Of a stretch of DNA of 64,000 bases, positions 1 through 64,000 are shown piece by piece (position 1 is the stretch's first letter; every line of letters begins with the position of its first letter). Position numbers and translations under genes: made by a program. The stretch covers positions 62,001 to 126,000 of the forward strand of contig JAMLIR010000001.1 in assembly GCA_023954045.1 (NCBI GenBank), read 5' to 3'. The notes under the pieces are model-generated. The model was not told where the DNA came from and did not search any database. It saw nothing but the letters and a program-made list of their open reading frames with translations. The stretch is from Burkholderiaceae bacterium (GTDB lineage: Bacteria > Pseudomonadota > Gammaproteobacteria > Burkholderiales > Burkholderiaceae_E).

Positions 1-732
1 GTCGGCCGTCTGGCCCTTGTAGGTGTTGGCCGGGATCTTGCCCTTGACGTACAGCGGACCCCACTTCTTGTTCATCGCGTCGGCGTACTGCGCGTGGTCG
101 ATCAGCTTCAGCGTGATGCCGGGCGTCGTCGCGAGGTCGGTGATCGCCGCGGTGGGCAGGCCGCCGACCCAGATCAGCGCGTCGATCTTGCGGTCCTTGA
201 TCGCGTTGACCCCCTCGGCGACCGACAGCCGCTCGCGCTGGACGTCCTTGTCGATGCCGGCCGCCTCGAGCAGGCGCATCGCCATCACCTCGGTGCCGCT
301 GTTGGGCTCGCCGGTCGAGATGCGCTTGCCCTTCAGGTCGGCGAGCGTCCTGATGCCGCTCGCTTCGGTGGTGACGACGTGCATCTTGTTCGGATACAGC
401 ACCATCAGCGTGCGCGCGTCGACCTTCTTGTCCTTGAACTTGGCCAGGCCGCTCACCGCGTCGTAGGCCGCATCGGCCATCGTGAAACCGAAGTCCTGCT
501 TGCCCTGCCCGATCAGTTGCAGGTTGGCCACCGACGCGCCGGTCACCTCGGCCGTCGCCTCCCACCCGGGCACGTACTTCGACAGGATCGCGGCCATGCC
601 GCCCCCCATCGGGTAGTAGACACCCCCGGTGCCGCCGGTGCCGATCGACAGGCGCATGCTCTGCGCCGAAGCCAGCGCGGCGACGCCGAGCGCCGCCGCG
701 ACCAGAATGCCCTTCACGAAATTCCTCGACAT
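1..732 (-). CDS. TAXI-family TRAP transporter solute receptor (3' end outside window)
   Basis: This gene begins at 732 and runs off the left edge, so about 244 residues are visible. The first 23 or so residues form a Sec signal peptide ending in ALASA. Directly after it comes the glycine-rich TGGTGGVYYPMGGG segment that is typical of TAXI receptors. The rest (VTGASVANL, GEPNSGTEVMA) also fits that family. TAXI proteins are periplasmic receptors for TRAP transporters, often binding dicarboxylates or glutamate-like ligands, but the ligand cannot be read from sequence. A GAGGAG Shine-Dalgarno lies just upstream of the ATG. Its fused DctQM membrane partner would lie beyond the window, if present. 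Confidence 0.9.
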   Translation of the reverse strand, partial: MSRNFVKGILVAAALGVAALASAQSMRLSIGTGGTGGVYYPMGGGMAAILSKYVPGWEATAEVTGASVANLQLIGQGKQDFGFTMADAAYDAVSGLAKFKDKKVDARTLMVLYPNKMHVVTTEASGIRTLADLKGKRISTGEPNSGTEVMAMRLLEAAGIDKDVQRERLSVAEGVNAIKDRKIDALIWVGGLPTAAITDLATTPGITLKLIDHAQYADAMNKKWGPLYVKGKIPANTYKGQTAD

Positions 733-828
733 CTTCTCGCTCCTCGAGTCGGTAACCTGCGGATGATAAGGCCCGCACCGCAGCGCCGCGCTCAGGGAAT
801 CCCCCGAGCCGCGGACGGGGCCGACCGG

Positions 829-834
829 TATAAT
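829..834 (+). promoter_or_regulatory. Possible -10 element upstream of the CNNM-type gene
   Basis: A perfect TATAAT sits in the 251-bp gap between the divergent TAXI receptor and the gene at 984. No good -35 box is visible 17 bp upstream, so this is only a candidate sigma-70 promoter. The remaining leader (about 140 bp) has no riboswitch-like fold that I could recognise. Confidence 0.3.
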
Positions 835-983
835 CCGGGCGTCCACAGCCTTCCCCGGTCCGGCGGCGTCCCCTCGCGGCAGCTCGCCAGGACCGACCGA
901 ATGTACGCACCCGTGCCGCGATCGCGTCGTCGCGACGCCCCGCCGCCCCGCCGGCCCTGCCCGCTTCCAGCGCGGATCGCCTG

Positions 984-2309
984 ATGGAAATCGCGATCCT
1001 GCTGGCGCTGATCGTGCTCAACGGCCTGCTCGCGATGGCCGAGATCGCGCTGGTCACCGCCCGCAAGGCACGCCTGCAGAAGCTGGTCGACGACGGCGAC
1101 CGGCTGGCCGCGGCCGCGCTCGCGCTGGGCGCCGACCCGAACCGCTTCCTGTCGACGATCCAGATCGGGATCACGTCGATCGGCATCCTGAACGGCATCT
1201 TCGGCGAAGCCGCGCTCGCGGCGCCGTTCGCCGAATGGCTCGAAAGCCTGGGCGTGCGCCCGCCCTGGGCCGGCTACGCGGCTACCGCGCTGGTGGTCGT
1301 GGTCGTCACCTACGTGTCGATCGTCGTCGGCGAACTGGTGCCCAAGCGGCTCGGCCAGATCAACCCGGAGGGCATCGCGCGGATGGTCGCGCACCCGATG
1401 ACGCTGCTGGCGACCGTCTCCAAGCCGTTCGTGCGCCTGCTCTCGGTGTCGACCGAGGTGGTCCTGCGCACGCTCGGCGCGCGCAGCGAGAACGTGCCGT
1501 CGGTCACCGAGGAGGAGATCCACGCGCTGCTCGCCGAGGGCTCGGACGCCGGCGTCATCGAGCAGACCGAGCACGCGATGGTGCGCAACGTGTTCCGCCT
1601 CGACGATCGCCAGATCTCGTCGCTGATGATCCCGCGCGCCGACATCGTCTGGCTCGATGTGGCCGACCCGCTGCCGGTCAACCTCGCGAAGGTCGCCGAC
1701 ACCGCGCACTCGCGGTTCCCCGTCTGCCGCGAGGGGCTCGACGAGATCCTGGGTTTCGTCCACACCAAGCAGTTGCTCGCCCAGTCGCTGCGCGGCGCGC
1801 CGATCGACCTCACGCAGGGCCTGCACGAGATGCTGTACGTGCCGGAGACGCTGACCGGCATGGAGCTGCTCGAGAACTTCCGCTCGTCGAACACCCAGAT
1901 CGCGCTGGTGATCGACGAGTACGGCGAGGTGCAGGGCCTGATCACGCTGCAGGACCTGATGGAGGCGATCACCGGCGAGTTCGCCACCGGCGACGAGGCC
2001 GACAGCTGGGCCTACCAGCGCGAAGACGGCTCGTGGCTGCTCGACGGGCTGATCCCGATCCCGGAGCTGAAGGACCGGCTCGGCCTGCGCGCGCTTCCCG
2101 AGGAGGAGCGCGAGCGCTACCAGGCGCTCAGCGGGATGCTGATGCTGATGCTCGGGCGGATGCCACAGACCGGCGACACCGTCACCTGGGAGAACTGGCG
2201 CTTCGAGGTGATCGACATGGACGGCAAGCGCGTCGACAAGGTGCTCGCCACCCGGATTCCGCTGCCCGCGACCCCGGACGACGGTCCGGCCCAGTCCGAT
2301 CCGTCGTGA
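984..2309 (+). CDS. CNNM/CorC-type (HlyC/TlyC family) membrane protein with DUF21 and CBS pair
   Basis: This 441-residue protein has the layout of the hemolysin/CorC family. An N-terminal CNNM (DUF21) membrane domain covers about residues 1-190, beginning MEIAILLALIVLNGLLAMAE. A CBS pair follows (about 205-330; ITLQDLMEAITGE marks the second CBS). The C-terminal CorC_HlyC domain covers about 345-430. Family members are implicated in Mg/Co export or in magnesium homeostasis, and the haemolysin label is historical. The ATG at 984 starts directly on the first membrane helix. No strong ribosome site is visible. The small membrane gene 13 bp downstream is probably co-transcribed. Confidence 0.88.
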   Translation: MEIAILLALIVLNGLLAMAEIALVTARKARLQKLVDDGDRLAAAALALGADPNRFLSTIQIGITSIGILNGIFGEAALAAPFAEWLESLGVRPPWAGYAATALVVVVVTYVSIVVGELVPKRLGQINPEGIARMVAHPMTLLATVSKPFVRLLSVSTEVVLRTLGARSENVPSVTEEEIHALLAEGSDAGVIEQTEHAMVRNVFRLDDRQISSLMIPRADIVWLDVADPLPVNLAKVADTAHSRFPVCREGLDEILGFVHTKQLLAQSLRGAPIDLTQGLHEMLYVPETLTGMELLENFRSSNTQIALVIDEYGEVQGLITLQDLMEAITGEFATGDEADSWAYQREDGSWLLDGLIPIPELKDRLGLRALPEEERERYQALSGMLMLMLGRMPQTGDTVTWENWRFEVIDMDGKRVDKVLATRIPLPATPDDGPAQSDPS

Positions 2310-2322
2310 AGGACCGGCGCCG

Positions 2323-2679
2323 ATGATCGACTTCCTGCGCACGCTGCTGCGCCGCGTCGCCACCGTCGCGGCGCTGGTTTTCGGCGCGCTGCTGGCCGCG
2401 CTGTTCGCGGCGCTGACGCTGGCCGCGGCGCTGGCGATCGGCACGGCGGTCTGGCTCGCCAACCGCTTCGGCATGCGCGCGACGCGCACGCAGCCATCCT
2501 CGGCCGCGCGCGGCCACGAGGTGATCGACGTCGAGATGCGCGAGGTCGAGCCGGTCGAGCCGGTCGAGCCGGCTGGCCCGGCCGAGCGGGGCGAGCGGGG
2601 CAAGCCGCCCGACGCGCCGCCCGACGCGCCGCCCGCGAGCCGCGCGCCGCCGGCCGACGAGGCCGGCGGGCGCCGCTGA
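2323..2679 (+). CDS. Small membrane protein of unknown function, Pro/Glu/Ala-rich tail
   Basis: This 118-residue protein has one long hydrophobic stretch (about residues 12-48, possibly a helical hairpin). An acidic segment with repeated VEPVEPVEP follows, and then a proline/alanine-rich low-complexity tail. It lies 13 bp after the CNNM-type gene and shares its strand, which suggests co-transcription. I do not recognise a family. The basic N-terminus (MIDFLRTLLRR) before the hydrophobic segment suggests an inner-membrane anchor with the tail in the cytoplasm. Confidence 0.6.
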   Translation: MIDFLRTLLRRVATVAALVFGALLAALFAALTLAAALAIGTAVWLANRFGMRATRTQPSSAARGHEVIDVEMREVEPVEPVEPAGPAERGERGKPPDAPPDAPPASRAPPADEAGGRR

Positions 2680-2702
2680 GCCGCCCGGCTGCCGCCCGCG
2701 GC

Positions 2703-4097
2703 TCAGTTGCCGAACACGATCCGCGGTAGCCAGGTCGCCAGCTCGGTGAACTCCATCAGCACGGCCAGCGCGATCACCTGCAGCGCGACGAACGGCACGA
2801 CGCCGCGATAGATCTGCCCGGTCGTCACGGTCGGCGGCGCGACCCCGCGCAGGTAGAACAGCGAGAAGCCGAACGGCGGGGTCATGAAGCTGGTCTGCAG
2901 GTTCACGCCGACCATCACGCCGAGCCACAGCGGATCGACCCCCATGTGCAGCAGGATCGGCGCGGTGATCGGGATCACGATGAAGATGATCTCGAACGTG
3001 TCGAGGATGAACCCGAGCACGAACATCACGGCCATCACGACGATCAGCGCCCCGATCGCGCCGCCCGGCAGGTTGCCGAGGAACTCGTGCACCAGCGCGT
3101 CGCCGCCCATCATCCGGAACACGATCGAGAACACCGCGGCGCCGAGCAGGATCACGAACACCATCGAGGTCACCGTCGCCGTGGCGACCGTGACCTCGCG
3201 CAGGATGCCGAAGCTGAAGCGGCGCTTGGCCGCGGTGAGCACCATCGCGCCGATCGCGCCGACCGACGCCGATTCCGTCGGCGTCGCGATGCCCGCCATG
3301 ATCGAGCCCAGCACCGCGACGATCAGCAGCAGCGGCGGAAAGAGCGCGGTCAGCACGTCGCGGCCCAGCGTCTTGCGCTCCTCGGCGGTCGCGGGCGTCG
3401 CCGGGCAGCTCTTCGGATCGAAGATCGCCTTGCCGACCATGTAGAGCAGGTACAGGCCGATCAGCACCGCGCTGGGCAGCACCGCCCCGATGAACAGGTC
3501 GCCCACCGAGACCGGCGACGGCGCGAAGTTGCCCTTGGCCATCTGCACCTGCGCGTTGATCCCGGCGAGCATGTCGCCCATGAAGATCAGGATCGTCGAC
3601 GGCGGGACGATCTGCCCGAGCGTGCCCGATGCGCAGATGACGCCGGTGGCGAGCTTCGGGTCGTAGCCGGCGCGCAGCATCGCCGGCAGGCTGATCAGGC
3701 CCATCGTGACCACCGTCGCGCCGACGACGCCGGTCGAGGCCGCCAGCATCGCGCCGACCACGATCACCGACAGGCCCAGGCCGCCGGGCAGCCGCCCGAA
3801 CACCTTGCCCATCGTCGTGAGCAGTTCCTCGGCGATCTTCGATCGCTCGAGCATCACGCCCATGAAGATGAACAGCGGCACCGCGACCAGCACCTCGTTG
3901 GTCATGAAGCCGACGTAGCGCGACGCGAGCGCGCCGAAGTTGGTCGGGTCGAAGGCGCCGAAGAGCCACCCGGCCAGCGCGAAGACCAGCGAGGTGCCGG
4001 CCAGCGAGAACGCCACCGGGAAGCCGAGCAGCAGCGTCCCGATGACGCCCACGAACATCAGGCAGGCGAGGATCTCGCCGATCAGCTGCGTCGCCAT
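2703..4097 (-). CDS. dctM: TRAP transporter large permease (DctM)
   Basis: The product is 464 residues and hydrophobic throughout, with about 12 predicted helices. Segments such as CASGTLGQIVPPSTILIF and NLQTSFMTPPFG are hallmarks of DctM. DctM is the ion-coupled channel subunit of a TRAP transporter. It lies 6 bp after the DctQ gene (4104-4649), and the receptor gene at 4820-5917 completes the set in the order P-Q-M. The insertion around DPKSCPATPATAEERK makes it slightly longer than the usual 425-430 residues, which is common in the larger DctM subclass that pairs with TakP-like receptors. Confidence 0.95.
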   Translation of the reverse strand: MATQLIGEILACLMFVGVIGTLLLGFPVAFSLAGTSLVFALAGWLFGAFDPTNFGALASRYVGFMTNEVLVAVPLFIFMGVMLERSKIAEELLTTMGKVFGRLPGGLGLSVIVVGAMLAASTGVVGATVVTMGLISLPAMLRAGYDPKLATGVICASGTLGQIVPPSTILIFMGDMLAGINAQVQMAKGNFAPSPVSVGDLFIGAVLPSAVLIGLYLLYMVGKAIFDPKSCPATPATAEERKTLGRDVLTALFPPLLLIVAVLGSIMAGIATPTESASVGAIGAMVLTAAKRRFSFGILREVTVATATVTSMVFVILLGAAVFSIVFRMMGGDALVHEFLGNLPGGAIGALIVVMAVMFVLGFILDTFEIIFIVIPITAPILLHMGVDPLWLGVMVGVNLQTSFMTPPFGFSLFYLRGVAPPTVTTGQIYRGVVPFVALQVIALAVLMEFTELATWLPRIVFGN

Positions 4098-4103
4098 GCT
4101 TGC

Positions 4104-4649
4104 CTACTCCGGCCGGTAGCGGAACTGCATCGGCAGCTCGTTCTCGCCGCCGCCGAGCACCAGCAGGCTGCGCGCGAGCATCGCGAGCCCCTGCAGGCCG
4201 ACCAGCACGACGAACACCACGATGAAACCCTTGAGGACGAACAACCCGGGCATCCCGCCGGGGTTCTCCGAGGCCTCGCGAAGCGCCCACGACTGCTCGA
4301 CGTAGGGCAGGCCCCAGATCGCGACCACCGCGCAGAACGGCAGCAGGAACACCAGCACGCCGACGATGTCGCAGATCGCCTTCGCGCGCAGGCTCGCCGG
4401 ACGGTACAGGATGTCGACGCGCACGTGGCCGTCGATCAGCAGCGTGTAGCCGGCGACGGCCATGAACATCGCGCCGTTGAGCCACACGTACAGGTCCTGC
4501 ATCCAAAGGTGCGTCGTCGCGAACACGTAGCGCTCCACGACGACGACGAAGCACAGGACGAGCGAGGCGAAGGCCAGCCACGAGAACAACTGGCCGACCC
4601 AGGTGTTCAGGCGGCCGACCGCGGTGACGAAGATGGCTAGCGCGCGCAT
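4104..4649 (-). CDS. dctQ: TRAP transporter small permease (DctQ)
   Basis: The product is 181 residues with four predicted membrane helices. It includes the family-typical WLNGAMFMAVAGYTLLIDGHVRVDILYR region (positions about 79-107). DctQ forms the membrane complex with DctM (next gene, 6 bp downstream). It is separated from the receptor gene by 170 bp that contain a strong GC-rich palindrome. Length and topology are normal for the family. The ATG at 4649 is chosen because the first helix follows at once. Confidence 0.92.
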   Translation of the reverse strand: MRALAIFVTAVGRLNTWVGQLFSWLAFASLVLCFVVVVERYVFATTHLWMQDLYVWLNGAMFMAVAGYTLLIDGHVRVDILYRPASLRAKAICDIVGVLVFLLPFCAVVAIWGLPYVEQSWALREASENPGGMPGLFVLKGFIVVFVVLVGLQGLAMLARSLLVLGGGENELPMQFRYRPE

Positions 4650-4726
4650 GGTCGGTGTCCGGCAGACAGGCCGCAGTGCCGGACCGGTCGCCCGTGGCCG
4701 CTACCGTGTCGCGCCTTCACGCGGCG

Positions 4727-4750
4727 GCGGCGCGGGGATCCCCGCGCCGC
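4727..4750. other. Perfect 24-bp GC-rich palindrome between receptor and permease genes
   Basis: GCGGCGCGGGGA is followed directly by its reverse complement. In the transcript running from the DctP gene into dctQM this would form a very stable hairpin. There is no T-tract on either strand, so it is not a canonical terminator. Such hairpins between dctP and dctQM often help keep receptor mRNA more abundant than permease mRNA; that role here is inference. Confidence 0.5.
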
Positions 4751-4819
4751 GGCAACGGCACCGGGAGAGGCGCCGGGCCTTCGCGGCCCCTCCCCCTGCG
4801 CCCGATCGGCGAACTGCGA

Positions 4820-5917
4820 TTACTTCAGGTGGAAGTACTTCTCGCGCGCCCGCAGGAACGGCATGTCCGTGCTCTCGGTGCGCTTGCGCAGCAGGTTCAG
4901 CGCCGACACGAAGCTCTCGGCGGTCTTCTTCGCCAGCGCGTTGTCGCTGCTGCGCACCCCCTGGAGCACCTCGAGCGCGGCCTTGGCACCCGCCTGCAGG
5001 ATCGCGTCGGGAAACTGCAGCACCTTGACGCCGTGCTTGGACACCAGCGTGTCGAGCGCGCGCGGGTCGTTGGCGACGAAGTCGGATGCGACCTGGTCGT
5101 ACTCGGCCTGGCAAGCGGTGCGGACGATCTCCTGCAGGTCCTTCGGCAGCGCCGAGAACTTCGACTTGTTGACGACCGCCTCGGTGGCGAGGCCCGGCTC
5201 GATGAAGCTCGGGAAGTAGTAGTTCTTGCAGATCTGGTAGAAGCCCAGCGCCAGGTCGTTGTACGGACCGACGAACTCGGCCGCGTCCAGCGTGCCGGTC
5301 TGCAGCGCCTGGAAGATCTGGCCGGCGGCGAGGTTGGTCACCGAGGCGCCGAGTTTCTGCCAGACCTGGCCGCCCAGGCCCGGCGTGCGGAAGCGCAGGC
5401 CCTTGATGTCGTCCAGCCCCTTGAGCTCCTTGCGGAACCAGCCGCCGGCCTGGGTGCCGGTGTCGCCCGACAGGAAGCCCTGCACGCCGAACTGGTCGTA
5501 GATCTCGTCCCAGATCTGCTGGCCGCCCAGGTAACGCACCCACGCCGCGAGCTCGCGCGAGGTCATCCCGTACGGCACGCCGGTGAAGAACGACAGGCCG
5601 ACGTTCTTGTTCTGCCAGTAGTAGGCGGCGCCGTGGCTCATCTCGGCCGTGCCGCCGATGACCGCGTCGAGTGCCTGCAGCGGCGGCACCAGTTCGCCGG
5701 CCGAGTACACCTTGACCGTCAGGCGGCCGCCCGACATCGTGTTGATCCGGTTCGCCAGGTTCTCGGCGCCGACGCCCAGTCCCGGGAAGTTCTTCGGCCA
5801 GGTGGTGACCATCCGCCACTCGATCTTGCCCTGCGAAATCGCCGGGGCGGACAGCGTGGCGGCGCCCGCGGCAGCGGTCGCGGTCAGGCTTTTCTTCAGT
5901 ATCGAACGACGGTCCAT
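4820..5917 (-). CDS. TRAP transporter substrate receptor, TakP-like (2-oxoacid type)
   Basis: The 365-residue product starts with a twin-arginine-like signal (DRRSILKKSL, then an Ala-rich stretch ending in APAISQG). The mature start IEWRMVTTWPKNFPGLG and the overall length match the TakP subgroup of DctP receptors, which bind pyruvate and other 2-oxoacids. Other family marks are GLRFRTPGLGG (the ligand-carboxylate arginine region) and AAEFVGPYNDLALGFY. It heads a P-Q-M operon that lies just downstream of the pyruvate dehydrogenase operon on the same strand, which fits pyruvate or 2-oxoacid uptake. A GAGGAG ribosome site lies 8-9 bp before the ATG. The ligand call is inference from family resemblance. 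Confidence 0.88.
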   Translation of the reverse strand: MDRRSILKKSLTATAAAGAATLSAPAISQGKIEWRMVTTWPKNFPGLGVGAENLANRINTMSGGRLTVKVYSAGELVPPLQALDAVIGGTAEMSHGAAYYWQNKNVGLSFFTGVPYGMTSRELAAWVRYLGGQQIWDEIYDQFGVQGFLSGDTGTQAGGWFRKELKGLDDIKGLRFRTPGLGGQVWQKLGASVTNLAAGQIFQALQTGTLDAAEFVGPYNDLALGFYQICKNYYFPSFIEPGLATEAVVNKSKFSALPKDLQEIVRTACQAEYDQVASDFVANDPRALDTLVSKHGVKVLQFPDAILQAGAKAALEVLQGVRSSDNALAKKTAESFVSALNLLRKRTESTDMPFLRAREKYFHLK

Positions 5918-6113
5918 CGATGGGCTCCTCAGGGTATGAAGGATCGGGATTCGCAGCCGGCTTCGCTTGGGCCGCTGCGCCGCGTGACGGCACGCGGAAT
6001 GGTGGCGGATTGTAACCGCCGCCGGCGGCGATCGTAACCCGTGGCGTAGCCCCCGGCGCGGGCACTAGTGGAAAACGAGTATCTGTCCTGTTGGTTTTGC
6101 ACCGCGCCGCCCG

Positions 6114-7955
6114 TCAACGCCTGCGCTTCGGCAGCAGGTCGGTGCAGGTGCCCTCGAACACCTCGGCGGCCTGCCCGATCGACTCGCCGAGCGTCGGGTG
6201 CGGGTGGATGGTGCGGCCGACGTCGGTCGCGTCGGCGCCCATCTCGATCGCCAGTGCGATCTCGCCGATCATGTCGCCGGCGTGCGTGCCGACGATCGCG
6301 CCGCCGACGATCCGGTGCGTCTGTTCGTCGAACAGCAGTTTCGTGAATCCCTCGTCGCGCGCATTGGCAATCGCGCGCGCAGACGCCGACCACGGGAACA
6401 CCGCCTTGCCGACCGCCAGCCCCTGCGCCCGCGCCTCGTCCTCGGTCAGCCCCGCCCAGGCGACCTCGGGGTCGGTGTAGGCCACGGACGGAATCACCCG
6501 GGCGTCGAAGAAGCTCTTCTCGCCGGCGGCCGCCTCGGCGGCGACGTGTCCCTGGTGCACCGCCTTGTGCGCGAGCATCGGCTGCCCGACGATGTCGCCG
6601 ATCGCGAACAGGTGCGGCACGTTGGTGCGCAGCTGCCGGTCGACCGCGATGAAGCCACGCTCGTCGACCGCGATGCCGGCGCGCTCGGCGCCGATCTTGC
6701 GTCCGTTGGGCGCGCGCCCGACTGCACTCAGGACCAGGTCGTAGACCTGCGGCTCGGCAGGCGCACCCTCGCCTTCGAACCAGACGCGGATGCCCTCGGC
6801 GAGGCTTTCCGCGCGGACCGTCTTCGTGCGCAGCATCACGCGGTCGAAGCGCTTCTCGTTGTGTCGCTGCCAGACCTTGACCAGGTCGCGATCGGCGCCG
6901 GTCATCAGCCCGTCGAGCATCTCGACCACGTCGATGCGCGCGCCGAGCGTCGAGTAGACGGTTGCCATCTCGAGGCCGATGATGCCGCCTCCGATCACCA
7001 GCATCCGCTTCGGCAGCGAGGGAAGCTCCAGCGCGCCGGTGGAGTCGACGATGCGCGGGTCCTCGGGCAGGAACGGCAGCCGCACCGGCATCGAGCCGGC
7101 CGCCACGATCGCCTGCTCGAAGCGCACGACCTTGGTCTCGCCGGTCTTGTCCTGGCCGTCGCCCGTGGTCAGCTCCACCTCGACGTGGTGCGCGTCGAGG
7201 AAGTGGCCATAGCCGCGCACCACGCGGACCTTGCGCGATTTCGCCATCCCGGTCAGGCCGCCGGTGAGCTTTCGCACGACCGCCGCCTTGTGCGCGCGCA
7301 GGCGATCGAGGTCGATCCGCGGCGGGTCGAACTCGACGCCCGCCGCGGCGAAGTGCCGGGCCTCGTCGATCACCGATGCGACGTGCAGCAGCGCCTTCGA
7401 CGGGATGCAGCCGACGTTCAGGCACACGCCGCCCAGCATCGCGTAGCGTTCGACGAGCACGGTGTCGAGCCCGAGGTCGGCCGCGCGGAACGCCGCCGAA
7501 TAGCCGCCGGGCCCGCCGCCCAGCACGAGCATCCGGCATTCGAGGTCGGCCCGGATGCCCGCCGCGCCGGCTTGCGGCGCGGGCCCGGGGGGTCCTGCGG
7601 GCGTGGACGCGGCGCCCGCGACCGGCGCCGTTGGCGCGCTCGCGACTGGCGCGGCTGCGGCTGCAGCTGCGGCACTCGCGGCCGGTGCCGCCTCCGGCGA
7701 CTCGCCGTGCCCGGCCTCGACGTCGAGCTCGAGCACCACCGATCCCTGCGACACCTTGTCGCCGACCTTGACTCTGAGTGCCTTCACGACGCCGGCCGCC
7801 GACGAAGGAATCTCCATCGACGCCTTGTCGGACTCGACGGTGATCAGCGACTGCTCGACCCTCACCGGGTCGCCCGCTTTCACCAGCACCTCGATGACCT
7901 CGACGTCCTTGAAATCGCCGATGTCGGGCACCTTCACTTCGATCGTCTGGCTCAT
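6114..7955 (-). CDS. lpdA: Dihydrolipoyl dehydrogenase (E3) with N-terminal lipoyl domain
   Basis: The 613-residue protein is a fusion. A lipoyl domain covers residues 1-80, with the lipoylated lysine K44 in ESDKAS. An Ala/Pro-rich flexible linker covers about 85-133. A full class I flavoprotein disulfide reductase follows from 140. The FAD motif is GGGPGG (146-151) and the redox disulfide is C178/C183 in [14 protein letters not shown]3 reoxidises dihydrolipoamide on E2 with NAD+. The lipoyl-E3 fusion is usual for betaproteobacterial PDH complexes. It is the last gene of aceE-aceF-lpdA, 24 bp after aceF. The lipoyl domain closely resembles that of AceF. Confidence 0.97.
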
Positions 7956-7979
7956 GGGCGACTCGTTGCGGTGTCGGGA

Positions 7980-9371
7980 CTACAGCATCGCACGCCGGAA
8001 ATCGGCGAGCAGCTGCGACAGGTAGACGTTGAAGCGCGCGGCGGCGGCGCCGTCGATCACGCGGTGGTCGTAGGACAGCGACAGCGGCAGCATCAGCCGC
8101 GGCTGGAACGCGCTGCCGTCCCACACCGGCCGCATCGCCGACCGGCACACGCCGAGGATCGCGACCTCGGGCGCGTTGATGATCGGCGTGAAGTAGGTGC
8201 CGCCGATGCCCCCGAGGCTGGTGATCGTGAACGTGCCGCCCTGCATCTCGGACGGCGCGAGCTTGCCCTCGCGCGCCTTCGACGCCAGCTCGGCGCTCTC
8301 GCGCGCCAGTTCGAGCACGCCCTTGCGGTCGGCGTCGCGGATCACCGGCACGACCAGCCCGTTGGGCGTGTCCGCGGCGAAGCCCACGTGGTAGTACTGC
8401 TTGAGCACCAGCGACTCGCCGTCGAGCGATGCGTTGAACTCGGGGAACTTCTTCAGCGCCGCCACGCAGGCCTTGATGAGGAACGCGAGCATCGTCACCT
8501 TCGTGCCCTGCTTCTCGTGCTCGCGGTTGAGCTGCACCCGGAACGCCTCGAGGCCGGTGATGTCGGCGTCCTCGTGGTTGGTGACGTGCGGGATCATCAC
8601 CCAGTTGCGGTGCAGGTTCGCCGCCGAGATCCTGCGGATGCGCTGGATGGGCTTCGTCTCGATCGGCCCGTACTTCGCGAAGTCGACTTTCGGCCACGGA
8701 AGCAGGCCGAGCGCGGCCCCGCCGTCACCGGCCGGCGCGGCCGCCGCCGGAGCGCCCGCCTGCCTGACCACGCCTTTGACCCACTCGCGCACGTCGTCGT
8801 GCAGGATCCGCTGCTTCGGGCCCGAGCCGCGCACCAGCGACAGGTCGACGCCGAGCTCGCGCGCGAAGCGCCGCACCGAAGGCGACGCATGCGGCTTGAC
8901 CACCGCGTCGTGGCCGTTGCCCGCCAGGCTCGCCGCCGGGGGCGCAGGGCGCGTCGGGGCCGGCGCGGACGATGCAGGCGGCGCGCTCGCCTCGACGGCC
9001 GCAGCCGCGGGCGCCGCAGGCGCCGCCGCGGGGGCTACGGGCAGCGGCGACACCTCGGCCGCTGCCCGGCTCGGTGTGGCCACGACCGGCGAGGCCGCCG
9101 CTCCCTGCGGCGACGCCGCCTCGGCCGATCCGGCGTCGGCCTCCAGCTCGAGGATCGCCGAGCCTTCGGAGACCTTGTCGCCGATCTTCAACTTCAGCGC
9201 CTTCACCACGCCGGCCGACGAGGACGGAATCTCCATCGACGCCTTGTCGGACTCCACCGTGATCAGCGACTGCTCCACCGTCACCCGGTCGCCCGGCTTC
9301 ACCAGCACCTCGATCACCTCGACTTCCTTGAAGTCGCCGATGTCGGGAACCTTCACTTCGATGATTGCCAT
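7980..9371 (-). CDS. aceF: Pyruvate dehydrogenase E2, dihydrolipoyllysine acetyltransferase
   Basis: The 463-residue E2 has a single lipoyl domain (1-78, lipoyl lysine K43 in ESDKAS) and a long Ala/Pro linker. A peripheral-subunit-binding domain follows at about 170-207 (SPSVRRFARELG). The catalytic core ends in the active-site motif DHRVIDGAAAARF near the C-terminus. It transfers acetyl groups to CoA. The E. coli enzyme has three lipoyl domains, and one copy here is compensated by the extra lipoyl domain on Lpd. It is spaced 27 bp after aceE and 24 bp before lpdA, so one operon. Confidence 0.97.
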   Translation of the reverse strand: MAIIEVKVPDIGDFKEVEVIEVLVKPGDRVTVEQSLITVESDKASMEIPSSSAGVVKALKLKIGDKVSEGSAILELEADAGSAEAASPQGAAASPVVATPSRAAAEVSPLPVAPAAAPAAPAAAAVEASAPPASSAPAPTRPAPPAASLAGNGHDAVVKPHASPSVRRFARELGVDLSLVRGSGPKQRILHDDVREWVKGVVRQAGAPAAAAPAGDGGAALGLLPWPKVDFAKYGPIETKPIQRIRRISAANLHRNWVMIPHVTNHEDADITGLEAFRVQLNREHEKQGTKVTMLAFLIKACVAALKKFPEFNASLDGESLVLKQYYHVGFAADTPNGLVVPVIRDADRKGVLELARESAELASKAREGKLAPSEMQGGTFTITSLGGIGGTYFTPIINAPEVAILGVCRSAMRPVWDGSAFQPRLMLPLSLSYDHRVIDGAAAARFNVYLSQLLADFRRAML

Positions 9372-9398
9372 CTCGACTTTGCCCCGTGAAGGCGCCCG

Positions 9399-12110
9399 TC
9401 AGGCGTGGTGCGGATTGGTCTTGGCCGGATCGATCCCGTACTTGCGGATCGCCTCGGCGACTTTCTTCGCCGGAATCGCGCCCTCGTCGGCCAGCGACTT
9501 CAGCGCGGCGAGCACGACGAAGTGCCGGTCGACCTCGAAGTGCTCGCGCAGCCGCGCACGGAAGTCCGACCGGCCGAAGCCGTCGGTGCCGAGCACGTGG
9601 TAGGCGCGTCCCTTGGGCAGGAACGGCCGGATCTGCTCGGCGAAGATCTTCATGTAGTCGGTCGACGCGACCAGCGGCCCGTGCGTCTTCTCGAACAGCT
9701 TCGCGACGTAGGGCTGCTTCGGCTTGTCGGCGGGGTGCAGCAGGTTCCAGCGCTCGCAGTCGAGGCCGTCGCGGCGCAGCTCGGTGAAGCTCGTGATGCT
9801 CCAGACGTCGCCGGCCACGCCCCAGTCGTGCTCGAGCAGGTCCGCCGCGGCCATGACCTCGCGCAGGATCGTGCCCGAACCCAGCAGTTGCACGCGGTGC
9901 TCGGCCTTCCTCGGCCCCGCACGCAGCAGGTAGCCCCCCTTGACGATGCCCTCCTCGTCGCCCTTGTGCAGCCCCGGATGAGCGTAGTTCTCGTTCATCA
10001 CGGTCAGGTAGAAGTAGACGTTCTCCTGCTCCTGCACCATGCGCTTCAGGCCGTGGTGGATGATGACCGCCACCTCGTGCGCGAAGGTCGGGTCGTACGA
10101 GACGCAGTTGGGGATGGTCGACGACTGGACGTGGCTGTGCCCGTCCTCGTGCTGCAGGCCCTCGCCGTTGAGCGTCGTGCGCCCCGCGGTGCCGCCCAGC
10201 AGGAAGCCGCGCGCCTGCATGTCGCCCGCCGCCCACGCCAGGTCGCCGAAGCGCTGGAACCCGAACATCGAGTAGTAGATGTAGAACGGGATCATGATGC
10301 GGTCGTTCGTCGAGTACGACGTCGCCGCCGCGAGCCACGAGCAGAAGGCCCCCGCCTCGTTGATGCCTTCCTGAAGGATCTGCCCGGCCGCGTCCTCGCG
10401 GTAGTACATCACCTGGTCCTTGTCGACCGGCGTGTACTTCTGCCCCTCGGGCGCGTAGATGCCGAGCTGCCGGAACATCCCCTCCAGGCCGAAGGTGCGC
10501 GCCTCGTCGGGGACGATCGGCACCACCCGCGGGCCGAGCGTCTTGTCGCGCGTGAGCGCGGTGAGCACGCGCACGAAGGCCTGCGTGGTCGAGATCTCGC
10601 GGCCCTCGGCGGTCGGCTCGAGGACGGCCTTGAATGCGTCCAGCTCCGGCACCGCGAGCGACTCGCTCGAACGTCGCCGCCGCTGCGGCAGCGACCCGCC
10701 CAGCGCGTGGCGCCGCTCCAGCATGTACTTCATCTCCGGCGAGTCCGCCGGCGGCTTGTAGAAGGGGATCTCCTCGAGCCGGTCGTCCGGGATCGGGATG
10801 GCGAAGCGGTCGCGGAACTCGCGGATCGAGCTCGCGTCGAGCTTCTTCAGCTGGTGCGTCGGGTTCTTCGCCTCGCCGGCCCGGCCCAACCCGTAGCCCT
10901 TGACCGTCTTGGCCAGGATCACGGTGGGCTGCCCGCGATGGTGATAGGCCGCGTGGAACGCCGCGTAGACCTTGTGCGGATCGTGCCCGCCGCGATTCAG
11001 CCGCCAGATGTCCTCGTCGGTCATCCGCGACACCATCTCGAGCAGCTTCGGGTGCTTGCCGAAGAAGTACTTGCGCACGAACGCGCCGTCGTTGGCCTTG
11101 TACGCCTGGTACTCGCCGTCGACGGTCTCCTCCATGACCCGCTGCAGGATGCCGTCCTTGTCGCGCGCGAGCAGCGGGTCCCAGTACGAACCCCAGATCA
11201 GCTTGATCACGTTCCAGCCCGAGCCGCGGAAATCGCCCTCGAGCTCCTGGATGATCTTGCCGTTGCCGCGCACCGGGCCGTCCAGGCGCTGCAGGTTGCA
11301 GTTGACGACGAAGATCAGGTTGTCGAGCTTCTCGCGCGAGGCGAGGCTGATCGCGCCCAGCGACTCGGGCTCGTCCATCTCGCCGTCGCCGCAGAACACC
11401 CAGACCTTGCGGTTGCTGGTGTCGGCAATCCCGCGCGCGTGCAGGTACTTGAGGAAGCGCGCCTGGTAGATCGACATCAGCGGCCCGAGGCCCATCGAGA
11501 CCGTCGGGAACTGCCAGAAGTCGGGCATCAGGTTCGGATGCGGGTAGGACGACAGGCCCTTGCCGCCGACCTCCTGGCGGAAGTTGGCCAGTTGCTCCTC
11601 GGTGAGGCGACCTTCGAGGAACGCGCGCCCGTACAGCCCCGGCGCCGAGTGCCCCTGGAAGTAGACGAGGTCGCCGCCGTGCCCCTCGTGCGGCGCGTGC
11701 CAGAAGTGGTTCATCCCCGCGCCGATCATCGTCGCCAGCGACGCGAACGACGCGAGATGCCCGCCGAGGTCACCGCCGTCGGGCGGGTTGTGCTTGTTCG
11801 CGCGCACCACCATCGCCATCGCGTTCCAGCGAATGAACGAACGGATGCGCTCCTCGTACTCGGCGTTGCCCGGCGAGTGCGTTTCGAGGTGCGCGGGGAT
11901 CGTGTTGACGTAGGCGGTGTTGGCCGAGAACGGAATGAAGGCCCCGGACCGGCGCGCTTTCTCGATCATCCGCTCGAGCAGGAAGTGCGCGCGCTCCGGT
12001 CCCTCGCGGTCGATGACCGTCTCGAGGGCGTCGAGCCACTCGCGCGTCTCGACGACGTCCGGGTCGCTCGGGTCGTCGGCGGCGGGCAGCCGGGTCGGAA
12101 GCGCTGACAT
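9399..12110 (-). CDS. aceE: Pyruvate dehydrogenase E1, homodimeric type
   Basis: The 903-residue product is a typical AceE. The TPP motif GDGEMDEPES lies near residue 240, and HAPHEGHGGDLVYFQGHSAPG and DEARTFGLEG are also visible. It decarboxylates pyruvate and acetylates the E2 lipoyl arm. An earlier in-frame start exists at 12170, but the ATG at 12110 is preceded at good spacing by GGAGGAG and matches the family N-terminus (SALPTRL). It is the first gene of the PDH operon and is divergent from a two-component system, across an AT-rich promoter region. Confidence 0.97.
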   Translation of the reverse strand: MSALPTRLPAADDPSDPDVVETREWLDALETVIDREGPERAHFLLERMIEKARRSGAFIPFSANTAYVNTIPAHLETHSPGNAEYEERIRSFIRWNAMAMVVRANKHNPPDGGDLGGHLASFASLATMIGAGMNHFWHAPHEGHGGDLVYFQGHSAPGLYGRAFLEGRLTEEQLANFRQEVGGKGLSSYPHPNLMPDFWQFPTVSMGLGPLMSIYQARFLKYLHARGIADTSNRKVWVFCGDGEMDEPESLGAISLASREKLDNLIFVVNCNLQRLDGPVRGNGKIIQELEGDFRGSGWNVIKLIWGSYWDPLLARDKDGILQRVMEETVDGEYQAYKANDGAFVRKYFFGKHPKLLEMVSRMTDEDIWRLNRGGHDPHKVYAAFHAAYHHRGQPTVILAKTVKGYGLGRAGEAKNPTHQLKKLDASSIREFRDRFAIPIPDDRLEEIPFYKPPADSPEMKYMLERRHALGGSLPQRRRRSSESLAVPELDAFKAVLEPTAEGREISTTQAFVRVLTALTRDKTLGPRVVPIVPDEARTFGLEGMFRQLGIYAPEGQKYTPVDKDQVMYYREDAAGQILQEGINEAGAFCSWLAAATSYSTNDRIMIPFYIYYSMFGFQRFGDLAWAAGDMQARGFLLGGTAGRTTLNGEGLQHEDGHSHVQSSTIPNCVSYDPTFAHEVAVIIHHGLKRMVQEQENVYFYLTVMNENYAHPGLHKGDEEGIVKGGYLLRAGPRKAEHRVQLLGSGTILREVMAAADLLEHDWGVAGDVWSITSFTELRRDGLDCERWNLLHPADKPKQPYVAKLFEKTHGPLVASTDYMKIFAEQIRPFLPKGRAYHVLGTDGFGRSDFRARLREHFEVDRHFVVLAALKSLADEGAIPAKKVAEAIRKYGIDPAKTNPHHA

Positions 12111-12300
12111 GGAATCTCCTCCTTCCGTTGATGGATCGTTTCCGGCCGATTCTAGAAAGCCACCCCTCAAATGACAAGGAAAATTTTTGTATTGAGGAAT
12201 TCTATCCCATATCGTGGTATTTCGTCGACGTCGTAGGGTCGATGCCCATGGCTCCCCGGCGGCCGCGGTGCCTACACTCGGTACACTGCCTCATCGCGCC
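12111..12300. promoter_or_regulatory. Divergent promoter region between aceE and the sensor kinase gene
   Basis: This 190-bp gap contains an unusually AT-rich tract (about 12165-12225, including GGAAAATTTTTGTATTGAGG). It probably carries promoters for both the PDH operon and the two-component genes. I could not assign -10/-35 boxes with confidence. A regulator site is expected here because the neighbouring response regulator is a plausible controller of aceE. Confidence 0.4.
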
Positions 12301-15114
12301 ATGAAAAACCCCAACGACCCTTCGACCCGACGTACCGAGATGCGCGCCATCCGCTGGCTGTCGCTGTCGCACGCGTTCGGGATCGGCCTGTTCGTGCTGC
12401 TGATGGGCGCGTTCTTCTGGTACCTGCGCGCGGTCGAGATCGACCAGCAGAAACAGGCGCTGTATCGCGATGTCGCCAGCGCGCAGACCGCGCTGCGCCG
12501 CGAGTTGCGCGACGACCAGGACGAGATCGGCCTGGTGGCCGAAGAGTGGTCGACGCGGGCGCGCCGCAGCCCGGTCGCGGCCGACAAGGCGATCGAGGAC
12601 TTCCTCGCGCGCCGCAGCTCCGCGGTCTACGTGGCGCTGATCGACGCCGGCGGGCGCATCACGCACTCGGTGCACGCGCGCGGCGTCGTCCCGGTCGCGC
12701 TGCGCGCGCGCGGCGTGACCGTCTCGGACGCGGCGGGCCGCGAGGCCCTCGACGAGATCCGCCGCCGCCAGCGCGCGGTGTTCACCCGGCCGTTTTCCTC
12801 GGCGGCCAGCGACGTCCTGGTGGAGCTGTACGCGCCGGTCTACGACGACACCGGCTTCACCGGCGCCGTCATCGTCGGTTACTCGCTGAACCGCGTGCTC
12901 GGCGGGTCGCTGCTGCAGACGATCCGCGACCGCTACCAATTGTCGATCGTCGACCGCGACGGCAACAGCCTGGTGAGCTCGTCCCTGTTCGAGATCGACC
13001 TCGCGCACCTGAGCTACGAGCTGCCGCTCGACCCGCCGGGCCACGGCGTGCGGCTGCGCGCGTTCGCCTACGACATGCAGCCGCACCTGATCGACCGTTC
13101 CCTGGTGGCGGCGGTGGTGGGCCTGTCGCTGGCGATCCTCGTCACGCTGGTCATGCTCTGGCGCCACGCGCGCCGGCGCCTGTTCGCCGAGTACGAGCGC
13201 GACCGCCTGTTCACGCTGTCGCCCGACCCGCTGTGCGTGTTCGAGACCGACGGCGCGCTGGTGCGAGGCAATCCCGCATTCGAATCGGTGCTGGGCGCAG
13301 GCGAGCGGCGGCGCCGGATCGACCGCTGGGTCCACCCGGACGATCGCGACCAGGTCGCGACGGCGCTTGCCCAGATCGGGCAGCCGGGCGTCTCTTCGGC
13401 GAGCTTCGAGGCGCGCTTTCGCGCACGCGACCCGGCGCAGGCGAGTGCGCCGCACAACGATGCGGCGCGCGAGCAAGCTACGTACGCGGATGCCGATCCG
13501 GGCGGCGACGCGACGACGCCTTGGCGCTGGCTGCACTGGTCGCTTCGCCGCGACGCCGACGCCGAGGCGCCGCGCCCGTTGCTGTACGCGGTCGCCCGCG
13601 ACGTGACCGAACGCCGCAACGCCGAACTCGCGCTCGCCGCCGAGACCGCGTTTCGCCAGGCGATGGAAGACTCGATGCTCACCGGCATGCGCGCGTTCGA
13701 CATGGACGGGCGCATCACCTATGTCAATCGCGCGTTCTGCCAGATGGTCGGCTTCGAGGCGAACGAACTGGTCGGCGCGCTGCCGCCCTACCCTTACTGG
13801 CCGGCCGGCAGCTCGGAGGTCAATCGCGAGAACCTGTCCCGGGTGCTTCGCGGCGACACGCCGACCAGTGGCTTCGAGGTCAAGGTCCGGCGCAAGGACG
13901 GGTCGCTGTTCGACGCGCGGATGTACGTGTCGCCGCTGATCGACCGTCACGGCCGGCAGACCGGCTGGATGACCTCGATGACCGACGTCACCGAGCCAAA
14001 GCGCATCCGCGAGCAGCTCGCCGCCGCACACGAGCGCTTCACGACGGTGCTCGACGAGCTCGACGCCGCGGTGTCGGTCGTCGCGCGCCCGCTCGACGGC
14101 TCCGTCGACCGCGCCGAGCTGCTGTTCGCGAACCGGATGTACCGCAGCCTGTTCGGCGCCGACAGCCGCCGGCACGAGTCGTTGCTCGCCGCGCGCGACG
14201 TCGGCGCCGTCGACGGCCCGAGCGAGCTCTTCGACGCGACCCTCGGCCGCTGGTTCGAGGTGCGCAGCCGCCAGATCCGCTGGGTCGACGGCAGCGGCGT
14301 CGAGATGCTGGTGGCTACCGACGTCACGCGCCGGCACGAGATCGAGGAGCAGCAGCGCGAGCAGGACCGCAAGCTGCAACGCACCTCGCGGCTGGTGACG
14401 ATGGGCGAGATGGCCTCGTCGCTGGCGCACGAGCTGAACCAGCCGCTCACCGCGATCGCCAACTACTGCATGGGGCTGTCCGCGCGCATCCGCGCCCGCG
14501 CCGGAGCCGACCAGCCGATGCAGGCCGACGAGTTGCTCGAGCCGCTCGCCAAGACGACGGCGCAGGCCGCGCGCGCCGGCGAGGTCATCCGCCGCATCCG
14601 CAATTTCGTCAAACGCAGCGAGCCGGAGCGGCGCCGCTGCGAGATCGCCGCGATCGTCGCCGATGCGGTCGGGCTGGCCGAGATCGACGCGCGACGCCTC
14701 GGCATCCAGATCGTCATCGAGTTGCCGCCCGAGCTGCCGCCGCTCTACGTCGACCCGATCCTGATCGAGCAGGTACTGCTGAACCTGCTGAAGAACGGCA
14801 TCGAGGCGATGCGCGACGTGCCGCCCGGGCGCCCGCGCGAGGTGCGGCTCGTGGTCGAACTGGCCGACGACCACGCGGAATTCAGGGTCACCGACCACGG
14901 CAACGGGCTGGCTCGCGATGCCCAGCAACGCCTGTTCGAACCGTTCTTCACGACGAAGGCCGAGGGGATGGGCATCGGGCTGAACATCTGCCGCTCGATC
15001 GTCGAGTCGCACAAGGGCCGACTGTGGGCCGAGACGACCGCGGGCGGCGGCTGCAGCTTCCGATTCACCTTGCCGGTGGTGGCCGAAGCGGCCGCCGTCG
15101 TCGATCCCGCCTGA
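12301..15114 (+). CDS. Multi-PAS sensor histidine kinase, divergent from the PDH operon
   Basis: The membrane kinase is about 937 residues long. The first transmembrane helix is near residues 20-40, followed by a periplasmic sensor region. A second helix (VVGLSLAILVTLVMLW) ends near residue 285. Three PAS-like segments follow (one around FETDGALVRGNP, one around DMDGRITYVNRAFC). The dimerisation/phosphoacceptor motif SLAHELNQPLT has its histidine at about 710, and a HATPase domain carries NLLKNG and the glycine loops. It pairs with the response regulator 27 bp downstream. Kinase/LuxR-type pairs beside aceE are common in Burkholderiales, so sensing pyruvate or a related cue is plausible but unproven. 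The start at 12301 is preferred over in-frame codons at 12214 and 12340. Confidence 0.88.
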   Translation: MKNPNDPSTRRTEMRAIRWLSLSHAFGIGLFVLLMGAFFWYLRAVEIDQQKQALYRDVASAQTALRRELRDDQDEIGLVAEEWSTRARRSPVAADKAIEDFLARRSSAVYVALIDAGGRITHSVHARGVVPVALRARGVTVSDAAGREALDEIRRRQRAVFTRPFSSAASDVLVELYAPVYDDTGFTGAVIVGYSLNRVLGGSLLQTIRDRYQLSIVDRDGNSLVSSSLFEIDLAHLSYELPLDPPGHGVRLRAFAYDMQPHLIDRSLVAAVVGLSLAILVTLVMLWRHARRRLFAEYERDRLFTLSPDPLCVFETDGALVRGNPAFESVLGAGERRRRIDRWVHPDDRDQVATALAQIGQPGVSSASFEARFRARDPAQASAPHNDAAREQATYADADPGGDATTPWRWLHWSLRRDADAEAPRPLLYAVARDVTERRNAELALAAETAFRQAMEDSMLTGMRAFDMDGRITYVNRAFCQMVGFEANELVGALPPYPYWPAGSSEVNRENLSRVLRGDTPTSGFEVKVRRKDGSLFDARMYVSPLIDRHGRQTGWMTSMTDVTEPKRIREQLAAAHERFTTVLDELDAAVSVVARPLDGSVDRAELLFANRMYRSLFGADSRRHESLLAARDVGAVDGPSELFDATLGRWFEVRSRQIRWVDGSGVEMLVATDVTRRHEIEEQQREQDRKLQRTSRLVTMGEMASSLAHELNQPLTAIANYCMGLSARIRARAGADQPMQADELLEPLAKTTAQAARAGEVIRRIRNFVKRSEPERRRCEIAAIVADAVGLAEIDARRLGIQIVIELPPELPPLYVDPILIEQVLLNLLKNGIEAMRDVPPGRPREVRLVVELADDHAEFRVTDHGNGLARDAQQRLFEPFFTTKAEGMGIGLNICRSIVESHKGRLWAETTAGGGCSFRFTLPVVAEAAAVVDPA

Positions 15115-15141
15115 CCGAACACGACACCGACGCAGCGACCC

Positions 15142-15813
15142 ATGAGCACCAGTTCCCCGCCCGATTCCACGATCTCCGACACTCCGCCCGCCGGCACCGC
15201 GGGCCTGGTCTACGTGGTCGACGACGACGAAGCGGTTCGCGACTCGATGCGCTGGCTGCTCGAGGCCAACGGCTTCCAGGTCAGCAGCTTCGCCAGCGCC
15301 GAGGAGTTCCTGGCGCGCCTGCCCGACCCCGAGCCGATCGCATGCCTGCTGCTCGACGTGCGCATGCCCGGCATGTCCGGCCTGGAGCTGCACGAGGAAC
15401 TGGCGCGCCGCGGCTCGGCGCTGCCGCTGATCTTCATCACCGGCCACGGCGACGTGCCGATGGCCGTGTCCCGCATGAAGAAGGGCGCCCACGACTTCCT
15501 CGAGAAGCCGTTCAGCGACGCGCAGCTGCGCCAGCTCGTCACCGAGTGCCTGGCACGCGCCGCGGCCGCCCACCGCGACCAGCGCGACGATCGCGACGCC
15601 AGCGAGCGGATCGAGCGGCTGACGGGTCGCGAGCGCCAGGTGCTCGACCTGATCGTGGCCGGACGGCTGAACAAGCAGATCGCCGACGACCTCGGCATCA
15701 GCATCAAGACCGTCGAGGCGCACCGCGCCAACATCATGGACAAGCTCGGCGCGCGCACGATGGCCGACCTGATGCGCATCGCGCTCAGGGCCGGCGCCTC
15801 GCGCGCGGACTGA
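15142..15813 (+). CDS. FixJ/NarL-type response regulator
   Basis: The 223-residue protein has a receiver domain (about 22-140). The phosphoacceptor is D72 in LLLDVRMPGMSG, the switch segment is FITGHGD and the conserved lysine is in LEKPF. A LuxR-type helix-turn-helix follows (about 155-215; LTGRERQVLDLIVAG, KQIADDLGISIKTVEAHR). It follows the PAS kinase by 27 bp and should be its cognate partner. The most likely target is the divergent aceE promoter, on the basis of position only. Its 3' end overlaps the convergent regulator gene by 29 bp. Confidence 0.93.
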   Translation: MSTSSPPDSTISDTPPAGTAGLVYVVDDDEAVRDSMRWLLEANGFQVSSFASAEEFLARLPDPEPIACLLLDVRMPGMSGLELHEELARRGSALPLIFITGHGDVPMAVSRMKKGAHDFLEKPFSDAQLRQLVTECLARAAAAHRDQRDDRDASERIERLTGRERQVLDLIVAGRLNKQIADDLGISIKTVEAHRANIMDKLGARTMADLMRIALRAGASRAD

Positions 15814-16810
15814 GCGCTCCGTAGCCGGACGTGCGCCGCGCGCGCGCGCGCAGCGCGCGCTGCAGCGCCTGGACCGCGGGCGATCGGGCGAGCGCCTGCG
15901 CGCCGGCGAGGTAGTACCGCTCGGTGCCGACCGGCACGAAGTCGAGCCCGAACTGCGTCGCCGCCGCGCGCAGCCCGAATCCCGCGTCCGCCGCGCCGGC
16001 GGCGACCGCGGCGGCCACCGCGAAGTGGGTGAATTCCTCCTGGTCGTAGCCGCGGATCTGGCGCGGCTGCAGCCCGCGCTCGGCGATCAGCCGGTCGAGC
16101 CATGCGCGCGTGCCGGCGCCACGCTGGCGATTCACGAAGCGCAGCCCGGTGCGTGCGAGATCGGCCACGTCGCGAACGCGCAGCGGATTGCCGCGGGCCA
16201 CGATCAGGCCCTGCTCGCGGCGCATCACCGGCTCGACGAACAGGCGCGCGTCGTGGAACGGCGCGGGGCGCGAGCGCGGCGCCGGCAAGGGCTCGGGCAG
16301 GTGAAAGCCGGCGAGATCGGCCTCGCCGGCCGAAAGCGCGGCGAGCGCGTGCTCGGAGCCGATGAAGCGCACGTTGAGGCCCGGAATCTCGCCGCCGGAC
16401 AGCGCCGCCTGCAGCAGCAGGTCGTGACTCGCGGCGAGCCTCAGCGGCCCCGGCACGCCCGCGCGCAGCGACTCGAGCACCTCGACGATCGACCCGGCCG
16501 GCGCCGCCAGGCGCCGGGCCGCCTCGCGCTCGAAGCGGGCGCCGGCGCGCGCGAGCGCCACGCCTGCCGGCGTCGGCCGGCTGCCGTGCCCCTTCACGCG
16601 CTCGACGAGCGCGACGCCGAGCAGTCGTTCGCCGCGCACGAGCTTGCCCCAGGCACCGCGATAGGACATCCCGAGAGCGGCGGCCGCCGCGCTGACGCGC
16701 GGTGACGCCTCCAGCGCGCCGAGCAGGCGCGCGAGCTCGGACAGGTCGAGCGAATCGTCGCCGACGCGCAGAGCGATCCGGTTCGTTACGTCGAGCATCG
16801 GTGTACGCAT
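15785..16810 (-). CDS. ModE/LysR-like winged-helix regulator with periplasmic-binding-protein-fold effector domain, divergent from tupBCA
   Basis: The 341-residue protein has an N-terminal winged helix of the ModE/LysR type (about 20-90; MSYRGAWGKLVRGERLLG). A C-terminal PBP-like domain follows (about 105-310; GPLRLAASHDLLLQAAL, FVNRQRGAGTRAWLD, GAADAGFGLRAAA) and resembles the molybdate/tungstate-binding-protein-like domain found in many oxyanion regulators. It is divergent from the tungstate transporter with only 55 bp between starts, so it very likely controls tupBCA. The ATG at 16810 has AGGA some 11 bp upstream; an ATG at 16798 is the alternative. It has the DNA-binding half of ModE but no TOBE domain. 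Confidence 0.8.
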   Translation of the reverse strand: MRTPMLDVTNRIALRVGDDSLDLSELARLLGALEASPRVSAAAAALGMSYRGAWGKLVRGERLLGVALVERVKGHGSRPTPAGVALARAGARFEREAARRLAAPAGSIVEVLESLRAGVPGPLRLAASHDLLLQAALSGGEIPGLNVRFIGSEHALAALSAGEADLAGFHLPEPLPAPRSRPAPFHDARLFVEPVMRREQGLIVARGNPLRVRDVADLARTGLRFVNRQRGAGTRAWLDRLIAERGLQPRQIRGYDQEEFTHFAVAAAVAAGAADAGFGLRAAATQFGLDFVPVGTERYYLAGAQALARSPAVQALQRALRARARRTSGYGALSPRARRRP

Positions 16811-16823
16811 ATGCAGTCGATTT

Positions 16824-16839
16824 CCTATTGAATCATAGG
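16824..16839. promoter_or_regulatory. Candidate operator for the tup regulator
   Basis: The inverted repeat CCTAT-TGAATC-ATAGG lies in the 55-bp gap between the regulator and tupB. Its TAT/ATA-rich half sites with a 6-bp spacer recall ModE/TunR-type operators. No other clear dyad is present in this short gap. Confidence 0.5.
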
Positions 16840-16865
16840 TTGCGAACATTCCATATACTGCGCCG

Positions 16866-17567
16866 GTGTTCACCGAATCCCTCGCGCAGGCGATCGACCT
16901 GCTGCAGTCCTTCGAAAGCGACGTCGTCCAGATCGTCGTGCTGTCGCTGCGCGTGAGCCTGAGCGCGGTCGCGCTCGCGACTCTGATCGGGCTGCCGCTG
17001 GGCGCGCTGGTCGCGGTCGCGCGATTTCCCGGGCGCGGTTCGGCCGTCGTGCTGCTCAACAGCTCGATGGGGCTGCCTGCCGTCATCGTCGGCGTCGTCG
17101 TCTACCTGTTGCTGTCGAGAAGCGGCCCGCTCGGGCCGCTGGGCCTGCTGTTCACGCCGTCGGCGATGATCATCGCGCAGACCTGCCTGACGACGCCGCT
17201 GATCGCCGCGCTGACCCGCCAGACGATCGAGGACGCGTGGCGCCAGCACGGCGAGACGCTGCGCTCGCTGCGCGTGCCGATGTTCGCGCGCGTGCGGATC
17301 CTGCTCTGGGATTGCCGCTTCTCGCTGGTCGCCGTCGTGCTCGCCGGGCTCGGGCGCGCGCTCTCCGAGGTCGGCGCGGTGATGATCGTCGGCGGCAACA
17401 TCGACCGCGCGACGCGGGTGATGACGACCGCGATCGCACTCGAGATCAGCAAGGGCGACATGGCGCTGTCGATCGCGCTCGGCATCGTCCTGATGACGCT
17501 GGTGGTCGTGCTCAACATGGTGGCCAGCGGCGTGCGCGCCGTCGCGATGCATCGCTATGGGAACTGA
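16866..17567 (+). CDS. tupB: Tungstate ABC transporter permease
   Basis: The 233-residue membrane protein has five to six predicted helices. The ABC-permease coupling loop (EAW-type region) reads DAWRQHGETLRSLRVP. Downstream are the family-typical GRALSEVGAVMIVGGN and TRVMTTAIALEISKG, as in TupB and related oxyanion permeases. The start is the GTG at 16866, 55 bp from the divergent regulator, with no strong Shine-Dalgarno. It overlaps tupC by 11 bp, so the two are translationally coupled. It forms the channel for tungstate delivered by TupA. Confidence 0.9.
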   Translation: MFTESLAQAIDLLQSFESDVVQIVVLSLRVSLSAVALATLIGLPLGALVAVARFPGRGSAVVLLNSSMGLPAVIVGVVVYLLLSRSGPLGPLGLLFTPSAMIIAQTCLTTPLIAALTRQTIEDAWRQHGETLRSLRVPMFARVRILLWDCRFSLVAVVLAGLGRALSEVGAVMIVGGNIDRATRVMTTAIALEISKGDMALSIALGIVLMTLVVVLNMVASGVRAVAMHRYGN

Positions 17568-18303
17568 GCCGCTGCTGAGCCTGCGCGGGGTCAGCTTCCG
17601 GCCGACCGGCAGGACCGTGCTCGACGAGATCGACTTCGAGTGGAACGAAGGCATCGGCATCTGCGCGCTGATCGGCCCGAACGGCGCCGGAAAGTCCGTG
17701 ATGATGCGGACGATCCACGGCCTGCTCGAGCCCGACGCGGGCGAGGTCCGTTTCGAGGGTCGCCCGCCGCCGGGCAAGGGACTGGCCTTCGACAGGCAGG
17801 CACTGGTGTTCCAGCACCCGTCGCTGTTCCGCGGCTCGGCGCTCGACAACCTGCTGCTCGTCCCCGACCCCGCCGGCCGCGGCCGGCGCGCGCGCCGCGA
17901 GCGCGCGCTGGAGATGCTCGACCGCGTGGGGCTGCGCCCGCTCGCGGCTGCGCCGGCGCTGAAGCTCTCGGGCGGCGAGCGCCAGCGCCTGGCGCTCGCG
18001 CGCGCCTGGCTCACCGCGCCGCGGCTGCTGCTGCTCGACGAGCCCACCGCTAGCCTCGACCCCTCCGCCACCGAGCAGGTCGAGCAGTTGATCCGCGACA
18101 TCCGCGCCGGCGGCTGCCGGGTGCTGCTGATCTCGCACAACCTGGGCCAGACGGCGCGCCTGGCCGACGAAGTCGTCTTCATGCACCGCGGCAGGCTGCT
18201 CGAAAGGCAGCCGACCGCGGCGTTCTTCGACCGCCCTCAGACCCGCGAGGCGCGCCACTTCCTTCAAGGAGCCCTGCCATGGCAACTTTCCGCTGCAGCC
18301 TGA
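17557..18303 (+). CDS. tupC: Tungstate ABC transporter ATPase
   Basis: The 248-residue ABC ATPase has Walker A GPNGAGKS (about residues 45-52), Q-loop FQHPSLF, signature LSGGERQR, Walker B LLLLDEP and the H-loop in LLISHNLGQ. It overlaps tupB by 11 bp and tupA by 25 bp. It has no TOBE domain, which fits the short TupC/WtpC-like class rather than ModC. It powers tungstate uptake. Confidence 0.92.
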   Translation: MGTEPLLSLRGVSFRPTGRTVLDEIDFEWNEGIGICALIGPNGAGKSVMMRTIHGLLEPDAGEVRFEGRPPPGKGLAFDRQALVFQHPSLFRGSALDNLLLVPDPAGRGRRARRERALEMLDRVGLRPLAAAPALKLSGGERQRLALARAWLTAPRLLLLDEPTASLDPSATEQVEQLIRDIRAGGCRVLLISHNLGQTARLADEVVFMHRGRLLERQPTAAFFDRPQTREARHFLQGALPWQLSAAA

Positions 18304-19139
18304 CGACGCGCCTGCGAGCGCACCTGGCCACCTTCGCCGGCGCGACGCTGCTCGCCGCCGGCCTTGCCACGACCGGCGTCGCACAGGCGCAGACGTCGAT
18401 CACCGTCGCGTCGACGACGTCGACGGAGCAGTCGGGGCTGTTTCACCACCTGCTGCCGGCCTTCGAGAAGAAGACCGGCATCCAGGTGAAGGTCGTCGCG
18501 GTCGGCACCGGCCAGGCACTCGACATCGGCCGCCGCGGCGACGCCGACGTCGTGTTCGTCCACGATGCGAAGGCCGAGGAGAAATTCATCGCCGAGGGGG
18601 CCGGGGTGAAGCGCTTCGAGGTGATGTACAACGACTTCGTTCTGGTCGGACCCAAGAGCGACCCGGCGAAGATCGGCGGCGGCAAGGACATCCTCGAGGC
18701 GCTCAAGCGGATCGCCGCCGCTGGCGCACCGTTCGCCTCGCGCGCCGACCGCAGCGGCACGCACGCAGCCGAACTGCGCTACTGGGCCGCGGCCGGCGTC
18801 GACCTCGCGCCGGGCAAGGGCAAGTGGTACAAGGAGACCGGCTCGGGAATGGGGCCGACGCTGAACACGGCCGCCGGCCTCAACGCCTACGTCCTCACCG
18901 ATCGTGGCACCTGGCTCTCGTTCAAGAACCGCGGCGACCTGGTGATCCTGGTCGAAGGCGACAAGCGGCTGTTCAACCAGTACGGCGTGATGCTGGTGAA
19001 CCCGGCCAAGCATCCGCAGGTCAAGGTGGAGCCGGGCCAGAAGTTCATCGACTGGCTGATCTCGCCCGAGGGCCAGGCGACGATCGCGAGCTACAAGGTC
19101 AACGGCGAGCAGCTGTTCTTCCCGAACGCGGCGAAGTGA
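18279..19139 (+). CDS. tupA: Tungstate-binding periplasmic protein
   Basis: The 286-residue receptor has a long signal peptide ending near residue 36 (ATTGVAQAQT). The TupA-defining motif follows at once: ITVASTTSTEQSGLF, where TTSxxxSG coordinates the oxyanion. DVVFVHDAKAEEKF and NDFVLVGPKSDPAKI are also family-typical. AAGGAG lies 7 bp before the ATG at 18279, inside the tupC 3' end. Tungstate rather than molybdate is inferred from the TTST motif. Which tungsto-enzymes it would feed is not visible in this window. Confidence 0.93.
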   Translation: MATFRCSLTTRLRAHLATFAGATLLAAGLATTGVAQAQTSITVASTTSTEQSGLFHHLLPAFEKKTGIQVKVVAVGTGQALDIGRRGDADVVFVHDAKAEEKFIAEGAGVKRFEVMYNDFVLVGPKSDPAKIGGGKDILEALKRIAAAGAPFASRADRSGTHAAELRYWAAAGVDLAPGKGKWYKETGSGMGPTLNTAAGLNAYVLTDRGTWLSFKNRGDLVILVEGDKRLFNQYGVMLVNPAKHPQVKVEPGQKFIDWLISPEGQATIASYKVNGEQLFFPNAAK

Positions 19140-19214
19140 GCCCGGGGCTGGCGGGCCCGGCGAACCGGCCCGCCGCCCCGGCGAATTGCCGGGCCTGCTA
19201 TACTGCGCGGCTCA

Positions 19215-19291
19215 GCGCCCGTAGCTCAGTTGGATAGAGTACCTGGCTACGAACCAGGGGGTCGTGGGTTCGAATCCTGCCGGGCGCGCCA
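19215..19291 (+). tRNA. tRNA-Arg (anticodon ACG)
   Basis: This is a 77-nt cloverleaf. The acceptor stem is GCGCCCG/CGGGCGC with discriminator G and an encoded CCA. The anticodon loop is CTACGAA (anticodon ACG) on a CCTGG/CCAGG stem, and the T-arm is GTGGGTTCGAATCCTGC. ACG is deaminated to ICG and reads CGU, CGC and CGA. Its 3' 45 bases are repeated at 28393-28437, so it is the integration target of the downstream island and remains intact. Confidence 0.98.
19247..19291 (+). repeat. attL-type direct repeat (3' end of tRNA-Arg)
   Basis: These 45 bp, from the anticodon loop to the CCA end, recur at 28393-28437 with a single C-to-T difference in the T-loop. The pair marks the ends of an integrated element. 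Confidence 0.92.
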
Positions 19292-19308
19292 GAAAAACTG
19301 CTTTCGGA

Positions 19309-19743
19309 TCAAGCGCTTGCCACCAGCGATGGGGCAGGCGCTTTTTTCTTCAGCAGCACTACTCCGGGAGTTTTTCGGGACCCCTCCCCGCACACCAGTT
19401 CCGCGTGATTCCGTCGAACCCGGCGCGTGCGCGCCGAAGCTCGAGCCAGGTCACCCTGACCTCGTAGTGGTGCGGGGCACTCTGCAGGATCTTCTGGTGC
19501 ACCATCTCCAGGTAGGCGATCCGCGCGCCGTAGAACAGCACGTGCATCAAGCGCGTCATTGCTGCCCCGGTCCTCGTCGGCGACAAAGCCGCGCTGGATC
19601 AGGCCGCCATCGAACCAGACGCGCGCCTGGGGCGCTTCGCCGGCCACGACCAGCATGCAGGCGAAGGCCGATTCGTACTCGCCGAAGTTGCATTGTCCGC
19701 CGTACCCATCAGCGTGCTTCCATGCGACGGTGTGCGTGCGCAT
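19309..19743 (-). CDS. Small conserved gene A (island copy), reading through into integrase tail
   Basis: The first 60 residues (MRTHTVAWKHADGYGG, then FGEYESAFACMLVVAG and PQARVWFDGGLIQRGF) closely match the 62-residue protein at 63761-63949. That homologue stops just after this point. Here the frame lacks the stop and continues, out of frame with the partner gene B, into the integrase tail, giving 144 residues. The extension is probably not functional. AAAGGGA precedes the ATG at 19743. Function is unknown: a compact Trp/Tyr-rich protein without signal peptide or membrane segment. The loss of the stop may come from an indel near 19560. Confidence 0.6.
   Translation of the reverse strand: MRTHTVAWKHADGYGGQCNFGEYESAFACMLVVAGEAPQARVWFDGGLIQRGFVADEDRGSNDALDARAVLRRADRLPGDGAPEDPAECPAPLRGQGDLARASARTRRVRRNHAELVCGEGSRKTPGVVLLKKKAPAPSLVASA
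19313..19347 (+). terminator. Rho-independent terminator just after tRNA-Arg
   Basis: The stem GCGCTTGCC/GGCAGGCGC (one G-U-type mismatch, about 11-nt loop) is followed by TTTTTT. It lies inside the integrase-tail sequence of the island, so the element supplies a new terminator for the tRNA transcript. Confidence 0.7.
19329..19405 (-). pseudogene. Integrase 3'-end fragment, copy 1
   Basis: Read on the minus strand, this stretch encodes CGEGSRKTPGVVLLKKKAPAPS, nearly the same as the tail of the broken integrase at 20905-20985 (GEGSRKTREVVLLKK). At DNA level the two 77-bp stretches differ at only about ten positions. An integrase 3' end pointing at the tRNA is the normal arrangement for tRNA-targeting elements, so this is probably the remnant of the original integrase end. 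The rest of the gene is gone, replaced by the small-gene module. Confidence 0.75.
19359..19559 (-). CDS. Small conserved gene B (island copy)
   Basis: The 66-residue product shares LFYGARIAYLEMVHQK, SAPHHYEV and TWLELRRARAGFD with the 64-residue protein encoded at 63570-63764. Its last 15 residues (WCAGRGPEKLPE) are read from integrase-tail DNA in another frame, so the native C-terminus has been replaced. It starts inside the end of gene A, as its paralogue does. No known domain is recognised. The pair A-B therefore exists twice in this window. Confidence 0.6.
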   Translation of the reverse strand: MTRLMHVLFYGARIAYLEMVHQKILQSAPHHYEVRVTWLELRRARAGFDGITRNWCAGRGPEKLPE

Positions 19744-20135
19744 GTCGTCCCTTTCATGGCGAGGGTGTCCGCAGCGGGTCCGAACCGACCTTTGGGGTTT
19801 GCCGCCCGCGCACGGCAGCGCCACACGCCAATGCTCGCCACGGCCGGCGCGCCCTCCGAGGATATCGCCCACCGCGCGGCCCATGCGGACGCGTCCGCCG
19901 GATTCGCGGGGACGACGCACTGTGACGGAAGTCGCTGTCGGCAGCGCGCGGCAGCAATCGCGTGCGGGGCAACAGGGAGGACCAGTGCGCCGGCCTCTGA
20001 GCGTACCGTAGCGACAACGTCGCCCGCTCCAATCGGTCCGGCAAGACCGCGCGTCGGCCGAAGGTTCAGCCAGCGCACCCTGCCTCCGACAGTCGCGTAA
20101 TACGGCGTCTGCCGGACCTGGAGCGGGAACTCAAC
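19744..20135. other. 392-bp stretch without a convincing gene
   Basis: This lies between divergent gene A (minus) and the Flp-like gene (plus). It is GC-rich with codon-like composition but no frame with family resemblance or a good ribosome site. It probably contains the two promoters, which I could not locate. Confidence 0.4.
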
Positions 20136-20756
20136 ATGAACGACGCATCGCCGGGCCGCCTTTCGGTGGCTCGGGCACGCCAGCATCACCTCGCGCCGCA
20201 ACGCGGCCGGCAGCGCGGCGTGACCTCGATCGAATACGCGCTCATCGCTTCCCTTGTTGCGATGGCGATCGTCGTGGCCGTGGCCGCGCTTGGCAACTCC
20301 GCGGGCAAGCCCTTCGATGCGGTGAGCAGCGCCCTCAACAAGTCCGGTGGCGGCGGTGGAAGCGGCGGTAGCGGCGGCGACGGGAGTTCGGGCGGCTCGG
20401 GCGGCTCAGCTGGCTCGGGCGGCTCGGGCGGCGGCGGGCCAGTCGCTGGCGGCGGTGGCGGCGGACCCGGTCGCGGGGGACCCGGTGGCGGCGGACCCGG
20501 CGGCGGCGGACCCGGCGGCGGACCCGGTGGCGGTGGACCCGGCGGCGGCGGACCCGGTGGCGGTGGACCCGGTGGCGGTGGACCCGGTGGCGGTGGACCC
20601 GGTGGCGGTGGACCCGGTGGCGGTGGACCCGGTGGCGGTGGACCCGGTGGCGGTGGACCTGGTGCCGGTGGACCCGGTGGCGGCGGGCCCGGTGGCGGCG
20701 GACCCGGCGGCGGCGGACCTGGCGGCGGCAGACCTGGCGGCGGCAGGGGCAGATAG
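20136..20756 (+). CDS. Flp/Fap-type pilin-like protein with long PGGGG repeat tail
   Basis: The 206-residue protein has a 30-residue polar leader followed by GVTSIEYALIASLVAMAIVV. This is the class IVb (Flp) prepilin pattern: glycine at the cleavage point, a Glu-Tyr pair five to six residues later, then a hydrophobic helix to about residue 52. After a short AGKPFDAVSSALNKS stretch, as in Flp pilins, the rest (from about 70) is Gly/Pro only. It is a GGS spacer and then some 18-20 copies of PGGGG or close variants. Ordinary Flp pilins end near 55-70 residues, so the collagen-like tail is an addition. No tad/prepilin-peptidase genes are nearby. It could be a surface fibre subunit; this is inference. 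Confidence 0.6.
   Translation: MNDASPGRLSVARARQHHLAPQRGRQRGVTSIEYALIASLVAMAIVVAVAALGNSAGKPFDAVSSALNKSGGGGGSGGSGGDGSSGGSGGSAGSGGSGGGGPVAGGGGGGPGRGGPGGGGPGGGGPGGGPGGGGPGGGGPGGGGPGGGGPGGGGPGGGGPGGGGPGGGGPGGGGPGAGGPGGGGPGGGGPGGGGPGGGRPGGGRGR
20455..20750 (+). repeat. 15-bp tandem repeat (minisatellite) encoding PGGGG
   Basis: The unit is GGTGGCGGTGGACCC. It occurs as identical head-to-tail copies from 20556 to 20645 (six in a row) and as variants (GGCGGCGGCGGACCC and others) on both sides, about 18-20 units in all. The reading frame is kept because the unit is a multiple of three, so length changes would alter tail length without frameshift. Confidence 0.9.
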
Positions 20757-20818
20757 GCGCACGCGTCGGCCGGGGCCAAAGGACCTGCCAGGAAGGCCCG
20801 CGCGCGTAGACTCGCCGC

Positions 20819-20857
20819 ATGTGCGGTCGCTTCGTACTCTACGGCCCCGACGCCCGC
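20819..20857 (+). pseudogene. 5' stub of a yedK/SRAP-like gene
   Basis: The start encodes MCGRFVLYGPD, nearly the same as the N-terminus of the intact YedK at 56790-57491 (MCGRYVLYGPG) and including the catalytic Cys2. After about 12 codons the similarity stops where DNA joins the integrase tail. It marks a recombination junction in the island and is too short to function. Confidence 0.6.
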
Positions 20858-21401
20858 TCGCGTGCTTTCTCCAGCGCTCGAAGCGTCCCTTCATGGTCTT
20901 GCTGTGACGGGGCAGGCGCTATTTTCTTCAGCAGCACCACTTCGCGAGTCTTGCGGGACCCCTCCCCGCACACCCGCTCCGCGGCCCCGGTCAGGTTCGA
21001 GAGCTCGGCCGCCGAGTAGTGCGTGGTGATGCGCCCCGAGCGCTACGCGAGCAGGTCCTGGCGATCCTCGAACGACACGCGCCGACCGCCCGCAGGCGAC
21101 GCCCGAACCTGTGCTTCAGATCGTGCACCCGCACCTGCCGCAAGCCAGCCCGCCTTCTCGCCGACTGCCACGGGGTGTTGTGCATGGTCTCGATGGGGCA
21201 ACCCCGGTAGACGAACACGTAGAAGCGACGCACCCCGCGCACGCTCTCGAGGACCGAGCGCGCAACGCGACTGAGCACCACCAGCCGGTCGTCGCCGTTC
21301 TTCACCCGGTTGCCCGGGATGAGAAAGACGCTTGTGTCGAGCTCAGGCACCACTCTTGACCGACGCCGCGGGCGGCCAACCTTGGAGCATGGACTGCTCA
21401 C
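20839..21401 (-). pseudogene. Tyrosine site-specific integrase, truncated and frameshifted
   Basis: The minus strand encodes the catalytic half of a tyrosine recombinase. The beta-hairpin lysine region is KNGDDRLVVL and box II is VRVHDLKHRFGRRLRAVG. In another frame follow FEDRQDLL, RSGRITTHYSAAEL (catalytic Tyr) and GAAERVCGEGSRKTREVVLLKK. At least one frameshift lies near 21080 and an in-frame TAG near 21046 replaces the usual Gly-His of LLGH. The N-terminal half, including the box I arginine, is missing beyond about 21370. It is the likely integrase of the tRNA-Arg island and is now dead. Confidence 0.8.
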
Positions 21402-21452
21402 GGCATCCTGTCCATGGCCGAAGACAATGCCTTCGTGGAGTTCAGCTCTGCC

Positions 21453-22247
21453 TCAGACGACGTTCACCAGCCCGCCATCCACAACCAGCAGATGGCCGTT
21501 GATGTAACTCGACTCGTCGCTCGCGAGAAAAAGCGCCGCATTCGCGACATCCCACGCGGTCCCCATCTTTCCGGTCGGACAGGACGCATTGCGTATCTCG
21601 ATCATGCGTGCGTAGTCGCCCTCGCTATACGCTTCGCTCATGCTCGAAATCATCGGAGTCTCGATCAGCCCGGGAAGGATCGCGTTGCATCGAATCCCTT
21701 GGGCCGCGTACTGTTGGGCAACGGCCTGCGTCAATGCATTGACGCCCGCCTTTGTGACACTGTACGCAGCCAGCGATATGTCCTTGGGCGTCCGAATGCT
21801 GGCAACAGATGAGACATTGATGATGACACCACGCCTCTGACGGGAAAAGACCGGCAAGACGTACTTGCTCGTCAGGAAGAAGCTCTTCAAGTTCACGTTG
21901 CAGACCAGATCCCAATCCGCTTCATCGAGTTCGACTGGCCCCCCTCCGCGCGTGATCCCGACGTTGTTGTGGAGAATGTCGATTTTCCCGAACGCCGAAA
22001 GGCATGCGTCGACAATAGCCTTGACCGCTTCGGCCTTTGTGACATCCGCAATGTGCGCGAGCGCGGTCCCTCCCTCTGCGCGGATGATCTCTGCAGTCTC
22101 ACGCGCCGCGCCTTCATTGCAGTCGACGCAGACGATTGTCGCCCCCTCTCGCGCGTAGGCGACTGCAACCGCTTTGCCATTGCCCCAGCCAGGCCCGCTC
22201 GAACCTGCTCCCACCACGATCGCCACACGACCTTCGAGCCGCTTCAT
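21453..22247 (-). CDS. SDR-family oxidoreductase (island operon)
   Basis: The 264-residue classical short-chain dehydrogenase has a Rossmann motif GAGSSGPGWGNGKA (about 11-24), NNVG, catalytic Ser in INVSSVAS and the YSVTK active-site pair. It ends with the FabG-like SSYINGHLLVVDGG. The substrate is unknown; NAD(P)-linked oxidation or reduction of a hydroxy/keto compound is expected. It is the last gene of the island operon after E1 beta (64-bp gap). An ATG at 22277 is the alternative start. Acting beside E1 alpha/beta, it may interconvert an alcohol and the ketone or 2-oxoacid that the TPP enzyme cleaves; this is inference. Confidence 0.85.
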   Translation of the reverse strand: MKRLEGRVAIVVGAGSSGPGWGNGKAVAVAYAREGATIVCVDCNEGAARETAEIIRAEGGTALAHIADVTKAEAVKAIVDACLSAFGKIDILHNNVGITRGGGPVELDEADWDLVCNVNLKSFFLTSKYVLPVFSRQRRGVIINVSSVASIRTPKDISLAAYSVTKAGVNALTQAVAQQYAAQGIRCNAILPGLIETPMISSMSEAYSEGDYARMIEIRNASCPTGKMGTAWDVANAALFLASDESSYINGHLLVVDGGLVNVV

Positions 22248-22311
22248 CTGATCCGATTTCCCCGTCAACCCTCGCATCGCGCCGTCGGGCCATCCGCGCT
22301 TCGGCTGCCGC

Positions 22312-23316
22312 TCAGCCGGATCGAACGCTTGCCCGCACCCCTGTCTTGCCTACAAGTTTGACCGCTGCATCCACGATCGCCGCCTCACCGGGAATGAACG
22401 CATTCTCGAGCGTCAAACTGTACGGGACGGGCAAGTGAGGCGGAGCCAGTCGGACGACCGGCGCAATCAGCCTGTCAAATGCCCTCTCCGCGAGAACCGC
22501 CGCGACTTCCGCACCGAAGCCGCCAGTCCTCCAAGCCTCATGAACGACGAGCGCGCGCCCGGTCTTCGCAACCGACTGCAGGATCAACTCGGTATCGAGA
22601 GGAAGTACGGTCCTGAGGTCGATGACTTCCGCTTCGATTCCCCTGTCGGCCAGCTCGTCCGCGGCGCTCAATGCGCGTTTGACCATCAATCCGGCTGCGA
22701 TGATCGTCAGATCCTTGCCTTGCCGCTTGATGTCAGCGACTCCGATCGGCACCAGATACTCGGTCTCAGGAATCTCCTCGCGCCTGCCGTGCATCAGACT
22801 CATGTGCTCGCAGAAGATCACCGGGTTGTCGTCGCGCACCGCTGACTTGATCAGGCCCTTTGCGTCGTACGGTGTCGTCGGCACTACCACCTTCAACCCG
22901 GGGAGGTGCGTGAACAACGACGTGAAGTCCTCCTGGTGCCCACGGTGCGGACTGACACCGTACTTGGTCCGCATGACGACTGGCGCCCGCAGAATGCCAT
23001 CGGTCTTGTAGTAGATACCCGCATCTGAAGCAAACGGCCCCATGGCCAGGGTCGTAAATTCCGAGAACATCAGCTCGAACACGGGTCGCTTGCCGCGCAG
23101 GGCTGCGCCGAAGCAAGCGGCAGTGATTACCTCCTCGGAAATCGGGGCATCGATGACCCGTCCCGTGCTTCCGTACTTCTCCCAGACTCCCTTGAACGAC
23201 TGGAGCGGGCCGCCAAGCGGCCCGATGTCCTGACCCATGAAGAAGACATTCGGATCACGATCGAACTCCTCGCAGAGTCCCTGCACGATCGCTTCGACCA
23301 TCGTGAGACGCGGCAT
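22312..23316 (-). CDS. 2-oxoacid (or acetoin-type) dehydrogenase E1 beta subunit
   Basis: The 334-residue protein has the transketolase-like pyrimidine-binding domain and C-terminal domain of E1 beta. The pattern runs MPRLTMVEAIVQGL, then EEFDRDPNVFFMGQDIG, MRTKYGVSPHRGHQEDF and LRTVLPLDTELILQSVAKTGR. It forms a heterotetramer with E1 alpha, whose gene ends 10 bp upstream. AGAGGAA sits before the ATG at 23316, which is preferred to an in-frame start at 23361. Branched-chain, pyruvate and acetoin E1 enzymes all share this fold, and I cannot decide among them from sequence. Confidence 0.9.
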   Translation of the reverse strand: MPRLTMVEAIVQGLCEEFDRDPNVFFMGQDIGPLGGPLQSFKGVWEKYGSTGRVIDAPISEEVITAACFGAALRGKRPVFELMFSEFTTLAMGPFASDAGIYYKTDGILRAPVVMRTKYGVSPHRGHQEDFTSLFTHLPGLKVVVPTTPYDAKGLIKSAVRDDNPVIFCEHMSLMHGRREEIPETEYLVPIGVADIKRQGKDLTIIAAGLMVKRALSAADELADRGIEAEVIDLRTVLPLDTELILQSVAKTGRALVVHEAWRTGGFGAEVAAVLAERAFDRLIAPVVRLAPPHLPVPYSLTLENAFIPGEAAIVDAAVKLVGKTGVRASVRSG

Positions 23317-23326
23317 GACGTTCCTC

Positions 23327-24277
23327 TCAACTCGCGTAGGCATCCAGGTGCGGCGTGACAACCTGAGGGTCCGGCATCGGGTCTTGTCGAGCAGTCGCCG
23401 CCGCGGCGTGCACCTCGCCTACCACGTCGTCACGCAGGGCCGACATCTCTTGCTCGAACATGACTCCCTTGGCCAAAAGCGCTCTCGCGAACGTGTCAAT
23501 CGGATCCCGACGCTTCCACCGCTCAGCCTCCTCCGCACTCCTGTATGTCGCCCGATCGCCCACGAAATGCCCCTGCTGCCGATAGGTCAGGGCATGCACG
23601 AACGCCGGGCCGCCGCCCGATCTTGCACGCGCGACCGCGCTGGCAACCGTTCCGTAGACCGCCATGACGTCGTTACCATCGACGTCGTGCGCCGGCATCC
23701 CGAACGCCGCTGCCCTGGCGGCCAGATTCCCGCCGGCGATGGCATTCGCGGCCGGCATCGACACTGCGTACTGATTGTTCTGGCAGACGAAGATCACCGG
23801 TAGTCGCATCATGGCCGCGAGGTTCAGTGATTCGTAGAGAATTCCCGCATTCGCCGTGCCGTCTCCAAAAGTCACCACGGTCACTTGATTGCCGCCGTCC
23901 AACTTGCTTGCCAATGCCGATCCCGTTGCATATCCGATGCTGGCACCCAGAGTGCCCGAGAACATCCCGAAGAAATTGGGCGCGAATGCGCCACAGAAGT
24001 CCCCGCGCTGACGGCCTCGCGTCGGGCCCGTGCTGCGACCCAGGACGCCCGCAATCAGGGTTCTGATGTCGGCGCCGCGCGTCAGCGACGCAACAATCGC
24101 GCCCCGATAGTGGGGAACGGCAACGTCGTCTCGCTCGATTGCCGAGAATGCCCCGACGATGACCGCCTCCTCACCTACCGAGGGATGCAGATGACTCTCG
24201 ACTTCAATAATTGCACGCTCCGTCTCTCTTCCCAAGAGCATGCGGCGCAGCAATTCACGCTGGAACTCGTTGGTCAT
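23327..24277 (-). CDS. 2-oxoacid (or acetoin-type) dehydrogenase E1 alpha subunit
   Basis: The 316-residue TPP-binding subunit has SHLHPSVGEEAVIVGAF near the N-terminus. The Mg-TPP motif is GDGTANAGILYESLNLAA (about residues 139-156), followed by LPVIFVCQNNQYAVS. The shortness and the phrase TYRQQGHFVGD fit the acetoin/pyruvate E1 alpha type used by stand-alone clusters. It decarboxylates the substrate and passes the acyl group to a lipoyl domain; the free lipoyl protein encoded 12 bp upstream is the obvious acceptor. GAGGAGAGG precedes the ATG. Confidence 0.9.
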   Translation of the reverse strand: MTNEFQRELLRRMLLGRETERAIIEVESHLHPSVGEEAVIVGAFSAIERDDVAVPHYRGAIVASLTRGADIRTLIAGVLGRSTGPTRGRQRGDFCGAFAPNFFGMFSGTLGASIGYATGSALASKLDGGNQVTVVTFGDGTANAGILYESLNLAAMMRLPVIFVCQNNQYAVSMPAANAIAGGNLAARAAAFGMPAHDVDGNDVMAVYGTVASAVARARSGGGPAFVHALTYRQQGHFVGDRATYRSAEEAERWKRRDPIDTFARALLAKGVMFEQEMSALRDDVVGEVHAAAATARQDPMPDPQVVTPHLDAYAS

Positions 24278-24289
24278 CTCAACCTCTCC

Positions 24290-24532
24290 TCATTCCTCTA
24301 CGGTGCCAATCGCCGCCCCGACTGGCACCACGTCGTCAGGCCCGAACCCCGCTTGGCGCAACGTGCCAGTGGCAGGCGCTTCGATTTCCAGATTGATCTT
24401 GTCGGTCATGACCTCGGCCACAGCCTCGCCAGCAGTGACTCGCTCCCCCGAGTTCTTCAACCAAGCGACGAAGGTGACTTCCCTCACCCCTTCACCAAGC
24501 TCTGGCACCAGGATCTGATTCATCTCTCGCAT
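24290..24532 (-). CDS. Free-standing lipoyl (biotinyl/lipoyl-attachment) domain protein
   Basis: The 80-residue protein is one lipoyl domain and nothing else: ILVPELGEGVREVTF, the lipoylation hairpin VMTDKINLEIEAP with its lysine at about 48, and a final VGAAIGTVEE just before the stop. There is no linker, E3-binding domain or acyltransferase core, and no frameshifted remainder downstream (only 96 bp of gap before DctM's end). It is therefore a mobile acyl carrier for the adjacent E1 rather than an E2. An AAGG ribosome site supports the ATG at 24532. Confidence 0.85.
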   Translation of the reverse strand: MREMNQILVPELGEGVREVTFVAWLKNSGERVTAGEAVAEVMTDKINLEIEAPATGTLRQAGFGPDDVVPVGAAIGTVEE

Positions 24533-24628
24533 GTCTGCCTTCGCATATCTTGTCTCTCCATTCGACGCATCTGCGCCTGGTTCAGGAGACATGGCAGCAA
24601 CTGCATGCTCCTCATGCCGTCCAGATCT

Positions 24629-25918
24629 CTATCTCCCCGCGATCGCGTTCGGCAACGCAGTACTGAGCGCGGGAAACAAGACAAGCAGCACGAGCAACAC
24701 GGCGAGGGCCACGATGAATACCATCAGTTCCCGCACCACAGCGGTGGATGATGCCTGTGCCTGAGCGGCCGTGAGATAGATCAGGAATCCGACCGGGGGC
24801 GTAAGAAGGCCGAATGTCGTCGCGAAAACAGCCACCACGCCAAAGTGTATGGGGTCAATCCCCACTAGACGTATAGCCGGCATGAACATCGGAACGAAGA
24901 CAAGCAGGATCGTAACCGGGTCAAGGAAACACCCAGCAATCAGGAGAAAGATCGCGATCAGCGCGAGGATGGTTGTAGGTTCGCTCGACACGCGCATCAG
25001 GCCTTCTGCAAGACCCCGCGCAAGGTTCATGTTTCCGATGATCCACATGAAGGCACCCGCGACGGATAGCACTATCAGCACCCGGCACGACTCCATTCCT
25101 GCACGGCAGGTAGCCTGCCAGAGACCGCGCAGCGTGATCTCGCGATTGATGAGGCTGACCGCGGCAGCATAAACCGCGGCTAGCGCCCCGATTTCAGTCA
25201 CCGTCGCCACGCCGGCGACAATTCCAGCAATCACGAGTATCGGAAGCACCAGAGCGGGAGCAGTATCCACCACCGCCTTCATCGCCGCGCGCCAGCCAAC
25301 CCACTGCGATGCCGGGTAACCTCTCCTGCGAGCGATCAGGAATGAAGCGGCGAGCAGGAACGCGCCCATCAGAACCCCGGGGACGATTCCCGCGAGGAAT
25401 AGGTCGCTGACCGACGTCTGGCTAAAGAACGCATACAGAACAAACGGAATCGAAGGTGGGATGATCGGGCCGATCGTCGCGGCCGCCGCAGTAATCGCAG
25501 CGGCGTATGGGCCTGGATAGCCGGACCGCTTCATCGCCGGAATCATCAATGACCCTACGGCCGACGCATCGGCAATCGCTGATCCAGAGATACCGGCGAA
25601 CACCATCGAGACGAGGACGTTCACGTGGCTCAGTCCACCGCGAATATGACCGGCAACCGCTGTTGCGGCATTGACCAGCCGGCGACCCAGCCCGCCCGCG
25701 TTGAGGATTTCGCCGACCAGAAAGAAGAAGGGAATGGCGAGCAGGCCGTAGTTGTCGACCCCCTGAAGAAAGCCCTGGGCCGCAATCTCGAGCGGCACCT
25801 TTGGCCAGTAGGCAGCGCCGTATGCAAGAATCGCCAGCATCAAGCACAGGAATACCGGCATTCCGAGCGCCATCGCAGCCAGCATGGCTCCCAGGAGAAC
25901 GGCAAATTCCCCCAACAT
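24629..25918 (-). CDS. dctM: TRAP transporter large permease (DctM), island
   Basis: The 429-residue polytopic protein is of normal DctM length, with AAAATIGPIIPPSIPFVLYAF and FATTFGLLTPPVGFLIYLTAA as family signatures. Its ATG overlaps the dctQ stop by one base (TGATG). It feeds the substrate for the E1/SDR genes that follow on the same strand. Base composition is more moderate than in the flanking core transporters, in keeping with transfer. Confidence 0.95.
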   Translation of the reverse strand: MLGEFAVLLGAMLAAMALGMPVFLCLMLAILAYGAAYWPKVPLEIAAQGFLQGVDNYGLLAIPFFFLVGEILNAGGLGRRLVNAATAVAGHIRGGLSHVNVLVSMVFAGISGSAIADASAVGSLMIPAMKRSGYPGPYAAAITAAAATIGPIIPPSIPFVLYAFFSQTSVSDLFLAGIVPGVLMGAFLLAASFLIARRRGYPASQWVGWRAAMKAVVDTAPALVLPILVIAGIVAGVATVTEIGALAAVYAAAVSLINREITLRGLWQATCRAGMESCRVLIVLSVAGAFMWIIGNMNLARGLAEGLMRVSSEPTTILALIAIFLLIAGCFLDPVTILLVFVPMFMPAIRLVGIDPIHFGVVAVFATTFGLLTPPVGFLIYLTAAQAQASSTAVVRELMVFIVALAVLLVLLVLFPALSTALPNAIAGR

Positions 25919-26409
25919 CAGCGGCTTCCTCTGCCCAGGTTCAATGCAAGCGAGACGACAGCCGCCGCCACCAAGAGCGCCAGCCCAACGCTGATTGGGT
26001 ATAGCTTGAAGCCGTAGTCGAGATCGAAGACCGGCAGGGCGAGAACGGAGAACGCCGCGATCGTGTCCCGGCTTGCATAGACGGCAACCGATCCAGCGAC
26101 AATCATGGCGACATCCGCAATGATTGCACCGGCGCGCATGCGTGCGATCGGCAGCACATCAAGCACGAGATGCTCCTTCGATAGCCAGAGCGCGGGCGCC
26201 GCGACCCACACCATCGCAATGAACGCGATGGCGGAAATCTCCTCAACCCAGAACAGGCTTCTTCCGAACAGGTACCTCAGCCCGACCTGCATCACTGCAA
26301 GTCCGCAGATGCCAAGGAGGCCCAGGCCAACGACGCCGGACGCGATCCGGTACGACACGCGAGCCACAGCGTCTGCGCGGTGGTTCGAGGCCTGCGGCCA
26401 TGTCTCCAT
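25918..26409 (-). CDS. dctQ: TRAP transporter small permease (DctQ), island
   Basis: The 163-residue protein has four predicted helices. The family segment FWVEEISAIAFIAMVWVAAPALWLSKEHLVLD lies around positions 55-86. It is the first gene of the minus-strand island operon, divergent from the marR-like gene and the receptor gene. It is coupled to dctM by a one-base overlap. Confidence 0.9.
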   Translation of the reverse strand: METWPQASNHRADAVARVSYRIASGVVGLGLLGICGLAVMQVGLRYLFGRSLFWVEEISAIAFIAMVWVAAPALWLSKEHLVLDVLPIARMRAGAIIADVAMIVAGSVAVYASRDTIAAFSVLALPVFDLDYGFKLYPISVGLALLVAAAVVSLALNLGRGSR

Positions 26410-26452
26410 GTCACCTCTTGGATGTCTGTATTTGAGGTCGGGAAGATAGTAT

Positions 26453-26479
26453 CATCTGGTACCATCCGTCGACCAGATG
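26453..26479. promoter_or_regulatory. Candidate MarR operator in divergent promoter region
   Basis: The inverted repeat CATCTGGT-N11-ACCAGATG lies 44-70 bp upstream of dctQ and 170 bp before the marR-like gene. It is the most regular dyad in this 237-bp gap and is suitably placed to repress the catabolic operon. Binding by the MarR protein is inference. Confidence 0.5.
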
Positions 26480-26646
26480 AGCGTGGTCGGCTGACGTCGC
26501 GGATGCGGCGCGCGCATGGGTCTCGGGCAGGCGGATGCCGCGGTGCAACAATGGCGTCCCAAGCCATTGATGCGCGGCAACGAACGGCGAGAACCGCACC
26601 GCCCAATGCGCGTGAGCAGATTCAGGACATTCGCAGCGTTCAGATC

Positions 26647-27162
26647 ATGAAAACGACGACCCGGGCCAAGGAGCGATCGGACGGAGCACGTCGGAAACCA
26701 GGCAGTGGTCATCGGCCGGCATTCGACAGCGACAAGGCAGCGACGTTTCAGATCGCCGTTCTTTCGAATCTCTTTGCGCGTCCCTTCTACGAAAGTGTTG
26801 GAAGGCATGCGAGGATAAACATCAACGAGTGGCGCCTCATGCTCGCCCTCGATCGGCACCCAGCGCTCAGCCAGGCGGATGTCGGTTACTACACCGGGCT
26901 TCACAAGATGACTGTGAGTCGCGCGGTTCGCCACCTTGTGACCAGTGGCTACGTCGTGGCGCACGACGACGAGACCGACCGGCGAAGAAAGGCTCTATTT
27001 CTGACTGCAAAGGGGGAATCGCTGTGTGATGAAGCCCTTCCCTTGCTCAGAAGGCGGGAGACCATGGTCGGTGCCGGGCTGGCCCCCGCCGAGTTACAGG
27101 AGTTCAAGCGCACACTCGCCGCGATCATCGTGAACGTGCGCGCTTGGCCTGACGTCTTCTAG
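26647..27162 (+). CDS. MarR-family transcriptional regulator (island)
   Basis: The 171-residue protein carries the MarR winged helix (about 60-140): NEWRLMLALDRHPALSQADVGYYTGLHKMTVSRAVRHL, then the wing DETDRRRKALFLTAKG. The N-terminal 35 residues are basic and probably disordered. It lies between the divergent TRAP/E1 operon and the receptor gene, so it is the likely local repressor. The start is uncertain: the ATG at 26647 has a weak ribosome site, and an in-frame ATG at 26551 is possible. The ligand is unknown and may be a phenolic or carboxylate. Confidence 0.85.
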   Translation: MKTTTRAKERSDGARRKPGSGHRPAFDSDKAATFQIAVLSNLFARPFYESVGRHARININEWRLMLALDRHPALSQADVGYYTGLHKMTVSRAVRHLVTSGYVVAHDDETDRRRKALFLTAKGESLCDEALPLLRRRETMVGAGLAPAELQEFKRTLAAIIVNVRAWPDVF

Positions 27163-27209
27163 ACGTATACAACAAGATCGCTGGACCGTTCACCACTGGA
27201 GGTAGACAG

Positions 27210-28196
27210 ATGAGAAAGACTGGTTTTTGGCCCACCGTTGTGGCGTTCGCCTTGATTGCGGCCCCGGGTGCGTCACACGCGGAGAAGTTTCGCCTCGGAC
27301 ACGTCGGACCGGCCGGCGGGATCTACGACAACGTAGCCACAAGCCTGGCCGACAAGGTGGCAAAGGCGAGTGGCGGCAGTGACTCCATCGAAGTATTGCC
27401 AAACGGAGTGCTCGGTGCTCAACCGCAGCTATTGTCGCAACTGAGTGCTGGAACGCTCGACTTTTGGGTCGTGGACACACCGGCAATTACCATCGCGCCG
27501 GCCGGTCGCGACTATCAGGTTCTCTTGGCGCCATTTCTATTTGATAGTCAGGCCCAGTTTCGACGCTTCATGCAAAGCCCGGTGGCCGAGGAAATGGCTG
27601 ACAAGGTTCGCACTGCTATTGGCATCCGCCACTTGGCGGTAGGGGCCGACCAAGCACCCCGTGCACTGTCGACCCGAAAGACGCGGGTGGTAAAACCGTC
27701 CGACCTGGCCGGGCTGAAGGTCCGCGTCCCTGAGACGCCCTTCCTCCTGGACACGTGGAAGGCCTGGGGTGCGAGCCCGACCCCCGTCAAAGCGACGGAG
27801 TTGTTCTCGTCACTTCAATCGGGCTTGGTCGACGGCCAGGAGAACGGGCTGGGTATTTTCCTCGACATGAGCCTGAACGAGGTCCAGCAGTACTTCATCC
27901 AGTTGGACTATGTTCGTTCGGGAGTCTCCATCTTCATGAGCGAGAAGACTTGGCAGAGACTGACACCGGAGAGTCGCGAGAGGATCGCGAAGGCCGCGCG
28001 TGACGTGGGCGTGGAGAGCGCGGCGAAGTTCGGGCCCTACATGGAGGAACTGCGTCAGCGGGCGAAGGCGAAGGGAACGAACATCGTGGAACCGGACGTT
28101 GCGGCATTCCGGGCGGCATCGATGAAGATCGTCTCCGACTTCGACGGAAAGGCATGGCCCAAGGGATTGCTCGAGCGGGTTCGCGCGGTGCGCTGA
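27210..28196 (+). CDS. dctP: TRAP transporter substrate receptor (DctP), island
   Basis: The 328-residue protein has a signal peptide ending in GASHAEK, then the DctP fold. Marks are FRLGHVGPAGGIYDN, VLPNGVLGAQPQLLSQLSAG, the ligand-arginine segment DLAGLKVRVPETP, and SLQSGLVDGQENGLG. GGAGG precedes the ATG. It is transcribed away from dctQM, downstream of the marR-like gene, an unusual split of P from QM. It is the last island gene before the right att repeat. Substrate unknown; a small carboxylate is expected for DctP receptors. Confidence 0.9.
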   Translation: MRKTGFWPTVVAFALIAAPGASHAEKFRLGHVGPAGGIYDNVATSLADKVAKASGGSDSIEVLPNGVLGAQPQLLSQLSAGTLDFWVVDTPAITIAPAGRDYQVLLAPFLFDSQAQFRRFMQSPVAEEMADKVRTAIGIRHLAVGADQAPRALSTRKTRVVKPSDLAGLKVRVPETPFLLDTWKAWGASPTPVKATELFSSLQSGLVDGQENGLGIFLDMSLNEVQQYFIQLDYVRSGVSIFMSEKTWQRLTPESRERIAKAARDVGVESAAKFGPYMEELRQRAKAKGTNIVEPDVAAFRAASMKIVSDFDGKAWPKGLLERVRAVR

Positions 28197-28392
28197 GGCT
28201 CATTTGCGCCATTTCGGGTCCACGCGCCAGATCGATACGACATGGAGCGATCCCGCACAGCCCACACGGCCTCGCACCCCGGGAACTTTCCGGGAGCAGG
28301 GTCTGCGCGGTGATGCATCGTCCTGCAAAGGCAAGCAACGGGCGCCCGTAGAAACGTCCATTAAGTCAATTGCTTGCCAGCAGGAATCGCAT

Positions 28393-28437
28393 CTACGAAC
28401 CAGGGGGTCGTGGGTTTGAATCCTGCCGGGCGCGCCA
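28393..28437 (+). repeat. attR-type direct repeat (copy of tRNA-Arg 3' end)
   Basis: These 45 bp match 19247-19291 except for one C-to-T change. They end in the CCA trinucleotide and are followed 8 bp later by a rho-independent terminator, as expected for the original tRNA 3' flank. The 196 bp between the DctP stop and this repeat hold no gene that I can see. Confidence 0.92.
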
Positions 28438-28445
28438 GTCAAGAC

Positions 28446-28487
28446 AAGGCCGTCAGTGATAGCAGTCGCTGACGGCCTTCTTCTTTT
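28446..28487 (+). terminator. Rho-independent terminator (probably the tRNA's ancestral one)
   Basis: The perfect 11-bp stem AAGGCCGTCAG/CTGACGGCCTT with a 12-nt loop is followed by CTTCTTTT. Its position right after the right repeat suggests that it ended the tRNA-Arg transcript before the island entered. Confidence 0.85.
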
Positions 28488-28567
28488 GGCCATCCCACCC
28501 GGCGCAGGGATAACCGACAGGATAGTCAAACTCACCCGTCGATGGGCGCGCGAGACGTGCCTCGGGG

Positions 28568-28675
28568 TGACGTCCTCCCAAGAAACTTAGGCAGTTCAAA
28601 ACTGGAGTAGGCTGCTTCGCAGGTCCCATGAAGAGGACGACGGAGGAGCGATGAAGAAGTCGAGGTACCCGACTG
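28568..28675 (+). mobile_element. Possible IS3-family left-end remnant
   Basis: A segment starting TGACGTCCTCCC is followed by GGAGGAGCGATGAAGAAGTC. It would encode MKKSRYP, which resembles the usual start of IS3-family OrfA with its typical leader. Similarity fades after about seven codons. No right end is seen, so this is a weakly supported fossil beside the island end. Confidence 0.35.
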
Positions 28676-28682
28676 CGCGGCC

Positions 28683-29231
28683 TCAACTCTTCCCGGCTGA
28701 CGCCGGCGCATCGAGTACCAGCTTGCCGTCCCTGACCGGGATCCTTTCGGCGGGGGCGTGGTCCATGCGCACCGTGCCGGTCTTGCCGCCCAGCGTGTAC
28801 TTCACGTCGTAGCCGATCACGCGCTCGACCGGGTGCTCGACGGTCTTGCAGCGCCGCTCCTCGGTCGTGTACGTGTCGCGCTCCTGCATGCCTTTCTGGA
28901 TGCGATTGCCGGCGTAGCCCCCGCCGACAGCGCCCGCGACGGTCGCGAGATCCCTGCCCCGGCCGCCGCCGATCTGGTGGCCGACGATGCCGCCGACCAC
29001 CGCGCCCACTGCCGTGCCGGCGATGCGGTTCTCGTCCTTGACCTCGCGCCGCCGCGTGACCGGAACCGTCGCGCATTCCTGGTTGCGTTGCGTCTCGACG
29101 CGCTTGACCGGCGCTACCGCGACGACCTCGGCGTACGCCGGACCGGTGAACGATCGGTAGCCAGCGTAGGCTCCGACCGACATGACCGCGGCTGCGCCCA
29201 CCGCGATCCCCGCAAGCATCGACTTGTTCAT
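28683..29231 (-). CDS. Glycine-zipper (17-kDa surface antigen-like) envelope protein
   Basis: The 182-residue protein has an N-terminal hydrophobic signal/anchor (MLAGIAVGAAAVMSVGAYAGY). It has a glycine-zipper 2TM segment around 70-110 (GTAVGAVVGGIVGHQIGGGRGRDLATVAGAVGGG). After a CKTVEHPVERVIGYDVKYTLGG stretch comes the basic tail typical of this family. Such proteins sit in the outer membrane or periplasm and help envelope integrity; the exact role is unknown. GGAGAG lies 9 bp before the ATG. No lipobox is seen. Confidence 0.8.
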   Translation of the reverse strand: MNKSMLAGIAVGAAAVMSVGAYAGYRSFTGPAYAEVVAVAPVKRVETQRNQECATVPVTRRREVKDENRIAGTAVGAVVGGIVGHQIGGGRGRDLATVAGAVGGGYAGNRIQKGMQERDTYTTEERRCKTVEHPVERVIGYDVKYTLGGKTGTVRMDHAPAERIPVRDGKLVLDAPASAGKS

Positions 29232-29392
29232 CGCTCGATCTCTCCATTCCGGGCGCACGACAGAAGCGGCTCGTGCGAGACCCATTGTCGCGATCCCGGT
29301 CTTCCGGGGGCAAGCGCGGGAGCCGCTGGATCGGCCGATGGCGCGTCGGCGCCGACGAAGGGTCGCCGAGCGGAAGCCGACGGCGGTGGGCG

Positions 29393-30361
29393 CTATTCGT
29401 CGCACTCGCGCGCGGGGCGCGCCAACACCACCGCGAACCACTTGCGCTCGTCGGTCCAGTGGTGCTGGGCGGCGAACCCGGCGCGCCCGAGCAGCGCGGC
29501 GAAATCCGCCATCCGGTACTTGTACGAGTTCTCGGTGTGGATCCGCTCGCCCGCGGCGAAGCGCCGCTCGCCGCCGGGCCAGCGCACGCGCACCGGGCGG
29601 CGCGCCTCGAGGTGCATCTCGATGCGGCCGTGCGTCGCGTCGAAGAAGGCGACGTGGCGCCAGTCGGAGATCACGAAGTCGGTGCCGGCGATCCGGTTCG
29701 CGTGGCGCAGCACGTTGAGGTTGAACGCCGCCGTGACCCCGAGCGGGTCGTCGTAGGCCGCCTGCAGCGTCCTCGCGTCCTTCACGAGGTCGACGCCGAT
29801 CAGCAACGCGCCGGTCTCGTCGAGCTGCGCGCTCAATCCGCCGAGGAACCTTTGCGCCTCGTCCGGATGGAAGTTACCGATCGACGAGCCCGGATAGAAG
29901 AACAGGCGCCCTTCCCGCGGGAGCCGTTCCGGCAGCTCGAGCCGCCAGCACAGGTCGGCACCGACGCCGCTCATTGCGACCTGGGGATGGCGCCGCTGCA
30001 GCGCCTGCAGCGAGCGCTGCAGGTATTCGACCGAGATGTCGACCGCGACGTACTCGCGTGGCCGAAGCGCCGCGAACAATCCGGCCGCCTTCTCGCCGTT
30101 GCCCGCTCCCAGGTCGATCAGCGTGCACCCGGTGCGCCCGAAGGCCGCCGCGATCTGGCGGTCGCGCGCCGCCAGGATCGCGCGCTCGGTGCGGGTCGGG
30201 TAGTACTCGTCGAGCTCGGTGATCGCGTCGAACAGCGTCGAACCCAGCGTGTCGTAGAAGTATTTCGGGGCGATCGACGCTCCCGGTGCGCGCAGGCCTG
30301 CGAGGAGCGCCTCGCCCTCGGCGGCGAAGGCGGTCTGCACGGGTCGGGCCGCGCCGTTCAA
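29393..30361 (-). CDS. egtD: L-histidine N-alpha-methyltransferase (ergothioneine biosynthesis)
   Basis: The 322-residue SAM-dependent methyltransferase has SAM motif IDLGAGNGEKAAGLF (about 92-106), FYPGSSIGNFHPDEA and the EgtD C-terminus with RIHTENSYKY. EgtD trimethylates histidine to hercynine. The start appears to be a TTG whose last two bases overlap the TGA of the glyoxalase-like gene (TTGA), implying translational coupling; no ATG fits. The partner egtB lies upstream at 31277-32608 on the same strand, so a two-step EgtD/EgtB route is present locally. Confidence 0.88.
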   Translation of the reverse strand: MNGAARPVQTAFAAEGEALLAGLRAPGASIAPKYFYDTLGSTLFDAITELDEYYPTRTERAILAARDRQIAAAFGRTGCTLIDLGAGNGEKAAGLFAALRPREYVAVDISVEYLQRSLQALQRRHPQVAMSGVGADLCWRLELPERLPREGRLFFYPGSSIGNFHPDEAQRFLGGLSAQLDETGALLIGVDLVKDARTLQAAYDDPLGVTAAFNLNVLRHANRIAGTDFVISDWRHVAFFDATHGRIEMHLEARRPVRVRWPGGERRFAAGERIHTENSYKYRMADFAALLGRAGFAAQHHWTDERKWFAVVLARPARECDE

Positions 30362-30738
30362 CCCAGGTTCTCGTGGATGCAGAGGTAGTTGCCCTCGGTA
30401 TCCTTGAACCACGCGGCCTTCTCGGAGCCGAGCACGCAGACGTGCTCGACGGTCTTCAGCCCCGGCAGGTCGTAGTCTTCGAAGACGACGCCGCGCGCCT
30501 GGAGGTCGGCGATCTCGGCCGCGATGTCCTTCACCTCGAAGCTGACGGCAGTGTGCTCCGCGCGCGTGCCTTCGGGCTTCGGGAACAGCGCCAGCGTAGC
30601 GCCGCCGCACGCGTACTTGAACTTGCCGTCGGGCGAACTGCCCAGCGGGCGCAGGCCGAGCTTGCCCTCGTAGAACCGGCGTGCCCGATCCAGATCGATG
30701 ACCGGGAGCATCGTCGTGACGGGAGCGTTTCCGAGCAT
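30358..30738 (-). CDS. Glyoxalase/bleomycin-resistance-fold (VOC) protein between egtB and egtD
   Basis: The 126-residue VOC-superfamily protein has MLPVIDLDRARRFYEGKLGLRPLG, then ALFPKPEGTRAEHTAVSFEVKDI, with the C-terminal half ending ICIHENLG-like. A strong GGGAGGTGG ribosome site precedes the ATG at 30738. It overlaps egtD (TTGA), so it is probably co-expressed with ergothioneine synthesis. No specific substrate can be assigned. Metal ligands typical of glyoxalase I are only partly evident. Confidence 0.8.
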   Translation of the reverse strand: MLGNAPVTTMLPVIDLDRARRFYEGKLGLRPLGSSPDGKFKYACGGATLALFPKPEGTRAEHTAVSFEVKDIAAEIADLQARGVVFEDYDLPGLKTVEHVCVLGSEKAAWFKDTEGNYLCIHENLG

Positions 30739-30852
30739 CTCCACCTCCCATGACGTCAGGGCCGAACGGGTCATTATTCCCCGTCGGGCTGCGGAAGTGA
30801 AGCGATTGAAGAGCCCCCGGCGGTCGGCCTGCCCGGCCGACGCCGCGGCGCC

Positions 30853-31146
30853 CTATTTCACGCCCTCGGTACAGCGGATGATCGCCTCGTTGGACTTCCG
30901 ATCGAGGCAGTGCCTGAGGTCGGCTCCGGTGGTCCGCACGGCGCGCACGTGCCGGCGCGGCCCGGCCGCCTTCGGCTTGTCCGAGGCTGCGCTCGCGCTC
31001 GCATCGGCGCCCTGGCCGGCGGGCCCCTGCGTCGCGGTCTGCGCGATCTTCGTTCCGGCGTCCGCCGTCGTCGTCGTCGACGCCAGGGCGATCGCTGCGT
31101 GAGCGAAAACGCCCGAGAAGATCAGCATCGTCGTGATGGTGCGCAT
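30853..31146 (-). CDS. Small exported protein, unknown function
   Basis: The 97-residue product has a signal peptide (MRTITTMLIFSGVFAHAAIALAS), an Ala/Thr-rich middle and a C-terminal motif DLRHCLDRKSNEAIIRCTE with two cysteines 13 residues apart. That two-Cys end recurs in small exported proteins of Burkholderiales, whose function is unknown to me. It sits between egtB and the glyoxalase-like gene on the same strand, with 114-130-bp gaps, so it may be transcribed separately. Confidence 0.6.
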   Translation of the reverse strand: MRTITTMLIFSGVFAHAAIALASTTTTADAGTKIAQTATQGPAGQGADASASAASDKPKAAGPRRHVRAVRTTGADLRHCLDRKSNEAIIRCTEGVK

Positions 31147-31276
31147 CGAGATCCCCCGTTCATCGTGACGCTAACCCTCGCGGCGCCGCCCGGGGGCGTG
31201 CGGGCTGACGAGCGCGCAGAATCCGCATACGAATGGCGCCGCCGGCATCGGCGCCGGACTCCAGTCCGGGGCAGCC

Positions 31277-32608
31277 TCAACGGTCGCGCGCCAGCCTGAC
31301 GCCCGAGAACTGCCAGCGCTGGTGCGGGTAGAAGAAGTTGCGGTAGGTGGCGCGCAAGTGCCCATCGGGCGTCGCGCACGAGCCGCCGCGCAGAACGTAC
31401 TGGCCGCACATGAACTTGCCGTTGTACTCGCCGACCGCCCCGTCGGCGACGCGGAAGCCGGGGTACGGCGCGAAGGCGCTCGCAGTCCACTCCCAGACGT
31501 CTCCGTAGAGCTGGCGCAGCGGTGCCTGCACGTCCATCACCGCGGGCCGCGGCCGGAAGCGTCCGCTGGATGCCAGGTTGCCGTCGATCGGCTGCGCGCG
31601 GGCCGCCACCTCCCATTCGTGCTCGGTCGGAAGCCGTGCGCCGCGCCAGCGCGCGAAGGCGTCGGCCTCGAAGTACGAGATGTGCGAAACCGGCGCGGTC
31701 GGGTCGAGCGCGAGTTCGCCGCGCAGCGTCATCTGCATCCACGCGCCGTCGCGCCGATCCCAGTAGAGCGGGGCCTGCCAGCCTTCGGCCTGCACCCTCG
31801 CCCAGCCGTCGGCGAGCCACCAACGCGGCTCGCGGTAGCCGCCATCGGCGATGAACTCGCACCACTCGCCGTTGGTCACGAGCCGGCTGGCCAGGGAGTA
31901 CGGTGCCAGCGCCACGCGGTGGCGCGGCCGCTCGCAGTCGAATGCGAAACCGGCGCCCTCGTGCCCAGCCTCGAAGCAGCCGCCTTCGAAATCGACCCAG
32001 TTCGCCACGGTCGCGTCGACCGGCGATCGCGGCGCCCCGACGCTCGCCTTCGGCGGTGCCGCCGTGTCGGACTCGGGCGCCGCGCGCCACGCCGGCCTCA
32101 GCGGGTTTTGCGCGAACAGGTGCAGCAGGTCGGTCAGCAGCAGCTCCTGGTGCTGCTGCTCATGCTGGATCCCGAGTTCGACCAGCTCGAGCGCCGCCAG
32201 CGGCGCAGGTTCCGCGAGAAACGCCGACAACGCTTCGTCGACGTATCGCCGGTAGTCGATGATTTCGCCGATCGCCGGGCGAGTCAGCATTCCGCGCCTG
32301 GGGCGCGGCTGTCGCGGTCCGACCGCTTCGTAATAGGAATTGAACAGAAAGCGATGGCGGGGATCCCTCACCCGGTAGCCCGCCGCGTACGGACCGAGCA
32401 CGAACTCCTCGAAAAACCACGTGGTGTGCGCGAGATGCCATTTCGACGGGCTCGCATCGTCCATCGACTGGACCGTGACGTCGGCGTCGCTCAGACCTTC
32501 GATCAGCGCGAGCGTCCAGGCTCGGCAGCCAAACAGTCGCTGCCGCAGGCTCTGCTGTTGCCCGACTCCGGTCGGCTCGACGGCCGCCGGCTCCATGCGG
32601 GTCGGCAT
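31277..32608 (-). CDS. egtB: Ergothioneine biosynthesis sulfoxide synthase-type protein
   Basis: The 443-residue protein has an N-terminal DinB-like domain with KWHLAHTTWFFEEF and the iron-binding HEQQHQE motif (about residue 150). The C-terminal formylglycine-generating-enzyme-like domain (about 190-440) ends in LRGGSCATPDGH and FFYPHQRWQFSGVRLARD. EgtB joins hercynine to a thiol through a non-haem iron centre. The ATG at 32608 has GGGGAGGG about 10 bp upstream. It is grouped with egtD. No egtC or gamma-glutamylcysteine gene is nearby, as is usual outside actinobacteria. Confidence 0.9.
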   Translation of the reverse strand: MPTRMEPAAVEPTGVGQQQSLRQRLFGCRAWTLALIEGLSDADVTVQSMDDASPSKWHLAHTTWFFEEFVLGPYAAGYRVRDPRHRFLFNSYYEAVGPRQPRPRRGMLTRPAIGEIIDYRRYVDEALSAFLAEPAPLAALELVELGIQHEQQHQELLLTDLLHLFAQNPLRPAWRAAPESDTAAPPKASVGAPRSPVDATVANWVDFEGGCFEAGHEGAGFAFDCERPRHRVALAPYSLASRLVTNGEWCEFIADGGYREPRWWLADGWARVQAEGWQAPLYWDRRDGAWMQMTLRGELALDPTAPVSHISYFEADAFARWRGARLPTEHEWEVAARAQPIDGNLASSGRFRPRPAVMDVQAPLRQLYGDVWEWTASAFAPYPGFRVADGAVGEYNGKFMCGQYVLRGGSCATPDGHLRATYRNFFYPHQRWQFSGVRLARDR

Positions 32609-32734
32609 CGCTCGGCCCTCCCCGTCGGCTGGCAAACTGCCATGCTACGCCTTGCGCCGAGCCTCCCGGCATCCGCCGGGGCGCCCGTGGGGATAAAGTC
32701 CCGGCATCGCCCCAAGCCAGTGTCCGCCGCCCGC

Positions 32735-33754
32735 ATGGATCCCGCCGTCCTCGTCGTCTGGTCGAAGTTCGTCACCTGCGGCGCGGTGATCGCGGTGGCC
32801 GGCCGCGAGGTCTGCCGCAGCGCCGACGTGATCGCGCAGGCTACCGGGCTGAGCGGCGGATGGATCGGCCTGGCGCTGGTGGCGGTGGTGACCTCGCTGC
32901 CGGAACTGGCCAGTGGCGTCACGGCGGTGACCGTCGCCGCGGCACCGAACGTCGCGGTGGGCAACGCGCTGGGCGCCTGCGTGCTGAACCTGATGATGGT
33001 GGGCATGCTCGACCTGCTCCATCGCAGCGAGCCGCTGTACCGGTGCATCGGCGCGACCCATCTGCTGTCGGCCGCGTTCGGCGTCCTGCTGCTCGCGCTG
33101 GTGACCTTCGGGCTGCTGCTCGGAACCGGCACCCCGGTGGGCCTGCCCGCGGTGCCGCTTCACGTCGGCTGGTATACGCCGGTGCTGATCGCGCTTTACC
33201 TGTTCGCGCTGCGCGCGATCTTCCTGCACGACCGCTCGCTGCAGCCTGCGCCGCAGTCGGCGACGCCGGCGGCCCCGGTGCTGCGACACGCCGTGATCCG
33301 CTTCGCGCTCGCCGCCGCCGTCGTCGTGGCAGCGGGGATCTGGCTGCCGTTCCTCGCGACCGAGCTCGCGCATCACCTCGGCTGGAACCGCAGTTTCGTC
33401 GGCACGCTGTTCGTGGCGCTGGTCACCACGCTTCCCGAGCTCTCGGTGACCATCGCGGCGCTGCGCATCGGCTCGATCGATCTCGCGGTGGGCAATCTGC
33501 TGGGCAGCAACCTGTTCAACACCGCGATCATCGCGATCGACGATCTCTTCTACCCGGGCCGTCCGCTGCTGTCGGACGTCTCTCCGGTGCACGCACTGAC
33601 CGCGCTGTCCGCGCTCGTGATGACGGCGCTCGCGACGATCGGGCTGGTGCTGCGCCCCGGCAGCCGGGTGCTGCGAACCACGAGCTGGGTGAGCCTCGGA
33701 GCGCTGCTCGCCTTCGTGCTCAACGCGCTGGTGGTGTTCCTGCACGGCGATTGA
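32735..33754 (+). CDS. Sodium/calcium exchanger family (CaCA) membrane protein
   Basis: The 339-residue protein consists of two related halves, each with the alpha-repeat signature. The first is VVTSLPELASGVTAV...NVAVGNALGACVLNL and the second is ALVTTLPELSVTIAAL, then DLAVGNLLGSNLFN. About ten helices are predicted. These motifs define cation/Ca antiporters. Here the first-half asparagine motif is GNALGAC rather than GSNLFN, so the halves are asymmetric. The ATG at 32735 has little ribosome site. Its 3' end overlaps the convergent recombinase gene by 35 bp. Confidence 0.88.
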   Translation: MDPAVLVVWSKFVTCGAVIAVAGREVCRSADVIAQATGLSGGWIGLALVAVVTSLPELASGVTAVTVAAAPNVAVGNALGACVLNLMMVGMLDLLHRSEPLYRCIGATHLLSAAFGVLLLALVTFGLLLGTGTPVGLPAVPLHVGWYTPVLIALYLFALRAIFLHDRSLQPAPQSATPAAPVLRHAVIRFALAAAVVVAAGIWLPFLATELAHHLGWNRSFVGTLFVALVTTLPELSVTIAALRIGSIDLAVGNLLGSNLFNTAIIAIDDLFYPGRPLLSDVSPVHALTALSALVMTALATIGLVLRPGSRVLRTTSWVSLGALLAFVLNALVVFLHGD

Positions 33755-35432
33755 GCGCCGCTGCATAGGCCGATGCAGCGCCGGGCAGGCCCGGCGCTGC
33801 ATACAGCCATGCCGTGGTGCGCCGATCGCGGTGGCCGAGCAGGTGCCCGACGAGGTCGAGGTCGCCGGGCCTGTCGTTCAGCACCAGCGCCGCGGCGAGG
33901 TGCCTGAACCCGCTCGGATTCAGCGCGATGCCGATCGCACGGCGCGTCTCCGCAGCGATACCGTGGCGCAGCGCCGCCTCGCCGAGCGGGGCGCCGTCGG
34001 GTCGCAGGAACAGCCATCCATCGGGGTTCGGCAGCAACGACGAGTGACAGTGGTCGAGGTAGTCGTCGACGATCGCCTTCGCCGGACCGGCGATCGGGCA
34101 TTCGGGTGCGAGCGCCGGCGCTGCGCTGCCCGCCGCGAGCGACATCGTGCCCTCCCGCCCCGCGGGGCGCCGCAATTCGTGCCCGAGCCTGAGACCGGCG
34201 AGCTGCCCGAGACGCAGCGGCACCGAGAGCAGCAACGCGACGGCCACCCCGAGCTGCGCCTTGCGCACCGCCCGCGGCTGCAGAGAGCGGCCCCCGGCCG
34301 CTTCCGCGAACAGACGCCCGGGCAGCGCCAGCAGCGCCGCGAGCACCGCCGGGTCGGCGAACTGCTCGACCGCCATTCGACTGCGCACGGCCAGTCCGGG
34401 CGCGGCACCGCCCAGGCGCCGCTTGGCTTGCCCCAGCTGGTCCAGCTGTGACGGGGGCGCCTTCACCCACTGTCGCGCAACGCCGAACAAGGTGACCGCG
34501 AGCCCGCGCACGAATGCGCCGGCGCGTCGCTCGCCACCTTCTCCGAGGTATTCGCCCAGCACCAGCTTGAAGTTGACCGGCTCGACCAGCGTCGCGAGGT
34601 CGATCACCCGGCGCGCGTACCCGAGGCGGCGCGCCAGTGCCGATGCCGCCAGCCGCAGGTGCTCGCCACGCAGGCGCACCGTGGCCGGGGACAGGCTGCG
34701 CGGCGAACCGTCGCGGGCAAGCCGCCCCGAGCGCGCCGCCCAGTCGAGATAACTGTCGAGGTCGCGCCGGAACGTGACCGGGAACGCATCGAGCGGGAGC
34801 CGTTGCGGCCGCGCCCGGCGCACCGGGGCCGCGAGCCGCACCCGTGGCCAGCCCGCGACCGCGCCCGCCGCCTCGTTCCAGCAGGCCGCCGCCTGATCGC
34901 GGAAGGCCCGGGCCCGGGCTTCGCCCGCCCGTGCCGCGACCCGCCGGGCAATCGCGTCGAGCAGCGCGTCGGACACCTGCTCGGGCTCGACACCAGCCGC
35001 CGACGCCTCGCGGATCAGTCGCGACAGGCCATGGCGCAGTCTCGGCGTCGGCAGGCGCTCGCGCAGCGTCGCCCATCGCGGCATCAGCGCCGTGCCGCGA
35101 GGCGCAGGCAGGCCTGCGCCCGCATGCAGCGCAATCGCGCGCCTGACCCGCCAGCGGATGTTGGCCACCGTCTTGTCGGAGCGTCCGCGGGCCGGCTTCG
35201 GCACCCGGGCCAGGCGACGGTCGAGTTCGGCTGCGTCAGCAGGCGTCGCGGCCGCGTCGGTGCCGAGCATCGCGCACAGCGCGCGGATCGCTGATCGATA
35301 GTCGCGCCGGTCGCGTACGGCGAGTTGGGCGGTCGCTTCGAGCCAGACCTGCAGCTGCGCGAGGCTGGCCACCGGGGCGCCGAAGCTCGCGGAGGTCGGA
35401 AGACGCGCATCGATCGAGGTCGTCGTCGGCAT
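33720..35432 (-). CDS. Large tyrosine recombinase/integrase-like protein
   Basis: The 570-residue protein has a long N-terminal region with SAM-like, Ala/Arg-rich helices and a C-terminal tyrosine-recombinase domain (about 380-560). Box I arginine is in SVPLRLGQLAGLRLG. The box II equivalent reads NPSGFRHLAAAL: the arginine is present but the usual first histidine is Ser. It ends LVGHLLGHRDRRTTAWLYA with the presumed catalytic Tyr. No att repeats or cargo genes are adjacent, so it may be a domesticated recombinase. A TTG at 35450 is the alternative start. The gap to the next gene (35433-35664) holds an AT-rich patch and nothing else recognised. Confidence 0.75.
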   Translation of the reverse strand: MPTTTSIDARLPTSASFGAPVASLAQLQVWLEATAQLAVRDRRDYRSAIRALCAMLGTDAAATPADAAELDRRLARVPKPARGRSDKTVANIRWRVRRAIALHAGAGLPAPRGTALMPRWATLRERLPTPRLRHGLSRLIREASAAGVEPEQVSDALLDAIARRVAARAGEARARAFRDQAAACWNEAAGAVAGWPRVRLAAPVRRARPQRLPLDAFPVTFRRDLDSYLDWAARSGRLARDGSPRSLSPATVRLRGEHLRLAASALARRLGYARRVIDLATLVEPVNFKLVLGEYLGEGGERRAGAFVRGLAVTLFGVARQWVKAPPSQLDQLGQAKRRLGGAAPGLAVRSRMAVEQFADPAVLAALLALPGRLFAEAAGGRSLQPRAVRKAQLGVAVALLLSVPLRLGQLAGLRLGHELRRPAGREGTMSLAAGSAAPALAPECPIAGPAKAIVDDYLDHCHSSLLPNPDGWLFLRPDGAPLGEAALRHGIAAETRRAIGIALNPSGFRHLAAALVLNDRPGDLDLVGHLLGHRDRRTTAWLYAAPGLPGAASAYAAALNRRAGTPPAR

Positions 35433-35664
35433 GACAGTGGCCAGAGCCAATCGATTTCCAGAATACTCGCTTTATATATGCCGCACAATTACATCATTTC
35501 TTTCCCGACACTCGTGGGCAGGAAAACCGATGGCCGATCGGGAATGCAGCGCAGGCCAGCGCCCTGGCCGGCGGGTCAGGGCGTCGCGCGCAGCCCGTCG
35601 ACCCCGGACTGTGCGCCACGCGCGAGCGCGCCGCCCATGGCGCTGTGGTCCGGCGCGGGCCGCC

Positions 35665-36975
35665 CTACCCGCCCATCATCCGGTTCGGCAGCCAGGTCGC
35701 GATCTCGGGAAAGATCGCCAGCAGCACCATCGTCAGCAGCATGATCGCGACGAACGGCATGGCGCCCAGCAGCACCGTGGTGAGCGGCACCTGCGGGGCG
35801 ACCCCCTTGAGGACGTACAGGTTCAGCCCCACCGGCGGCGTGATCAGCCCGACCTCCATGTTGATCGTCAGGATCACCGCGAACCAGATCAGGTCGAAGC
35901 CGTTGGCCTCGAGCACCGGCGTGAGGATCGGCATCACCATCACGATGATCGCCACCGGCGGCAGAAAGCAGCCGGCGAGCAGCAGGAACGCGTTGATCAC
36001 CAGCATCAGCACCCAGCGATTCAGCCCCAGGTCGACCAGCGCCTGCGCCGCGGTCTGGGTCACGTAGAGCAGCGACATCATGTACGAGAAGATCGCCGCC
36101 GCGCCGATGATCATCAGGATCATCGTCGACTCGCGCACCGTCTCGCTCATGATCCGCCACAGGTCTTCGGCGCGCCAGGCGCGATAGATCGCCACGACGA
36201 GGATCAAGGCCAGCACGGCCGAGATCGCCGCGACCTCCGACGGCGTCGCCAGCCCGCCGTACATCGCGTAGGCGATCGCGACGATGATCGCGATGAACGG
36301 CGACACGCGGCCCAGCCCGTGCATCTTCTCGGGCAGCGTGTAGCCGCGCTCCTCGACCTCCAGCCCGCGCCTGGAGACCAGCGTCGCGATCCACGCATAG
36401 AGCGAGAACAGCACGACCAGCAGGATGCCCGGCCCGATGCCCGCCAGGAACAGGCGCCCGATCGACGTCTCGGTCGCCAGCCCGTAGAGGATCATCGTGA
36501 TCGACGGCGGAATCAGGATGCCGAGCGTGCCGCCCGCGCAGATCGAGCCGGTCGCGAGCGCCGGCGAGACGCCCCGGCGCAGCATCTCGGGGACGCCCGC
36601 CTTGCCGATCGCCGCGGCGGTCGCCGGGCTCGATCCGCAGATCGCCGAGAACACGCCGCAGGCCAGGATGTTCGCGATGACGAGCCCGCCCGGCACGCGC
36701 GCGAGCCAGCGATGCAGCGACTCGTAGATGTCGCGGCCCGCCGCCGACGAGCCGATCGCCGCGCCCAGCAGCACGAACAGCGGAATCGTCAGCAACGCGA
36801 ACGAGGACAGCTCGTCCATCATCACGATCGGCACGTTGGCGATGCTGCCGAAACCCTGGAACGCAACCAGGAAACCCACCGAAACCAGCGTCAGTCCCCA
36901 GGCGATCGGCAAGCCGGAGAACAGCACGAACAGCGTGACGACCAGGATCAGCAGGCCGACCTGCATCTCACTCAT
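35665..36975 (-). CDS. dctM: TRAP transporter large permease (DctM)
   Basis: The 436-residue DctM has GTLGILIPPSITMILYGLA, NMEVGLITPPVGLNLYVLKG and the C-terminal FPEIATWLPNRMMGG. It overlaps dctQ by 8 bp and ends the third TRAP operon of the window (order P-Q-M). About 12 helices and standard length. Substrate unknown. Confidence 0.95.
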   Translation of the reverse strand: MSEMQVGLLILVVTLFVLFSGLPIAWGLTLVSVGFLVAFQGFGSIANVPIVMMDELSSFALLTIPLFVLLGAAIGSSAAGRDIYESLHRWLARVPGGLVIANILACGVFSAICGSSPATAAAIGKAGVPEMLRRGVSPALATGSICAGGTLGILIPPSITMILYGLATETSIGRLFLAGIGPGILLVVLFSLYAWIATLVSRRGLEVEERGYTLPEKMHGLGRVSPFIAIIVAIAYAMYGGLATPSEVAAISAVLALILVVAIYRAWRAEDLWRIMSETVRESTMILMIIGAAAIFSYMMSLLYVTQTAAQALVDLGLNRWVLMLVINAFLLLAGCFLPPVAIIVMVMPILTPVLEANGFDLIWFAVILTINMEVGLITPPVGLNLYVLKGVAPQVPLTTVLLGAMPFVAIMLLTMVLLAIFPEIATWLPNRMMGG

Positions 36976-37462
36976 GTGCGAGACCCTGCGGATCGGGCGA
37001 GCGCACGAGCTCGGCCAGGTATTGCAGCGCGGTGAGGCCGAGCCCCAGCGGCATCATCAGGAACAGCGGCCACTTGTACGGCGCCCAGGTGCTCTCGGTG
37101 CGCTCGCCGCGCAGCATCGATTCCCAGGTCAGCTCGCCGCCCAGAAAGGCCAGGTACAGGCAGACCAGCAGGCCGACGATCGCCACGACGATCGCCAGCC
37201 GCGTGCGCCAGCGCTGCGGCAGGTAGTGCGACAGCAGGTCGACGCCGACGTGGCCGCTGGTCTTCAGCGTGTACGGCGAGGCGAGGAACAGCGACGCCAC
37301 CATCATGTAGACCGAGAACTCGATCTCCCAGAAGGTGGAGTTGCCCAGCGCGCGGTAGATCACGCTCCAGGTGATGACGATCGAGGCGGCGACCAGCAGC
37401 ACCGCGGCGACGACCGCCAGCGCATCGCTGATGCGGTCGACCGCCCGCACGAAGGGGCGCAT
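36968..37462 (-). CDS. dctQ: TRAP transporter small permease (DctQ)
   Basis: The 164-residue, four-helix protein has the family segment FWEIEFSVYMMVASLFLASPYTLKTSGHVGVDLL (about 60-94). It starts 7 bp after the receptor gene stop and overlaps dctM by 8 bp, so the three genes are tightly coupled. Confidence 0.92.
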   Translation of the reverse strand: MRPFVRAVDRISDALAVVAAVLLVAASIVITWSVIYRALGNSTFWEIEFSVYMMVASLFLASPYTLKTSGHVGVDLLSHYLPQRWRTRLAIVVAIVGLLVCLYLAFLGGELTWESMLRGERTESTWAPYKWPLFLMMPLGLGLTALQYLAELVRSPDPQGLAHE

Positions 37463-37469
37463 GCGCCGC

Positions 37470-38474
37470 TTACTTCGCTTGCAGCAGCGCGTCCATCAGG
37501 TCCTTCGCCTCGGGAGAGATCGCGGCGAACTCCTTCCACGAGGTGTCCTTCGCCAGCGCGAGCCACTGGTCGAACTCGGCCTTGGTCATCTGGTGGACCT
37601 TGCCGCCGGCCTTGCGATACGCCTCGGCCATCTTCTCGCCCGCCTCGCGCTGCAGCTTCAGGAAGTACTCGTCGGACTTGTTCGCCGCGTCCTCGAAGAT
37701 CTTCTGCTGCGCCGGCGTGAGCTTGTCCCAGTGCTGCTTCGACATCACCAGCGGCTGCATCAGCATCCACAGCGTGTAGTCGCCCGGCACCGTCGCGTGC
37801 TTCGTCTGCTCGTACAGGCGCATGCTGACGAAGGTCTCCGCCGAGGTCAGCGTCGCGTTGAGCACGCCCGACTGCAGCGCCGGATAGAGCTCGCTGGAGG
37901 CCATGCTGACCACCGAGGCGCCGGCGGTCTTCAGCATCGACTCGAAGGTCGGGTCGGCCGCGCGCATCTTCAGGCCCGCCACCGACTTCGGATCGGTGAT
38001 GTCGCGGTCCTTCGCCGCGAAGCCGCCGGGCGTCCACCACCAGGTCACGATGTGAACGCCGTTCCTGTGCGCCAGCGCCTGCAATTTCTGCTGGTACGGC
38101 GAATTCTTCAGCTTCATCGCGAAGTCGAGGTTCGGGATCGTGCCCGGCAGGATGACCGCCGAGAACTCCTTCGCCTTGCCCACCGCGTACGACATCGGGA
38201 AGACCGCCATCTCGAGCGTGCCGTTCTGCAGCGCGTCGAACTGCGCGACCGGCTTGATGCCCAGCGAGCTCGACGGGAAGATCCGGAACTTGATGCTCTT
38301 GTCGTGCTTGGTCACCTCGTCGACGAACACCCGTGCGGCGAGGTCGCGGCCGTCGGCGTTGGCCTTGAACTGGTGCGAGATCTTGATTTCCTGCGCGTTG
38401 ACGCCGGCGCTCGCGCCGAGCGCGAACGCCAGTGCCGCCACCAGGGCGGCGCCCATCCTGACCGTCTTTGCCAT
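37470..38474 (-). CDS. dctP: TRAP transporter substrate receptor (DctP)
   Basis: The 334-residue periplasmic receptor has a signal peptide ending in ASAGVNAQE. The DctP fold shows KISHQFKANADGRDLA, SSSLGIKPVAQFDALQNG, SVAGLKMRAADPTFE (ligand-arginine segment) and LYPALQSGVLNATLTS. GGGGAGA lies 6 bp before the ATG at 38474. The IclR gene lies 133 bp upstream on the same strand and may regulate the operon. The ligand cannot be named. The paired tryptophans (VTWWWTPGG) might suggest an aromatic or hydrophobic ligand, but this is speculative. Confidence 0.92.
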   Translation of the reverse strand: MAKTVRMGAALVAALAFALGASAGVNAQEIKISHQFKANADGRDLAARVFVDEVTKHDKSIKFRIFPSSSLGIKPVAQFDALQNGTLEMAVFPMSYAVGKAKEFSAVILPGTIPNLDFAMKLKNSPYQQKLQALAHRNGVHIVTWWWTPGGFAAKDRDITDPKSVAGLKMRAADPTFESMLKTAGASVVSMASSELYPALQSGVLNATLTSAETFVSMRLYEQTKHATVPGDYTLWMLMQPLVMSKQHWDKLTPAQQKIFEDAANKSDEYFLKLQREAGEKMAEAYRKAGGKVHQMTKAEFDQWLALAKDTSWKEFAAISPEAKDLMDALLQAK

Positions 38475-38607
38475 GCTGTCTCCCCTGTCGTGAGCACCGC
38501 CCGTCGCGGGGCCGGTGCCGTCTTCTACTTGTGACCGATTCTCAATATGCGTGGCGCGCCGGCGGCCTGTCAACTGAGGGGAAATGCCGGGGACTCCCGC
38601 GCACCGG

Positions 38608-39366
38608 CTATGCGAACGTCGCCCGGATCGCCTCGGCGGCCTCGCGCAGCCGCGACACCTGCCCCAGCAGCTCGTCCAGCGTCATCCGTCCTTCGGGCGC
38701 CTGGACGGCGACCGCGGCGCAGGCGCGCTGCCGGTCGAGCATCACCGGGACCGCGATCGCGTTGAGCCCGCGCAGGTGCTCGGAGCGGTTGACGCCGATG
38801 CGTCGCCGGCGCGTCTCGACCAGCTCGCGCTCGAGCACCTCGCGATCGACGATCGTCGCGCCGGTATACCCGCGCAGCGACAGCTGCGCGATCAGCCGCT
38901 CGCGCTGCGCCTTCGGCAGCAGGCTCAACAGCAGCTTTCCGCTCGAGGTCGCGTGCAGCGGCACGTGCGAGCCGGGTGCGAGCATCATCCGCAGCGGCCA
39001 CGAGGTCTCGACCCGATCGAGGTAGACGACGTCGGTGCCGGCGAGCGCGGTCAGGTTGCAGGTCTCGCCGATCGTGTCGACCAGCCGCTGCAGGATCGCC
39101 CTGCGCTCCTGGCGCGCGGGCCCGTTCATCAGCGCGTCGATCGCCATCCGCTCGATGCGAATGCCGAGTTGCAGGCGCCTTCCCGCCGGCTCGCGCATCA
39201 GCAGGCCGGCCAGCTGCAGCTGGCCGACGAGCCGGTGCACGGTCTGCTTCGGCAACGCGATCGCCTCGACGATCTCTGCGAGCGTGCAGCCGTCCACGCG
39301 AGCGGCGACGACCTCGAGCACGCGAAAGGCCCGCACCGCCGCCGCGTTCGCCTGGTTGCTCTGCAT
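38608..39366 (-). CDS. IclR-family transcriptional regulator
   Basis: The 252-residue protein has the IclR winged helix (about 8-70; GCTLAEIVEAIALPKQTVHRLVGQLQ). The effector domain (about 80-250) carries VYLDRVETSWPLRMM, PLHATSSGKLLLSLL and GLNAIAVPVMLDRQR. It lies between two transport operons: it precedes the TRAP genes on its own strand and is divergent from the tripartite transporter/ALDH/ligase operon across 174 bp. Either could be its target. The divergent one is more usual for IclR proteins. Confidence 0.9.
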   Translation of the reverse strand: MQSNQANAAAVRAFRVLEVVAARVDGCTLAEIVEAIALPKQTVHRLVGQLQLAGLLMREPAGRRLQLGIRIERMAIDALMNGPARQERRAILQRLVDTIGETCNLTALAGTDVVYLDRVETSWPLRMMLAPGSHVPLHATSSGKLLLSLLPKAQRERLIAQLSLRGYTGATIVDREVLERELVETRRRRIGVNRSEHLRGLNAIAVPVMLDRQRACAAVAVQAPEGRMTLDELLGQVSRLREAAEAIRATFA

Positions 39367-39540
39367 CGCTCGCCCCCTCAGCTGATTGCATCCGAAAATA
39401 CACTAATCGGGACGCTGCTGCACCGCGATGCGCCATAACATGATGCGAATCCCGCGTCGGCCAAAGGCTCGATCACTCCTGCAAGAGGCCTGCCGCCCGG
39501 GACATCCGACCGCAACGGTCGCCCCGACGAGGAGACAACG

Positions 39541-40524
39541 ATGCCTGCGCAACACGAAGCCGCCCCTTCCCGCGAACCGAACCCGACGCGCCGTGCCCTG
39601 CTGGGCGCAGCCGGCGCGCTCGCGCTCTCGCCGGCCCTGTCCCGGGCCCAGGACAAGTTCCCCTCGCGGCCGATCGAGTTCGTCGTGCCCTGGGGCGCCG
39701 GCGGCGGCGCCGACCAGCTGGCGCGCCGCGCCGGCAAGCTGCTCGAGGCCGAGCTCAAGGTGTCGCTGCCGGTGCTGAACATCCCCGGCGCGACCGGCAA
39801 CACCGGAACGGCCAAGCTGCTCTCGGCGCCAGCCGACGGCTACACGATCTGCGTGTTCATCGGCGACACGCTGGCCTCGCTGGCTGGCGGAAAGGGCCGG
39901 TGGAAGCTCTCGGACATCACGCCGCTGGGCATCATGATCCGCCAGCCGAGCGGCCTGTTCGTCAAGGCCGACGCGAAGTGGAAGAACTTCGCCGAGCTGC
40001 TCGCCGACGCGCGCACCCACGAGCTGAAGGTCGGCGTCACCGGCTTCGGCAGCGTCGACGAGATCCTGGTCAACCAGATGAACGCCAAGGGCTACAAGTT
40101 CCGCGTCGTGCCGTTCGCGGCGCCGGGCGAGCGCTACACCTCGGTGCTCGGCGGCCACGCCGACATCGTGATCGAGCAGGCCGGCGACGTGCGCTCGTTC
40201 CTAGCGAACAAGCAGATGCGGCCGGTCACGTTCTTCGCCGACCAGCCACAGACGGGCTACACCGACATCCCGCTCGCGAAGGATTCGGGCTTCCCGATCG
40301 TCATCAGCCAGTTCCGCTCGATCGTCGTGCGCGCGGGCACCGACCCGAAGCACGTCGCGACACTCGCCGCGGCGATCGAGAAGGTCGCGCGAAGCGACGA
40401 CTTCAAGCAGTACCTCGTCGACGAACTGGCTTTCGCCGACAGCTACATCCCTGCGGACAAGGCCGCGGCGTTCCTGAAGGGCGAGCTCGACCGGATCGAG
40501 TCCAACATGCCGGCGAAGTCCTGA
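39541..40524 (+). CDS. tctC: Tripartite tricarboxylate transporter receptor (Bug family)
   Basis: The 327-residue periplasmic receptor has a twin-arginine-like leader (PTRRALLGAAGALALSPALSRA) and the Bug signatures FVVPWGAGGGADQLAR and NIPGATGNTGT (about 80-90). IVRAGTDPKHVATLAAAIEKV lies near the end. It is followed by tctB and tctA. Bug ligands are varied carboxylates; the family name does not imply citrate. AGGAGA lies just upstream of the ATG. Confidence 0.92.
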   Translation: MPAQHEAAPSREPNPTRRALLGAAGALALSPALSRAQDKFPSRPIEFVVPWGAGGGADQLARRAGKLLEAELKVSLPVLNIPGATGNTGTAKLLSAPADGYTICVFIGDTLASLAGGKGRWKLSDITPLGIMIRQPSGLFVKADAKWKNFAELLADARTHELKVGVTGFGSVDEILVNQMNAKGYKFRVVPFAAPGERYTSVLGGHADIVIEQAGDVRSFLANKQMRPVTFFADQPQTGYTDIPLAKDSGFPIVISQFRSIVVRAGTDPKHVATLAAAIEKVARSDDFKQYLVDELAFADSYIPADKAAAFLKGELDRIESNMPAKS

Positions 40525-40551
40525 GGCCGGCCGGCGCACGGGGCCGCTGCG

Positions 40552-41139
40552 ATGACCAACCGCATGAGGCGGGTGCTGCCGCACCTGGTGATGCTGCTGA
40601 TCTCGGTGCTGCTGTACTGGGCGGCGCTGCAGATCGACACGCGCGGTGCCGACGGCGGGCGGCGCATCGGCCCGGATTTCTGGCCCAAGCTGGTCATCCT
40701 CGTCATGGGCGCGCTCTGCGTCTACGAGGTCGTCAAGCGGCTGGTCATCCGGACGACGTTCACCGCCGAAGGCCTGACCGGCGACGTCGACCACAACCCC
40801 GCCGAGCCGGCGCCGCCCGAGCCGGCGCCGGAGGCCGAGGCGGCGCCGCCCGCGCAGCGCGAGTATCCGGGGCGGCTGCTGGCCGGCATCGTCCTGATCG
40901 GGGCGTTCGCGCTCGGCGTCGACTGGCTGGGTTTCTTCGTGGCCACGGCGGCGTTCCTCGCGTCGTTCATGCTGATCGGGGGCCTGAGGCGGCCACTGCT
41001 GGCCGCGGGGATCGGCATCGCAGGCAGCTTCGTGCTGATCGTGATCTTCATGCGCGTGGCCTACATCTCGCTGCCGCTGGGCGCGGGGCCGTTTCGCGAG
41101 CTCTCGCTGGCGCTGCTGCGCCTGCTCGGCGTGAGCTGA
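40552..41139 (+). CDS. tctB: Tripartite tricarboxylate transporter small permease
   Basis: The 195-residue protein has four predicted helices split by an acidic, Pro-rich cytoplasmic loop (about 82-104; EPAPPEPAPEAEAAPP). The TctB family start MLLISVLLYWAALQIDT and GPDFWPKLVILVMG are present. It lies 27 bp after the receptor and 13 bp before tctA. Confidence 0.88.
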   Translation: MTNRMRRVLPHLVMLLISVLLYWAALQIDTRGADGGRRIGPDFWPKLVILVMGALCVYEVVKRLVIRTTFTAEGLTGDVDHNPAEPAPPEPAPEAEAAPPAQREYPGRLLAGIVLIGAFALGVDWLGFFVATAAFLASFMLIGGLRRPLLAAGIGIAGSFVLIVIFMRVAYISLPLGAGPFRELSLALLRLLGVS

Positions 41140-41152
41140 GGGAGCGAGCGCG

Positions 41153-42691
41153 ATGGACGTGTTGACCCACCTGTTCGGCGGCATCCTGACGGTGCTCTCG
41201 CCGATTCACTTCCTGGTGCTGCTGATCGGGTTGGTGCTCGGAATGCTGGTGGCGGTGCTGCCCGGGCTGACGCTGGTCATGGGCGTGGTGCTGGCGCTGC
41301 CGTTCACCTACAAGATGGGCGTGGGCCCGGCGCTGATCCTCCTGACCGCGATGTACGCGTCGGGGACATACGCGGGGGCGATCACGTCGATCCTGTTCCG
41401 GATTCCCGGCGAGCCCATGGACGTTCCGCTGCTCTGGGACGGCTACGAGATGACCCGCAAGGGCCAGGCAGCGAAGGCGCTCGGGTGGTCGCTGACAGCG
41501 TCGTTCATCGGAGGGATCGCCTCGGCGGTGATGATGGTGGCGATGGCCGAGCCGGTGGCGCACATGGCGCTGAGCTTCTCGTCGCCTGAGTTCTTCGCGA
41601 TCGTGTTCTTCGGACTGATCAGCGTGGTGGCGCTCTCGGGCGACTCGGTGGTGAACTCGCTGATCAGCCTGTGCATGGGGCTGCTGATCGCAACGGTCGG
41701 CGTCGATTCGATCTACGGCGCCGAGCGCTTCGCGTTCGGCCAGCCGTTCCTGCTCGACGGGATCGAGTTCCTGCTGGTGATGGTCGGCGCCTACGGGATC
41801 GGCGAGGTGCTGACGCGGCTGCGCGCGGGCTTTGCCGCCGAGCCCGGCGAGGCCGGCGACGGGCAGGCGCGCTTCCGCACGGCGCTGCCGCGCTGGGCCG
41901 AAATCGTGCGACTGAAGTACACGCTGCTGCGCGGCACGCTGACCGGCGTCGTCGTCGGCATCGTGCCAGGCGCCGGGGCGACGGTCTCGGCGTTCGTGGC
42001 CTACGGGCTCGAGAGCCAGTACGGGAAGAACCGCAAGCAGCTGGGCACCGGCGCCCCCGAGGGAATCGTCGTCGCCAAGTCGGCGGCGACCGCGTCGGTG
42101 GGCGGCGCGCTCGTGCCGCTGCTGGCGATGGGCATTCCGGGCAGCGGCGCGACGGCGATCATCCTCGCGGCGTTCCTGCTGCACGGCATCCAGCCGGGGC
42201 CGCAGGTGTTCGTGAGCAGCACCGACCTGGTCTACACGGTGTTCGCGGCCGTGTTCCTGTCGATCGTCGGCATGTGCGTGCTGGGCTACTTCGCGATCAA
42301 GCCCCTGTGCAAGGTGCTCGACGCGCCCGAGGCGATCGTCTCGGCCTTCGTAGTGGTGTTCTGCTTCGTGGGGGCCTTCGCGGCGCGCAACAGCCTCTCG
42401 GACCTGTACGTGATCTCTGCGTTCGGGCTCGTCGGCTACCTGTTCGAGCGATTCCGCTTCCCGATCGCTCCGCTGGTGCTTGGCACGATCCTCGGGCCGC
42501 TGGCCGAGACCAACTTCATGACGATGATGGTGAGCTTCGACAACGACTGGACCGTGCTGTTCCGCCGCCCGATCAGCGCGGCCGTGATGGTGCTCGCCCT
42601 CGTCGGACTGTTCTGGCCCATCGTGCGCGCCGCGCTGCGGCGCATCCGCGCCGCGAAGGCGCCCCCGGGCATTGCACGGACACAGCCATGA
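41153..42691 (+). CDS. tctA: Tripartite tricarboxylate transporter large permease
   Basis: The 512-residue, 12-helix TctA has GLVLGMLVAVLPGLTLVMGV at the N-terminus, then YASGTYAGAITSILFRIPGEP and GIPGSGATAIILAAFLLHGIQPGP. These are the two hallmark loops of the family. Its stop overlaps the start of the aldehyde dehydrogenase gene by four bases (ATGA), tying transport to the catabolic enzymes. It uses an ion gradient for uptake. Confidence 0.95.
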   Translation: MDVLTHLFGGILTVLSPIHFLVLLIGLVLGMLVAVLPGLTLVMGVVLALPFTYKMGVGPALILLTAMYASGTYAGAITSILFRIPGEPMDVPLLWDGYEMTRKGQAAKALGWSLTASFIGGIASAVMMVAMAEPVAHMALSFSSPEFFAIVFFGLISVVALSGDSVVNSLISLCMGLLIATVGVDSIYGAERFAFGQPFLLDGIEFLLVMVGAYGIGEVLTRLRAGFAAEPGEAGDGQARFRTALPRWAEIVRLKYTLLRGTLTGVVVGIVPGAGATVSAFVAYGLESQYGKNRKQLGTGAPEGIVVAKSAATASVGGALVPLLAMGIPGSGATAIILAAFLLHGIQPGPQVFVSSTDLVYTVFAAVFLSIVGMCVLGYFAIKPLCKVLDAPEAIVSAFVVVFCFVGAFAARNSLSDLYVISAFGLVGYLFERFRFPIAPLVLGTILGPLAETNFMTMMVSFDNDWTVLFRRPISAAVMVLALVGLFWPIVRAALRRIRAAKAPPGIARTQP

Positions 42692-44106
42692 GCGACGCCG
42701 AAATGCAGGCCGCCGAGGAAGCCGTGCGGCAGGTCGTCCGGCGTGCGCGCGTCGCGCAGTCCGTCGCCGACGGCTGGTCGCAGGCCCGCGTCGACGAAGT
42801 CGTCGCCGCCGCCGCGTGGGCGATCCTCGAGCCGGGCCGCAACCGCGAGCTCGCGGAACTCGCGGTCGCCGACACCGGCGTGGGCAACGTCGAGGACAAG
42901 GTGCGCAAGAACTACCGCAAGACGCTCGGCCTGTTGCGCGACCTGCACGGGATGAAGACCGTCGACGTGGTCGCCGAATACCCGGAGCTCGGGCTCGTGG
43001 AGATCGCGCGGCCGGTCGGCGTCGTGGCCGCGATCACACCGTCGACCAATCCGGCCGCGACGCCGGCGAACAAGATCCTGAACGCGCTGAAGGCGCGCAA
43101 CGCGATCGTGGTGGCGCCCAGCCCCAAGGGCCGCAGCACCTGCGCGAAGCTGCTCGAGTTCATCCACGCGCAGTTCGACCGAGTCGACGCGCCGCGCGAC
43201 CTGGTGCAGATGCTGCCGGGCGCCATCACGAAGGAGTCCACCGCGGTCCTGATGCGCGCGGCCGACCTCGTGGTGGCCACCGGCTCGCAGAGCAACGTAC
43301 GCGCGGCCTACACCTGCGGCACGCCGGCCTTCGGCGTGGGTGCCGGCAACTGCGCGTCGATCGTCGACGAGACGGCCGACTGCGAGGCCGCGGCCGAGCG
43401 CATCGTCCGCTCCAAGACGTTCGACAACGCGACGAGCTGCTCCTCGGAGAACAGCGTCGTCGTCGTGCGCGCCGCGCGCGACCGGCTGCTCGCGGCACTT
43501 GCCGCCCGCGGCGTCGTGCTGCTCGACGACGCCCGCAAGGCGACGCTGCAGCAGGCGATGTGGCCCCGCGGAAAGCTGTCGTCAGACGTGATCGGCAAGT
43601 CGGCGCGCGAGATCGCGGCGGTCGCCGGCTTCGACGACCTCGCCCGGCGCTCCGACCTGCGCGTGCTGATGGTCGCCGAGTCCGACTACGGGCCCGCGCA
43701 CCCGTTCTCGGGCGAGAAGCTCTCGCCGGTCCTCGCGCTGTACGTCGCGCACGACTTCGACGACGCCAGGCGCATCGTCGAGGGCGTCTACGGCTACATG
43801 GGCGCCGGGCACTCGGTCGGCCTGCACAGCGCGATCGACGGTCGCGCCGTCGAGCTCGGCCTGCGCCTGCCGGTGGCACGCGTGATCGTCAACCAGGCGC
43901 ACTGCATCGCCACCGGCGGCAGCTTCGACAACGGCCTGCCGTTCTCGCTGTCGATGGGATGCGGCACCTGGGGTCGCAACAACTTCAGCGACAACATGAA
44001 CGTGCGCCACTACATGAACGTGACCCGGGTCGCGCGCCCGATCGCCGAGCGCGTCCCGGAGCTCGAGGACCTGCTCGGGACGTTCTTCGCAAGGCACGGA
44101 CGCTGA
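42688..44106 (+). CDS. CoA-acylating aldehyde dehydrogenase (SauS/AdhE-N-like)
   Basis: The 472-residue aldehyde dehydrogenase is of the acylating branch. It has GVVAAITPSTNPAATPANKIL, AFGVGAGNCASIVDETAD, the nucleophile region FDNATSCSSENSVVV (catalytic Cys about residue 251) and the C-terminal GSFDNGLPFSLSMGCGTWGRNN. These place it with sulfoacetaldehyde dehydrogenase (acylating) SauS and the N-terminal domain of AdhE. It interconverts an acyl-CoA and an aldehyde with NAD(P)H. It is coupled to tctA (ATGA) and lies 11 bp before an acyl-CoA ligase. With that ligase it could reduce an imported carboxylate to its aldehyde, as SauT plus SauS do for sulfoacetate. Confidence 0.88.
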   Translation: MSDAEMQAAEEAVRQVVRRARVAQSVADGWSQARVDEVVAAAAWAILEPGRNRELAELAVADTGVGNVEDKVRKNYRKTLGLLRDLHGMKTVDVVAEYPELGLVEIARPVGVVAAITPSTNPAATPANKILNALKARNAIVVAPSPKGRSTCAKLLEFIHAQFDRVDAPRDLVQMLPGAITKESTAVLMRAADLVVATGSQSNVRAAYTCGTPAFGVGAGNCASIVDETADCEAAAERIVRSKTFDNATSCSSENSVVVVRAARDRLLAALAARGVVLLDDARKATLQQAMWPRGKLSSDVIGKSAREIAAVAGFDDLARRSDLRVLMVAESDYGPAHPFSGEKLSPVLALYVAHDFDDARRIVEGVYGYMGAGHSVGLHSAIDGRAVELGLRLPVARVIVNQAHCIATGGSFDNGLPFSLSMGCGTWGRNNFSDNMNVRHYMNVTRVARPIAERVPELEDLLGTFFARHGR

Positions 44107-44117
44107 CGCCACGAACG

Positions 44118-45698
44118 ATGAGCATCGAGCACCACCACCCCGACGATCCGCGCACCGTCGCCGCGCTGGTCGATGCGCGCGCCGACGACCGCGGCGAAGC
44201 GACCTATCTGGTATCCACCGAGACCGGCCGCACGCTCGGCTTCGCCGCGCTGCGGTCCTCGTGCCGGCGCATCGGCGCGCTGCTCGACCGGCACGGCGTC
44301 GGGCGCGGCGAGAACGTCGCGATCGTGATGCCCAACGGCAGCGCGACGGTGCGGCTGCTCCTGGGGGCGATGTACTCGGGCCGCGCAGTCGTCCCGGTGA
44401 ACCTTCTGTCGCAGCCCGAGCAGATGCGCTACGTGCTCGACCACGCCGGATGCCGGCTGATCTTCGCGTCGCCCGACTGGGCGCCGCGCCTGCGCGAGAC
44501 GCTCGCCGGCAGCGACCCGGCGCCGCGGATCGTCGAGGTCGCGCCCGAAGCCGACGTGGTGCCGGGCGAGCCCGACGAACCCGGCGGGCAGGCGGCGACG
44601 CGCGGCGCCGACGCGCAGCCGGCCGAGGTCTCGCCCGGGGACCTCGCGCTGCTGATGTACACCTCGGGCACGACCGGCAAGCCGAAGGGCGTGATGCTCA
44701 CGCATGCCAACCTCGCCGCGAACGCCCATGCGATCAGCCGCGAGCACCGGCTCGGCCCCGCCGACCGCGTCGCGGCGGTGCTGCCGCTGTACCACATCAA
44801 CGCGTTCGCGGTGACGATGCTCGCGCCGCTCGCGCACGGCGGCAGCCTCGCGATCTCGCCGCGCTTCTCTGCGGCACGCTTCTGGCCGATGGTCGCCGAG
44901 CACCGCTGCACCTGGATCAACGTGGTGCCGACGATCATCAGCTACCTGCTCGAAGGCGATGCGCCGTCCCGCGCGCAGCTGTCGGCGATCCGATTCTGCC
45001 GTTCCGCGTCGGCGGCCCTGCCGCCCGAGCACCATCGCGCCTTCGAGGCGAAGTTCGGCATCGGCATCGTCGAGACGATGGGACTGACCGAGACCGTCGC
45101 GCCGGCCTTCAGCAATCCGATCGACGCGGCGGAGCGCCGCGTCGGCTCGGTCGGCCGTCCCTCGGGTTGCGAGGCGCGCATCGTCGACGAGCACGGCGCG
45201 ACGCTGCCCGACGGCGAAACCGGGGAGATCCTGATCCGCGGGCCGCAGGTTACCTGCGGGTACTACCGCAACCCGGATGCGACCCGTTCCGCGTTCCTCC
45301 ACGGCTGGCTGCGCACCGGCGACCTCGGCCGGCGCGACGCCGACGGCTTCTTCTACGTGACCGGGCGGATCAAGGAACTGATCATCAAGGGCGGCGAGAA
45401 CATCGCGCCGCGCGAGATCGACGAGGTTCTGCTGCGCCACCCGGCGGTGGTCGACGCCGCCGCCGTCGGAATGCCCGACAGGCACTATGGGCAGGAGATC
45501 CTCGCCTGCGTCATCGTCCGGGACGACCGGCGGGCCGCCAGCCCGCGCGACGAGGATGCGCTGCGCGAGGAACTGCGCGCGTTCTGCGCGACGCACCTCG
45601 GACGCTACAAGACGCCCAAGGAGATCCGCTTCGTCGACGAGCTGCCCCGCGGCCCCTCCGGCAAGGTCCAGCGCCTGAAGCTGCTCGAGCCCTCCTGA
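44118..45698 (+). CDS. AMP-forming acyl-CoA ligase (SauT-like candidate)
   Basis: The 526-residue ANL-superfamily enzyme has P-loop YTSGTTGKPKGVMLTH (about residues 182-197), VETMGLTET, GYYRNPDATRSAF, LRTGDLGRRDADGFFYVTGRIKELI and the catalytic lysine in PRGPSGKVQR near the C-terminus. It forms an acyl-adenylate and then the CoA thioester. It lies 11 bp after the acylating aldehyde dehydrogenase and in the transporter operon, so it likely activates the imported acid. Sulfoacetate is one candidate from gene order; a simple fatty or aromatic acid is not excluded. Confidence 0.88.
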   Translation: MSIEHHHPDDPRTVAALVDARADDRGEATYLVSTETGRTLGFAALRSSCRRIGALLDRHGVGRGENVAIVMPNGSATVRLLLGAMYSGRAVVPVNLLSQPEQMRYVLDHAGCRLIFASPDWAPRLRETLAGSDPAPRIVEVAPEADVVPGEPDEPGGQAATRGADAQPAEVSPGDLALLMYTSGTTGKPKGVMLTHANLAANAHAISREHRLGPADRVAAVLPLYHINAFAVTMLAPLAHGGSLAISPRFSAARFWPMVAEHRCTWINVVPTIISYLLEGDAPSRAQLSAIRFCRSASAALPPEHHRAFEAKFGIGIVETMGLTETVAPAFSNPIDAAERRVGSVGRPSGCEARIVDEHGATLPDGETGEILIRGPQVTCGYYRNPDATRSAFLHGWLRTGDLGRRDADGFFYVTGRIKELIIKGGENIAPREIDEVLLRHPAVVDAAAVGMPDRHYGQEILACVIVRDDRRAASPRDEDALREELRAFCATHLGRYKTPKEIRFVDELPRGPSGKVQRLKLLEPS

Positions 45699-45765
45699 CC
45701 GGGCTCGCCGGACGCCCCGGCGAACCGACTATCATTGAAGCTTTGCTTCGGATCAGGACGTCTGC

Positions 45766-46185
45766 ATGGGCAAGATGACGACCATGAAGGTCGAGGTGCG
45801 CTTCGGAGACTGCGACCCCGCCGGGATCGTGTTCTTTCCGCGCTACCACCGCTGGATGGATGCAGCCTCGCTGCACTTCTTCATGAGCTTCGGGGTGCCG
45901 CCGTGGCACGAGCTCGAGCGCATCAACGGGATCATCGGCACGCCGATGCTCGAGCACCACACCCGCTTCTTCAAGAGCGCCACCTACGGCGAGACGCTCG
46001 AGATCCGCACCGAGGTCGAGGAATGGCGGCCGAAGGTGTTCGTCCAGAAGCACACGATCCACCGCGGCGACGACCTGATCTGCGAGAGCCGCGAGACGCG
46101 CGCGTTCTGCGTGCGCGACCCGGGCGACCGCGCCCGGATCCACGCGGTGCCGATTCCCGAAGACGTGCTCGCGAAGTGCCGCTGA
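45766..46185 (+). CDS. Hotdog thioesterase, 4-hydroxybenzoyl-CoA thioesterase type
   Basis: The 139-residue protein has the single hotdog fold and the 4HBT signature RFGDCDPAGIVFFPRYHRWMD (D about residue 17 is the catalytic aspartate of this class). HHTRFFKSATYGETLEI follows. Such enzymes hydrolyse aryl-CoA or acyl-CoA esters. It is 67 bp after the ligase gene on the same strand and next to the phenol-type carboxylation cluster, so it could serve either. The substrate is inference. Confidence 0.88.
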   Translation: MGKMTTMKVEVRFGDCDPAGIVFFPRYHRWMDAASLHFFMSFGVPPWHELERINGIIGTPMLEHHTRFFKSATYGETLEIRTEVEEWRPKVFVQKHTIHRGDDLICESRETRAFCVRDPGDRARIHAVPIPEDVLAKCR

Positions 46186-46204
46186 GGCCGCGCGCCGGCC
46201 GCAG

Positions 46205-46705
46205 TCAGATCATCAGGCCCGAGCCGCCCGCGGCGCTGGCCATCGCCTCGCGCCCGGCCTGCAGTCCCGCCTCGGCGTGGGCGTCGACGGCGGATGGCGC
46301 CCCGCGGTGCACGATGCTCGAGCTGCGCACCCGGCCCTGGTCCACGGTCAGCACGAGGTCGGGGTAGCGGCGCGGCGCTGCGCCACAGCCCTGCTCGGCG
46401 TCGTCCTGCCGGAAAGCGTGCAAGGTGCCGCTGAACCAGGTCGCGAAGATGCGCTCGCCCGCGAACGGGAACAGGTTCTGCAGCGCGACCGGCGAGTTGT
46501 CGGCCCACTGGCCGGCCAGACCGGCCAGGTAGAGCCACCCGTCGCGGATCTCCCAGCGCGCCGCGTAGCCGCGGCCGTCGGCGCAACCGCCGCCGTGCAG
46601 CCGCGGGCGCTGCCCGATCAGCTCGAAATAGGCCTCCAGCGGCTGCTCGACGAGCAGGAACCGCTTGTCGCGAAACGCGAGCGTGTCGCCATGGTGCGCG
46701 CTCAT
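46205..46705 (-). CDS. Hypothetical protein, last gene downstream of ubiX
   Basis: The 166-residue protein has no signal peptide or membrane segment. It is rich in Trp, His and Gly (FELIGQRPRLHGGGCADGRGYAARWEIRDGWLYLAGLAG; FPFAGERIFATWFSGTLHAF). It reads as a small beta-rich soluble protein that I do not recognise. It follows ubiX on the same strand after 155 bp, so it may or may not belong to the carboxylation operon. The ATG at 46705 has GGGGGTGG close upstream; a GTG at 46711 is possible. Confidence 0.55.
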   Translation of the reverse strand: MSAHHGDTLAFRDKRFLLVEQPLEAYFELIGQRPRLHGGGCADGRGYAARWEIRDGWLYLAGLAGQWADNSPVALQNLFPFAGERIFATWFSGTLHAFRQDDAEQGCGAAPRRYPDLVLTVDQGRVRSSSIVHRGAPSAVDAHAEAGLQAGREAMASAAGGSGLMI

Positions 46706-46860
46706 CTCCACCCCCTGCAGCGCCTCGGTGCTCCTCCTGCGCCGACTATCGCTTCGCGCGCCTGCGCGTGACGACCCGGGAGCGGACGAAGCGGGGCGCC
46801 GCCCCGCCGAACGGTAGGCGGCCGTGGCGCAGGCGCCCCGGGGGGCGAGGCTCCGGCGCT

Positions 46861-47571
46861 TCAGCGCGATGCGACGCGCAGCGTCTCGCGGGTGGCGGCG
46901 CGCTCGACGGCCCGCGGTTCGCCAGCGCCCCGTTCGCCAGCGCCCCGTTCGCCCGCCGCCGGCTCGCCCGCGACCGCCTCGCCGTCGGGCCGGCCGGCCG
47001 CGCCCCGGGCGTGCCCGCTCCAGCGGCGGAACAGGCGGTGCTCGACCCCGACCTGGTCGAGCGCCTTGCCGATGCTCTGGTGGACGATGTCCATGATCGA
47101 CTCGGGCTGGTGGTAGAAGGCCGGCATCGGCGGCAGGATCGTCGCGCCGCAGTCAGCCGCGCGCGCCATCAGCTCGAGGTGCCCCTTGTGAAGCGGCGTC
47201 TCGCGCACCATCAGCACCAGCGGGCGGCGCTCCTTCAGCGTCACGTCCGCGGCGCGCACGACGAGGTTGTAGGTGAACGAATTGGCGATCGCCGACAGCG
47301 TCTTCACCGTGCACGGCGCGACGATCATCCCGCGGGTGCGGAACGATCCGCTCGCCACCGCCGCGCCGACGTCCTTGTTCGGGTAGACGACGTCGGCGAG
47401 TGCGCGCACGTCGTCGAGCGAGTACTCGGTCTCGATCGACAGGTTCATCCCGGCGGCCTCGCTCAGGATCAGGTGCGTCTCCTGCCCCAGCTCCCTCAGG
47501 ACGCGAAGCATCTCGACGCCGTAGACGACGCCAGTGGCGCCAGTGATGGCCACGACCAATGGCAAGCTCAT
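46861..47571 (-). CDS. ubiX: UbiX-type flavin prenyltransferase
   Basis: The 236-residue protein has the UbiX start VVAITGATGVVYGVEMLRVL, FMN-contact region VASGSFRTRGMIVAPCTVKTLSAIANS, and MRETPLHKGHLELMARAADCGATILPPMPAFYHQP. UbiX makes prenyl-FMN, the cofactor of UbiD decarboxylases, such as the one encoded at 49582-51084. The catalytic part ends near residue 192. The remaining 40 residues are an Ala/Gly/Glu/Arg-rich tail with repeated AGERGAGE, encoded by short direct repeats, and are not part of the family. It is 21 bp after the CBS-domain gene. Confidence 0.93.
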   Translation of the reverse strand: MSLPLVVAITGATGVVYGVEMLRVLRELGQETHLILSEAAGMNLSIETEYSLDDVRALADVVYPNKDVGAAVASGSFRTRGMIVAPCTVKTLSAIANSFTYNLVVRAADVTLKERRPLVLMVRETPLHKGHLELMARAADCGATILPPMPAFYHQPESIMDIVHQSIGKALDQVGVEHRLFRRWSGHARGAAGRPDGEAVAGEPAAGERGAGERGAGEPRAVERAATRETLRVASR

Positions 47572-47592
47572 CTGGGGTTTCCTTCTCGAGGT

Positions 47593-48276
47593 TCACGCGG
47601 CCTGCGCATGGCGCCGCGCGTCGACGGATTCGATCACCGCGAAGCCCGCCGCCTCCAGCGCGCCGACCACCAGCGTGACGTCGTCGGCGTGGAAGCGGAT
47701 GATCACGCGCTTTTGCGGGTAGTCGTCGCCGGCCTGCGCACCGTGCGGGCCGATCGGGTAGATGCCCTGCAGCACGGCGCCTGCCGCCTCGGCGACGTCG
47801 GAGATGCGTCCGAGCACGCCGGGCCCGAGCCGCGTCGGCGCCAGCGTCACCCCGCTGCGCCGCTCCCAGGCGCCGAGGCAGTGCGCCGCGAGCTGGAAGA
47901 TCTCGTTGGCCGAGATCACCCCGGCCACCCGCTCTCCGTCCATCACCGGGAACTGCGCGACGCCCAGCTCCTGTCCTCGCCGCAGGCAGTGCTCCATCGT
48001 GTCGCCCACCTGCACCGTCGCCGGATTGCGGACCATCACGTCGCGCACCCTCAGGCGCGTCACGAAGAACGCGAACTCGTCCGGATCCTGGGTGCGCAGC
48101 ACGAACTGGCCCATGCGCAGCAGGTTGGCGCGCGTCACCAGGCCGCGCAGGCGCCCGTCGTCGACGACCGGCAGCGCGTGCAGGTTGTTGTCGCTGATCA
48201 GCCGCTTGGCCTCGGAAACGAGCGTGTCGCTCGGAATCGTCATCGGATCCGGATGCATCCAGTTGCGCACCAGCAT
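47593..48276 (-). CDS. CBS-pair protein with C-terminal ACT-like segment (PpsC-like, phenylphosphate synthase third component)
   Basis: The 227-residue, 24-25-kDa protein has two CBS motifs: MLVRNWMHPDPMTIPSDTLV to about 60, and VRDVMVRNPATVQVGDTM to about 135. A tail resembling an ACT domain follows (KRVIIRFHADDVTLVVGALEAAGF). Size and CBS pair match the stimulatory subunit 3 of Thauera aromatica phenylphosphate synthase, whose other subunits are encoded in this operon. An AGGAG site precedes the ATG, 5 bp after the preceding gene. It may sense adenylates and tune the kinase reaction; this is inference from CBS function. Confidence 0.8.
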   Translation of the reverse strand: MLVRNWMHPDPMTIPSDTLVSEAKRLISDNNLHALPVVDDGRLRGLVTRANLLRMGQFVLRTQDPDEFAFFVTRLRVRDVMVRNPATVQVGDTMEHCLRRGQELGVAQFPVMDGERVAGVISANEIFQLAAHCLGAWERRSGVTLAPTRLGPGVLGRISDVAEAAGAVLQGIYPIGPHGAQAGDDYPQKRVIIRFHADDVTLVVGALEAAGFAVIESVDARRHAQAA

Positions 48277-48281
48277 CGCCG

Positions 48282-49544
48282 CTACTCCTGCGTGGCGACC
48301 GCGCGCGCCGGCTCGCGCGCGCTGCGGTACAGCCGCACGAACTCGTCGACTGCGGCCCGCGCGAACTCGGGCGTGTAGAGATGCAGTGGCACCTCCCTGA
48401 GGCGCTCGGGCTCGGCCAGCCCTTGCCTGAGGCGCGCCACGAACGCGGCGTCGGCCACCGGGTCGTAGATCGGCCGCCCCTCCCGATCGAGCGACGACCA
48501 GCCCTTCGTCGGGACCAGGAAGGTCCAGGGCCCGGTGGCGCGGTTGAGCCGCTGCGCGATCACGTCGGCCGCCTGCCGCAGCTCGTCGGCGGTCGTGCGC
48601 ACCTGCACGCGAAGCTTGTCCTGCACGTACTGCGGCCGGTCCTTCGTCTTCTCCAGCATGTCGGCGCGGCCGCCGTACGAAAGGATGTCCAGCCCGCAAG
48701 GCGCGAGCACCATCGGAATGCCGGTCTCGACCGCCGCCATCAGCCGGTCGGGCCCGGGATCGCGATTGCCCTTGAACAGGTGCTCCATCACGCCGCCGAT
48801 GCAGATGTCGAGCACCCCGTGGAACGCCCCGTCGCGAATCATCTCCTCCATCGCCCGGTCGCCCTTGCCCTGCGCGTGGCAGACGATCGGCGTGAACCCG
48901 GCTTCCTCCAGCATGCCGAGCGCGGACTGCACCGCCATCTCGCCGAATCCGAACGACGAGACCGCGACGCAGGGCTTGTCGAAGCGGATGTTCGTGCCCT
49001 GCGTCATCTCGACCATCCCGCAGATCGCGCCGACCGCATTGACGATCTGCGCCCGCAGCAGCGGGTTCATCTTGACGATGTCGAGCACCGTGTGGTGCAT
49101 CGTGATGTCGCGCGTGCCGACGTACTGGTCGATGTAGGCCGGGTGCGCGGCCATCGGCGAGGCCATCAGCTTGGGCATCCCGAACGGCAGCCGCTTCATG
49201 ATCGAGGTGGCGACCAGCGTCGCCGTGCCGCCCCCGATGCCGATGATGCCGTGCACCCTGCCTTGCCGGACCAGGTCGTCGACGATCGCCGCCGCGCCGC
49301 GAATCTGGTTGTTGGTCGCCGTGTCGCGGTCGCTGCGGTACTTCTCGCGCACCACCTCGATCGGCAGCCCGCCGCGCGCCGCCACGTCCTCGGTGCGGAT
49401 GTCGCCCGGGAACGGCGGCGGCTCCTCCATGCTGAAGTCGAGCAGGATCGGCTCGTGGCCGCGCGCGGCGATGAGGTCCTTCACGAACACGATGTCCTCG
49501 CCCCGGGTGTCGAGGTTGCAGACGATCACGATCCCTTTTTTCAT
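48282..49544 (-). CDS. Tm-1-like ATP-binding domain protein (UPF0261)
   Basis: The 420-residue protein is of the Tm-1/UPF0261 family. It begins KKGIVIVCNLDTRGEDIVFVKDLI and contains GIIGIGGGTATLVATSIMKRLPFGMPKLMASPMAA, GAICGMVEMTQG and SSFGFGEMAVQSALGMLEEAGF. The family binds ATP; its bacterial reaction is not established. It is embedded between ubiD (37 bp) and the CBS gene (5 bp) on the same strand, so it is part of the carboxylation operon. The described Thauera phenol operon has no such gene to my knowledge. Confidence 0.88.
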   Translation of the reverse strand: MKKGIVIVCNLDTRGEDIVFVKDLIAARGHEPILLDFSMEEPPPFPGDIRTEDVAARGGLPIEVVREKYRSDRDTATNNQIRGAAAIVDDLVRQGRVHGIIGIGGGTATLVATSIMKRLPFGMPKLMASPMAAHPAYIDQYVGTRDITMHHTVLDIVKMNPLLRAQIVNAVGAICGMVEMTQGTNIRFDKPCVAVSSFGFGEMAVQSALGMLEEAGFTPIVCHAQGKGDRAMEEMIRDGAFHGVLDICIGGVMEHLFKGNRDPGPDRLMAAVETGIPMVLAPCGLDILSYGGRADMLEKTKDRPQYVQDKLRVQVRTTADELRQAADVIAQRLNRATGPWTFLVPTKGWSSLDREGRPIYDPVADAAFVARLRQGLAEPERLREVPLHLYTPEFARAAVDEFVRLYRSAREPARAVATQE

Positions 49545-49581
49545 CGCCGCGCGCTCCCCTTCTCCGTTCCCCCTCCCCCCT

Positions 49582-51084
49582 TCACTTCTTCTTGACCTCG
49601 GGCCGCGTCAGCCGCCCGATCATGTCGGCGACCGGGCTCGCGCCGACGAAGCCGTAGTCGTTCCAGCGGTCCGAGACCTTCTGCAGCATCGCGCGATCCA
49701 TGAAGATCTCCTGCGGCTTGCTCTTCCACTCGTACGGCGTGCACGCGTCGAGGATGATCCGGCTGGTGATGTCGCGCGCCTCGATCGGCAGCCCCGGGTC
49801 GAGCGGCGTCGAGCGTCCGCGGTCGATGATCTGCGCCGAGCGCTTCGGGTCGAAGCGGGTGGCCAGCGCCCACCAGACCCGGTCCATGTCGTCGGCCTCG
49901 ATGTCGTGGTCGACGACGATCACGCCCTTCACGCCGTAGTGGCCGGTGGTGCTCGCGATCACCGCGTTGCCGACGTGGTTCGAGTGCCCCGGGTACATCT
50001 GCTTGACCGACACCACGGCCCAGAACCGGCCGGTCGCCGCCGCGGGCAGGTACACGCTCTGGATGCCGGGCACCTTCATCGTCTCGAGGTCGTACCACAG
50101 CGCCCCGGTGCGGTTGAGCGACTGGATCATGTGGATGTCGTTGATCGGCTTGCCGACCGTGGTCGACCAGAACACCGGCTTGTTGCGGTGGAGAATGCGC
50201 TTCACGCGCAGCACCGGCTTCGGGTAGTCCTTGCCCTTGTTGCCCGAGTAGTAGCCCGTGTACTCGCCGAACGGTCCCTCGTCCATCAGCTCGTTCGGGT
50301 CGATCCAGCCCTCGGCGATGATCTCGGCGTTGGCCGGCAGCGTGAGCCCGGTCAGCTCCGACTTGAACACCGGCACCGGGCGGCCGCGCAGCGCGCCCGC
50401 CACGTCGTATTCGTCGGTCTGCGAGCTCACCAGCGTCGAACCCGCGAGGAACAGCACCGGATCGCAGCCGACGACCGCTGCCGCCGGCATCAGCTCGCCG
50501 CGCTCCTGGTACTTCTTCATGTGCATGTCGCCATGCTTGCCCTTGATGATCTGCGACCCCAGGATGTTCTTGCCCAGCACCTGCGAGCGGTAGGTGCCGA
50601 GGTTGGTCCAGCCGGTGTCCGGGTCCTGCGTGACCAGGTAGCCGGCCGTCACGAAGAAGCGCCCGCCGTCGTCCGGGTAGAACCACGGCACCGGGAACTT
50701 CTCCAGGTCGACCGCGTCGCCCTCGATCACGTTCTCCATCACCGGCGGGTTGTCGACGAAGGTCGGCTTGACCATCTGCTTGGTGGTGAGCTCCATCCAC
50801 TTGCGCGAGAGCTGGCACATCGTCAGCGACGGATCCTGCTCGAGCGCGATCGCGATGCGCTGCGGCGTGGTGAACGCGCTGGTGAACACCGGGATCGAGT
50901 TCCCCTTGACGTTCTCGTAGAGCAGCGCCGGACCCTTCTGCTCCTCGTTCACCTTCGAGATGTGGCACAGCTCGTACTTCCAGTCGACCTCGGTCTTCAC
51001 CCGATGCAACTGGCCGTTGGCCTCGAGCGCCGCGATGTAGCTGCGCAGGTCGTCGATCAGTCCCACTTCCGTCCTTGCGTTCAT
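49582..51084 (-). CDS. UbiD-family (de)carboxylase, phenylphosphate-carboxylase-like
   Basis: The 500-residue prenyl-FMN enzyme keeps the catalytic triad pattern: R166 in NLGTYRSQVLG, then E269 and E274 in EGPFGEYTGYY. It also has PGHSNHVGNAVIAST and the C-terminal RPEVKKK. Phenylphosphate carboxylase subunits PpcA and PpcB of Thauera are UbiD proteins of this size. Lying directly after ppsB and ppsA homologues, it probably carboxylates the phosphorylated phenol to 4-hydroxybenzoate or a related acid. Only one UbiD is present here. No PpcC- or PpcD-like gene is seen. A CGGAGC site supports the ATG at 51084. Confidence 0.92.
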   Translation of the reverse strand: MNARTEVGLIDDLRSYIAALEANGQLHRVKTEVDWKYELCHISKVNEEQKGPALLYENVKGNSIPVFTSAFTTPQRIAIALEQDPSLTMCQLSRKWMELTTKQMVKPTFVDNPPVMENVIEGDAVDLEKFPVPWFYPDDGGRFFVTAGYLVTQDPDTGWTNLGTYRSQVLGKNILGSQIIKGKHGDMHMKKYQERGELMPAAAVVGCDPVLFLAGSTLVSSQTDEYDVAGALRGRPVPVFKSELTGLTLPANAEIIAEGWIDPNELMDEGPFGEYTGYYSGNKGKDYPKPVLRVKRILHRNKPVFWSTTVGKPINDIHMIQSLNRTGALWYDLETMKVPGIQSVYLPAAATGRFWAVVSVKQMYPGHSNHVGNAVIASTTGHYGVKGVIVVDHDIEADDMDRVWWALATRFDPKRSAQIIDRGRSTPLDPGLPIEARDITSRIILDACTPYEWKSKPQEIFMDRAMLQKVSDRWNDYGFVGASPVADMIGRLTRPEVKKK

Positions 51085-51110
51085 GTCTGCTCCGTTGTGC
51101 GAACCATTGC

Positions 51111-52238
51111 CTAGTTGACTTTCTTGCCTTGCAGGAGGCTCGAGAGGATGTAGTCCATCGCCGAGCCGGCCGACCCGGTCACGGCCGGCTGGCCGCGGCC
51201 GGCCCAGACGGTCTCCGGACGCGCCTGGAGGATGAAGATGTTTCCGCCGGAGGGCAGGTCCTTGTCGACCGCCCACTCGATGTCCATCGGCATCCCGTAG
51301 TGCTTCTCGATCTGCTTGCCCATCCAGGCCAGCTCGGTGATCTCGTCGTCGATCAGCGACTGCACCTTCTGGCGCTCGAAGGGCACCTCGACCGCGCGCG
51401 AGGTCTGCGTCTTCGGGTCTACCGTGTAGCAGAGCTCCTTGCAGGAGATCTTCCTGTCGATGATGTCCAGCGTGATCTTGTTGACGACGAAGTGATCGGG
51501 GGTCACTTCGCCCGAGACCACAGACTCGCCGAACCCGAAGTTCGAGTCGATGACGATCACCGAGCGGTCCCCGTTGGCCGGGTGGATCGTGAACATCACG
51601 CCCGCGGTGAACGAGTTGGCCATCTTCTGCACGCCGACGCTGATCGCCACTTCGCGCTCGGAGAAGCCCTTGTTCGCCCGGTAGGCGATCGCGCGTGCGG
51701 TGTACAGGCTCGAGATGCAGCGCCGCACGTGGGCGAGCACCTCGTCGACGCCGCGGATCCAGAGGAACGTGTCCTGCTGGCCGGCAAAGCTCGCACCCGG
51801 TAGGTCCTCGGCGGTCGCGCTCGAGCGCACCGCGACCGGCACCGCGGGAAGCCCGCAGCGCAGGCCCAGCTTGCGGTAGCACTCGGCGACGAGGTCCTCG
51901 ATCTCGATCGGGAACGGATGGGACTCGATCGCCGCGCGGATCGACGCACTCGTGCGCTCGAGCGCGTCGAGGTCGGTCGCATCGACGCGCGCCAGCATCG
52001 CGGACACCTCGCGTTCGAGCCCGGACTGCGCCATGAAGCTGCGGAAGCCCTCGGTGGTGAGCGCGAAGCCCGGCGGCACGCGCACGCCGGCGTGGATCAG
52101 CTCGCCGAGCGACGCGCACTTGCCGCCGACCAGCGGCACCGAGTCCTTCAGGCACTCCTCGAACCAGCAGACCTTCGGCAGGCCCGCGCGCGGGCCGCCC
52201 GCCGCGAGTCCGCCGATGGTCTCCGCCAGGTTACCCAT
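51111..52238 (-). CDS. ppsB: Phenylphosphate synthase subunit PpsB-like (PEP-synthase N-terminal, ATP-binding)
   Basis: The 375-residue (40-kDa) protein equals only the N-terminal ATP-grasp part of PEP synthase: VGGKCASLGELIHAGVRVPPGFALTT, VAVRSSATAEDLPGASFAGQQDTF, and FILQARPETVW near the end. It lacks the phosphohistidine and PEP-binding domains. In Thauera, protein 2 (40 kDa) supplies the ATP-dependent pyrophosphoryl transfer to protein 1. The ppsA homologue ends 9 bp upstream. Length and truncation point fit this two-protein design exactly. Confidence 0.92.
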   Translation of the reverse strand: MGNLAETIGGLAAGGPRAGLPKVCWFEECLKDSVPLVGGKCASLGELIHAGVRVPPGFALTTEGFRSFMAQSGLEREVSAMLARVDATDLDALERTSASIRAAIESHPFPIEIEDLVAECYRKLGLRCGLPAVPVAVRSSATAEDLPGASFAGQQDTFLWIRGVDEVLAHVRRCISSLYTARAIAYRANKGFSEREVAISVGVQKMANSFTAGVMFTIHPANGDRSVIVIDSNFGFGESVVSGEVTPDHFVVNKITLDIIDRKISCKELCYTVDPKTQTSRAVEVPFERQKVQSLIDDEITELAWMGKQIEKHYGMPMDIEWAVDKDLPSGGNIFILQARPETVWAGRGQPAVTGSAGSAMDYILSSLLQGKKVN

Positions 52239-52247
52239 CGCCGGTCC

Positions 52248-54083
52248 TCAGCGCGCGATCGTGACCGCGCCCGTCGAGCCGTCGACGCGCACCCGCATGC
52301 CGGTCTTGATGATCTTCGACGCGTGGCCGGTGCCCACGACCGCCGGCATCCCGTACTCGCGGCAGACGATCGCGGCGTGGCTCATCACGCCGCCGACGTC
52401 GGTGATGCAGGCTCCGATCTTCGCGAACGCCGGTGCCCAGGACGGCGAGGTCGTCGGCGCGACCAGGATCTCCCCCTCCTGCAGCTGGCCGACCTCCCCC
52501 ACCGTCCTGCACACGCGGGCCCTGCCCTCGATCACGCCTGGGCTGCCGGCGAATCCCTTCAGCTCGGTGATGGTGTCGGGATCCGCGACTTCCTGCACCG
52601 ACGCCCAGTCGGCGAGCGACTTGTTCGTCACGCCCCAGAGGACGATCGTGAACGGCTCCTGGATCACCTCGGGTGCGGTGCCGATCGCCGGCGGCGCGCT
52701 CCACTCCTTGAACTTCTGCATCACGCCTTTGCGCCAGACGATCTCCTTCGGCCAGGTCGCGGTTCCGCGCGGCGTGACGCCGGTTGCCCAGGCGGTGACG
52801 ATGTCCCACAGCGCCGACTTGATCTCGTCGCGCCGGAGCAGCCAGAGGTCCTCGACGTCCTCGATGACGCCGTGCTCCTTCATGATCGCGCCGACCTCGC
52901 GCATCTTGTTCCAGAACACCGAGTGGAACCAGTGCTCGACGTAGAACAGGTGGTTCTCGACGTACGGGAACACGGTCTTCGCGCAGCCGAGCAACTCGTC
53001 GAACTGCTTGCGGTCCTCGTCCTTCTCGATCAGGTTGCGGTACTCGGCGGTGATCCGGTCGCGCTCGGCGCGCACCTTGTCGGTCGGCCGATCGATGCCC
53101 TGGCCCTGCTTGAGTTTCGTGATGTAGGTCGCGATTCCCGAGAGCGGCACGTTCATCTGGTCGTTCCACGAGCGGTCGTGGTGGAACCAGCCGGTGCCGG
53201 TCGAGATGTTGAACCACGGCTCGCGCGCGAGGTTCAGCGAAGTCAGCCACTCGACGCCCTTGGGAAGCTTCTTCAGCGCCGCCTCGACGTCGGTCCACTC
53301 GGGGCTGAACGTCACCACTTCGTCGACGCCCAGTTCGATCGCGCGGCGCGCGAGCTTCTTCAACTCCTCGTCGGGCTGGTACATCATCACGTCGATCCCG
53401 GAGATCATCTGCGTGACGCGCTGGGTCGGGATGCTCGGGAACAGCTTCTGCACGAAGTCGAGGAAGAACACGTAGGCCGCGTACCCGAGGTTCAGGAACT
53501 CGAAGTGGTACTGCCAGCACTTGATCCCGAGGTTGATCAGGTCGTCGTAGTTCTTCAGCAGGTGGTAGCCGTGCGACTCGCCGAGCGCCTCGGTGACCAC
53601 CGACATGTCCTCCATGTCGGCCAGCCGCGGGATCTTCAGCGCCTCGAGCTCGCGGATCGTGGCCTCCATCTTCACTTTCCACTTCGCCTCGAGCGCATCC
53701 CAGTTCTTGTAGTAGTAGCCCGCGCGCTCCATGAAGTTGGGCACCCGCTTGCCGATCTCCTCGGGGTCCTTCACCGGCACCGGCGAGATGTAGACGTAGC
53801 CGTTGATGATCCGGTGGTCGACGCCGCGCACCGGCGGCACCATGAAGATCCGGTTGTTGAACTGCGACAGGGCCAGGTACCAGGCTTCGTCCCAGATCGT
53901 GTCGAACGGATAGAGCGGCTCCGGGTAATGCAGCCCGTCGTAGAACCAGAACGTCTCCTTCTCGTACTGATTGCGGACGGCGTCGTCGGTCACGAACTGG
54001 TACTGGTACGGATACATCCGCTCCCAGCCTTCGGTTCCGGGAATCGCGTTGGCCTTGACGTCGTGCGGCACTGGAAATTTCAT
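52248..54083 (-). CDS. ppsA: Phenylphosphate synthase subunit PpsA-like (phosphohistidine subunit)
   Basis: The 611-residue (70-kDa) protein resembles the central part of PEP synthase. A long N-terminal, Trp/Tyr-rich region (1-490) is presumably the phenol site. A PEP-utilising mobile domain follows (about 520-611) with GGVMSHAAIVCREYGMPAVVGTG. The histidine is residue 569, the same number that I recall for the phosphorylated histidine of Thauera aromatica protein 1. It takes the beta-phosphate of ATP via PpsB and phosphorylates phenol. It is the first gene of the operon, 80 bp from a sigma-54 promoter. GGGGAGC precedes the ATG. Confidence 0.93.
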   Translation of the reverse strand: MKFPVPHDVKANAIPGTEGWERMYPYQYQFVTDDAVRNQYEKETFWFYDGLHYPEPLYPFDTIWDEAWYLALSQFNNRIFMVPPVRGVDHRIINGYVYISPVPVKDPEEIGKRVPNFMERAGYYYKNWDALEAKWKVKMEATIRELEALKIPRLADMEDMSVVTEALGESHGYHLLKNYDDLINLGIKCWQYHFEFLNLGYAAYVFFLDFVQKLFPSIPTQRVTQMISGIDVMMYQPDEELKKLARRAIELGVDEVVTFSPEWTDVEAALKKLPKGVEWLTSLNLAREPWFNISTGTGWFHHDRSWNDQMNVPLSGIATYITKLKQGQGIDRPTDKVRAERDRITAEYRNLIEKDEDRKQFDELLGCAKTVFPYVENHLFYVEHWFHSVFWNKMREVGAIMKEHGVIEDVEDLWLLRRDEIKSALWDIVTAWATGVTPRGTATWPKEIVWRKGVMQKFKEWSAPPAIGTAPEVIQEPFTIVLWGVTNKSLADWASVQEVADPDTITELKGFAGSPGVIEGRARVCRTVGEVGQLQEGEILVAPTTSPSWAPAFAKIGACITDVGGVMSHAAIVCREYGMPAVVGTGHASKIIKTGMRVRVDGSTGAVTIAR

Positions 54084-54163
54084 GCTTGCCTGCTCCCCTG
54101 ATTCGTGGATGCCCGCTCGGGCGGCCGGGCGTGCGTCGCGCCCGGGTCGAGTGCCGGGTTCGA

Positions 54164-54179
54164 TGCAATCGGCGTGCCA
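54164..54179 (-). promoter_or_regulatory. Sigma-54 (-24/-12) promoter of the ppsA operon
   Basis: On the minus strand the sequence reads TGGCACGCCGATTGCA, matching the consensus TGGCACG-N4-TTGCA at all fixed positions. It lies 80 bp upstream of the ppsA ATG and points at it. The divergent neighbour is a sigma-54-dependent activator, so promoter and regulator agree. Confidence 0.9.
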
Positions 54180-54383
54180 CCGGCCGTTGCCGCGCAGCAG
54201 CATCCGGGCTCGTCGCAGCGCCGTCGGACGCAGCGTGATCGGCCGGCAGCGGCCCTCCGCGCCGATTGGTGCATCTGCACACGCGCTCCCGCCGGGACGC
54301 CCGGCGACGGCGCCGGCGGGCAGCCCCGACCCGGACCGACCGTTGATCGTTTCGTCACTTCGGCCATGCCTGGCGGCCGCGGT

Positions 54384-54399
54384 TTGATCATTTGGTGAA
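54384..54399. promoter_or_regulatory. Candidate upstream activator site 1 (DmpR/XylR type)
   Basis: TTGATCATTTGGTGAA matches the XylR/DmpR half-site palindrome TTGATCAATTGATCAA at 13 of 16 positions. It lies about 205 bp upstream of the -24 element and is suitably placed for looping activation. Confidence 0.55.
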
Positions 54400-54449
54400 G
54401 GGTCGATCCGGCGCGGCCGTCGCGCGCGGGCGCGAAGCGATTCCGTTCG

Positions 54450-54465
54450 ATTGACGTCGATCAAT
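54450..54465. promoter_or_regulatory. Candidate upstream activator site 2 (DmpR/XylR type)
   Basis: The dyad ATTGACGTCGATCAAT contains TTGA and TCAA ends as in XylR-family sites. It lies 66 bp from site 1 and close to the regulator start, so it might also mediate autoregulation. The rest of the 444-bp gap between ppsA and the regulator holds no gene that I can see. Confidence 0.5.
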
Positions 54466-54527
54466 GCGCCGGCCATGTGGCGCGCCTAGAAGTGGCAGCT
54501 TCGGCCCAGCAACGCGGCAGCGAGGCG

Positions 54528-56345
54528 ATGACCAGGCTCCGTGGCTATGACCACGCGGACAACGAGGACCTGCGCGCGCAGGTCCACTTCTGCGCCGACA
54601 CCGGGCAGATCTGGCTGCACGAGCACCGGATGCTGCTCGTGCACGCCGAGGCGCAGGCCAGCCTTCGCAAGGAACTGATCGACACGCTCGGCATGGATCG
54701 CGCGCAGGGGCTGCTCACGCGGATGGGCTATGCGTCGGGGGTTCGCGACGCCGAGCTCGCGCGGGCGCGTGCCGAGAGCCGCGACGACCTCGACGCGTTC
54801 ATGACCGGGCCGCGGCTGCACACGCTCGAAGGGATCGTGCGCGTCGTGCCCGTCAGGCTCGAGATGGATCGCGCCGCCGGCCGCTTCTACGGCGAGTTCA
54901 TCTGGGAGAACTCCTGGGAAGGCCAGTGGCACCGGCACTTCTACGGCACGCACTCCGAGCCGGTCTGCTGGACGCAGATCGGCTACGCGTGCGGCTACAC
55001 CTCCGCATTCATGGGGCGCCCGATCCTCTACAAGGAGGTCGAGTGCGTCGGGATGGGCAACAACAACTGCCGGATCATCGGCAAGCCGATCGAGGAGTGG
55101 CCCGACGCCGACGAGCACAAGCACTTCTTCAACCGCGAGTCGATCGCCGAACAGCTGTTCGACCTGCAGACCCAGGTCACGCAGCTGCGCTCGACGATCG
55201 GCGACAAGGAAAAGCTCGCGGCCGACATGACCGGCAACTCGCCCGGATTCCGTGCCGCCTACGAGCTGCTTCGGCAGGCCGCGAACACGCGGATCACCGT
55301 GCTGCTGCTCGGCGAGACCGGCGTCGGCAAGGAGCTGTTCGCGCGCGCGCTGCACGAGATGGGGCCGCGCGCGGCGCGGCCGTTCGTCGCGGTCAACTGC
55401 GCGGCGATTCCGCACGACCTGGTCGAGTCCGAGCTGTTCGGCGTCGAGAAGGGTGCCTACACCGGCGCGCTGGTGTCGCGCCCGGGGCGCTTCGAGCGCG
55501 CCGACGGCGGGACGCTGTTCCTCGACGAGATCGGCGACCTGCCGATGCCGGCGCAGAGCAAGCTGCTGCGGGTGCTGCAGGAGGGCGAGGTCGAGCGGCT
55601 GGGCGACCAGAAGACGCGCCGCATCGACGTGCGCCTGGTGGCGGCCACCAACAGCGACCTGTCGCGGCTGGTCAAGGAGGGACGGTTCCGCTCGGACCTC
55701 TACTACCGGCTGAACGCCTGGCAGATCGACATCCCGCCGCTGCGCGAGCGCAAGGAGGACATCGGGCTGCTGGCCAAGCACTTCCTCGAGAAGCACTGCG
55801 CGATCCACGGCAAGAAGCTGCGCGGCTTCACCGACAAGGCCAAGCGCGCGCTGCTGAACTACGCCTGGCCCGGCAACATCCGCGAGCTGCAGAACATGGT
55901 CGAGCGCGGGGTGATCCTCGCGCCGAGCGGCACCCGCGTCGAGGTCGGCCATCTGTTCCCCTCTTACGCCGACGAGCGCGCGCGCGAGTTCGGCCTCGAC
56001 GTCCACGGCAGCCTCGACGCGCACCGCTGGGAGACCGGCCGCGAGCTCTGCGAAGCGGTGTTCAACGGCGTGATGACGCTCGACCAGGTCGAGGCGATGC
56101 TGCTCGAGACGGCGGTGGACAAGGCGCGCGGGAACCTGTCGTCGGCCGCGCGCATGCTCGGGATCACGCGCCCGCAGCTCGCCTACCGCCTGAAGCGCCT
56201 GCACGAGGGCGACGAGGCGCGCTCCGACGCCGCGTCCGCCGCGCCGGCGACGGCGACAGGCGCGGCCCCGGCCCTGGGCGCGACCGCACCGGCGACGGCG
56301 GGACCGCCGGCCGGGTCGGCCCGGCCGACCCTCGCCGGCCGATGA
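54528..56345 (+). CDS. DmpR/MopR-type phenol-responsive sigma-54 activator
   Basis: The 605-residue (from ATG 54528) activator has an XylR_N plus V4R sensor domain (1-190), an AAA+ domain (about 225-465) and a Fis-type HTH ([23 protein letters not shown]). The AAA+ part has Walker [15 protein letters not shown] in place of GAFTGA, and [13 protein letters not shown]. The sensor keeps the zinc ligands C147, E170, C173 and C181, equal to MopR C155/E178/C181/C189 with a constant offset of 8. H98 and W126 line up with MopR H106 and W134, which contact phenol. It is divergent from the ppsA operon. An in-frame GTG at 54477 is an alternative start. The Ala/Pro-rich tail after the HTH is unusual. Confidence 0.93.
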
Positions 56346-56812
56346 GCGATCCGCTCGAGGAACGGGTGCTCGCCTACCTGCGCGAGCATCGCGTGATGAC
56401 GCTGGCCACGCGCGGCGACCACGGTCCCTGGGCGGCCGCCGTGTTCTACGTGAACGACGGGTTCGAACTGTGCTTCCTGTCGGCGCCTTCGACGCGCCAC
56501 TGCACCGACATCGCGGCGCACGCCCGGGTGGCCGCGACGATCCAGGAAGACTACGGCGACTGGGCGGCGATCCGGGGAATCCAGCTCGAAGGCGTCGCCC
56601 GCGAGCTCGACGGCGACGACGCCGAACGGGCGCGCCGGCTCTACGGCGAGAAGTTCCCGATCGTCGGCAAGCTCGCGCAGGCGCCGGCGGAGATCGCCGC
56701 AGCGTTCGCGAAGATCCGCTGGTACCGGATCGTTCCCGACCGCCTCTGGTTCATCGACAACTCGGTGCGCTTCGGGCACCGCGCCCAGGTCATTGCGGCG
56801 CCGCAACGCTGA
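56342..56812 (+). CDS. PNPOx-fold flavin/pyridoxamine-oxidase-like protein
   Basis: The 156-residue split-barrel protein has VLAYLREHRVMTLATRGDHGPWAAAVFYVNDGFELCFLS and a C-terminal WYRIVPDRLWFIDNSVRFGHR. These are typical of the YhbP/PNPOx-like group binding flavin or haem. Its ATG overlaps the TGA of the phenol regulator (ATGA), so the two are co-translated. Any role in phenol metabolism is unknown. Its 3' end overlaps the convergent yedK gene by 23 bp. Confidence 0.8.
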   Translation: MSDPLEERVLAYLREHRVMTLATRGDHGPWAAAVFYVNDGFELCFLSAPSTRHCTDIAAHARVAATIQEDYGDWAAIRGIQLEGVARELDGDDAERARRLYGEKFPIVGKLAQAPAEIAAAFAKIRWYRIVPDRLWFIDNSVRFGHRAQVIAAPQR

Positions 56813-57491
56813 AGCCCGGCATCGGCTCGATCAGGGTCGCGCCTTCACGGCGCGCGTCGCCCACTTCGGGCGCGACCGGGTGCAACGCGAGCCAGTCGTC
56901 GGGGCATGGCCGCAGCAGCGGCGCGAGCGCCTGCGGATCGCGCAGCGCGGCGTCGAGCCACGCCGCCTGGCCGGCGCGATCGAGCAGCACCGGCATCCGG
57001 TCGTGGATCGCGGCCATCGCCGCATTGGCCGCCGTGGTCACGATGCAGCAGGTCGCGAGCGTGCCCTCGGGACCCTGCCAACGCTCGAACAGCCCGGCCA
57101 TCGCGAACAGCCCGCCGCCGCGCGGATGGACGTAGAACGGCTGCTTGCGGCCCCGCGCGCCGCCGGCGGGCGCCTGCCACTCATAGAATCCGTTGGCCGG
57201 AATCAGGCAGCGGCTGCGTCGCAGCGCCTGCCGGAACGCCGGCTTGTCGGCGACGCTCTCGCCGCGCGCGTTGACCAGCCGCGCGCCGATCGACGGATCG
57301 CGCGCCCAGTGCGGCACGAGGCCCCAGCGCATCGGCTCGGCGACGCGCCCCCTGCCCGGCTCCTCGCGGACGACGAGGACCGTGCTGGCCGGCGCGATGT
57401 TGTAGCGCGGCGCGAAGGGCGGCAGCTCGACCAGGCTGAAGCCGTCGATCAGCGCTTCGCCCGGGCCGTAGAGTACGTAGCGTCCGCACAT
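56790..57491 (-). CDS. yedK: SOS-response-associated peptidase YedK (HMCES/SRAP)
   Basis: The 233-residue protein begins MCGRYVLYGP, with Cys2 as the nucleophile that crosslinks abasic sites in single-stranded DNA. Conserved parts follow: RYNIAPASTVLVV, MRWGLVPHWA, NARGES, CLIPANGFYEW and DRMPVLLD. The catalytic Asn, Glu and His are all present. It protects abasic sites at replication forks. The ATG is fixed by the need for Cys2. A 12-codon stub of a close relative is at 20819 in the island. Confidence 0.95.
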   Translation of the reverse strand: MCGRYVLYGPGEALIDGFSLVELPPFAPRYNIAPASTVLVVREEPGRGRVAEPMRWGLVPHWARDPSIGARLVNARGESVADKPAFRQALRRSRCLIPANGFYEWQAPAGGARGRKQPFYVHPRGGGLFAMAGLFERWQGPEGTLATCCIVTTAANAAMAAIHDRMPVLLDRAGQAAWLDAALRDPQALAPLLRPCPDDWLALHPVAPEVGDARREGATLIEPMPGFSVAAPQ

Positions 57492-57590
57492 CTTCGACGG
57501 TGATCCGGCAGTGACGCGTGGCGGACGTATCATACCCGGGCACGCGGCGGGTATCGCCGCCGCAAAGGTCATCTCCGGAGGTCGAAGCTC

Positions 57591-58019
57591 ATGAAAACCA
57601 GCGCACGCAACCAGTTCGTCGGCAGTATCGCGTCGGTCAAGCGCGGCGCAGTCAACGACGAGGTCGACATCGACATCGCCGGCGGGCAACGCATCGTCGC
57701 GGTCGTCACCCGCGAGAGCACCGAGAACCTCGGCCTGAAAGCGGGGCGCGAGGCGTCCGCGCTGGTCAAGGCGTCGTCGGTGATCCTGATGGCCGACGGC
57801 GAGAAGACCAGGCTGTCCACCCGCAATCGCCTTGCGGGCAAGGTGTCGCGGGTCGAGCCGGGCGCCGTCAACGCGGAAGTCGTCGTCGACCTGCCGGGTG
57901 GCGGGACCGTGGCGGCGGTCGTCACCATGGAGAGCGCAAGGAACCTGGGGCTGCAGGCCGGGACACCGGTCACCGCGATCTTCAAGGCATCGAGCGTCAT
58001 TGTGGGGACGGCCGACTGA
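57591..58019 (+). CDS. Di-Mop (TOBE-type) molybdate/tungstate-binding protein
   Basis: The 142-residue protein is two tandem Mop domains (1-70 and 72-142). Each has the RNxxxGxVxxVxxGAVNxEV pattern (RNQFVGSIASVKRGAVNDEV; RNRLAGKVSRVEPGAVNAEV) and ESxxNLGLxAGxxVxAxxKASSV. Molbindins of this kind store molybdate or tungstate in the cytoplasm. This fits the tup operon elsewhere in the window. GGAGG lies upstream of the ATG. Confidence 0.92.
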   Translation: MKTSARNQFVGSIASVKRGAVNDEVDIDIAGGQRIVAVVTRESTENLGLKAGREASALVKASSVILMADGEKTRLSTRNRLAGKVSRVEPGAVNAEVVVDLPGGGTVAAVVTMESARNLGLQAGTPVTAIFKASSVIVGTAD

Positions 58020-58089
58020 GCGCGATGCCCTGCCAGGCGTCCCGCGACACGGGCCGCGCGGGCCGCGCAGCGAGCCGAAGGACGCCCGC

Positions 58090-60642
58090 TTGACCGCTGC
58101 CGGCGAATCCGCCTCCCACGGCCTGACGCCCGAACAGGCGGCCGAGCGGCTGCGCGCCGAAGGGCCCAACGAATTGCCGCGCCCGGGCGTGCGCAGCCTC
58201 GGCCGCATCGTCGTCGACATCGTCCGCGAGCCGATGTTCGGGCTGCTGCTGGCCGCGGGCGCGATCTACCTGCTGCTCGGCGACCTGGCAGAGGCGCTGC
58301 TGCTGCTGGCCTTCGCGTCGATCTCGGTCCTGATCGCGATCGTCCAGGAGAACCGCAGCGAGCGCGTGCTCGAGGCCCTGCGCGACCTGACCAGTCCCCG
58401 CGCGCTCGTGGTCCGCGGCGGCCAGCGGCTGCGAATTCCGGGCCGCGAAGTCGTGCGCGGCGACCTGATCGTGCTCGGCGAAGGCGACCGCGTCGCGGCC
58501 GACGCGATCGTGTTGGCCTGCGACGACCTGCTGGTCGACGAGTCGCTGCTGACCGGCGAGTCGGTCGCGGTGCGCAAGGCCACGGCGACGCCGGCGCAGC
58601 AGCGCAGCGCGATGCCGGACTTCGCGCCGGGAGGCGACGACCTGCCGGCGGTGTTCGCCGGTACGCTCGTCGTGCGCGGCCAGGGGCTCGCGCGCGTCGA
58701 GTCCACCGGCGAGCGCAGCCGGATCGGCCGCATCGGCCAGGCGCTGGGCGACATCGTCAGCGCCACGCCCCGGCTCACTCGGGAGACGCGCGGCATCGTC
58801 CGCACGGTCGCGCTGATCGGCCTGGCCTGCTCGGCGCTGGCGGTCGTGCTGTTCGGGACGTTGCGCGGGTCGTGGCTCGACGCGGTGCTGGCCGGCATCG
58901 CGCTGGGAATGTCGATGCTCCCCGAGGAGTTCCCGCTGGTGCTCACGGTGTTCATGGTGATGGGCGCCTGGCGGTTATCGAAGGCGCGCGTGCTCACGCG
59001 CCGCGCCGCCGCGATCGAGACGCTGGGGGCGGCGACGGTGCTGTGCACCGACAAGACCGGCACGCTGACCGAGAACCGGATGACGATCGCGGAGTTGCGC
59101 ACGCCGGACGCGCGGCTTCGCCCCGACGACGCCGGGCCGGCGCCGTGGTCGCCGGCGATGGAGCGGTTGCTGGCCGCCGGCACGCTGGCGAGCGCCCCCG
59201 AACCCTTCGATCCGATGGAGAAGGCCTTTCACGCGCTGCAGGCGAAGAACGGCGGCGGCGTGCCGCAATCGCTGCAGCTCGCGCGCGCCTATCCGCTGCG
59301 CCCCGGGTTGCTGGCCGTGACGCAGGCCTGGGCGGTCGAAGGCGATCGGGGCTGGCAGGTCGCCGCGAAGGGATCGCCCGAGGCGATCGCCGGCTTGTGC
59401 CGGCTCGACCCCGATCTCGTCGCGGCCGTGCGCCGCCAGGTCGACGAGATGGCGGCCGAGGGCCTGCGCGTGCTGGGCGTGGCGCAGGCCCGTCACGACG
59501 ACCCGCAGCTGCCCGAGTCGCCGCACGGCTTCGCGTTCGACTTCCTGGGGCTGGTCGGACTCGAGGATCCGGTGCGCGACAGCGTGCCCGCCGCGGTGCA
59601 CGAGTGCCGCGAAGCGGGAATCCGCGTCGTGATGATCACCGGCGACTATCCGCAGACGGCACGCGCGATCGCCGGGCGCGCCGGGATCGAGAACGGCGGC
59701 GTCCTGACCGGGGCAGAGATCGAGGCGATGGACGAGCCGGCGCTGCGCGAAGCGGTTCGCCGCACCTCGGTGTTCGCGCGGATCATGCCCGAGCAGAAGC
59801 TCCAGCTCGTCCAGGCGCTGAAGGCCGCCGGCGAGGTCGTCGCGATGACCGGCGACGGCGTCAACGACGCGCCGGCGCTGAAGGCCGCCGACATCGGCAT
59901 CGCGATGGGCGGCCGCGGCACCGACGTCGCGCGCGAAGCCTCGTCGCTGGTGCTGCTCGACGACGACTTCGGCTCGATCGTGCGCACGGTGCGCCTGGGA
60001 CGGCGCATCTACGACAACCTGCGCAAGGCGATGACCTACATCCTGGCGATCCACGTCCCGATCGCCGGGATGGCCCTGCTGCCGCTGCTCACCGGCCTTC
60101 CGATCGTGTTCTGGCCGGTGCACATCGCGTTCCTCGAGATGGTGATCGATCCGGTCTGCTCGATCGTCTTCGAGTCCGAAGAGGAGGAGGCCGACGTGAT
60201 GCGACGGCCGCCGCGCAGGCCGGACGGACGGATCCTGTCGGGAATCGTGATCGCCTGGAGCCTGTTGCAGGGCCTGCTCGCGTTCGCCACCGTGGCCGCG
60301 GTCTACCTGGGCGCGTCGCGCGCGGGCGGCTCCGACGAAGAGGTGCGCACGCTGGCGTTCGTCGCGCTGGTGATGGCGAACGTCGCGCTCGTCCTCGTCA
60401 ACCGCTCGTACGGTGTCCACCCGGTGCGGCAACTGACCCACCCGAACCGCGCGCTGGTGTGGGTCGTCGCGGTAGCCGGCAGCCTGATCGCGGTCGCGCT
60501 GCTGTGGGCGCCGGCGACGGGGCTGTTCCGCTTCGGCGGCTTCCACTGGCACGACCTCGTGATCGCCGCGGGGGCGACGCTGTTCCTCGCGGTCGTGCTC
60601 GACCTGTTCAAGGCGGCCTGGCGCAGGCGGCTCGCCGGTTGA
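58090..60642 (+). CDS. Cation-translocating P-type ATPase with PEEFP motif
   Basis: The 850-residue P-type ATPase has TGES (155-158, actuator), phosphorylation motif DKTGTLT with D321, GDGVNDAPALKAADIGIAMG and ten predicted helices. Helix M4 carries MLPEEFPLVLTVFM instead of the PEGLP of Ca/Mg pumps, so the ion cannot be assigned; it lacks the CPC of heavy-metal pumps and has no N-terminal metal-binding domain. A TTG at 58090 seems the start; no ATG with a good site fits. The gap of 70 bp after the di-Mop gene allows co-transcription. Confidence 0.88.
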   Translation: MTAAGESASHGLTPEQAAERLRAEGPNELPRPGVRSLGRIVVDIVREPMFGLLLAAGAIYLLLGDLAEALLLLAFASISVLIAIVQENRSERVLEALRDLTSPRALVVRGGQRLRIPGREVVRGDLIVLGEGDRVAADAIVLACDDLLVDESLLTGESVAVRKATATPAQQRSAMPDFAPGGDDLPAVFAGTLVVRGQGLARVESTGERSRIGRIGQALGDIVSATPRLTRETRGIVRTVALIGLACSALAVVLFGTLRGSWLDAVLAGIALGMSMLPEEFPLVLTVFMVMGAWRLSKARVLTRRAAAIETLGAATVLCTDKTGTLTENRMTIAELRTPDARLRPDDAGPAPWSPAMERLLAAGTLASAPEPFDPMEKAFHALQAKNGGGVPQSLQLARAYPLRPGLLAVTQAWAVEGDRGWQVAAKGSPEAIAGLCRLDPDLVAAVRRQVDEMAAEGLRVLGVAQARHDDPQLPESPHGFAFDFLGLVGLEDPVRDSVPAAVHECREAGIRVVMITGDYPQTARAIAGRAGIENGGVLTGAEIEAMDEPALREAVRRTSVFARIMPEQKLQLVQALKAAGEVVAMTGDGVNDAPALKAADIGIAMGGRGTDVAREASSLVLLDDDFGSIVRTVRLGRRIYDNLRKAMTYILAIHVPIAGMALLPLLTGLPIVFWPVHIAFLEMVIDPVCSIVFESEEEEADVMRRPPRRPDGRILSGIVIAWSLLQGLLAFATVAAVYLGASRAGGSDEEVRTLAFVALVMANVALVLVNRSYGVHPVRQLTHPNRALVWVVAVAGSLIAVALLWAPATGLFRFGGFHWHDLVIAAGATLFLAVVLDLFKAAWRRRLAG

Positions 60643-60667
60643 GCGACGCGGCCGCCGTGCCGTGCGA

Positions 60668-61198
60668 TCAGTGCGCGAGCTTCGGGGCCTTCCAGCCGGG
60701 GTGTTCGAAGTACTTGCCGTACTGCTCGAGCGCGTGCACGACCTTGACGACGCCAGCGCTGCGCTTCGCTTTCGCATCGTGGCCCCGGATGATCTCGTTG
60801 CCCTCGATCACTCCGGCGAGGATCACGTGCAGCATCTCGTCGGCCTTCGGATCCAGCTTGCAGTTCCCGACGATGTGGGCGAGCTGCGCCTCGATCTCGC
60901 CGCCGAGCGCGTCGTATTGCGCCGCGTCCATCTTGCCGCGGTGCACTGCCGGCAGCTGCACGCTCACGGCGTCGCGGATCCGCGTCATGCCCTGCCGAAG
61001 TGGCTCGTCGGTGGCCCATTTCCTGCCGGCATTCAGTTCGAGCGGGTGCGCCGGGCCGGCGTGCTCGTGGGCGTGATCGGTGGCCGCCAGCACCGGGGTG
61101 CCGGCAATGCCACCCGCCGCAAGCGCGGCGGCGACAAGCATCGCGGACAGGCTCCGCTTCGCGCGCAGCGCGCCCTCGAGATCGGGGTGCGAACTCAT
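60668..61198 (-). CDS. DnrO-like exported protein
   Basis: The 176-residue protein has a hydrophobic signal (LSAMLVAAALAAGGIAGTPVLAA) followed by a His-rich HAHEHAG stretch. A conserved helical domain with LNAGRKWATDEPLRQGMTRIRD, HIVGNCKLDPKADEMLHVIL and GWKAPKLAH resembles proteins annotated DnrO. It is convergent with the P-type ATPase. Metal binding through the His stretch and C/H residues is possible. The function is not established. Confidence 0.7.
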   Translation of the reverse strand: MSSHPDLEGALRAKRSLSAMLVAAALAAGGIAGTPVLAATDHAHEHAGPAHPLELNAGRKWATDEPLRQGMTRIRDAVSVQLPAVHRGKMDAAQYDALGGEIEAQLAHIVGNCKLDPKADEMLHVILAGVIEGNEIIRGHDAKAKRSAGVVKVVHALEQYGKYFEHPGWKAPKLAH

Positions 61199-61310
61199 GT
61201 CTTCATCTCCGTGTTCGGTCGTTGCAGCGGGCGCGCCCTCCGCACCCGCCATGAGCGTTGAACGCGGGATGAAGCAGAATGTTCCGTAAATCTTATAGCC
61301 GGTGCGACGC

Positions 61311-61778
61311 TCAATCGCGATGCAACTGCTCGAAGCCGCCCACGCCGACGGGCTGGCTGCGCAACAGCTGCGCGAGGCGTTCGCGCTGGGCGGCATCGAG
61401 GATGGCGCGCTCGCGCAGCAACTGCTCGATGACGGTCTGCTGCCGTTCGTCCTGCAGCCGCGCGATTCCGGCGCGCTCGGCTTCGATCCTCGCCGCGTCC
61501 GGCGCGTCGGCGAAGATTTCGCCGATCAACCGGTCGCGGCGCTGGCGGATCTCCTCGGCACTGGCGCCGAGACGCGCGACGAAGCCCGTTTCGGCCTGGT
61601 GCCAGCGGCGCCGCTGCTCGTCGCTCAGCGACAGGTAGTCCGGAAGCCCCGGAGACTGCGCGGCCGGCGCCTGCGACCCCGCCGCCCCGGCGAGCGAGCG
61701 GTACCCGAGCGCCCCGAGCACGCCGAGGTTGACCAGCAGCGACAGCGCCAGCACGAGGCGCAAGGTCGACGACTTCAT
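61311..61778 (-). CDS. CpxP/CnrX-like periplasmic helical protein
   Basis: The 155-residue protein has an N-terminal anchor (LRLVLALSLLVNLGVLGALGY) and an all-helical periplasmic part with LSLSDEQRRRWHQAETGF and a long charged coiled region ending ERLAQLLRSQP. It resembles heavy-metal-sensor/Spy-CpxP-like proteins. Its ATG overlaps the anti-sigma stop (ATGA), making it the third member of an ECF sigma cassette, probably as a periplasmic co-regulator. Confidence 0.78.
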   Translation of the reverse strand: MKSSTLRLVLALSLLVNLGVLGALGYRSLAGAAGSQAPAAQSPGLPDYLSLSDEQRRRWHQAETGFVARLGASAEEIRQRRDRLIGEIFADAPDAARIEAERAGIARLQDERQQTVIEQLLRERAILDAAQRERLAQLLRSQPVGVGGFEQLHRD

Positions 61779-62254
61779 CGCGGAACCCCCCCGTTCAGGC
61801 CGATCGGCGCGTGGCAGCCATCGGCGCCGAGGCACAGGCCGCCGGGCGCGGTCGGATCGAAGACCGCCATTGCCGAGACCCGCGGCGCAACCGCCACGCC
61901 CGATCCGGCCGTCAGCGCCAGCCCCGCGAAGAGGCCGAACGAGACCGCAGCCGCTGCCCCGACGCCGAGCGGGACCAGCTGGATCAGTGCCCGCCAGCCG
62001 CGCCTCCGCCGCATCCCCCGCCGGCTCGCCGCATCGGCCGCGATTCGCCCGCGAATCACCTCGGACAGGTCGAAGCCGAGCGCCTCCTCGGGCAACGCGC
62101 GCAATCCGGCGCGCAGGCGGCGCAGCGCCGCGAGCTGCTCGGCACAACCCGGACACTGGCCGAGGTGGGACTCGAACCGAGCGCGTTCGTCGGGGACCGA
62201 CTGATCGTCGAGGTATTCCGAGATCTCCACCGTCCTCGGGCATGGCTCATGCAT
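61775..62254 (-). CDS. Anti-sigma factor with zinc-finger-like motif
   Basis: The 159-residue membrane protein has a cytoplasmic ZAS-type motif (H29-x3-CPGC-like: FESHLGQCPGCAEQL) and one membrane helix near 95-120 (LIQLVPLGVGAAAAVSFGLFAGLALTAG). A short periplasmic end with two cysteines (CLGADGC) follows. It should hold the ECF sigma factor encoded upstream (8-bp overlap) inactive until an envelope signal arrives. Confidence 0.85.
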   Translation of the reverse strand: MHEPCPRTVEISEYLDDQSVPDERARFESHLGQCPGCAEQLAALRRLRAGLRALPEEALGFDLSEVIRGRIAADAASRRGMRRRRGWRALIQLVPLGVGAAAAVSFGLFAGLALTAGSGVAVAPRVSAMAVFDPTAPGGLCLGADGCHAPIGLNGGVPR

Positions 62255-62807
62255 CGCGGTTCTCCCCTGTGGCGCGGCGGTAGCGCGCGAGCAGCGCCAC
62301 GCGGGCGCGTGCGATGCGCGACTTCACGGTCCCCTCCTGGATTCCCAGCGCGACGGCGATCTCGGCGTACGAGAGCGACTCGATCTCGCGCAGCAGCAGG
62401 ATCTCGCGGTGCTCGGCGGGGAGCCGCTGCAGGGCCGCCTCGAGCAGCCGGTAGCGCTCGCGGGTGTCGAGCTGCTCGTCGGGGCCGGGGTCCTGCGCGA
62501 CCGCGACGGGCTCGTCCTCGATCGGAACGAACTCCACCGCGCCGCGGCGACGCAGCACGTCGAGCGCGCCGTTGCGCGCGATCTGGAACAGCCAGGTGCG
62601 AAACTGCGCCCGCGGCTGCCAACGCGGCAGCGCCTGCCACGCCTTCATGAACGTCTCCTGTGCCAGGTCCATCGCTTCGTCGCGCGACCCCGTCATCCTG
62701 AGAAGAAACCGGAATACCGGACCCTGGTGCCGCCGGACCAGATCGGCGAAGGCGCGCGTATCCCCGTCGCGCGCGCGCTCGACCAGCCGGCTGTCTTCCG
62801 CCGTCAC
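62247..62807 (-). CDS. ECF-family RNA polymerase sigma factor
   Basis: The protein is about 186 residues. Region 2 is LVRRHQGPVFRFLLRMTGSRDEAMDLAQETFMKAWQALPRW. Region 4 is LQRLPAEHREILLLREIESLSYAEIAVALGIQEGTVKSRIARAR. The family start TAEDSRLVERARDGD suggests the GTG at 62807 or the TTG at 62810, which has GGAGG about 9 bp upstream; an ATG at 62849 has no ribosome site. It overlaps the anti-sigma gene by 8 bp. Confidence 0.9.
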   Translation of the reverse strand: MTAEDSRLVERARDGDTRAFADLVRRHQGPVFRFLLRMTGSRDEAMDLAQETFMKAWQALPRWQPRAQFRTWLFQIARNGALDVLRRRGAVEFVPIEDEPVAVAQDPGPDEQLDTRERYRLLEAALQRLPAEHREILLLREIESLSYAEIAVALGIQEGTVKSRIARARVALLARYRRATGENRDA

Positions 62808-62984
62808 CAAGGCGGACGTCCTCCACGAATTGGCGCCACGACACCGCATTGAACGGTCGCGGCGCCGGAATGTTCCGCCGGATTGCGGGCCGGCCGGCAA
62901 GCCGCCGATGGAAAGCGTTGGACAGGATGCGCGCAATGCGCACAGAATCGGCCGTTGCGGGCATTGCGCGTGAAGGACACGATC

Positions 62985-63548
62985 ATGAGAGCCATTGTCA
63001 TGATTATCGGGATCGGCGCGCTCGCGGCGCTGGCGGCCTGCGGGAAATCCAGGGAGGCCGCGTCGGAGAAGGCGGCCGAGACGGTCGCCGCGAAGGCGAT
63101 CGAGTCGGCGATCGAGAAGGACGGCACCAAGGCCAGGGTCGACGTTTCGGAGGGAAGCGTCCGGATGACGACGACGGACGCCTCCGGCAAGACCAGCCAG
63201 TTCGAGATGGGCGCGGCGAAGGTGACCGAAAGCGACGTCGGCGTGCCGTTCTATCCCGGTGCGAAGATCCCCGACGGGCAGTCGTCCCGGATCGCCACCC
63301 CCGACGGCACCACGGTCTCGGTCGGCCTGCGCAGCAGTGACGCGACGGCGAAAGTGGCCGACTTCTATCGCGAGCGGCTAAAGGCGCTGGCGCAGGGCAA
63401 GCAATTCACCGAGATGAGCGGCGCCGACGGCGCCGTGATGCTCGCGCTCGCCGACGAGAAAGCCAGCAGCGCGATACAGGTCATGGTGAACAGGGCCGAC
63501 GACGGAACCGACATCCAGATCGTCGCGCATCGTAGCGCCCCGAAGTAG
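62985..63548 (+). CDS. Lipoprotein of unknown function
   Basis: The 187-residue protein has a lipoprotein signal peptide with lipobox LAAC (Cys about residue 19). After a Lys/Ala/Glu-rich helical stretch comes a compact domain (VPFYPGAKIPDGQSSRIATPDG, then VADFYRERLKALAQ). This looks like the small domain found in many proteobacterial lipoproteins that pair a FYPGA motif with a later FYRE motif. AAGGA lies 7 bp before the ATG. It is divergent from the ECF sigma operon and could be one of its targets; this is inference. Confidence 0.75.
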   Translation: MRAIVMIIGIGALAALAACGKSREAASEKAAETVAAKAIESAIEKDGTKARVDVSEGSVRMTTTDASGKTSQFEMGAAKVTESDVGVPFYPGAKIPDGQSSRIATPDGTTVSVGLRSSDATAKVADFYRERLKALAQGKQFTEMSGADGAVMLALADEKASSAIQVMVNRADDGTDIQIVAHRSAPK

Positions 63549-63569
63549 ACCGGCGGCGAGACCTCTGGT

Positions 63570-63764
63570 TCAGGCGCCCCTGCGCGCCGCAGCCAGGTGG
63601 CCGCCCCCCCACGCTGCATCGAAAGCGCCCCGCGCGCGCTGCAGCTCCAGCCACGTGGCGCTCACCTCGCGATGGTGCGGCGCGGTCTGGAACACGCGCC
63701 GATGGACCGACTCCAGGTAGGCGACTCGCGCACCGTAGTAGAGGATCTGCGTCCAGCGAATCAC
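63570..63764 (-). CDS. Small conserved gene B (second copy)
   Basis: The 64-residue protein (YYGARVAYLESVHRRVFQ, APHHREVSATWLELQRAR) is a paralogue of the island gene at 19359-19559. The GTG start at 63764 overlaps the TGA of gene A (GTGA) and has GGAGG at good spacing, so the two are translationally coupled. No known domain. The preserved histidine pair and basic helices suggest a compact helical protein. Confidence 0.65.
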   Translation of the reverse strand: MIRWTQILYYGARVAYLESVHRRVFQTAPHHREVSATWLELQRARGAFDAAWGGGHLAAARRGA

Positions 63765-63949
63765 GACTGCCTCCGTTCGACGTCGTTCGCGAACCCGGAC
63801 TGGATGACGGCGTCGTCGAACCAGACCCGCGCCTGCGGGGATCGCTCGGCCACGACCAGCATGTAGGCGAACGCCGACTCGTATTCGCCGAAACTGCACT
63901 GGCCCCCCGAGCCATCGGGGTACTTCCAGCTGACGGTGTGGGTGTTCAT
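63761..63949 (-). CDS. Small conserved gene A (second copy)
   Basis: The 62-residue protein (MNTHTVSWKYPDGSGGQ, FGEYESAFAYMLVV, SPQARVWFDDAVIQSGF) is a paralogue of the island gene starting at 19743. The intact stop here shows the native length. It is the first gene of the A-B pair; an earlier in-frame ATG at 63982 exists but is less likely. Function unknown. Confidence 0.65.
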   Translation of the reverse strand: MNTHTVSWKYPDGSGGQCSFGEYESAFAYMLVVAERSPQARVWFDDAVIQSGFANDVERRQS

Positions 63950-63960
63950 GGCCTTGCCCG

Positions 63961-63983
63961 GATGCGTCATTTTTCGACGCATC
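63961..63983. other. Short hairpin upstream of the small gene pair
   Basis: GATGCGTC-ATTTTTC-GACGCATC is a perfect 8-bp stem with a 7-nt loop in the leader of gene A. It has no T-tract after the stem on either strand, so a termination role is doubtful. No counterpart precedes the island copy. Confidence 0.45.
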
Positions 63984-64000
63984 TCGGCACCGCCCGAGGA

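Follow-up and report, generated by a model that had tools for sequence, protein, structure and literature searches.

UPF0261 (Tm-1-like) proteins are, as our survey supports, a regular partner of a single-UbiD type of phenylphosphate synthase operon in two bacterial phyla. The operon under study lies in a 64,000-nucleotide stretch of a Burkholderiaceae genome (hereafter the window), where an earlier note had read it as a slimmed or alternative phenol carboxylase. The part of that claim that stands is a distinct single-UbiD type without PpcA, PpcC and PpcD. The parts that need revision are the novelty of a single ppcB, which had already been reported, and the role of UPF0261, which may not be indispensable given its absence from the type III loci described below. 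That the same carboxylase swap occurs in two bacterial phyla hints that phenol may reach 4-hydroxybenzoate by a second route. We tentatively propose that this route could be a second phenol carboxylase composed of PpsAB(C), one UbiD and a divergent UPF0261 protein, phosphoryl-cleaving or phosphoryl-transferring, that delivers phenolate to UbiD and replaces PpcA, PpcC and PpcD, forming a portable cassette common to Betaproteobacteria and strict anaerobes.

Operon layout and promoter region

The gene coordinates confirm the order ppsA-ppsB-ubiD-UPF0261-CBS-ubiX on one strand with gaps of 5-37 bp, as the earlier note had given it; all six genes are co-directional on the minus strand and the successive gaps are 9, 26, 37, 5 and 21 bp. 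The ppsA gene (52248-54083) codes for a predicted phenylphosphate synthase component (NF006152 1246.6 bits, cut-off 723; PF00391) with swivel histidine H569, and ppsB (51111-52238) codes for the ATP-binding component (PPDK_N, PF01326, 390.6 bits). As expected of a phenylphosphate synthase, PpsA with its phosphohistidine site and the PpsB ATP-binding half are separate neighbors, and the view of PpsB as a split-off ATP-grasp half is borne out. These are followed by ubiD (49582-51084), which codes for a single UbiD-family carboxylase of the type II clade that has all three UbiD domains (PF20695, PF01977 and PF20696) and a UbiX partner. Residues R166, E269 and E274, which had been listed along with H569 of PpsA and are likewise present in the sequence, presumably constitute the R-E-E triad. 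Next is the UPF0261 gene of the pps/UbiD-linked clade (48282-49544), with an N domain (PF06792) and a C domain (PF23189) that are both over cut-off, and then a gene for a protein with two CBS domain stretches (47593-48276) that is a candidate for the third synthase component PpsC; in the annotated type I operon the CBS gene is located directly after ppsB. The last gene, ubiX (46861-47571), codes for a flavin prenyltransferase that matches NF004685 over cut-off (246.4 bits, residues 5-186), and the C-terminal stretch beyond about residue 186 is unmatched by this model.

A sigma-54-type -24/-12 sequence, TGGCACgccgaTTGCA (54179-54164, minus strand), precedes the start of ppsA by 96 bp. Of the 81 PpsA rows that we compared (80 loci plus the window), 74 have a promoter-like match with at most two mismatches 48-122 bp 5' of their ppsA match. 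The cultured type II strain Ramlibacter lithotrophicus RBP-1 (L023) is among the sampled loci. Adjoining this sequence, a divergent gene on the plus strand (54477-56345, predicted start) codes for a phenol-sensor type regulator with XylR_N, V4R and sigma-54-activator domains (PF06505, PF02830 and PF00158) that scores 601 bits against the MobR model, below its cut-off of 999. Judged from sequence, the regulator type and the promoter fit an operon that would respond to phenol. A pyridoxamine-phosphate-oxidase-like gene (56342-56812, plus strand; PF01243) lies 3' of the regulator and has a relative in 70 of the 81 rows.

Distribution of UPF0261 and of the Ppc subunits

The ppsA-ppsB-ubiD-UPF0261 order is found in 35 of the 81 rows, window included, and all six genes occur in the window's order in 29, with part of the remainder broken by contig ends. 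Recurrence at this frequency is not chance. Downstream DNA is sufficient at 63 PpsA loci; UPF0261 occurs without ppcA in 35 of them and ppcA without UPF0261 in 24, none have both and four have neither. None of the 26 type I rows has UPF0261, though PpsAB is present there. In 399 genomes of the same bacterial order, UPF0261 at 89% identity or more occurs in four, each copy beside ppsA; six genomes of this set have PpsA, and the sole type I genome of these has just a 30% UPF0261 on a different contig. The Thermodesulfobacteriota show the same partition in 20 chosen PpsA regions, where UPF0261 is present in 11 of 11 regions that have ubiD without ppcACD and in none of the three with ppcDAC.

The earlier note had proposed checking whether ppcC and ppcD are consistently absent alongside this neighborhood, and whether ppc genes reside elsewhere in the window's own genome. 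Both checks came out in its favor. Specifically, none of the 41 genomes that have the operon or close variants (the own genome, 34 type II, five type III and that of locus L056) gives an over-cut-off match to the PpcA, PpcC or PpcD model, and both of two Aromatoleum control genomes exceed the cut-off for all three. In the own genome, which is 97% complete, ppcA, ppcC and ppcD are not found within the operon or, over cut-off, elsewhere. The gamma model (TIGR02725) has zero matches there, and the best delta match (TIGR02726) reaches 117.8 bits, below the cut-off of 281.95; the two sub-cut-off delta matches are 37-38% identical to type I PpcD and we take them to be probably KdsC. The best alpha match (TIGR02723, cut-off 564.6) is the operon UbiD itself at about 194 bits. 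This UbiD is over the cut-off of the PpcB (beta) model, TIGR02724, at 565.6 versus 469 bits, with a type I PpcB scoring 992.4 bits. The remaining two UbiD proteins of this genome share 30-31% identity with the operon UbiD and 28% with PpcA. In a UbiD tree there are two clean clades that are 49-57% identical across.

On a quick PpsA tree the carboxylase type changes at least seven times, and thus two interchangeable cassettes appear to follow the same synthase, with the regulator type also unchanged. At two loci (L067 and L071) type II genes are placed in a type I setting. The correlation of UPF0261 and UbiD distances is weak (r 0.31, 33 loci).

Five type III loci, all of one lineage, have a type II-clade UbiD and a CoA ligase at the UPF0261 position. 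UPF0261 has no match in four of these five genomes (all metagenome assemblies) and a 28% copy in one. The type III UbiD has no unanimous column that differs from any 97%-conserved type II column. As these loci keep UbiD without UPF0261, UPF0261 may not be required, and UbiD apparently can function in its absence if no other protein takes over. Of the outcomes named as refuting the earlier reading, a complete ppc set elsewhere was not found, and loss of UPF0261 from related operons does occur in this one lineage.

Possible roles of the UPF0261 protein

The operon protein has both UPF0261 domains and the family fold (AF2 model, pLDDT 91.2), with fold matches to tomato Tm-1 (3wrw and 3wrx) and to 9mpy. 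The latter, Saro_1862 of Novosphingobium aromaticivorans with acetovanillone bound, is its nearest kin among solved bacterial structures. Very probably it is MarK, which the cited part of PMC13101465 describes as a single-component aromatic kinase of the acetovanillone pathway. This relation points to aryl phosphate chemistry for UPF0261, whose reaction the earlier note treated as a blank; of the catalytic or chaperone roles offered there, it favors the catalytic one. The pps-linked partners form one clade (100/99), and 9mpy groups outside of it with two other loci, L087 and L111 (100/100). A relative of 9mpy (54%) sits among biotin carrier, carboxylase and HAD phosphatase genes. In the pps-linked clade E251 is replaced by G (A in one case) and G229 by D, with both positions invariant in 36 of 36 other aligned UPF0261 proteins. 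Replacement of these two family-wide residues suits a changed reaction. D309 was rejected as a third clade-specific residue, as the six other anaerobe copies share it.

In Thauera-type operons the phenylphosphate-handling step is performed by PpcD together with PpcA and PpcC. The explanation that we favor, with belief and doubt close to balanced, is that the UPF0261 clade performs this handling for UbiD in their place. Phenol would switch the operon on through the regulator and the sigma-54 promoter, and PpsAB(C) would make phenylphosphate. UPF0261, which shares its fold with the phenolic-bound 9mpy, would bind phenylphosphate and cleave or transfer its phosphoryl group to water or ADP, releasing phenolate to prFMN-loaded UbiD. 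UbiD, its cofactor supplied by UbiX, would then add CO2 at the para position to give 4-hydroxybenzoate.

The family relation to 9mpy could also mean that the cell has in UPF0261 a further phenol kinase of the MarK kind, making aryl phosphate from ATP and adding another affinity or substrate range beside PpsAB. A 9mpy-like cluster (L120) that has no PpsA or PpsB match does have UPF0261 at the expected kinase position. However, ppsA and ppsB already precede ubiD in the 35 rows of this order, and UPF0261 tracks the UbiD clade rather than PpsAB, being missing from 26 of 26 type I rows that have PpsAB. With 9mpy in a different clade and two otherwise constant residues replaced in the pps-linked clade, we consider this unlikely. 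A non-catalytic partner of UbiD, be it a subunit, a substrate carrier or an LpdD-like helper in prFMN maturation, would be consistent with the location of UPF0261 9-176 bp (match edges) downstream of ubiD in the 35 rows showing both, and the cited part of PMC10865409 provides LpdD as a precedent for UbiD helpers. This reading is distinctly improbable given that the operon protein keeps 19 residues conserved across at least 95% of the 57 family members aligned, and that the type III UbiD lacks this partner yet has no fixed change. Finally, UPF0261 might act after carboxylation, for example on 4-hydroxybenzoate, to pull an unfavorable equilibrium as the type III CoA ligase may do. In type III this ligase stands where UPF0261 would be, and it precedes UPF0261 in the 10 of 11 strict-anaerobe regions that have both, which would allow UPF0261 a later step. 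The two are not plain substitutes, as they co-occur in those 10 regions, and we consider this reading very improbable.

Comparison with known systems

The Thauera/Aromatoleum operon, in the order ppsA-ppsB-CBS-ppcB-ppcD-ppcA-ppcC-ubiD-ubiX, has in common with the window the regulator type, PpsA (80-89% in type I loci), PpsB, the CBS protein, a PpcB-like UbiD, UbiX and a sigma-54-type promoter sequence. The window operon differs in that it is without PpcA, PpcC, PpcD, a third UbiD and a riboflavin-kinase gene, its UbiD is just 49-57% identical, its CBS gene follows ubiD instead of preceding it, and UPF0261 is added. If UPF0261 does handle phenylphosphate in the window operon, this would explain the missing ppcC and ppcD, and fewer enzymes would suffice for CO2 fixation onto phenol.

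In Geobacter metallireducens and Desulfatiglans anilini the phenol clusters contain pps genes and one PpcB homologue, with alpha and delta candidates of D. anilini outside of the cluster (cited parts of PMC6114531 and PMC1924859). A different phenol carboxylation mechanism was suspected for them in the former (PMC6114531). As the single ppcB is already described there, only the UPF0261 part is new. These descriptions, on which our comparison with both clusters is based, do not name UPF0261 in the parts cited, and UPF0261 as partner of such clusters was not found in the literature searched; phylum mates of locus L040 do carry it. Our loci name one candidate protein, testable in vitro, for strict anaerobes with a single PpcB.

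Tomato Tm-1, known as a virus-resistance protein (cited part of PMC5028733), differs from the window protein, which is without the TIM-barrel domain. Saro_1862 resembles the window protein in the UPF0261 fold, 30% identity, the family-constant residues and a setting of aromatic phosphorylation and carboxylation. However, Saro_1862 belongs to another clade, the residues equivalent to E251 and G229 differ, and MarK replaces a two-component kinase whereas the window has PpsAB. With these loci, the widespread and little-studied UPF0261/Tm-1 family has a specific aromatic compound to be assayed as substrate and, if our reading is true, a second reaction after aromatic phosphorylation.

The operon and its surroundings

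The window's minus strand carries the six genes in the order ppsA (52248-54083), ppsB (51111-52238), ubiD (49582-51084), the UPF0261 gene (48282-49544), the CBS gene (47593-48276) and ubiX (46861-47571); the intervals between neighbours measure 9, 26, 37, 5 and 21 bp, which bears out the single-strand order and 5-37 bp spacing claimed in the earlier note. PpsA matches NF006152 at 1246.6 bits (cut-off 723) and does carry the claimed phosphohistidine, H569, in its swivel motif, and PpsB, described as a split-off ATP-grasp half, consists of a PPDK_N domain alone. UbiD matches TIGR02724, the phenylphosphate carboxylase beta model (565.6, cut-off 469), falls below the alpha model in the profile search (194.3 bits, cut-off 564.6) and keeps R166, E269 and E274, all three of the residues attributed to it. 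The UPF0261 (Tm-1-like) protein has both family domains, and two CBS stretches mark the product of the fifth gene. UbiX, encoded by the last gene, extends about 50 C-terminal residues past its family model; the matches of most relatives cover only about 80% of it. On the same strand 3' of ubiX, a 168 aa reading frame (46205-46711) has a coding-like base pattern, matches nothing in Pfam, and has a match in only one of the 80 related loci described below (L002, 78%).

Elsewhere in the window, 42700-45698 on the plus strand encodes, in this order, an acylating sulfoacetaldehyde dehydrogenase (over the NF047625 cut-off at 728.7 bits) and an AMP-forming ligase, and the genes ahead of this pair resemble a tripartite tricarboxylate transporter; the pair probably serves sulfoacetate use, with no relation to phenol. 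Reading frames at 21453-28196 have a third-position GC of 0.70-0.76, against about 0.94 around them, and are likely an acquired island.

UPF0261 and ppcA, ppcC and ppcD

Scanning with PpsA, with a single genome taken per species, yielded 274 relatives; the 80 best of them, the nearest by PpsA and mostly metagenome assemblies, were retained together with flanks of at most 10 kb on either side, and the window makes 81 rows. Type I (26 rows) has the layout CBS-ppcB-ppcD-ppcA-ppcC-ubiD-ubiX, with ppcA, ppcC and ppcD visible in 24; L059 and L070, which stop after UbiD, were assigned by UbiD alone. Its gene names were verified by NCBIfam on examples and by the annotated Azoarcus sp. KH32C plasmid, whose operon has ppcB, ppcD, ppcA and ppcG and lacks UPF0261. 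Type II (36 rows, window included) has UPF0261. The order ppsA-ppsB-ubiD-UPF0261 occurs in 35 rows and the full six-gene order in 29, and UPF0261 sits 9-176 bp (match edges) 3' of ubiD in the 35 rows showing both. L056 is type II via its UPF0261, and its UbiD gene lies about 8 kb onward on the same contig, so its order differs. The remaining rows comprise five of type III, seven cut off behind a type II UbiD, and seven cut off ahead of any UbiD.

Where at least 4.5 kb follows ppsA (63 loci), 35 had UPF0261 only, 24 had ppcA only, none had both and four, all type III, had neither. The Fisher p for this exclusion is 1.3e-13, but kinship among the loci violates independence, and the PpsA tree described below therefore carries more weight; types I and II are also partly defined by the very genes compared, and the UbiD clades provide an independent split. 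The check proposed in the earlier note, whether ppcC and ppcD are consistently absent, comes out positive for these loci, as all 36 type II rows lack ppcA, ppcC and ppcD; the expectation of UPF0261 in every related operon fails at the five type III loci, where a CoA ligase takes its place.

Models of the three subunits were run on 43 genomes (the source genome, 34 type II, five type III, L056 and two Aromatoleum controls). PpcA, PpcD and PpcC were over cut-off in both controls and in none of the other 41; below cut-off, three type II genomes have PpcA-like proteins (341-355 bits) and one has a PpcD-like protein (222 bits). The check for ppc genes elsewhere in the source genome (4.02 Mb, 50 contigs, 97% complete) accordingly returned no PpcA, PpcC or PpcD over cut-off. 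That genome has one UPF0261 gene and three UbiD genes, the other two being 30-31% identical to the operon UbiD and 28% to PpcA.

A UPF0261 search of 30 genomes (24 type I, five type III, L056) found the protein in 10 (eight type I, one type III, L056), 80% identical to the window's in L056 and 27-32% in all others. In the source's order, 399 genomes were searched twice, with PpsA of at least 82% found in six and UPF0261 of at least 89% in four, all adjoining ppsA. The other two of the six were a type I genome with a 30% UPF0261 elsewhere and one cut at a contig end, without UPF0261; distant copies alone (27-37%) occurred in 22 of the 399. Four of the six were already among the 80 loci, so this search mainly tests from the UPF0261 side. 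Cut-off rows missing UPF0261 are assemblies whose operon breaks at a contig end, among them L049, which groups with type I on the PpsA tree. A close UPF0261 lies on another contig in four of the seven cut-off rows with a type II UbiD (at least 84%), and one is present in four of the seven undecided rows (at least 83%) and in neither of the two cut-off type I rows.

Several features vary among these loci. A NUDIX hydrolase gene lies between UPF0261 and CBS in seven of the 36 type II rows (L013, L025, L046, L048, L051, L058, L081) and at the equivalent place in two strict-anaerobe regions (L173, L174). A CTP-dependent riboflavin kinase domain (PF01982) occurs in 20 of the 26 type I rows (e.g. 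L022 19726-20154) and perhaps supplies FMN for the UbiX cofactor. In one genome (G055) there are two pps loci, L036 and L048, whose UbiD is of type II, and UPF0261 occurs in two close copies (84, 88%). Among the type II assemblies, by record, are also two Myxococcota (L057, L064), a Xanthobacteraceae (L054) and an Acetobacteraceae (L058), through either transfer or misbinning.

Exchange of the carboxylase genes

On the PpsA tree (quick method), type I and types II/III switch at least seven times, and well-supported branches alone force six changes for type I. The UbiD tree has two clades with 100/100 support, type III nesting in the type II clade; members of the type I clade share at least 82% identity and those of the II/III clade at least 80%, against 49-57% between clades. 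L033 is placed within a type I PpsA group, and in L067 and L071 type II genes share an operon with ubiX and later genes of the type I kind. From the repeated changes and mixed operons, the carboxylase gene sets behave as swappable cassettes downstream of one synthase and regulator type. This exchange speaks most strongly for the two cassettes doing the same job.

Divergent from ppsA, 54477-56345 encodes an activator with XylR_N, V4R and sigma-54 domain matches, and a -24/-12 type sequence, TGGCACgccgaTTGCA (54179-54164, minus strand), lies 96 bp before ppsA. Of the 81 rows, 74 have such a sequence, with at most two mismatches, 48-122 bp 5' of the ppsA match, and for none of these did more than four of 100 shuffles of the scanned stretch score equally well; it is absent from the 160 bp scanned in L017, L046, L048, L058, L067, L061 and L040.

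We also searched the phylum to which L040 belongs by record, Thermodesulfobacteriota, found PpsA in 69 of 395 genomes, and fetched 20 regions picked among the better matches (PpsA identity 55-70%). Eleven have ubiD and lack ppcA, ppcC and ppcD, and all 11 have UPF0261, with operon copies at 35-38% except for one at 57%. Another three contain ppcD, ppcA and ppcC, with no UPF0261 in the fetched stretch; five show neither ubiD nor UPF0261 there, and in one a distant UPF0261 occurs without ubiD. The nearest ubiD is upstream on the opposite strand in L173 and L174, and L187 has a ubiD-ligase-UPF0261 group upstream of ppsA. Because a type III-like CoA ligase (57-66%) accompanies UPF0261 in 10 of the 11 regions, the ancestral single-UbiD set probably held both, types II and III each retaining one. 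Five regions (L173, L174, L178, L179, L180) have a second UPF0261 copy kilobases 5' of ppsA, of another clade that keeps E251 and G229; in L173 and L174 it adjoins a further ubiD.

A proposed phosphate step and known systems

In Thauera, the delta subunit (PpcD) converts phenylphosphate to phenolate, which the alpha-beta-gamma subunits carboxylate (PMC7500099; PMC6114531). UbiD, UbiX and the synthase of type II have type I counterparts, whereas UPF0261 is the sole new component. Since phosphate removal is the missing task and the UPF0261 family handles phenolics, we propose UPF0261 for this step: it would bind phenylphosphate and remove or transfer its phosphate, serving UbiD. Hydrolysis would be the simpler version; we consider transfer to ADP, which would save energy, doubtful on thermodynamic grounds. 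Type III argues against phosphate removal by UPF0261, as no fixed change separates the UbiD of its five loci from type II UbiD, and no close UPF0261 was found in the five type III genomes. A metallophosphatase gene is present in four of the five loci; either another phosphatase replaces UPF0261 there, or UPF0261 is helpful but not essential. We give lower odds to UPF0261 being a helper of UbiD, acting after carboxylation, or being a second phenol kinase. In another region (L120 4509-9975), a UPF0261 gene like 9mpy, the solved relative with bound acetovanillone, occurs with biotin carrier, PYC_OADA carboxylase-domain and HAD phosphatase genes, likely a hydroxyphenylethanone pathway.

In the literature as far as it was accessible to our search, we found no report of a UPF0261 partner or its exclusion of ppcACD, nor of repeated cassette exchange or a clade common to two phyla. 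One-ppcB clusters themselves are known from Geobacter and Desulfatiglans, where a different mechanism was suspected (PMC6114531, PMC1924859).
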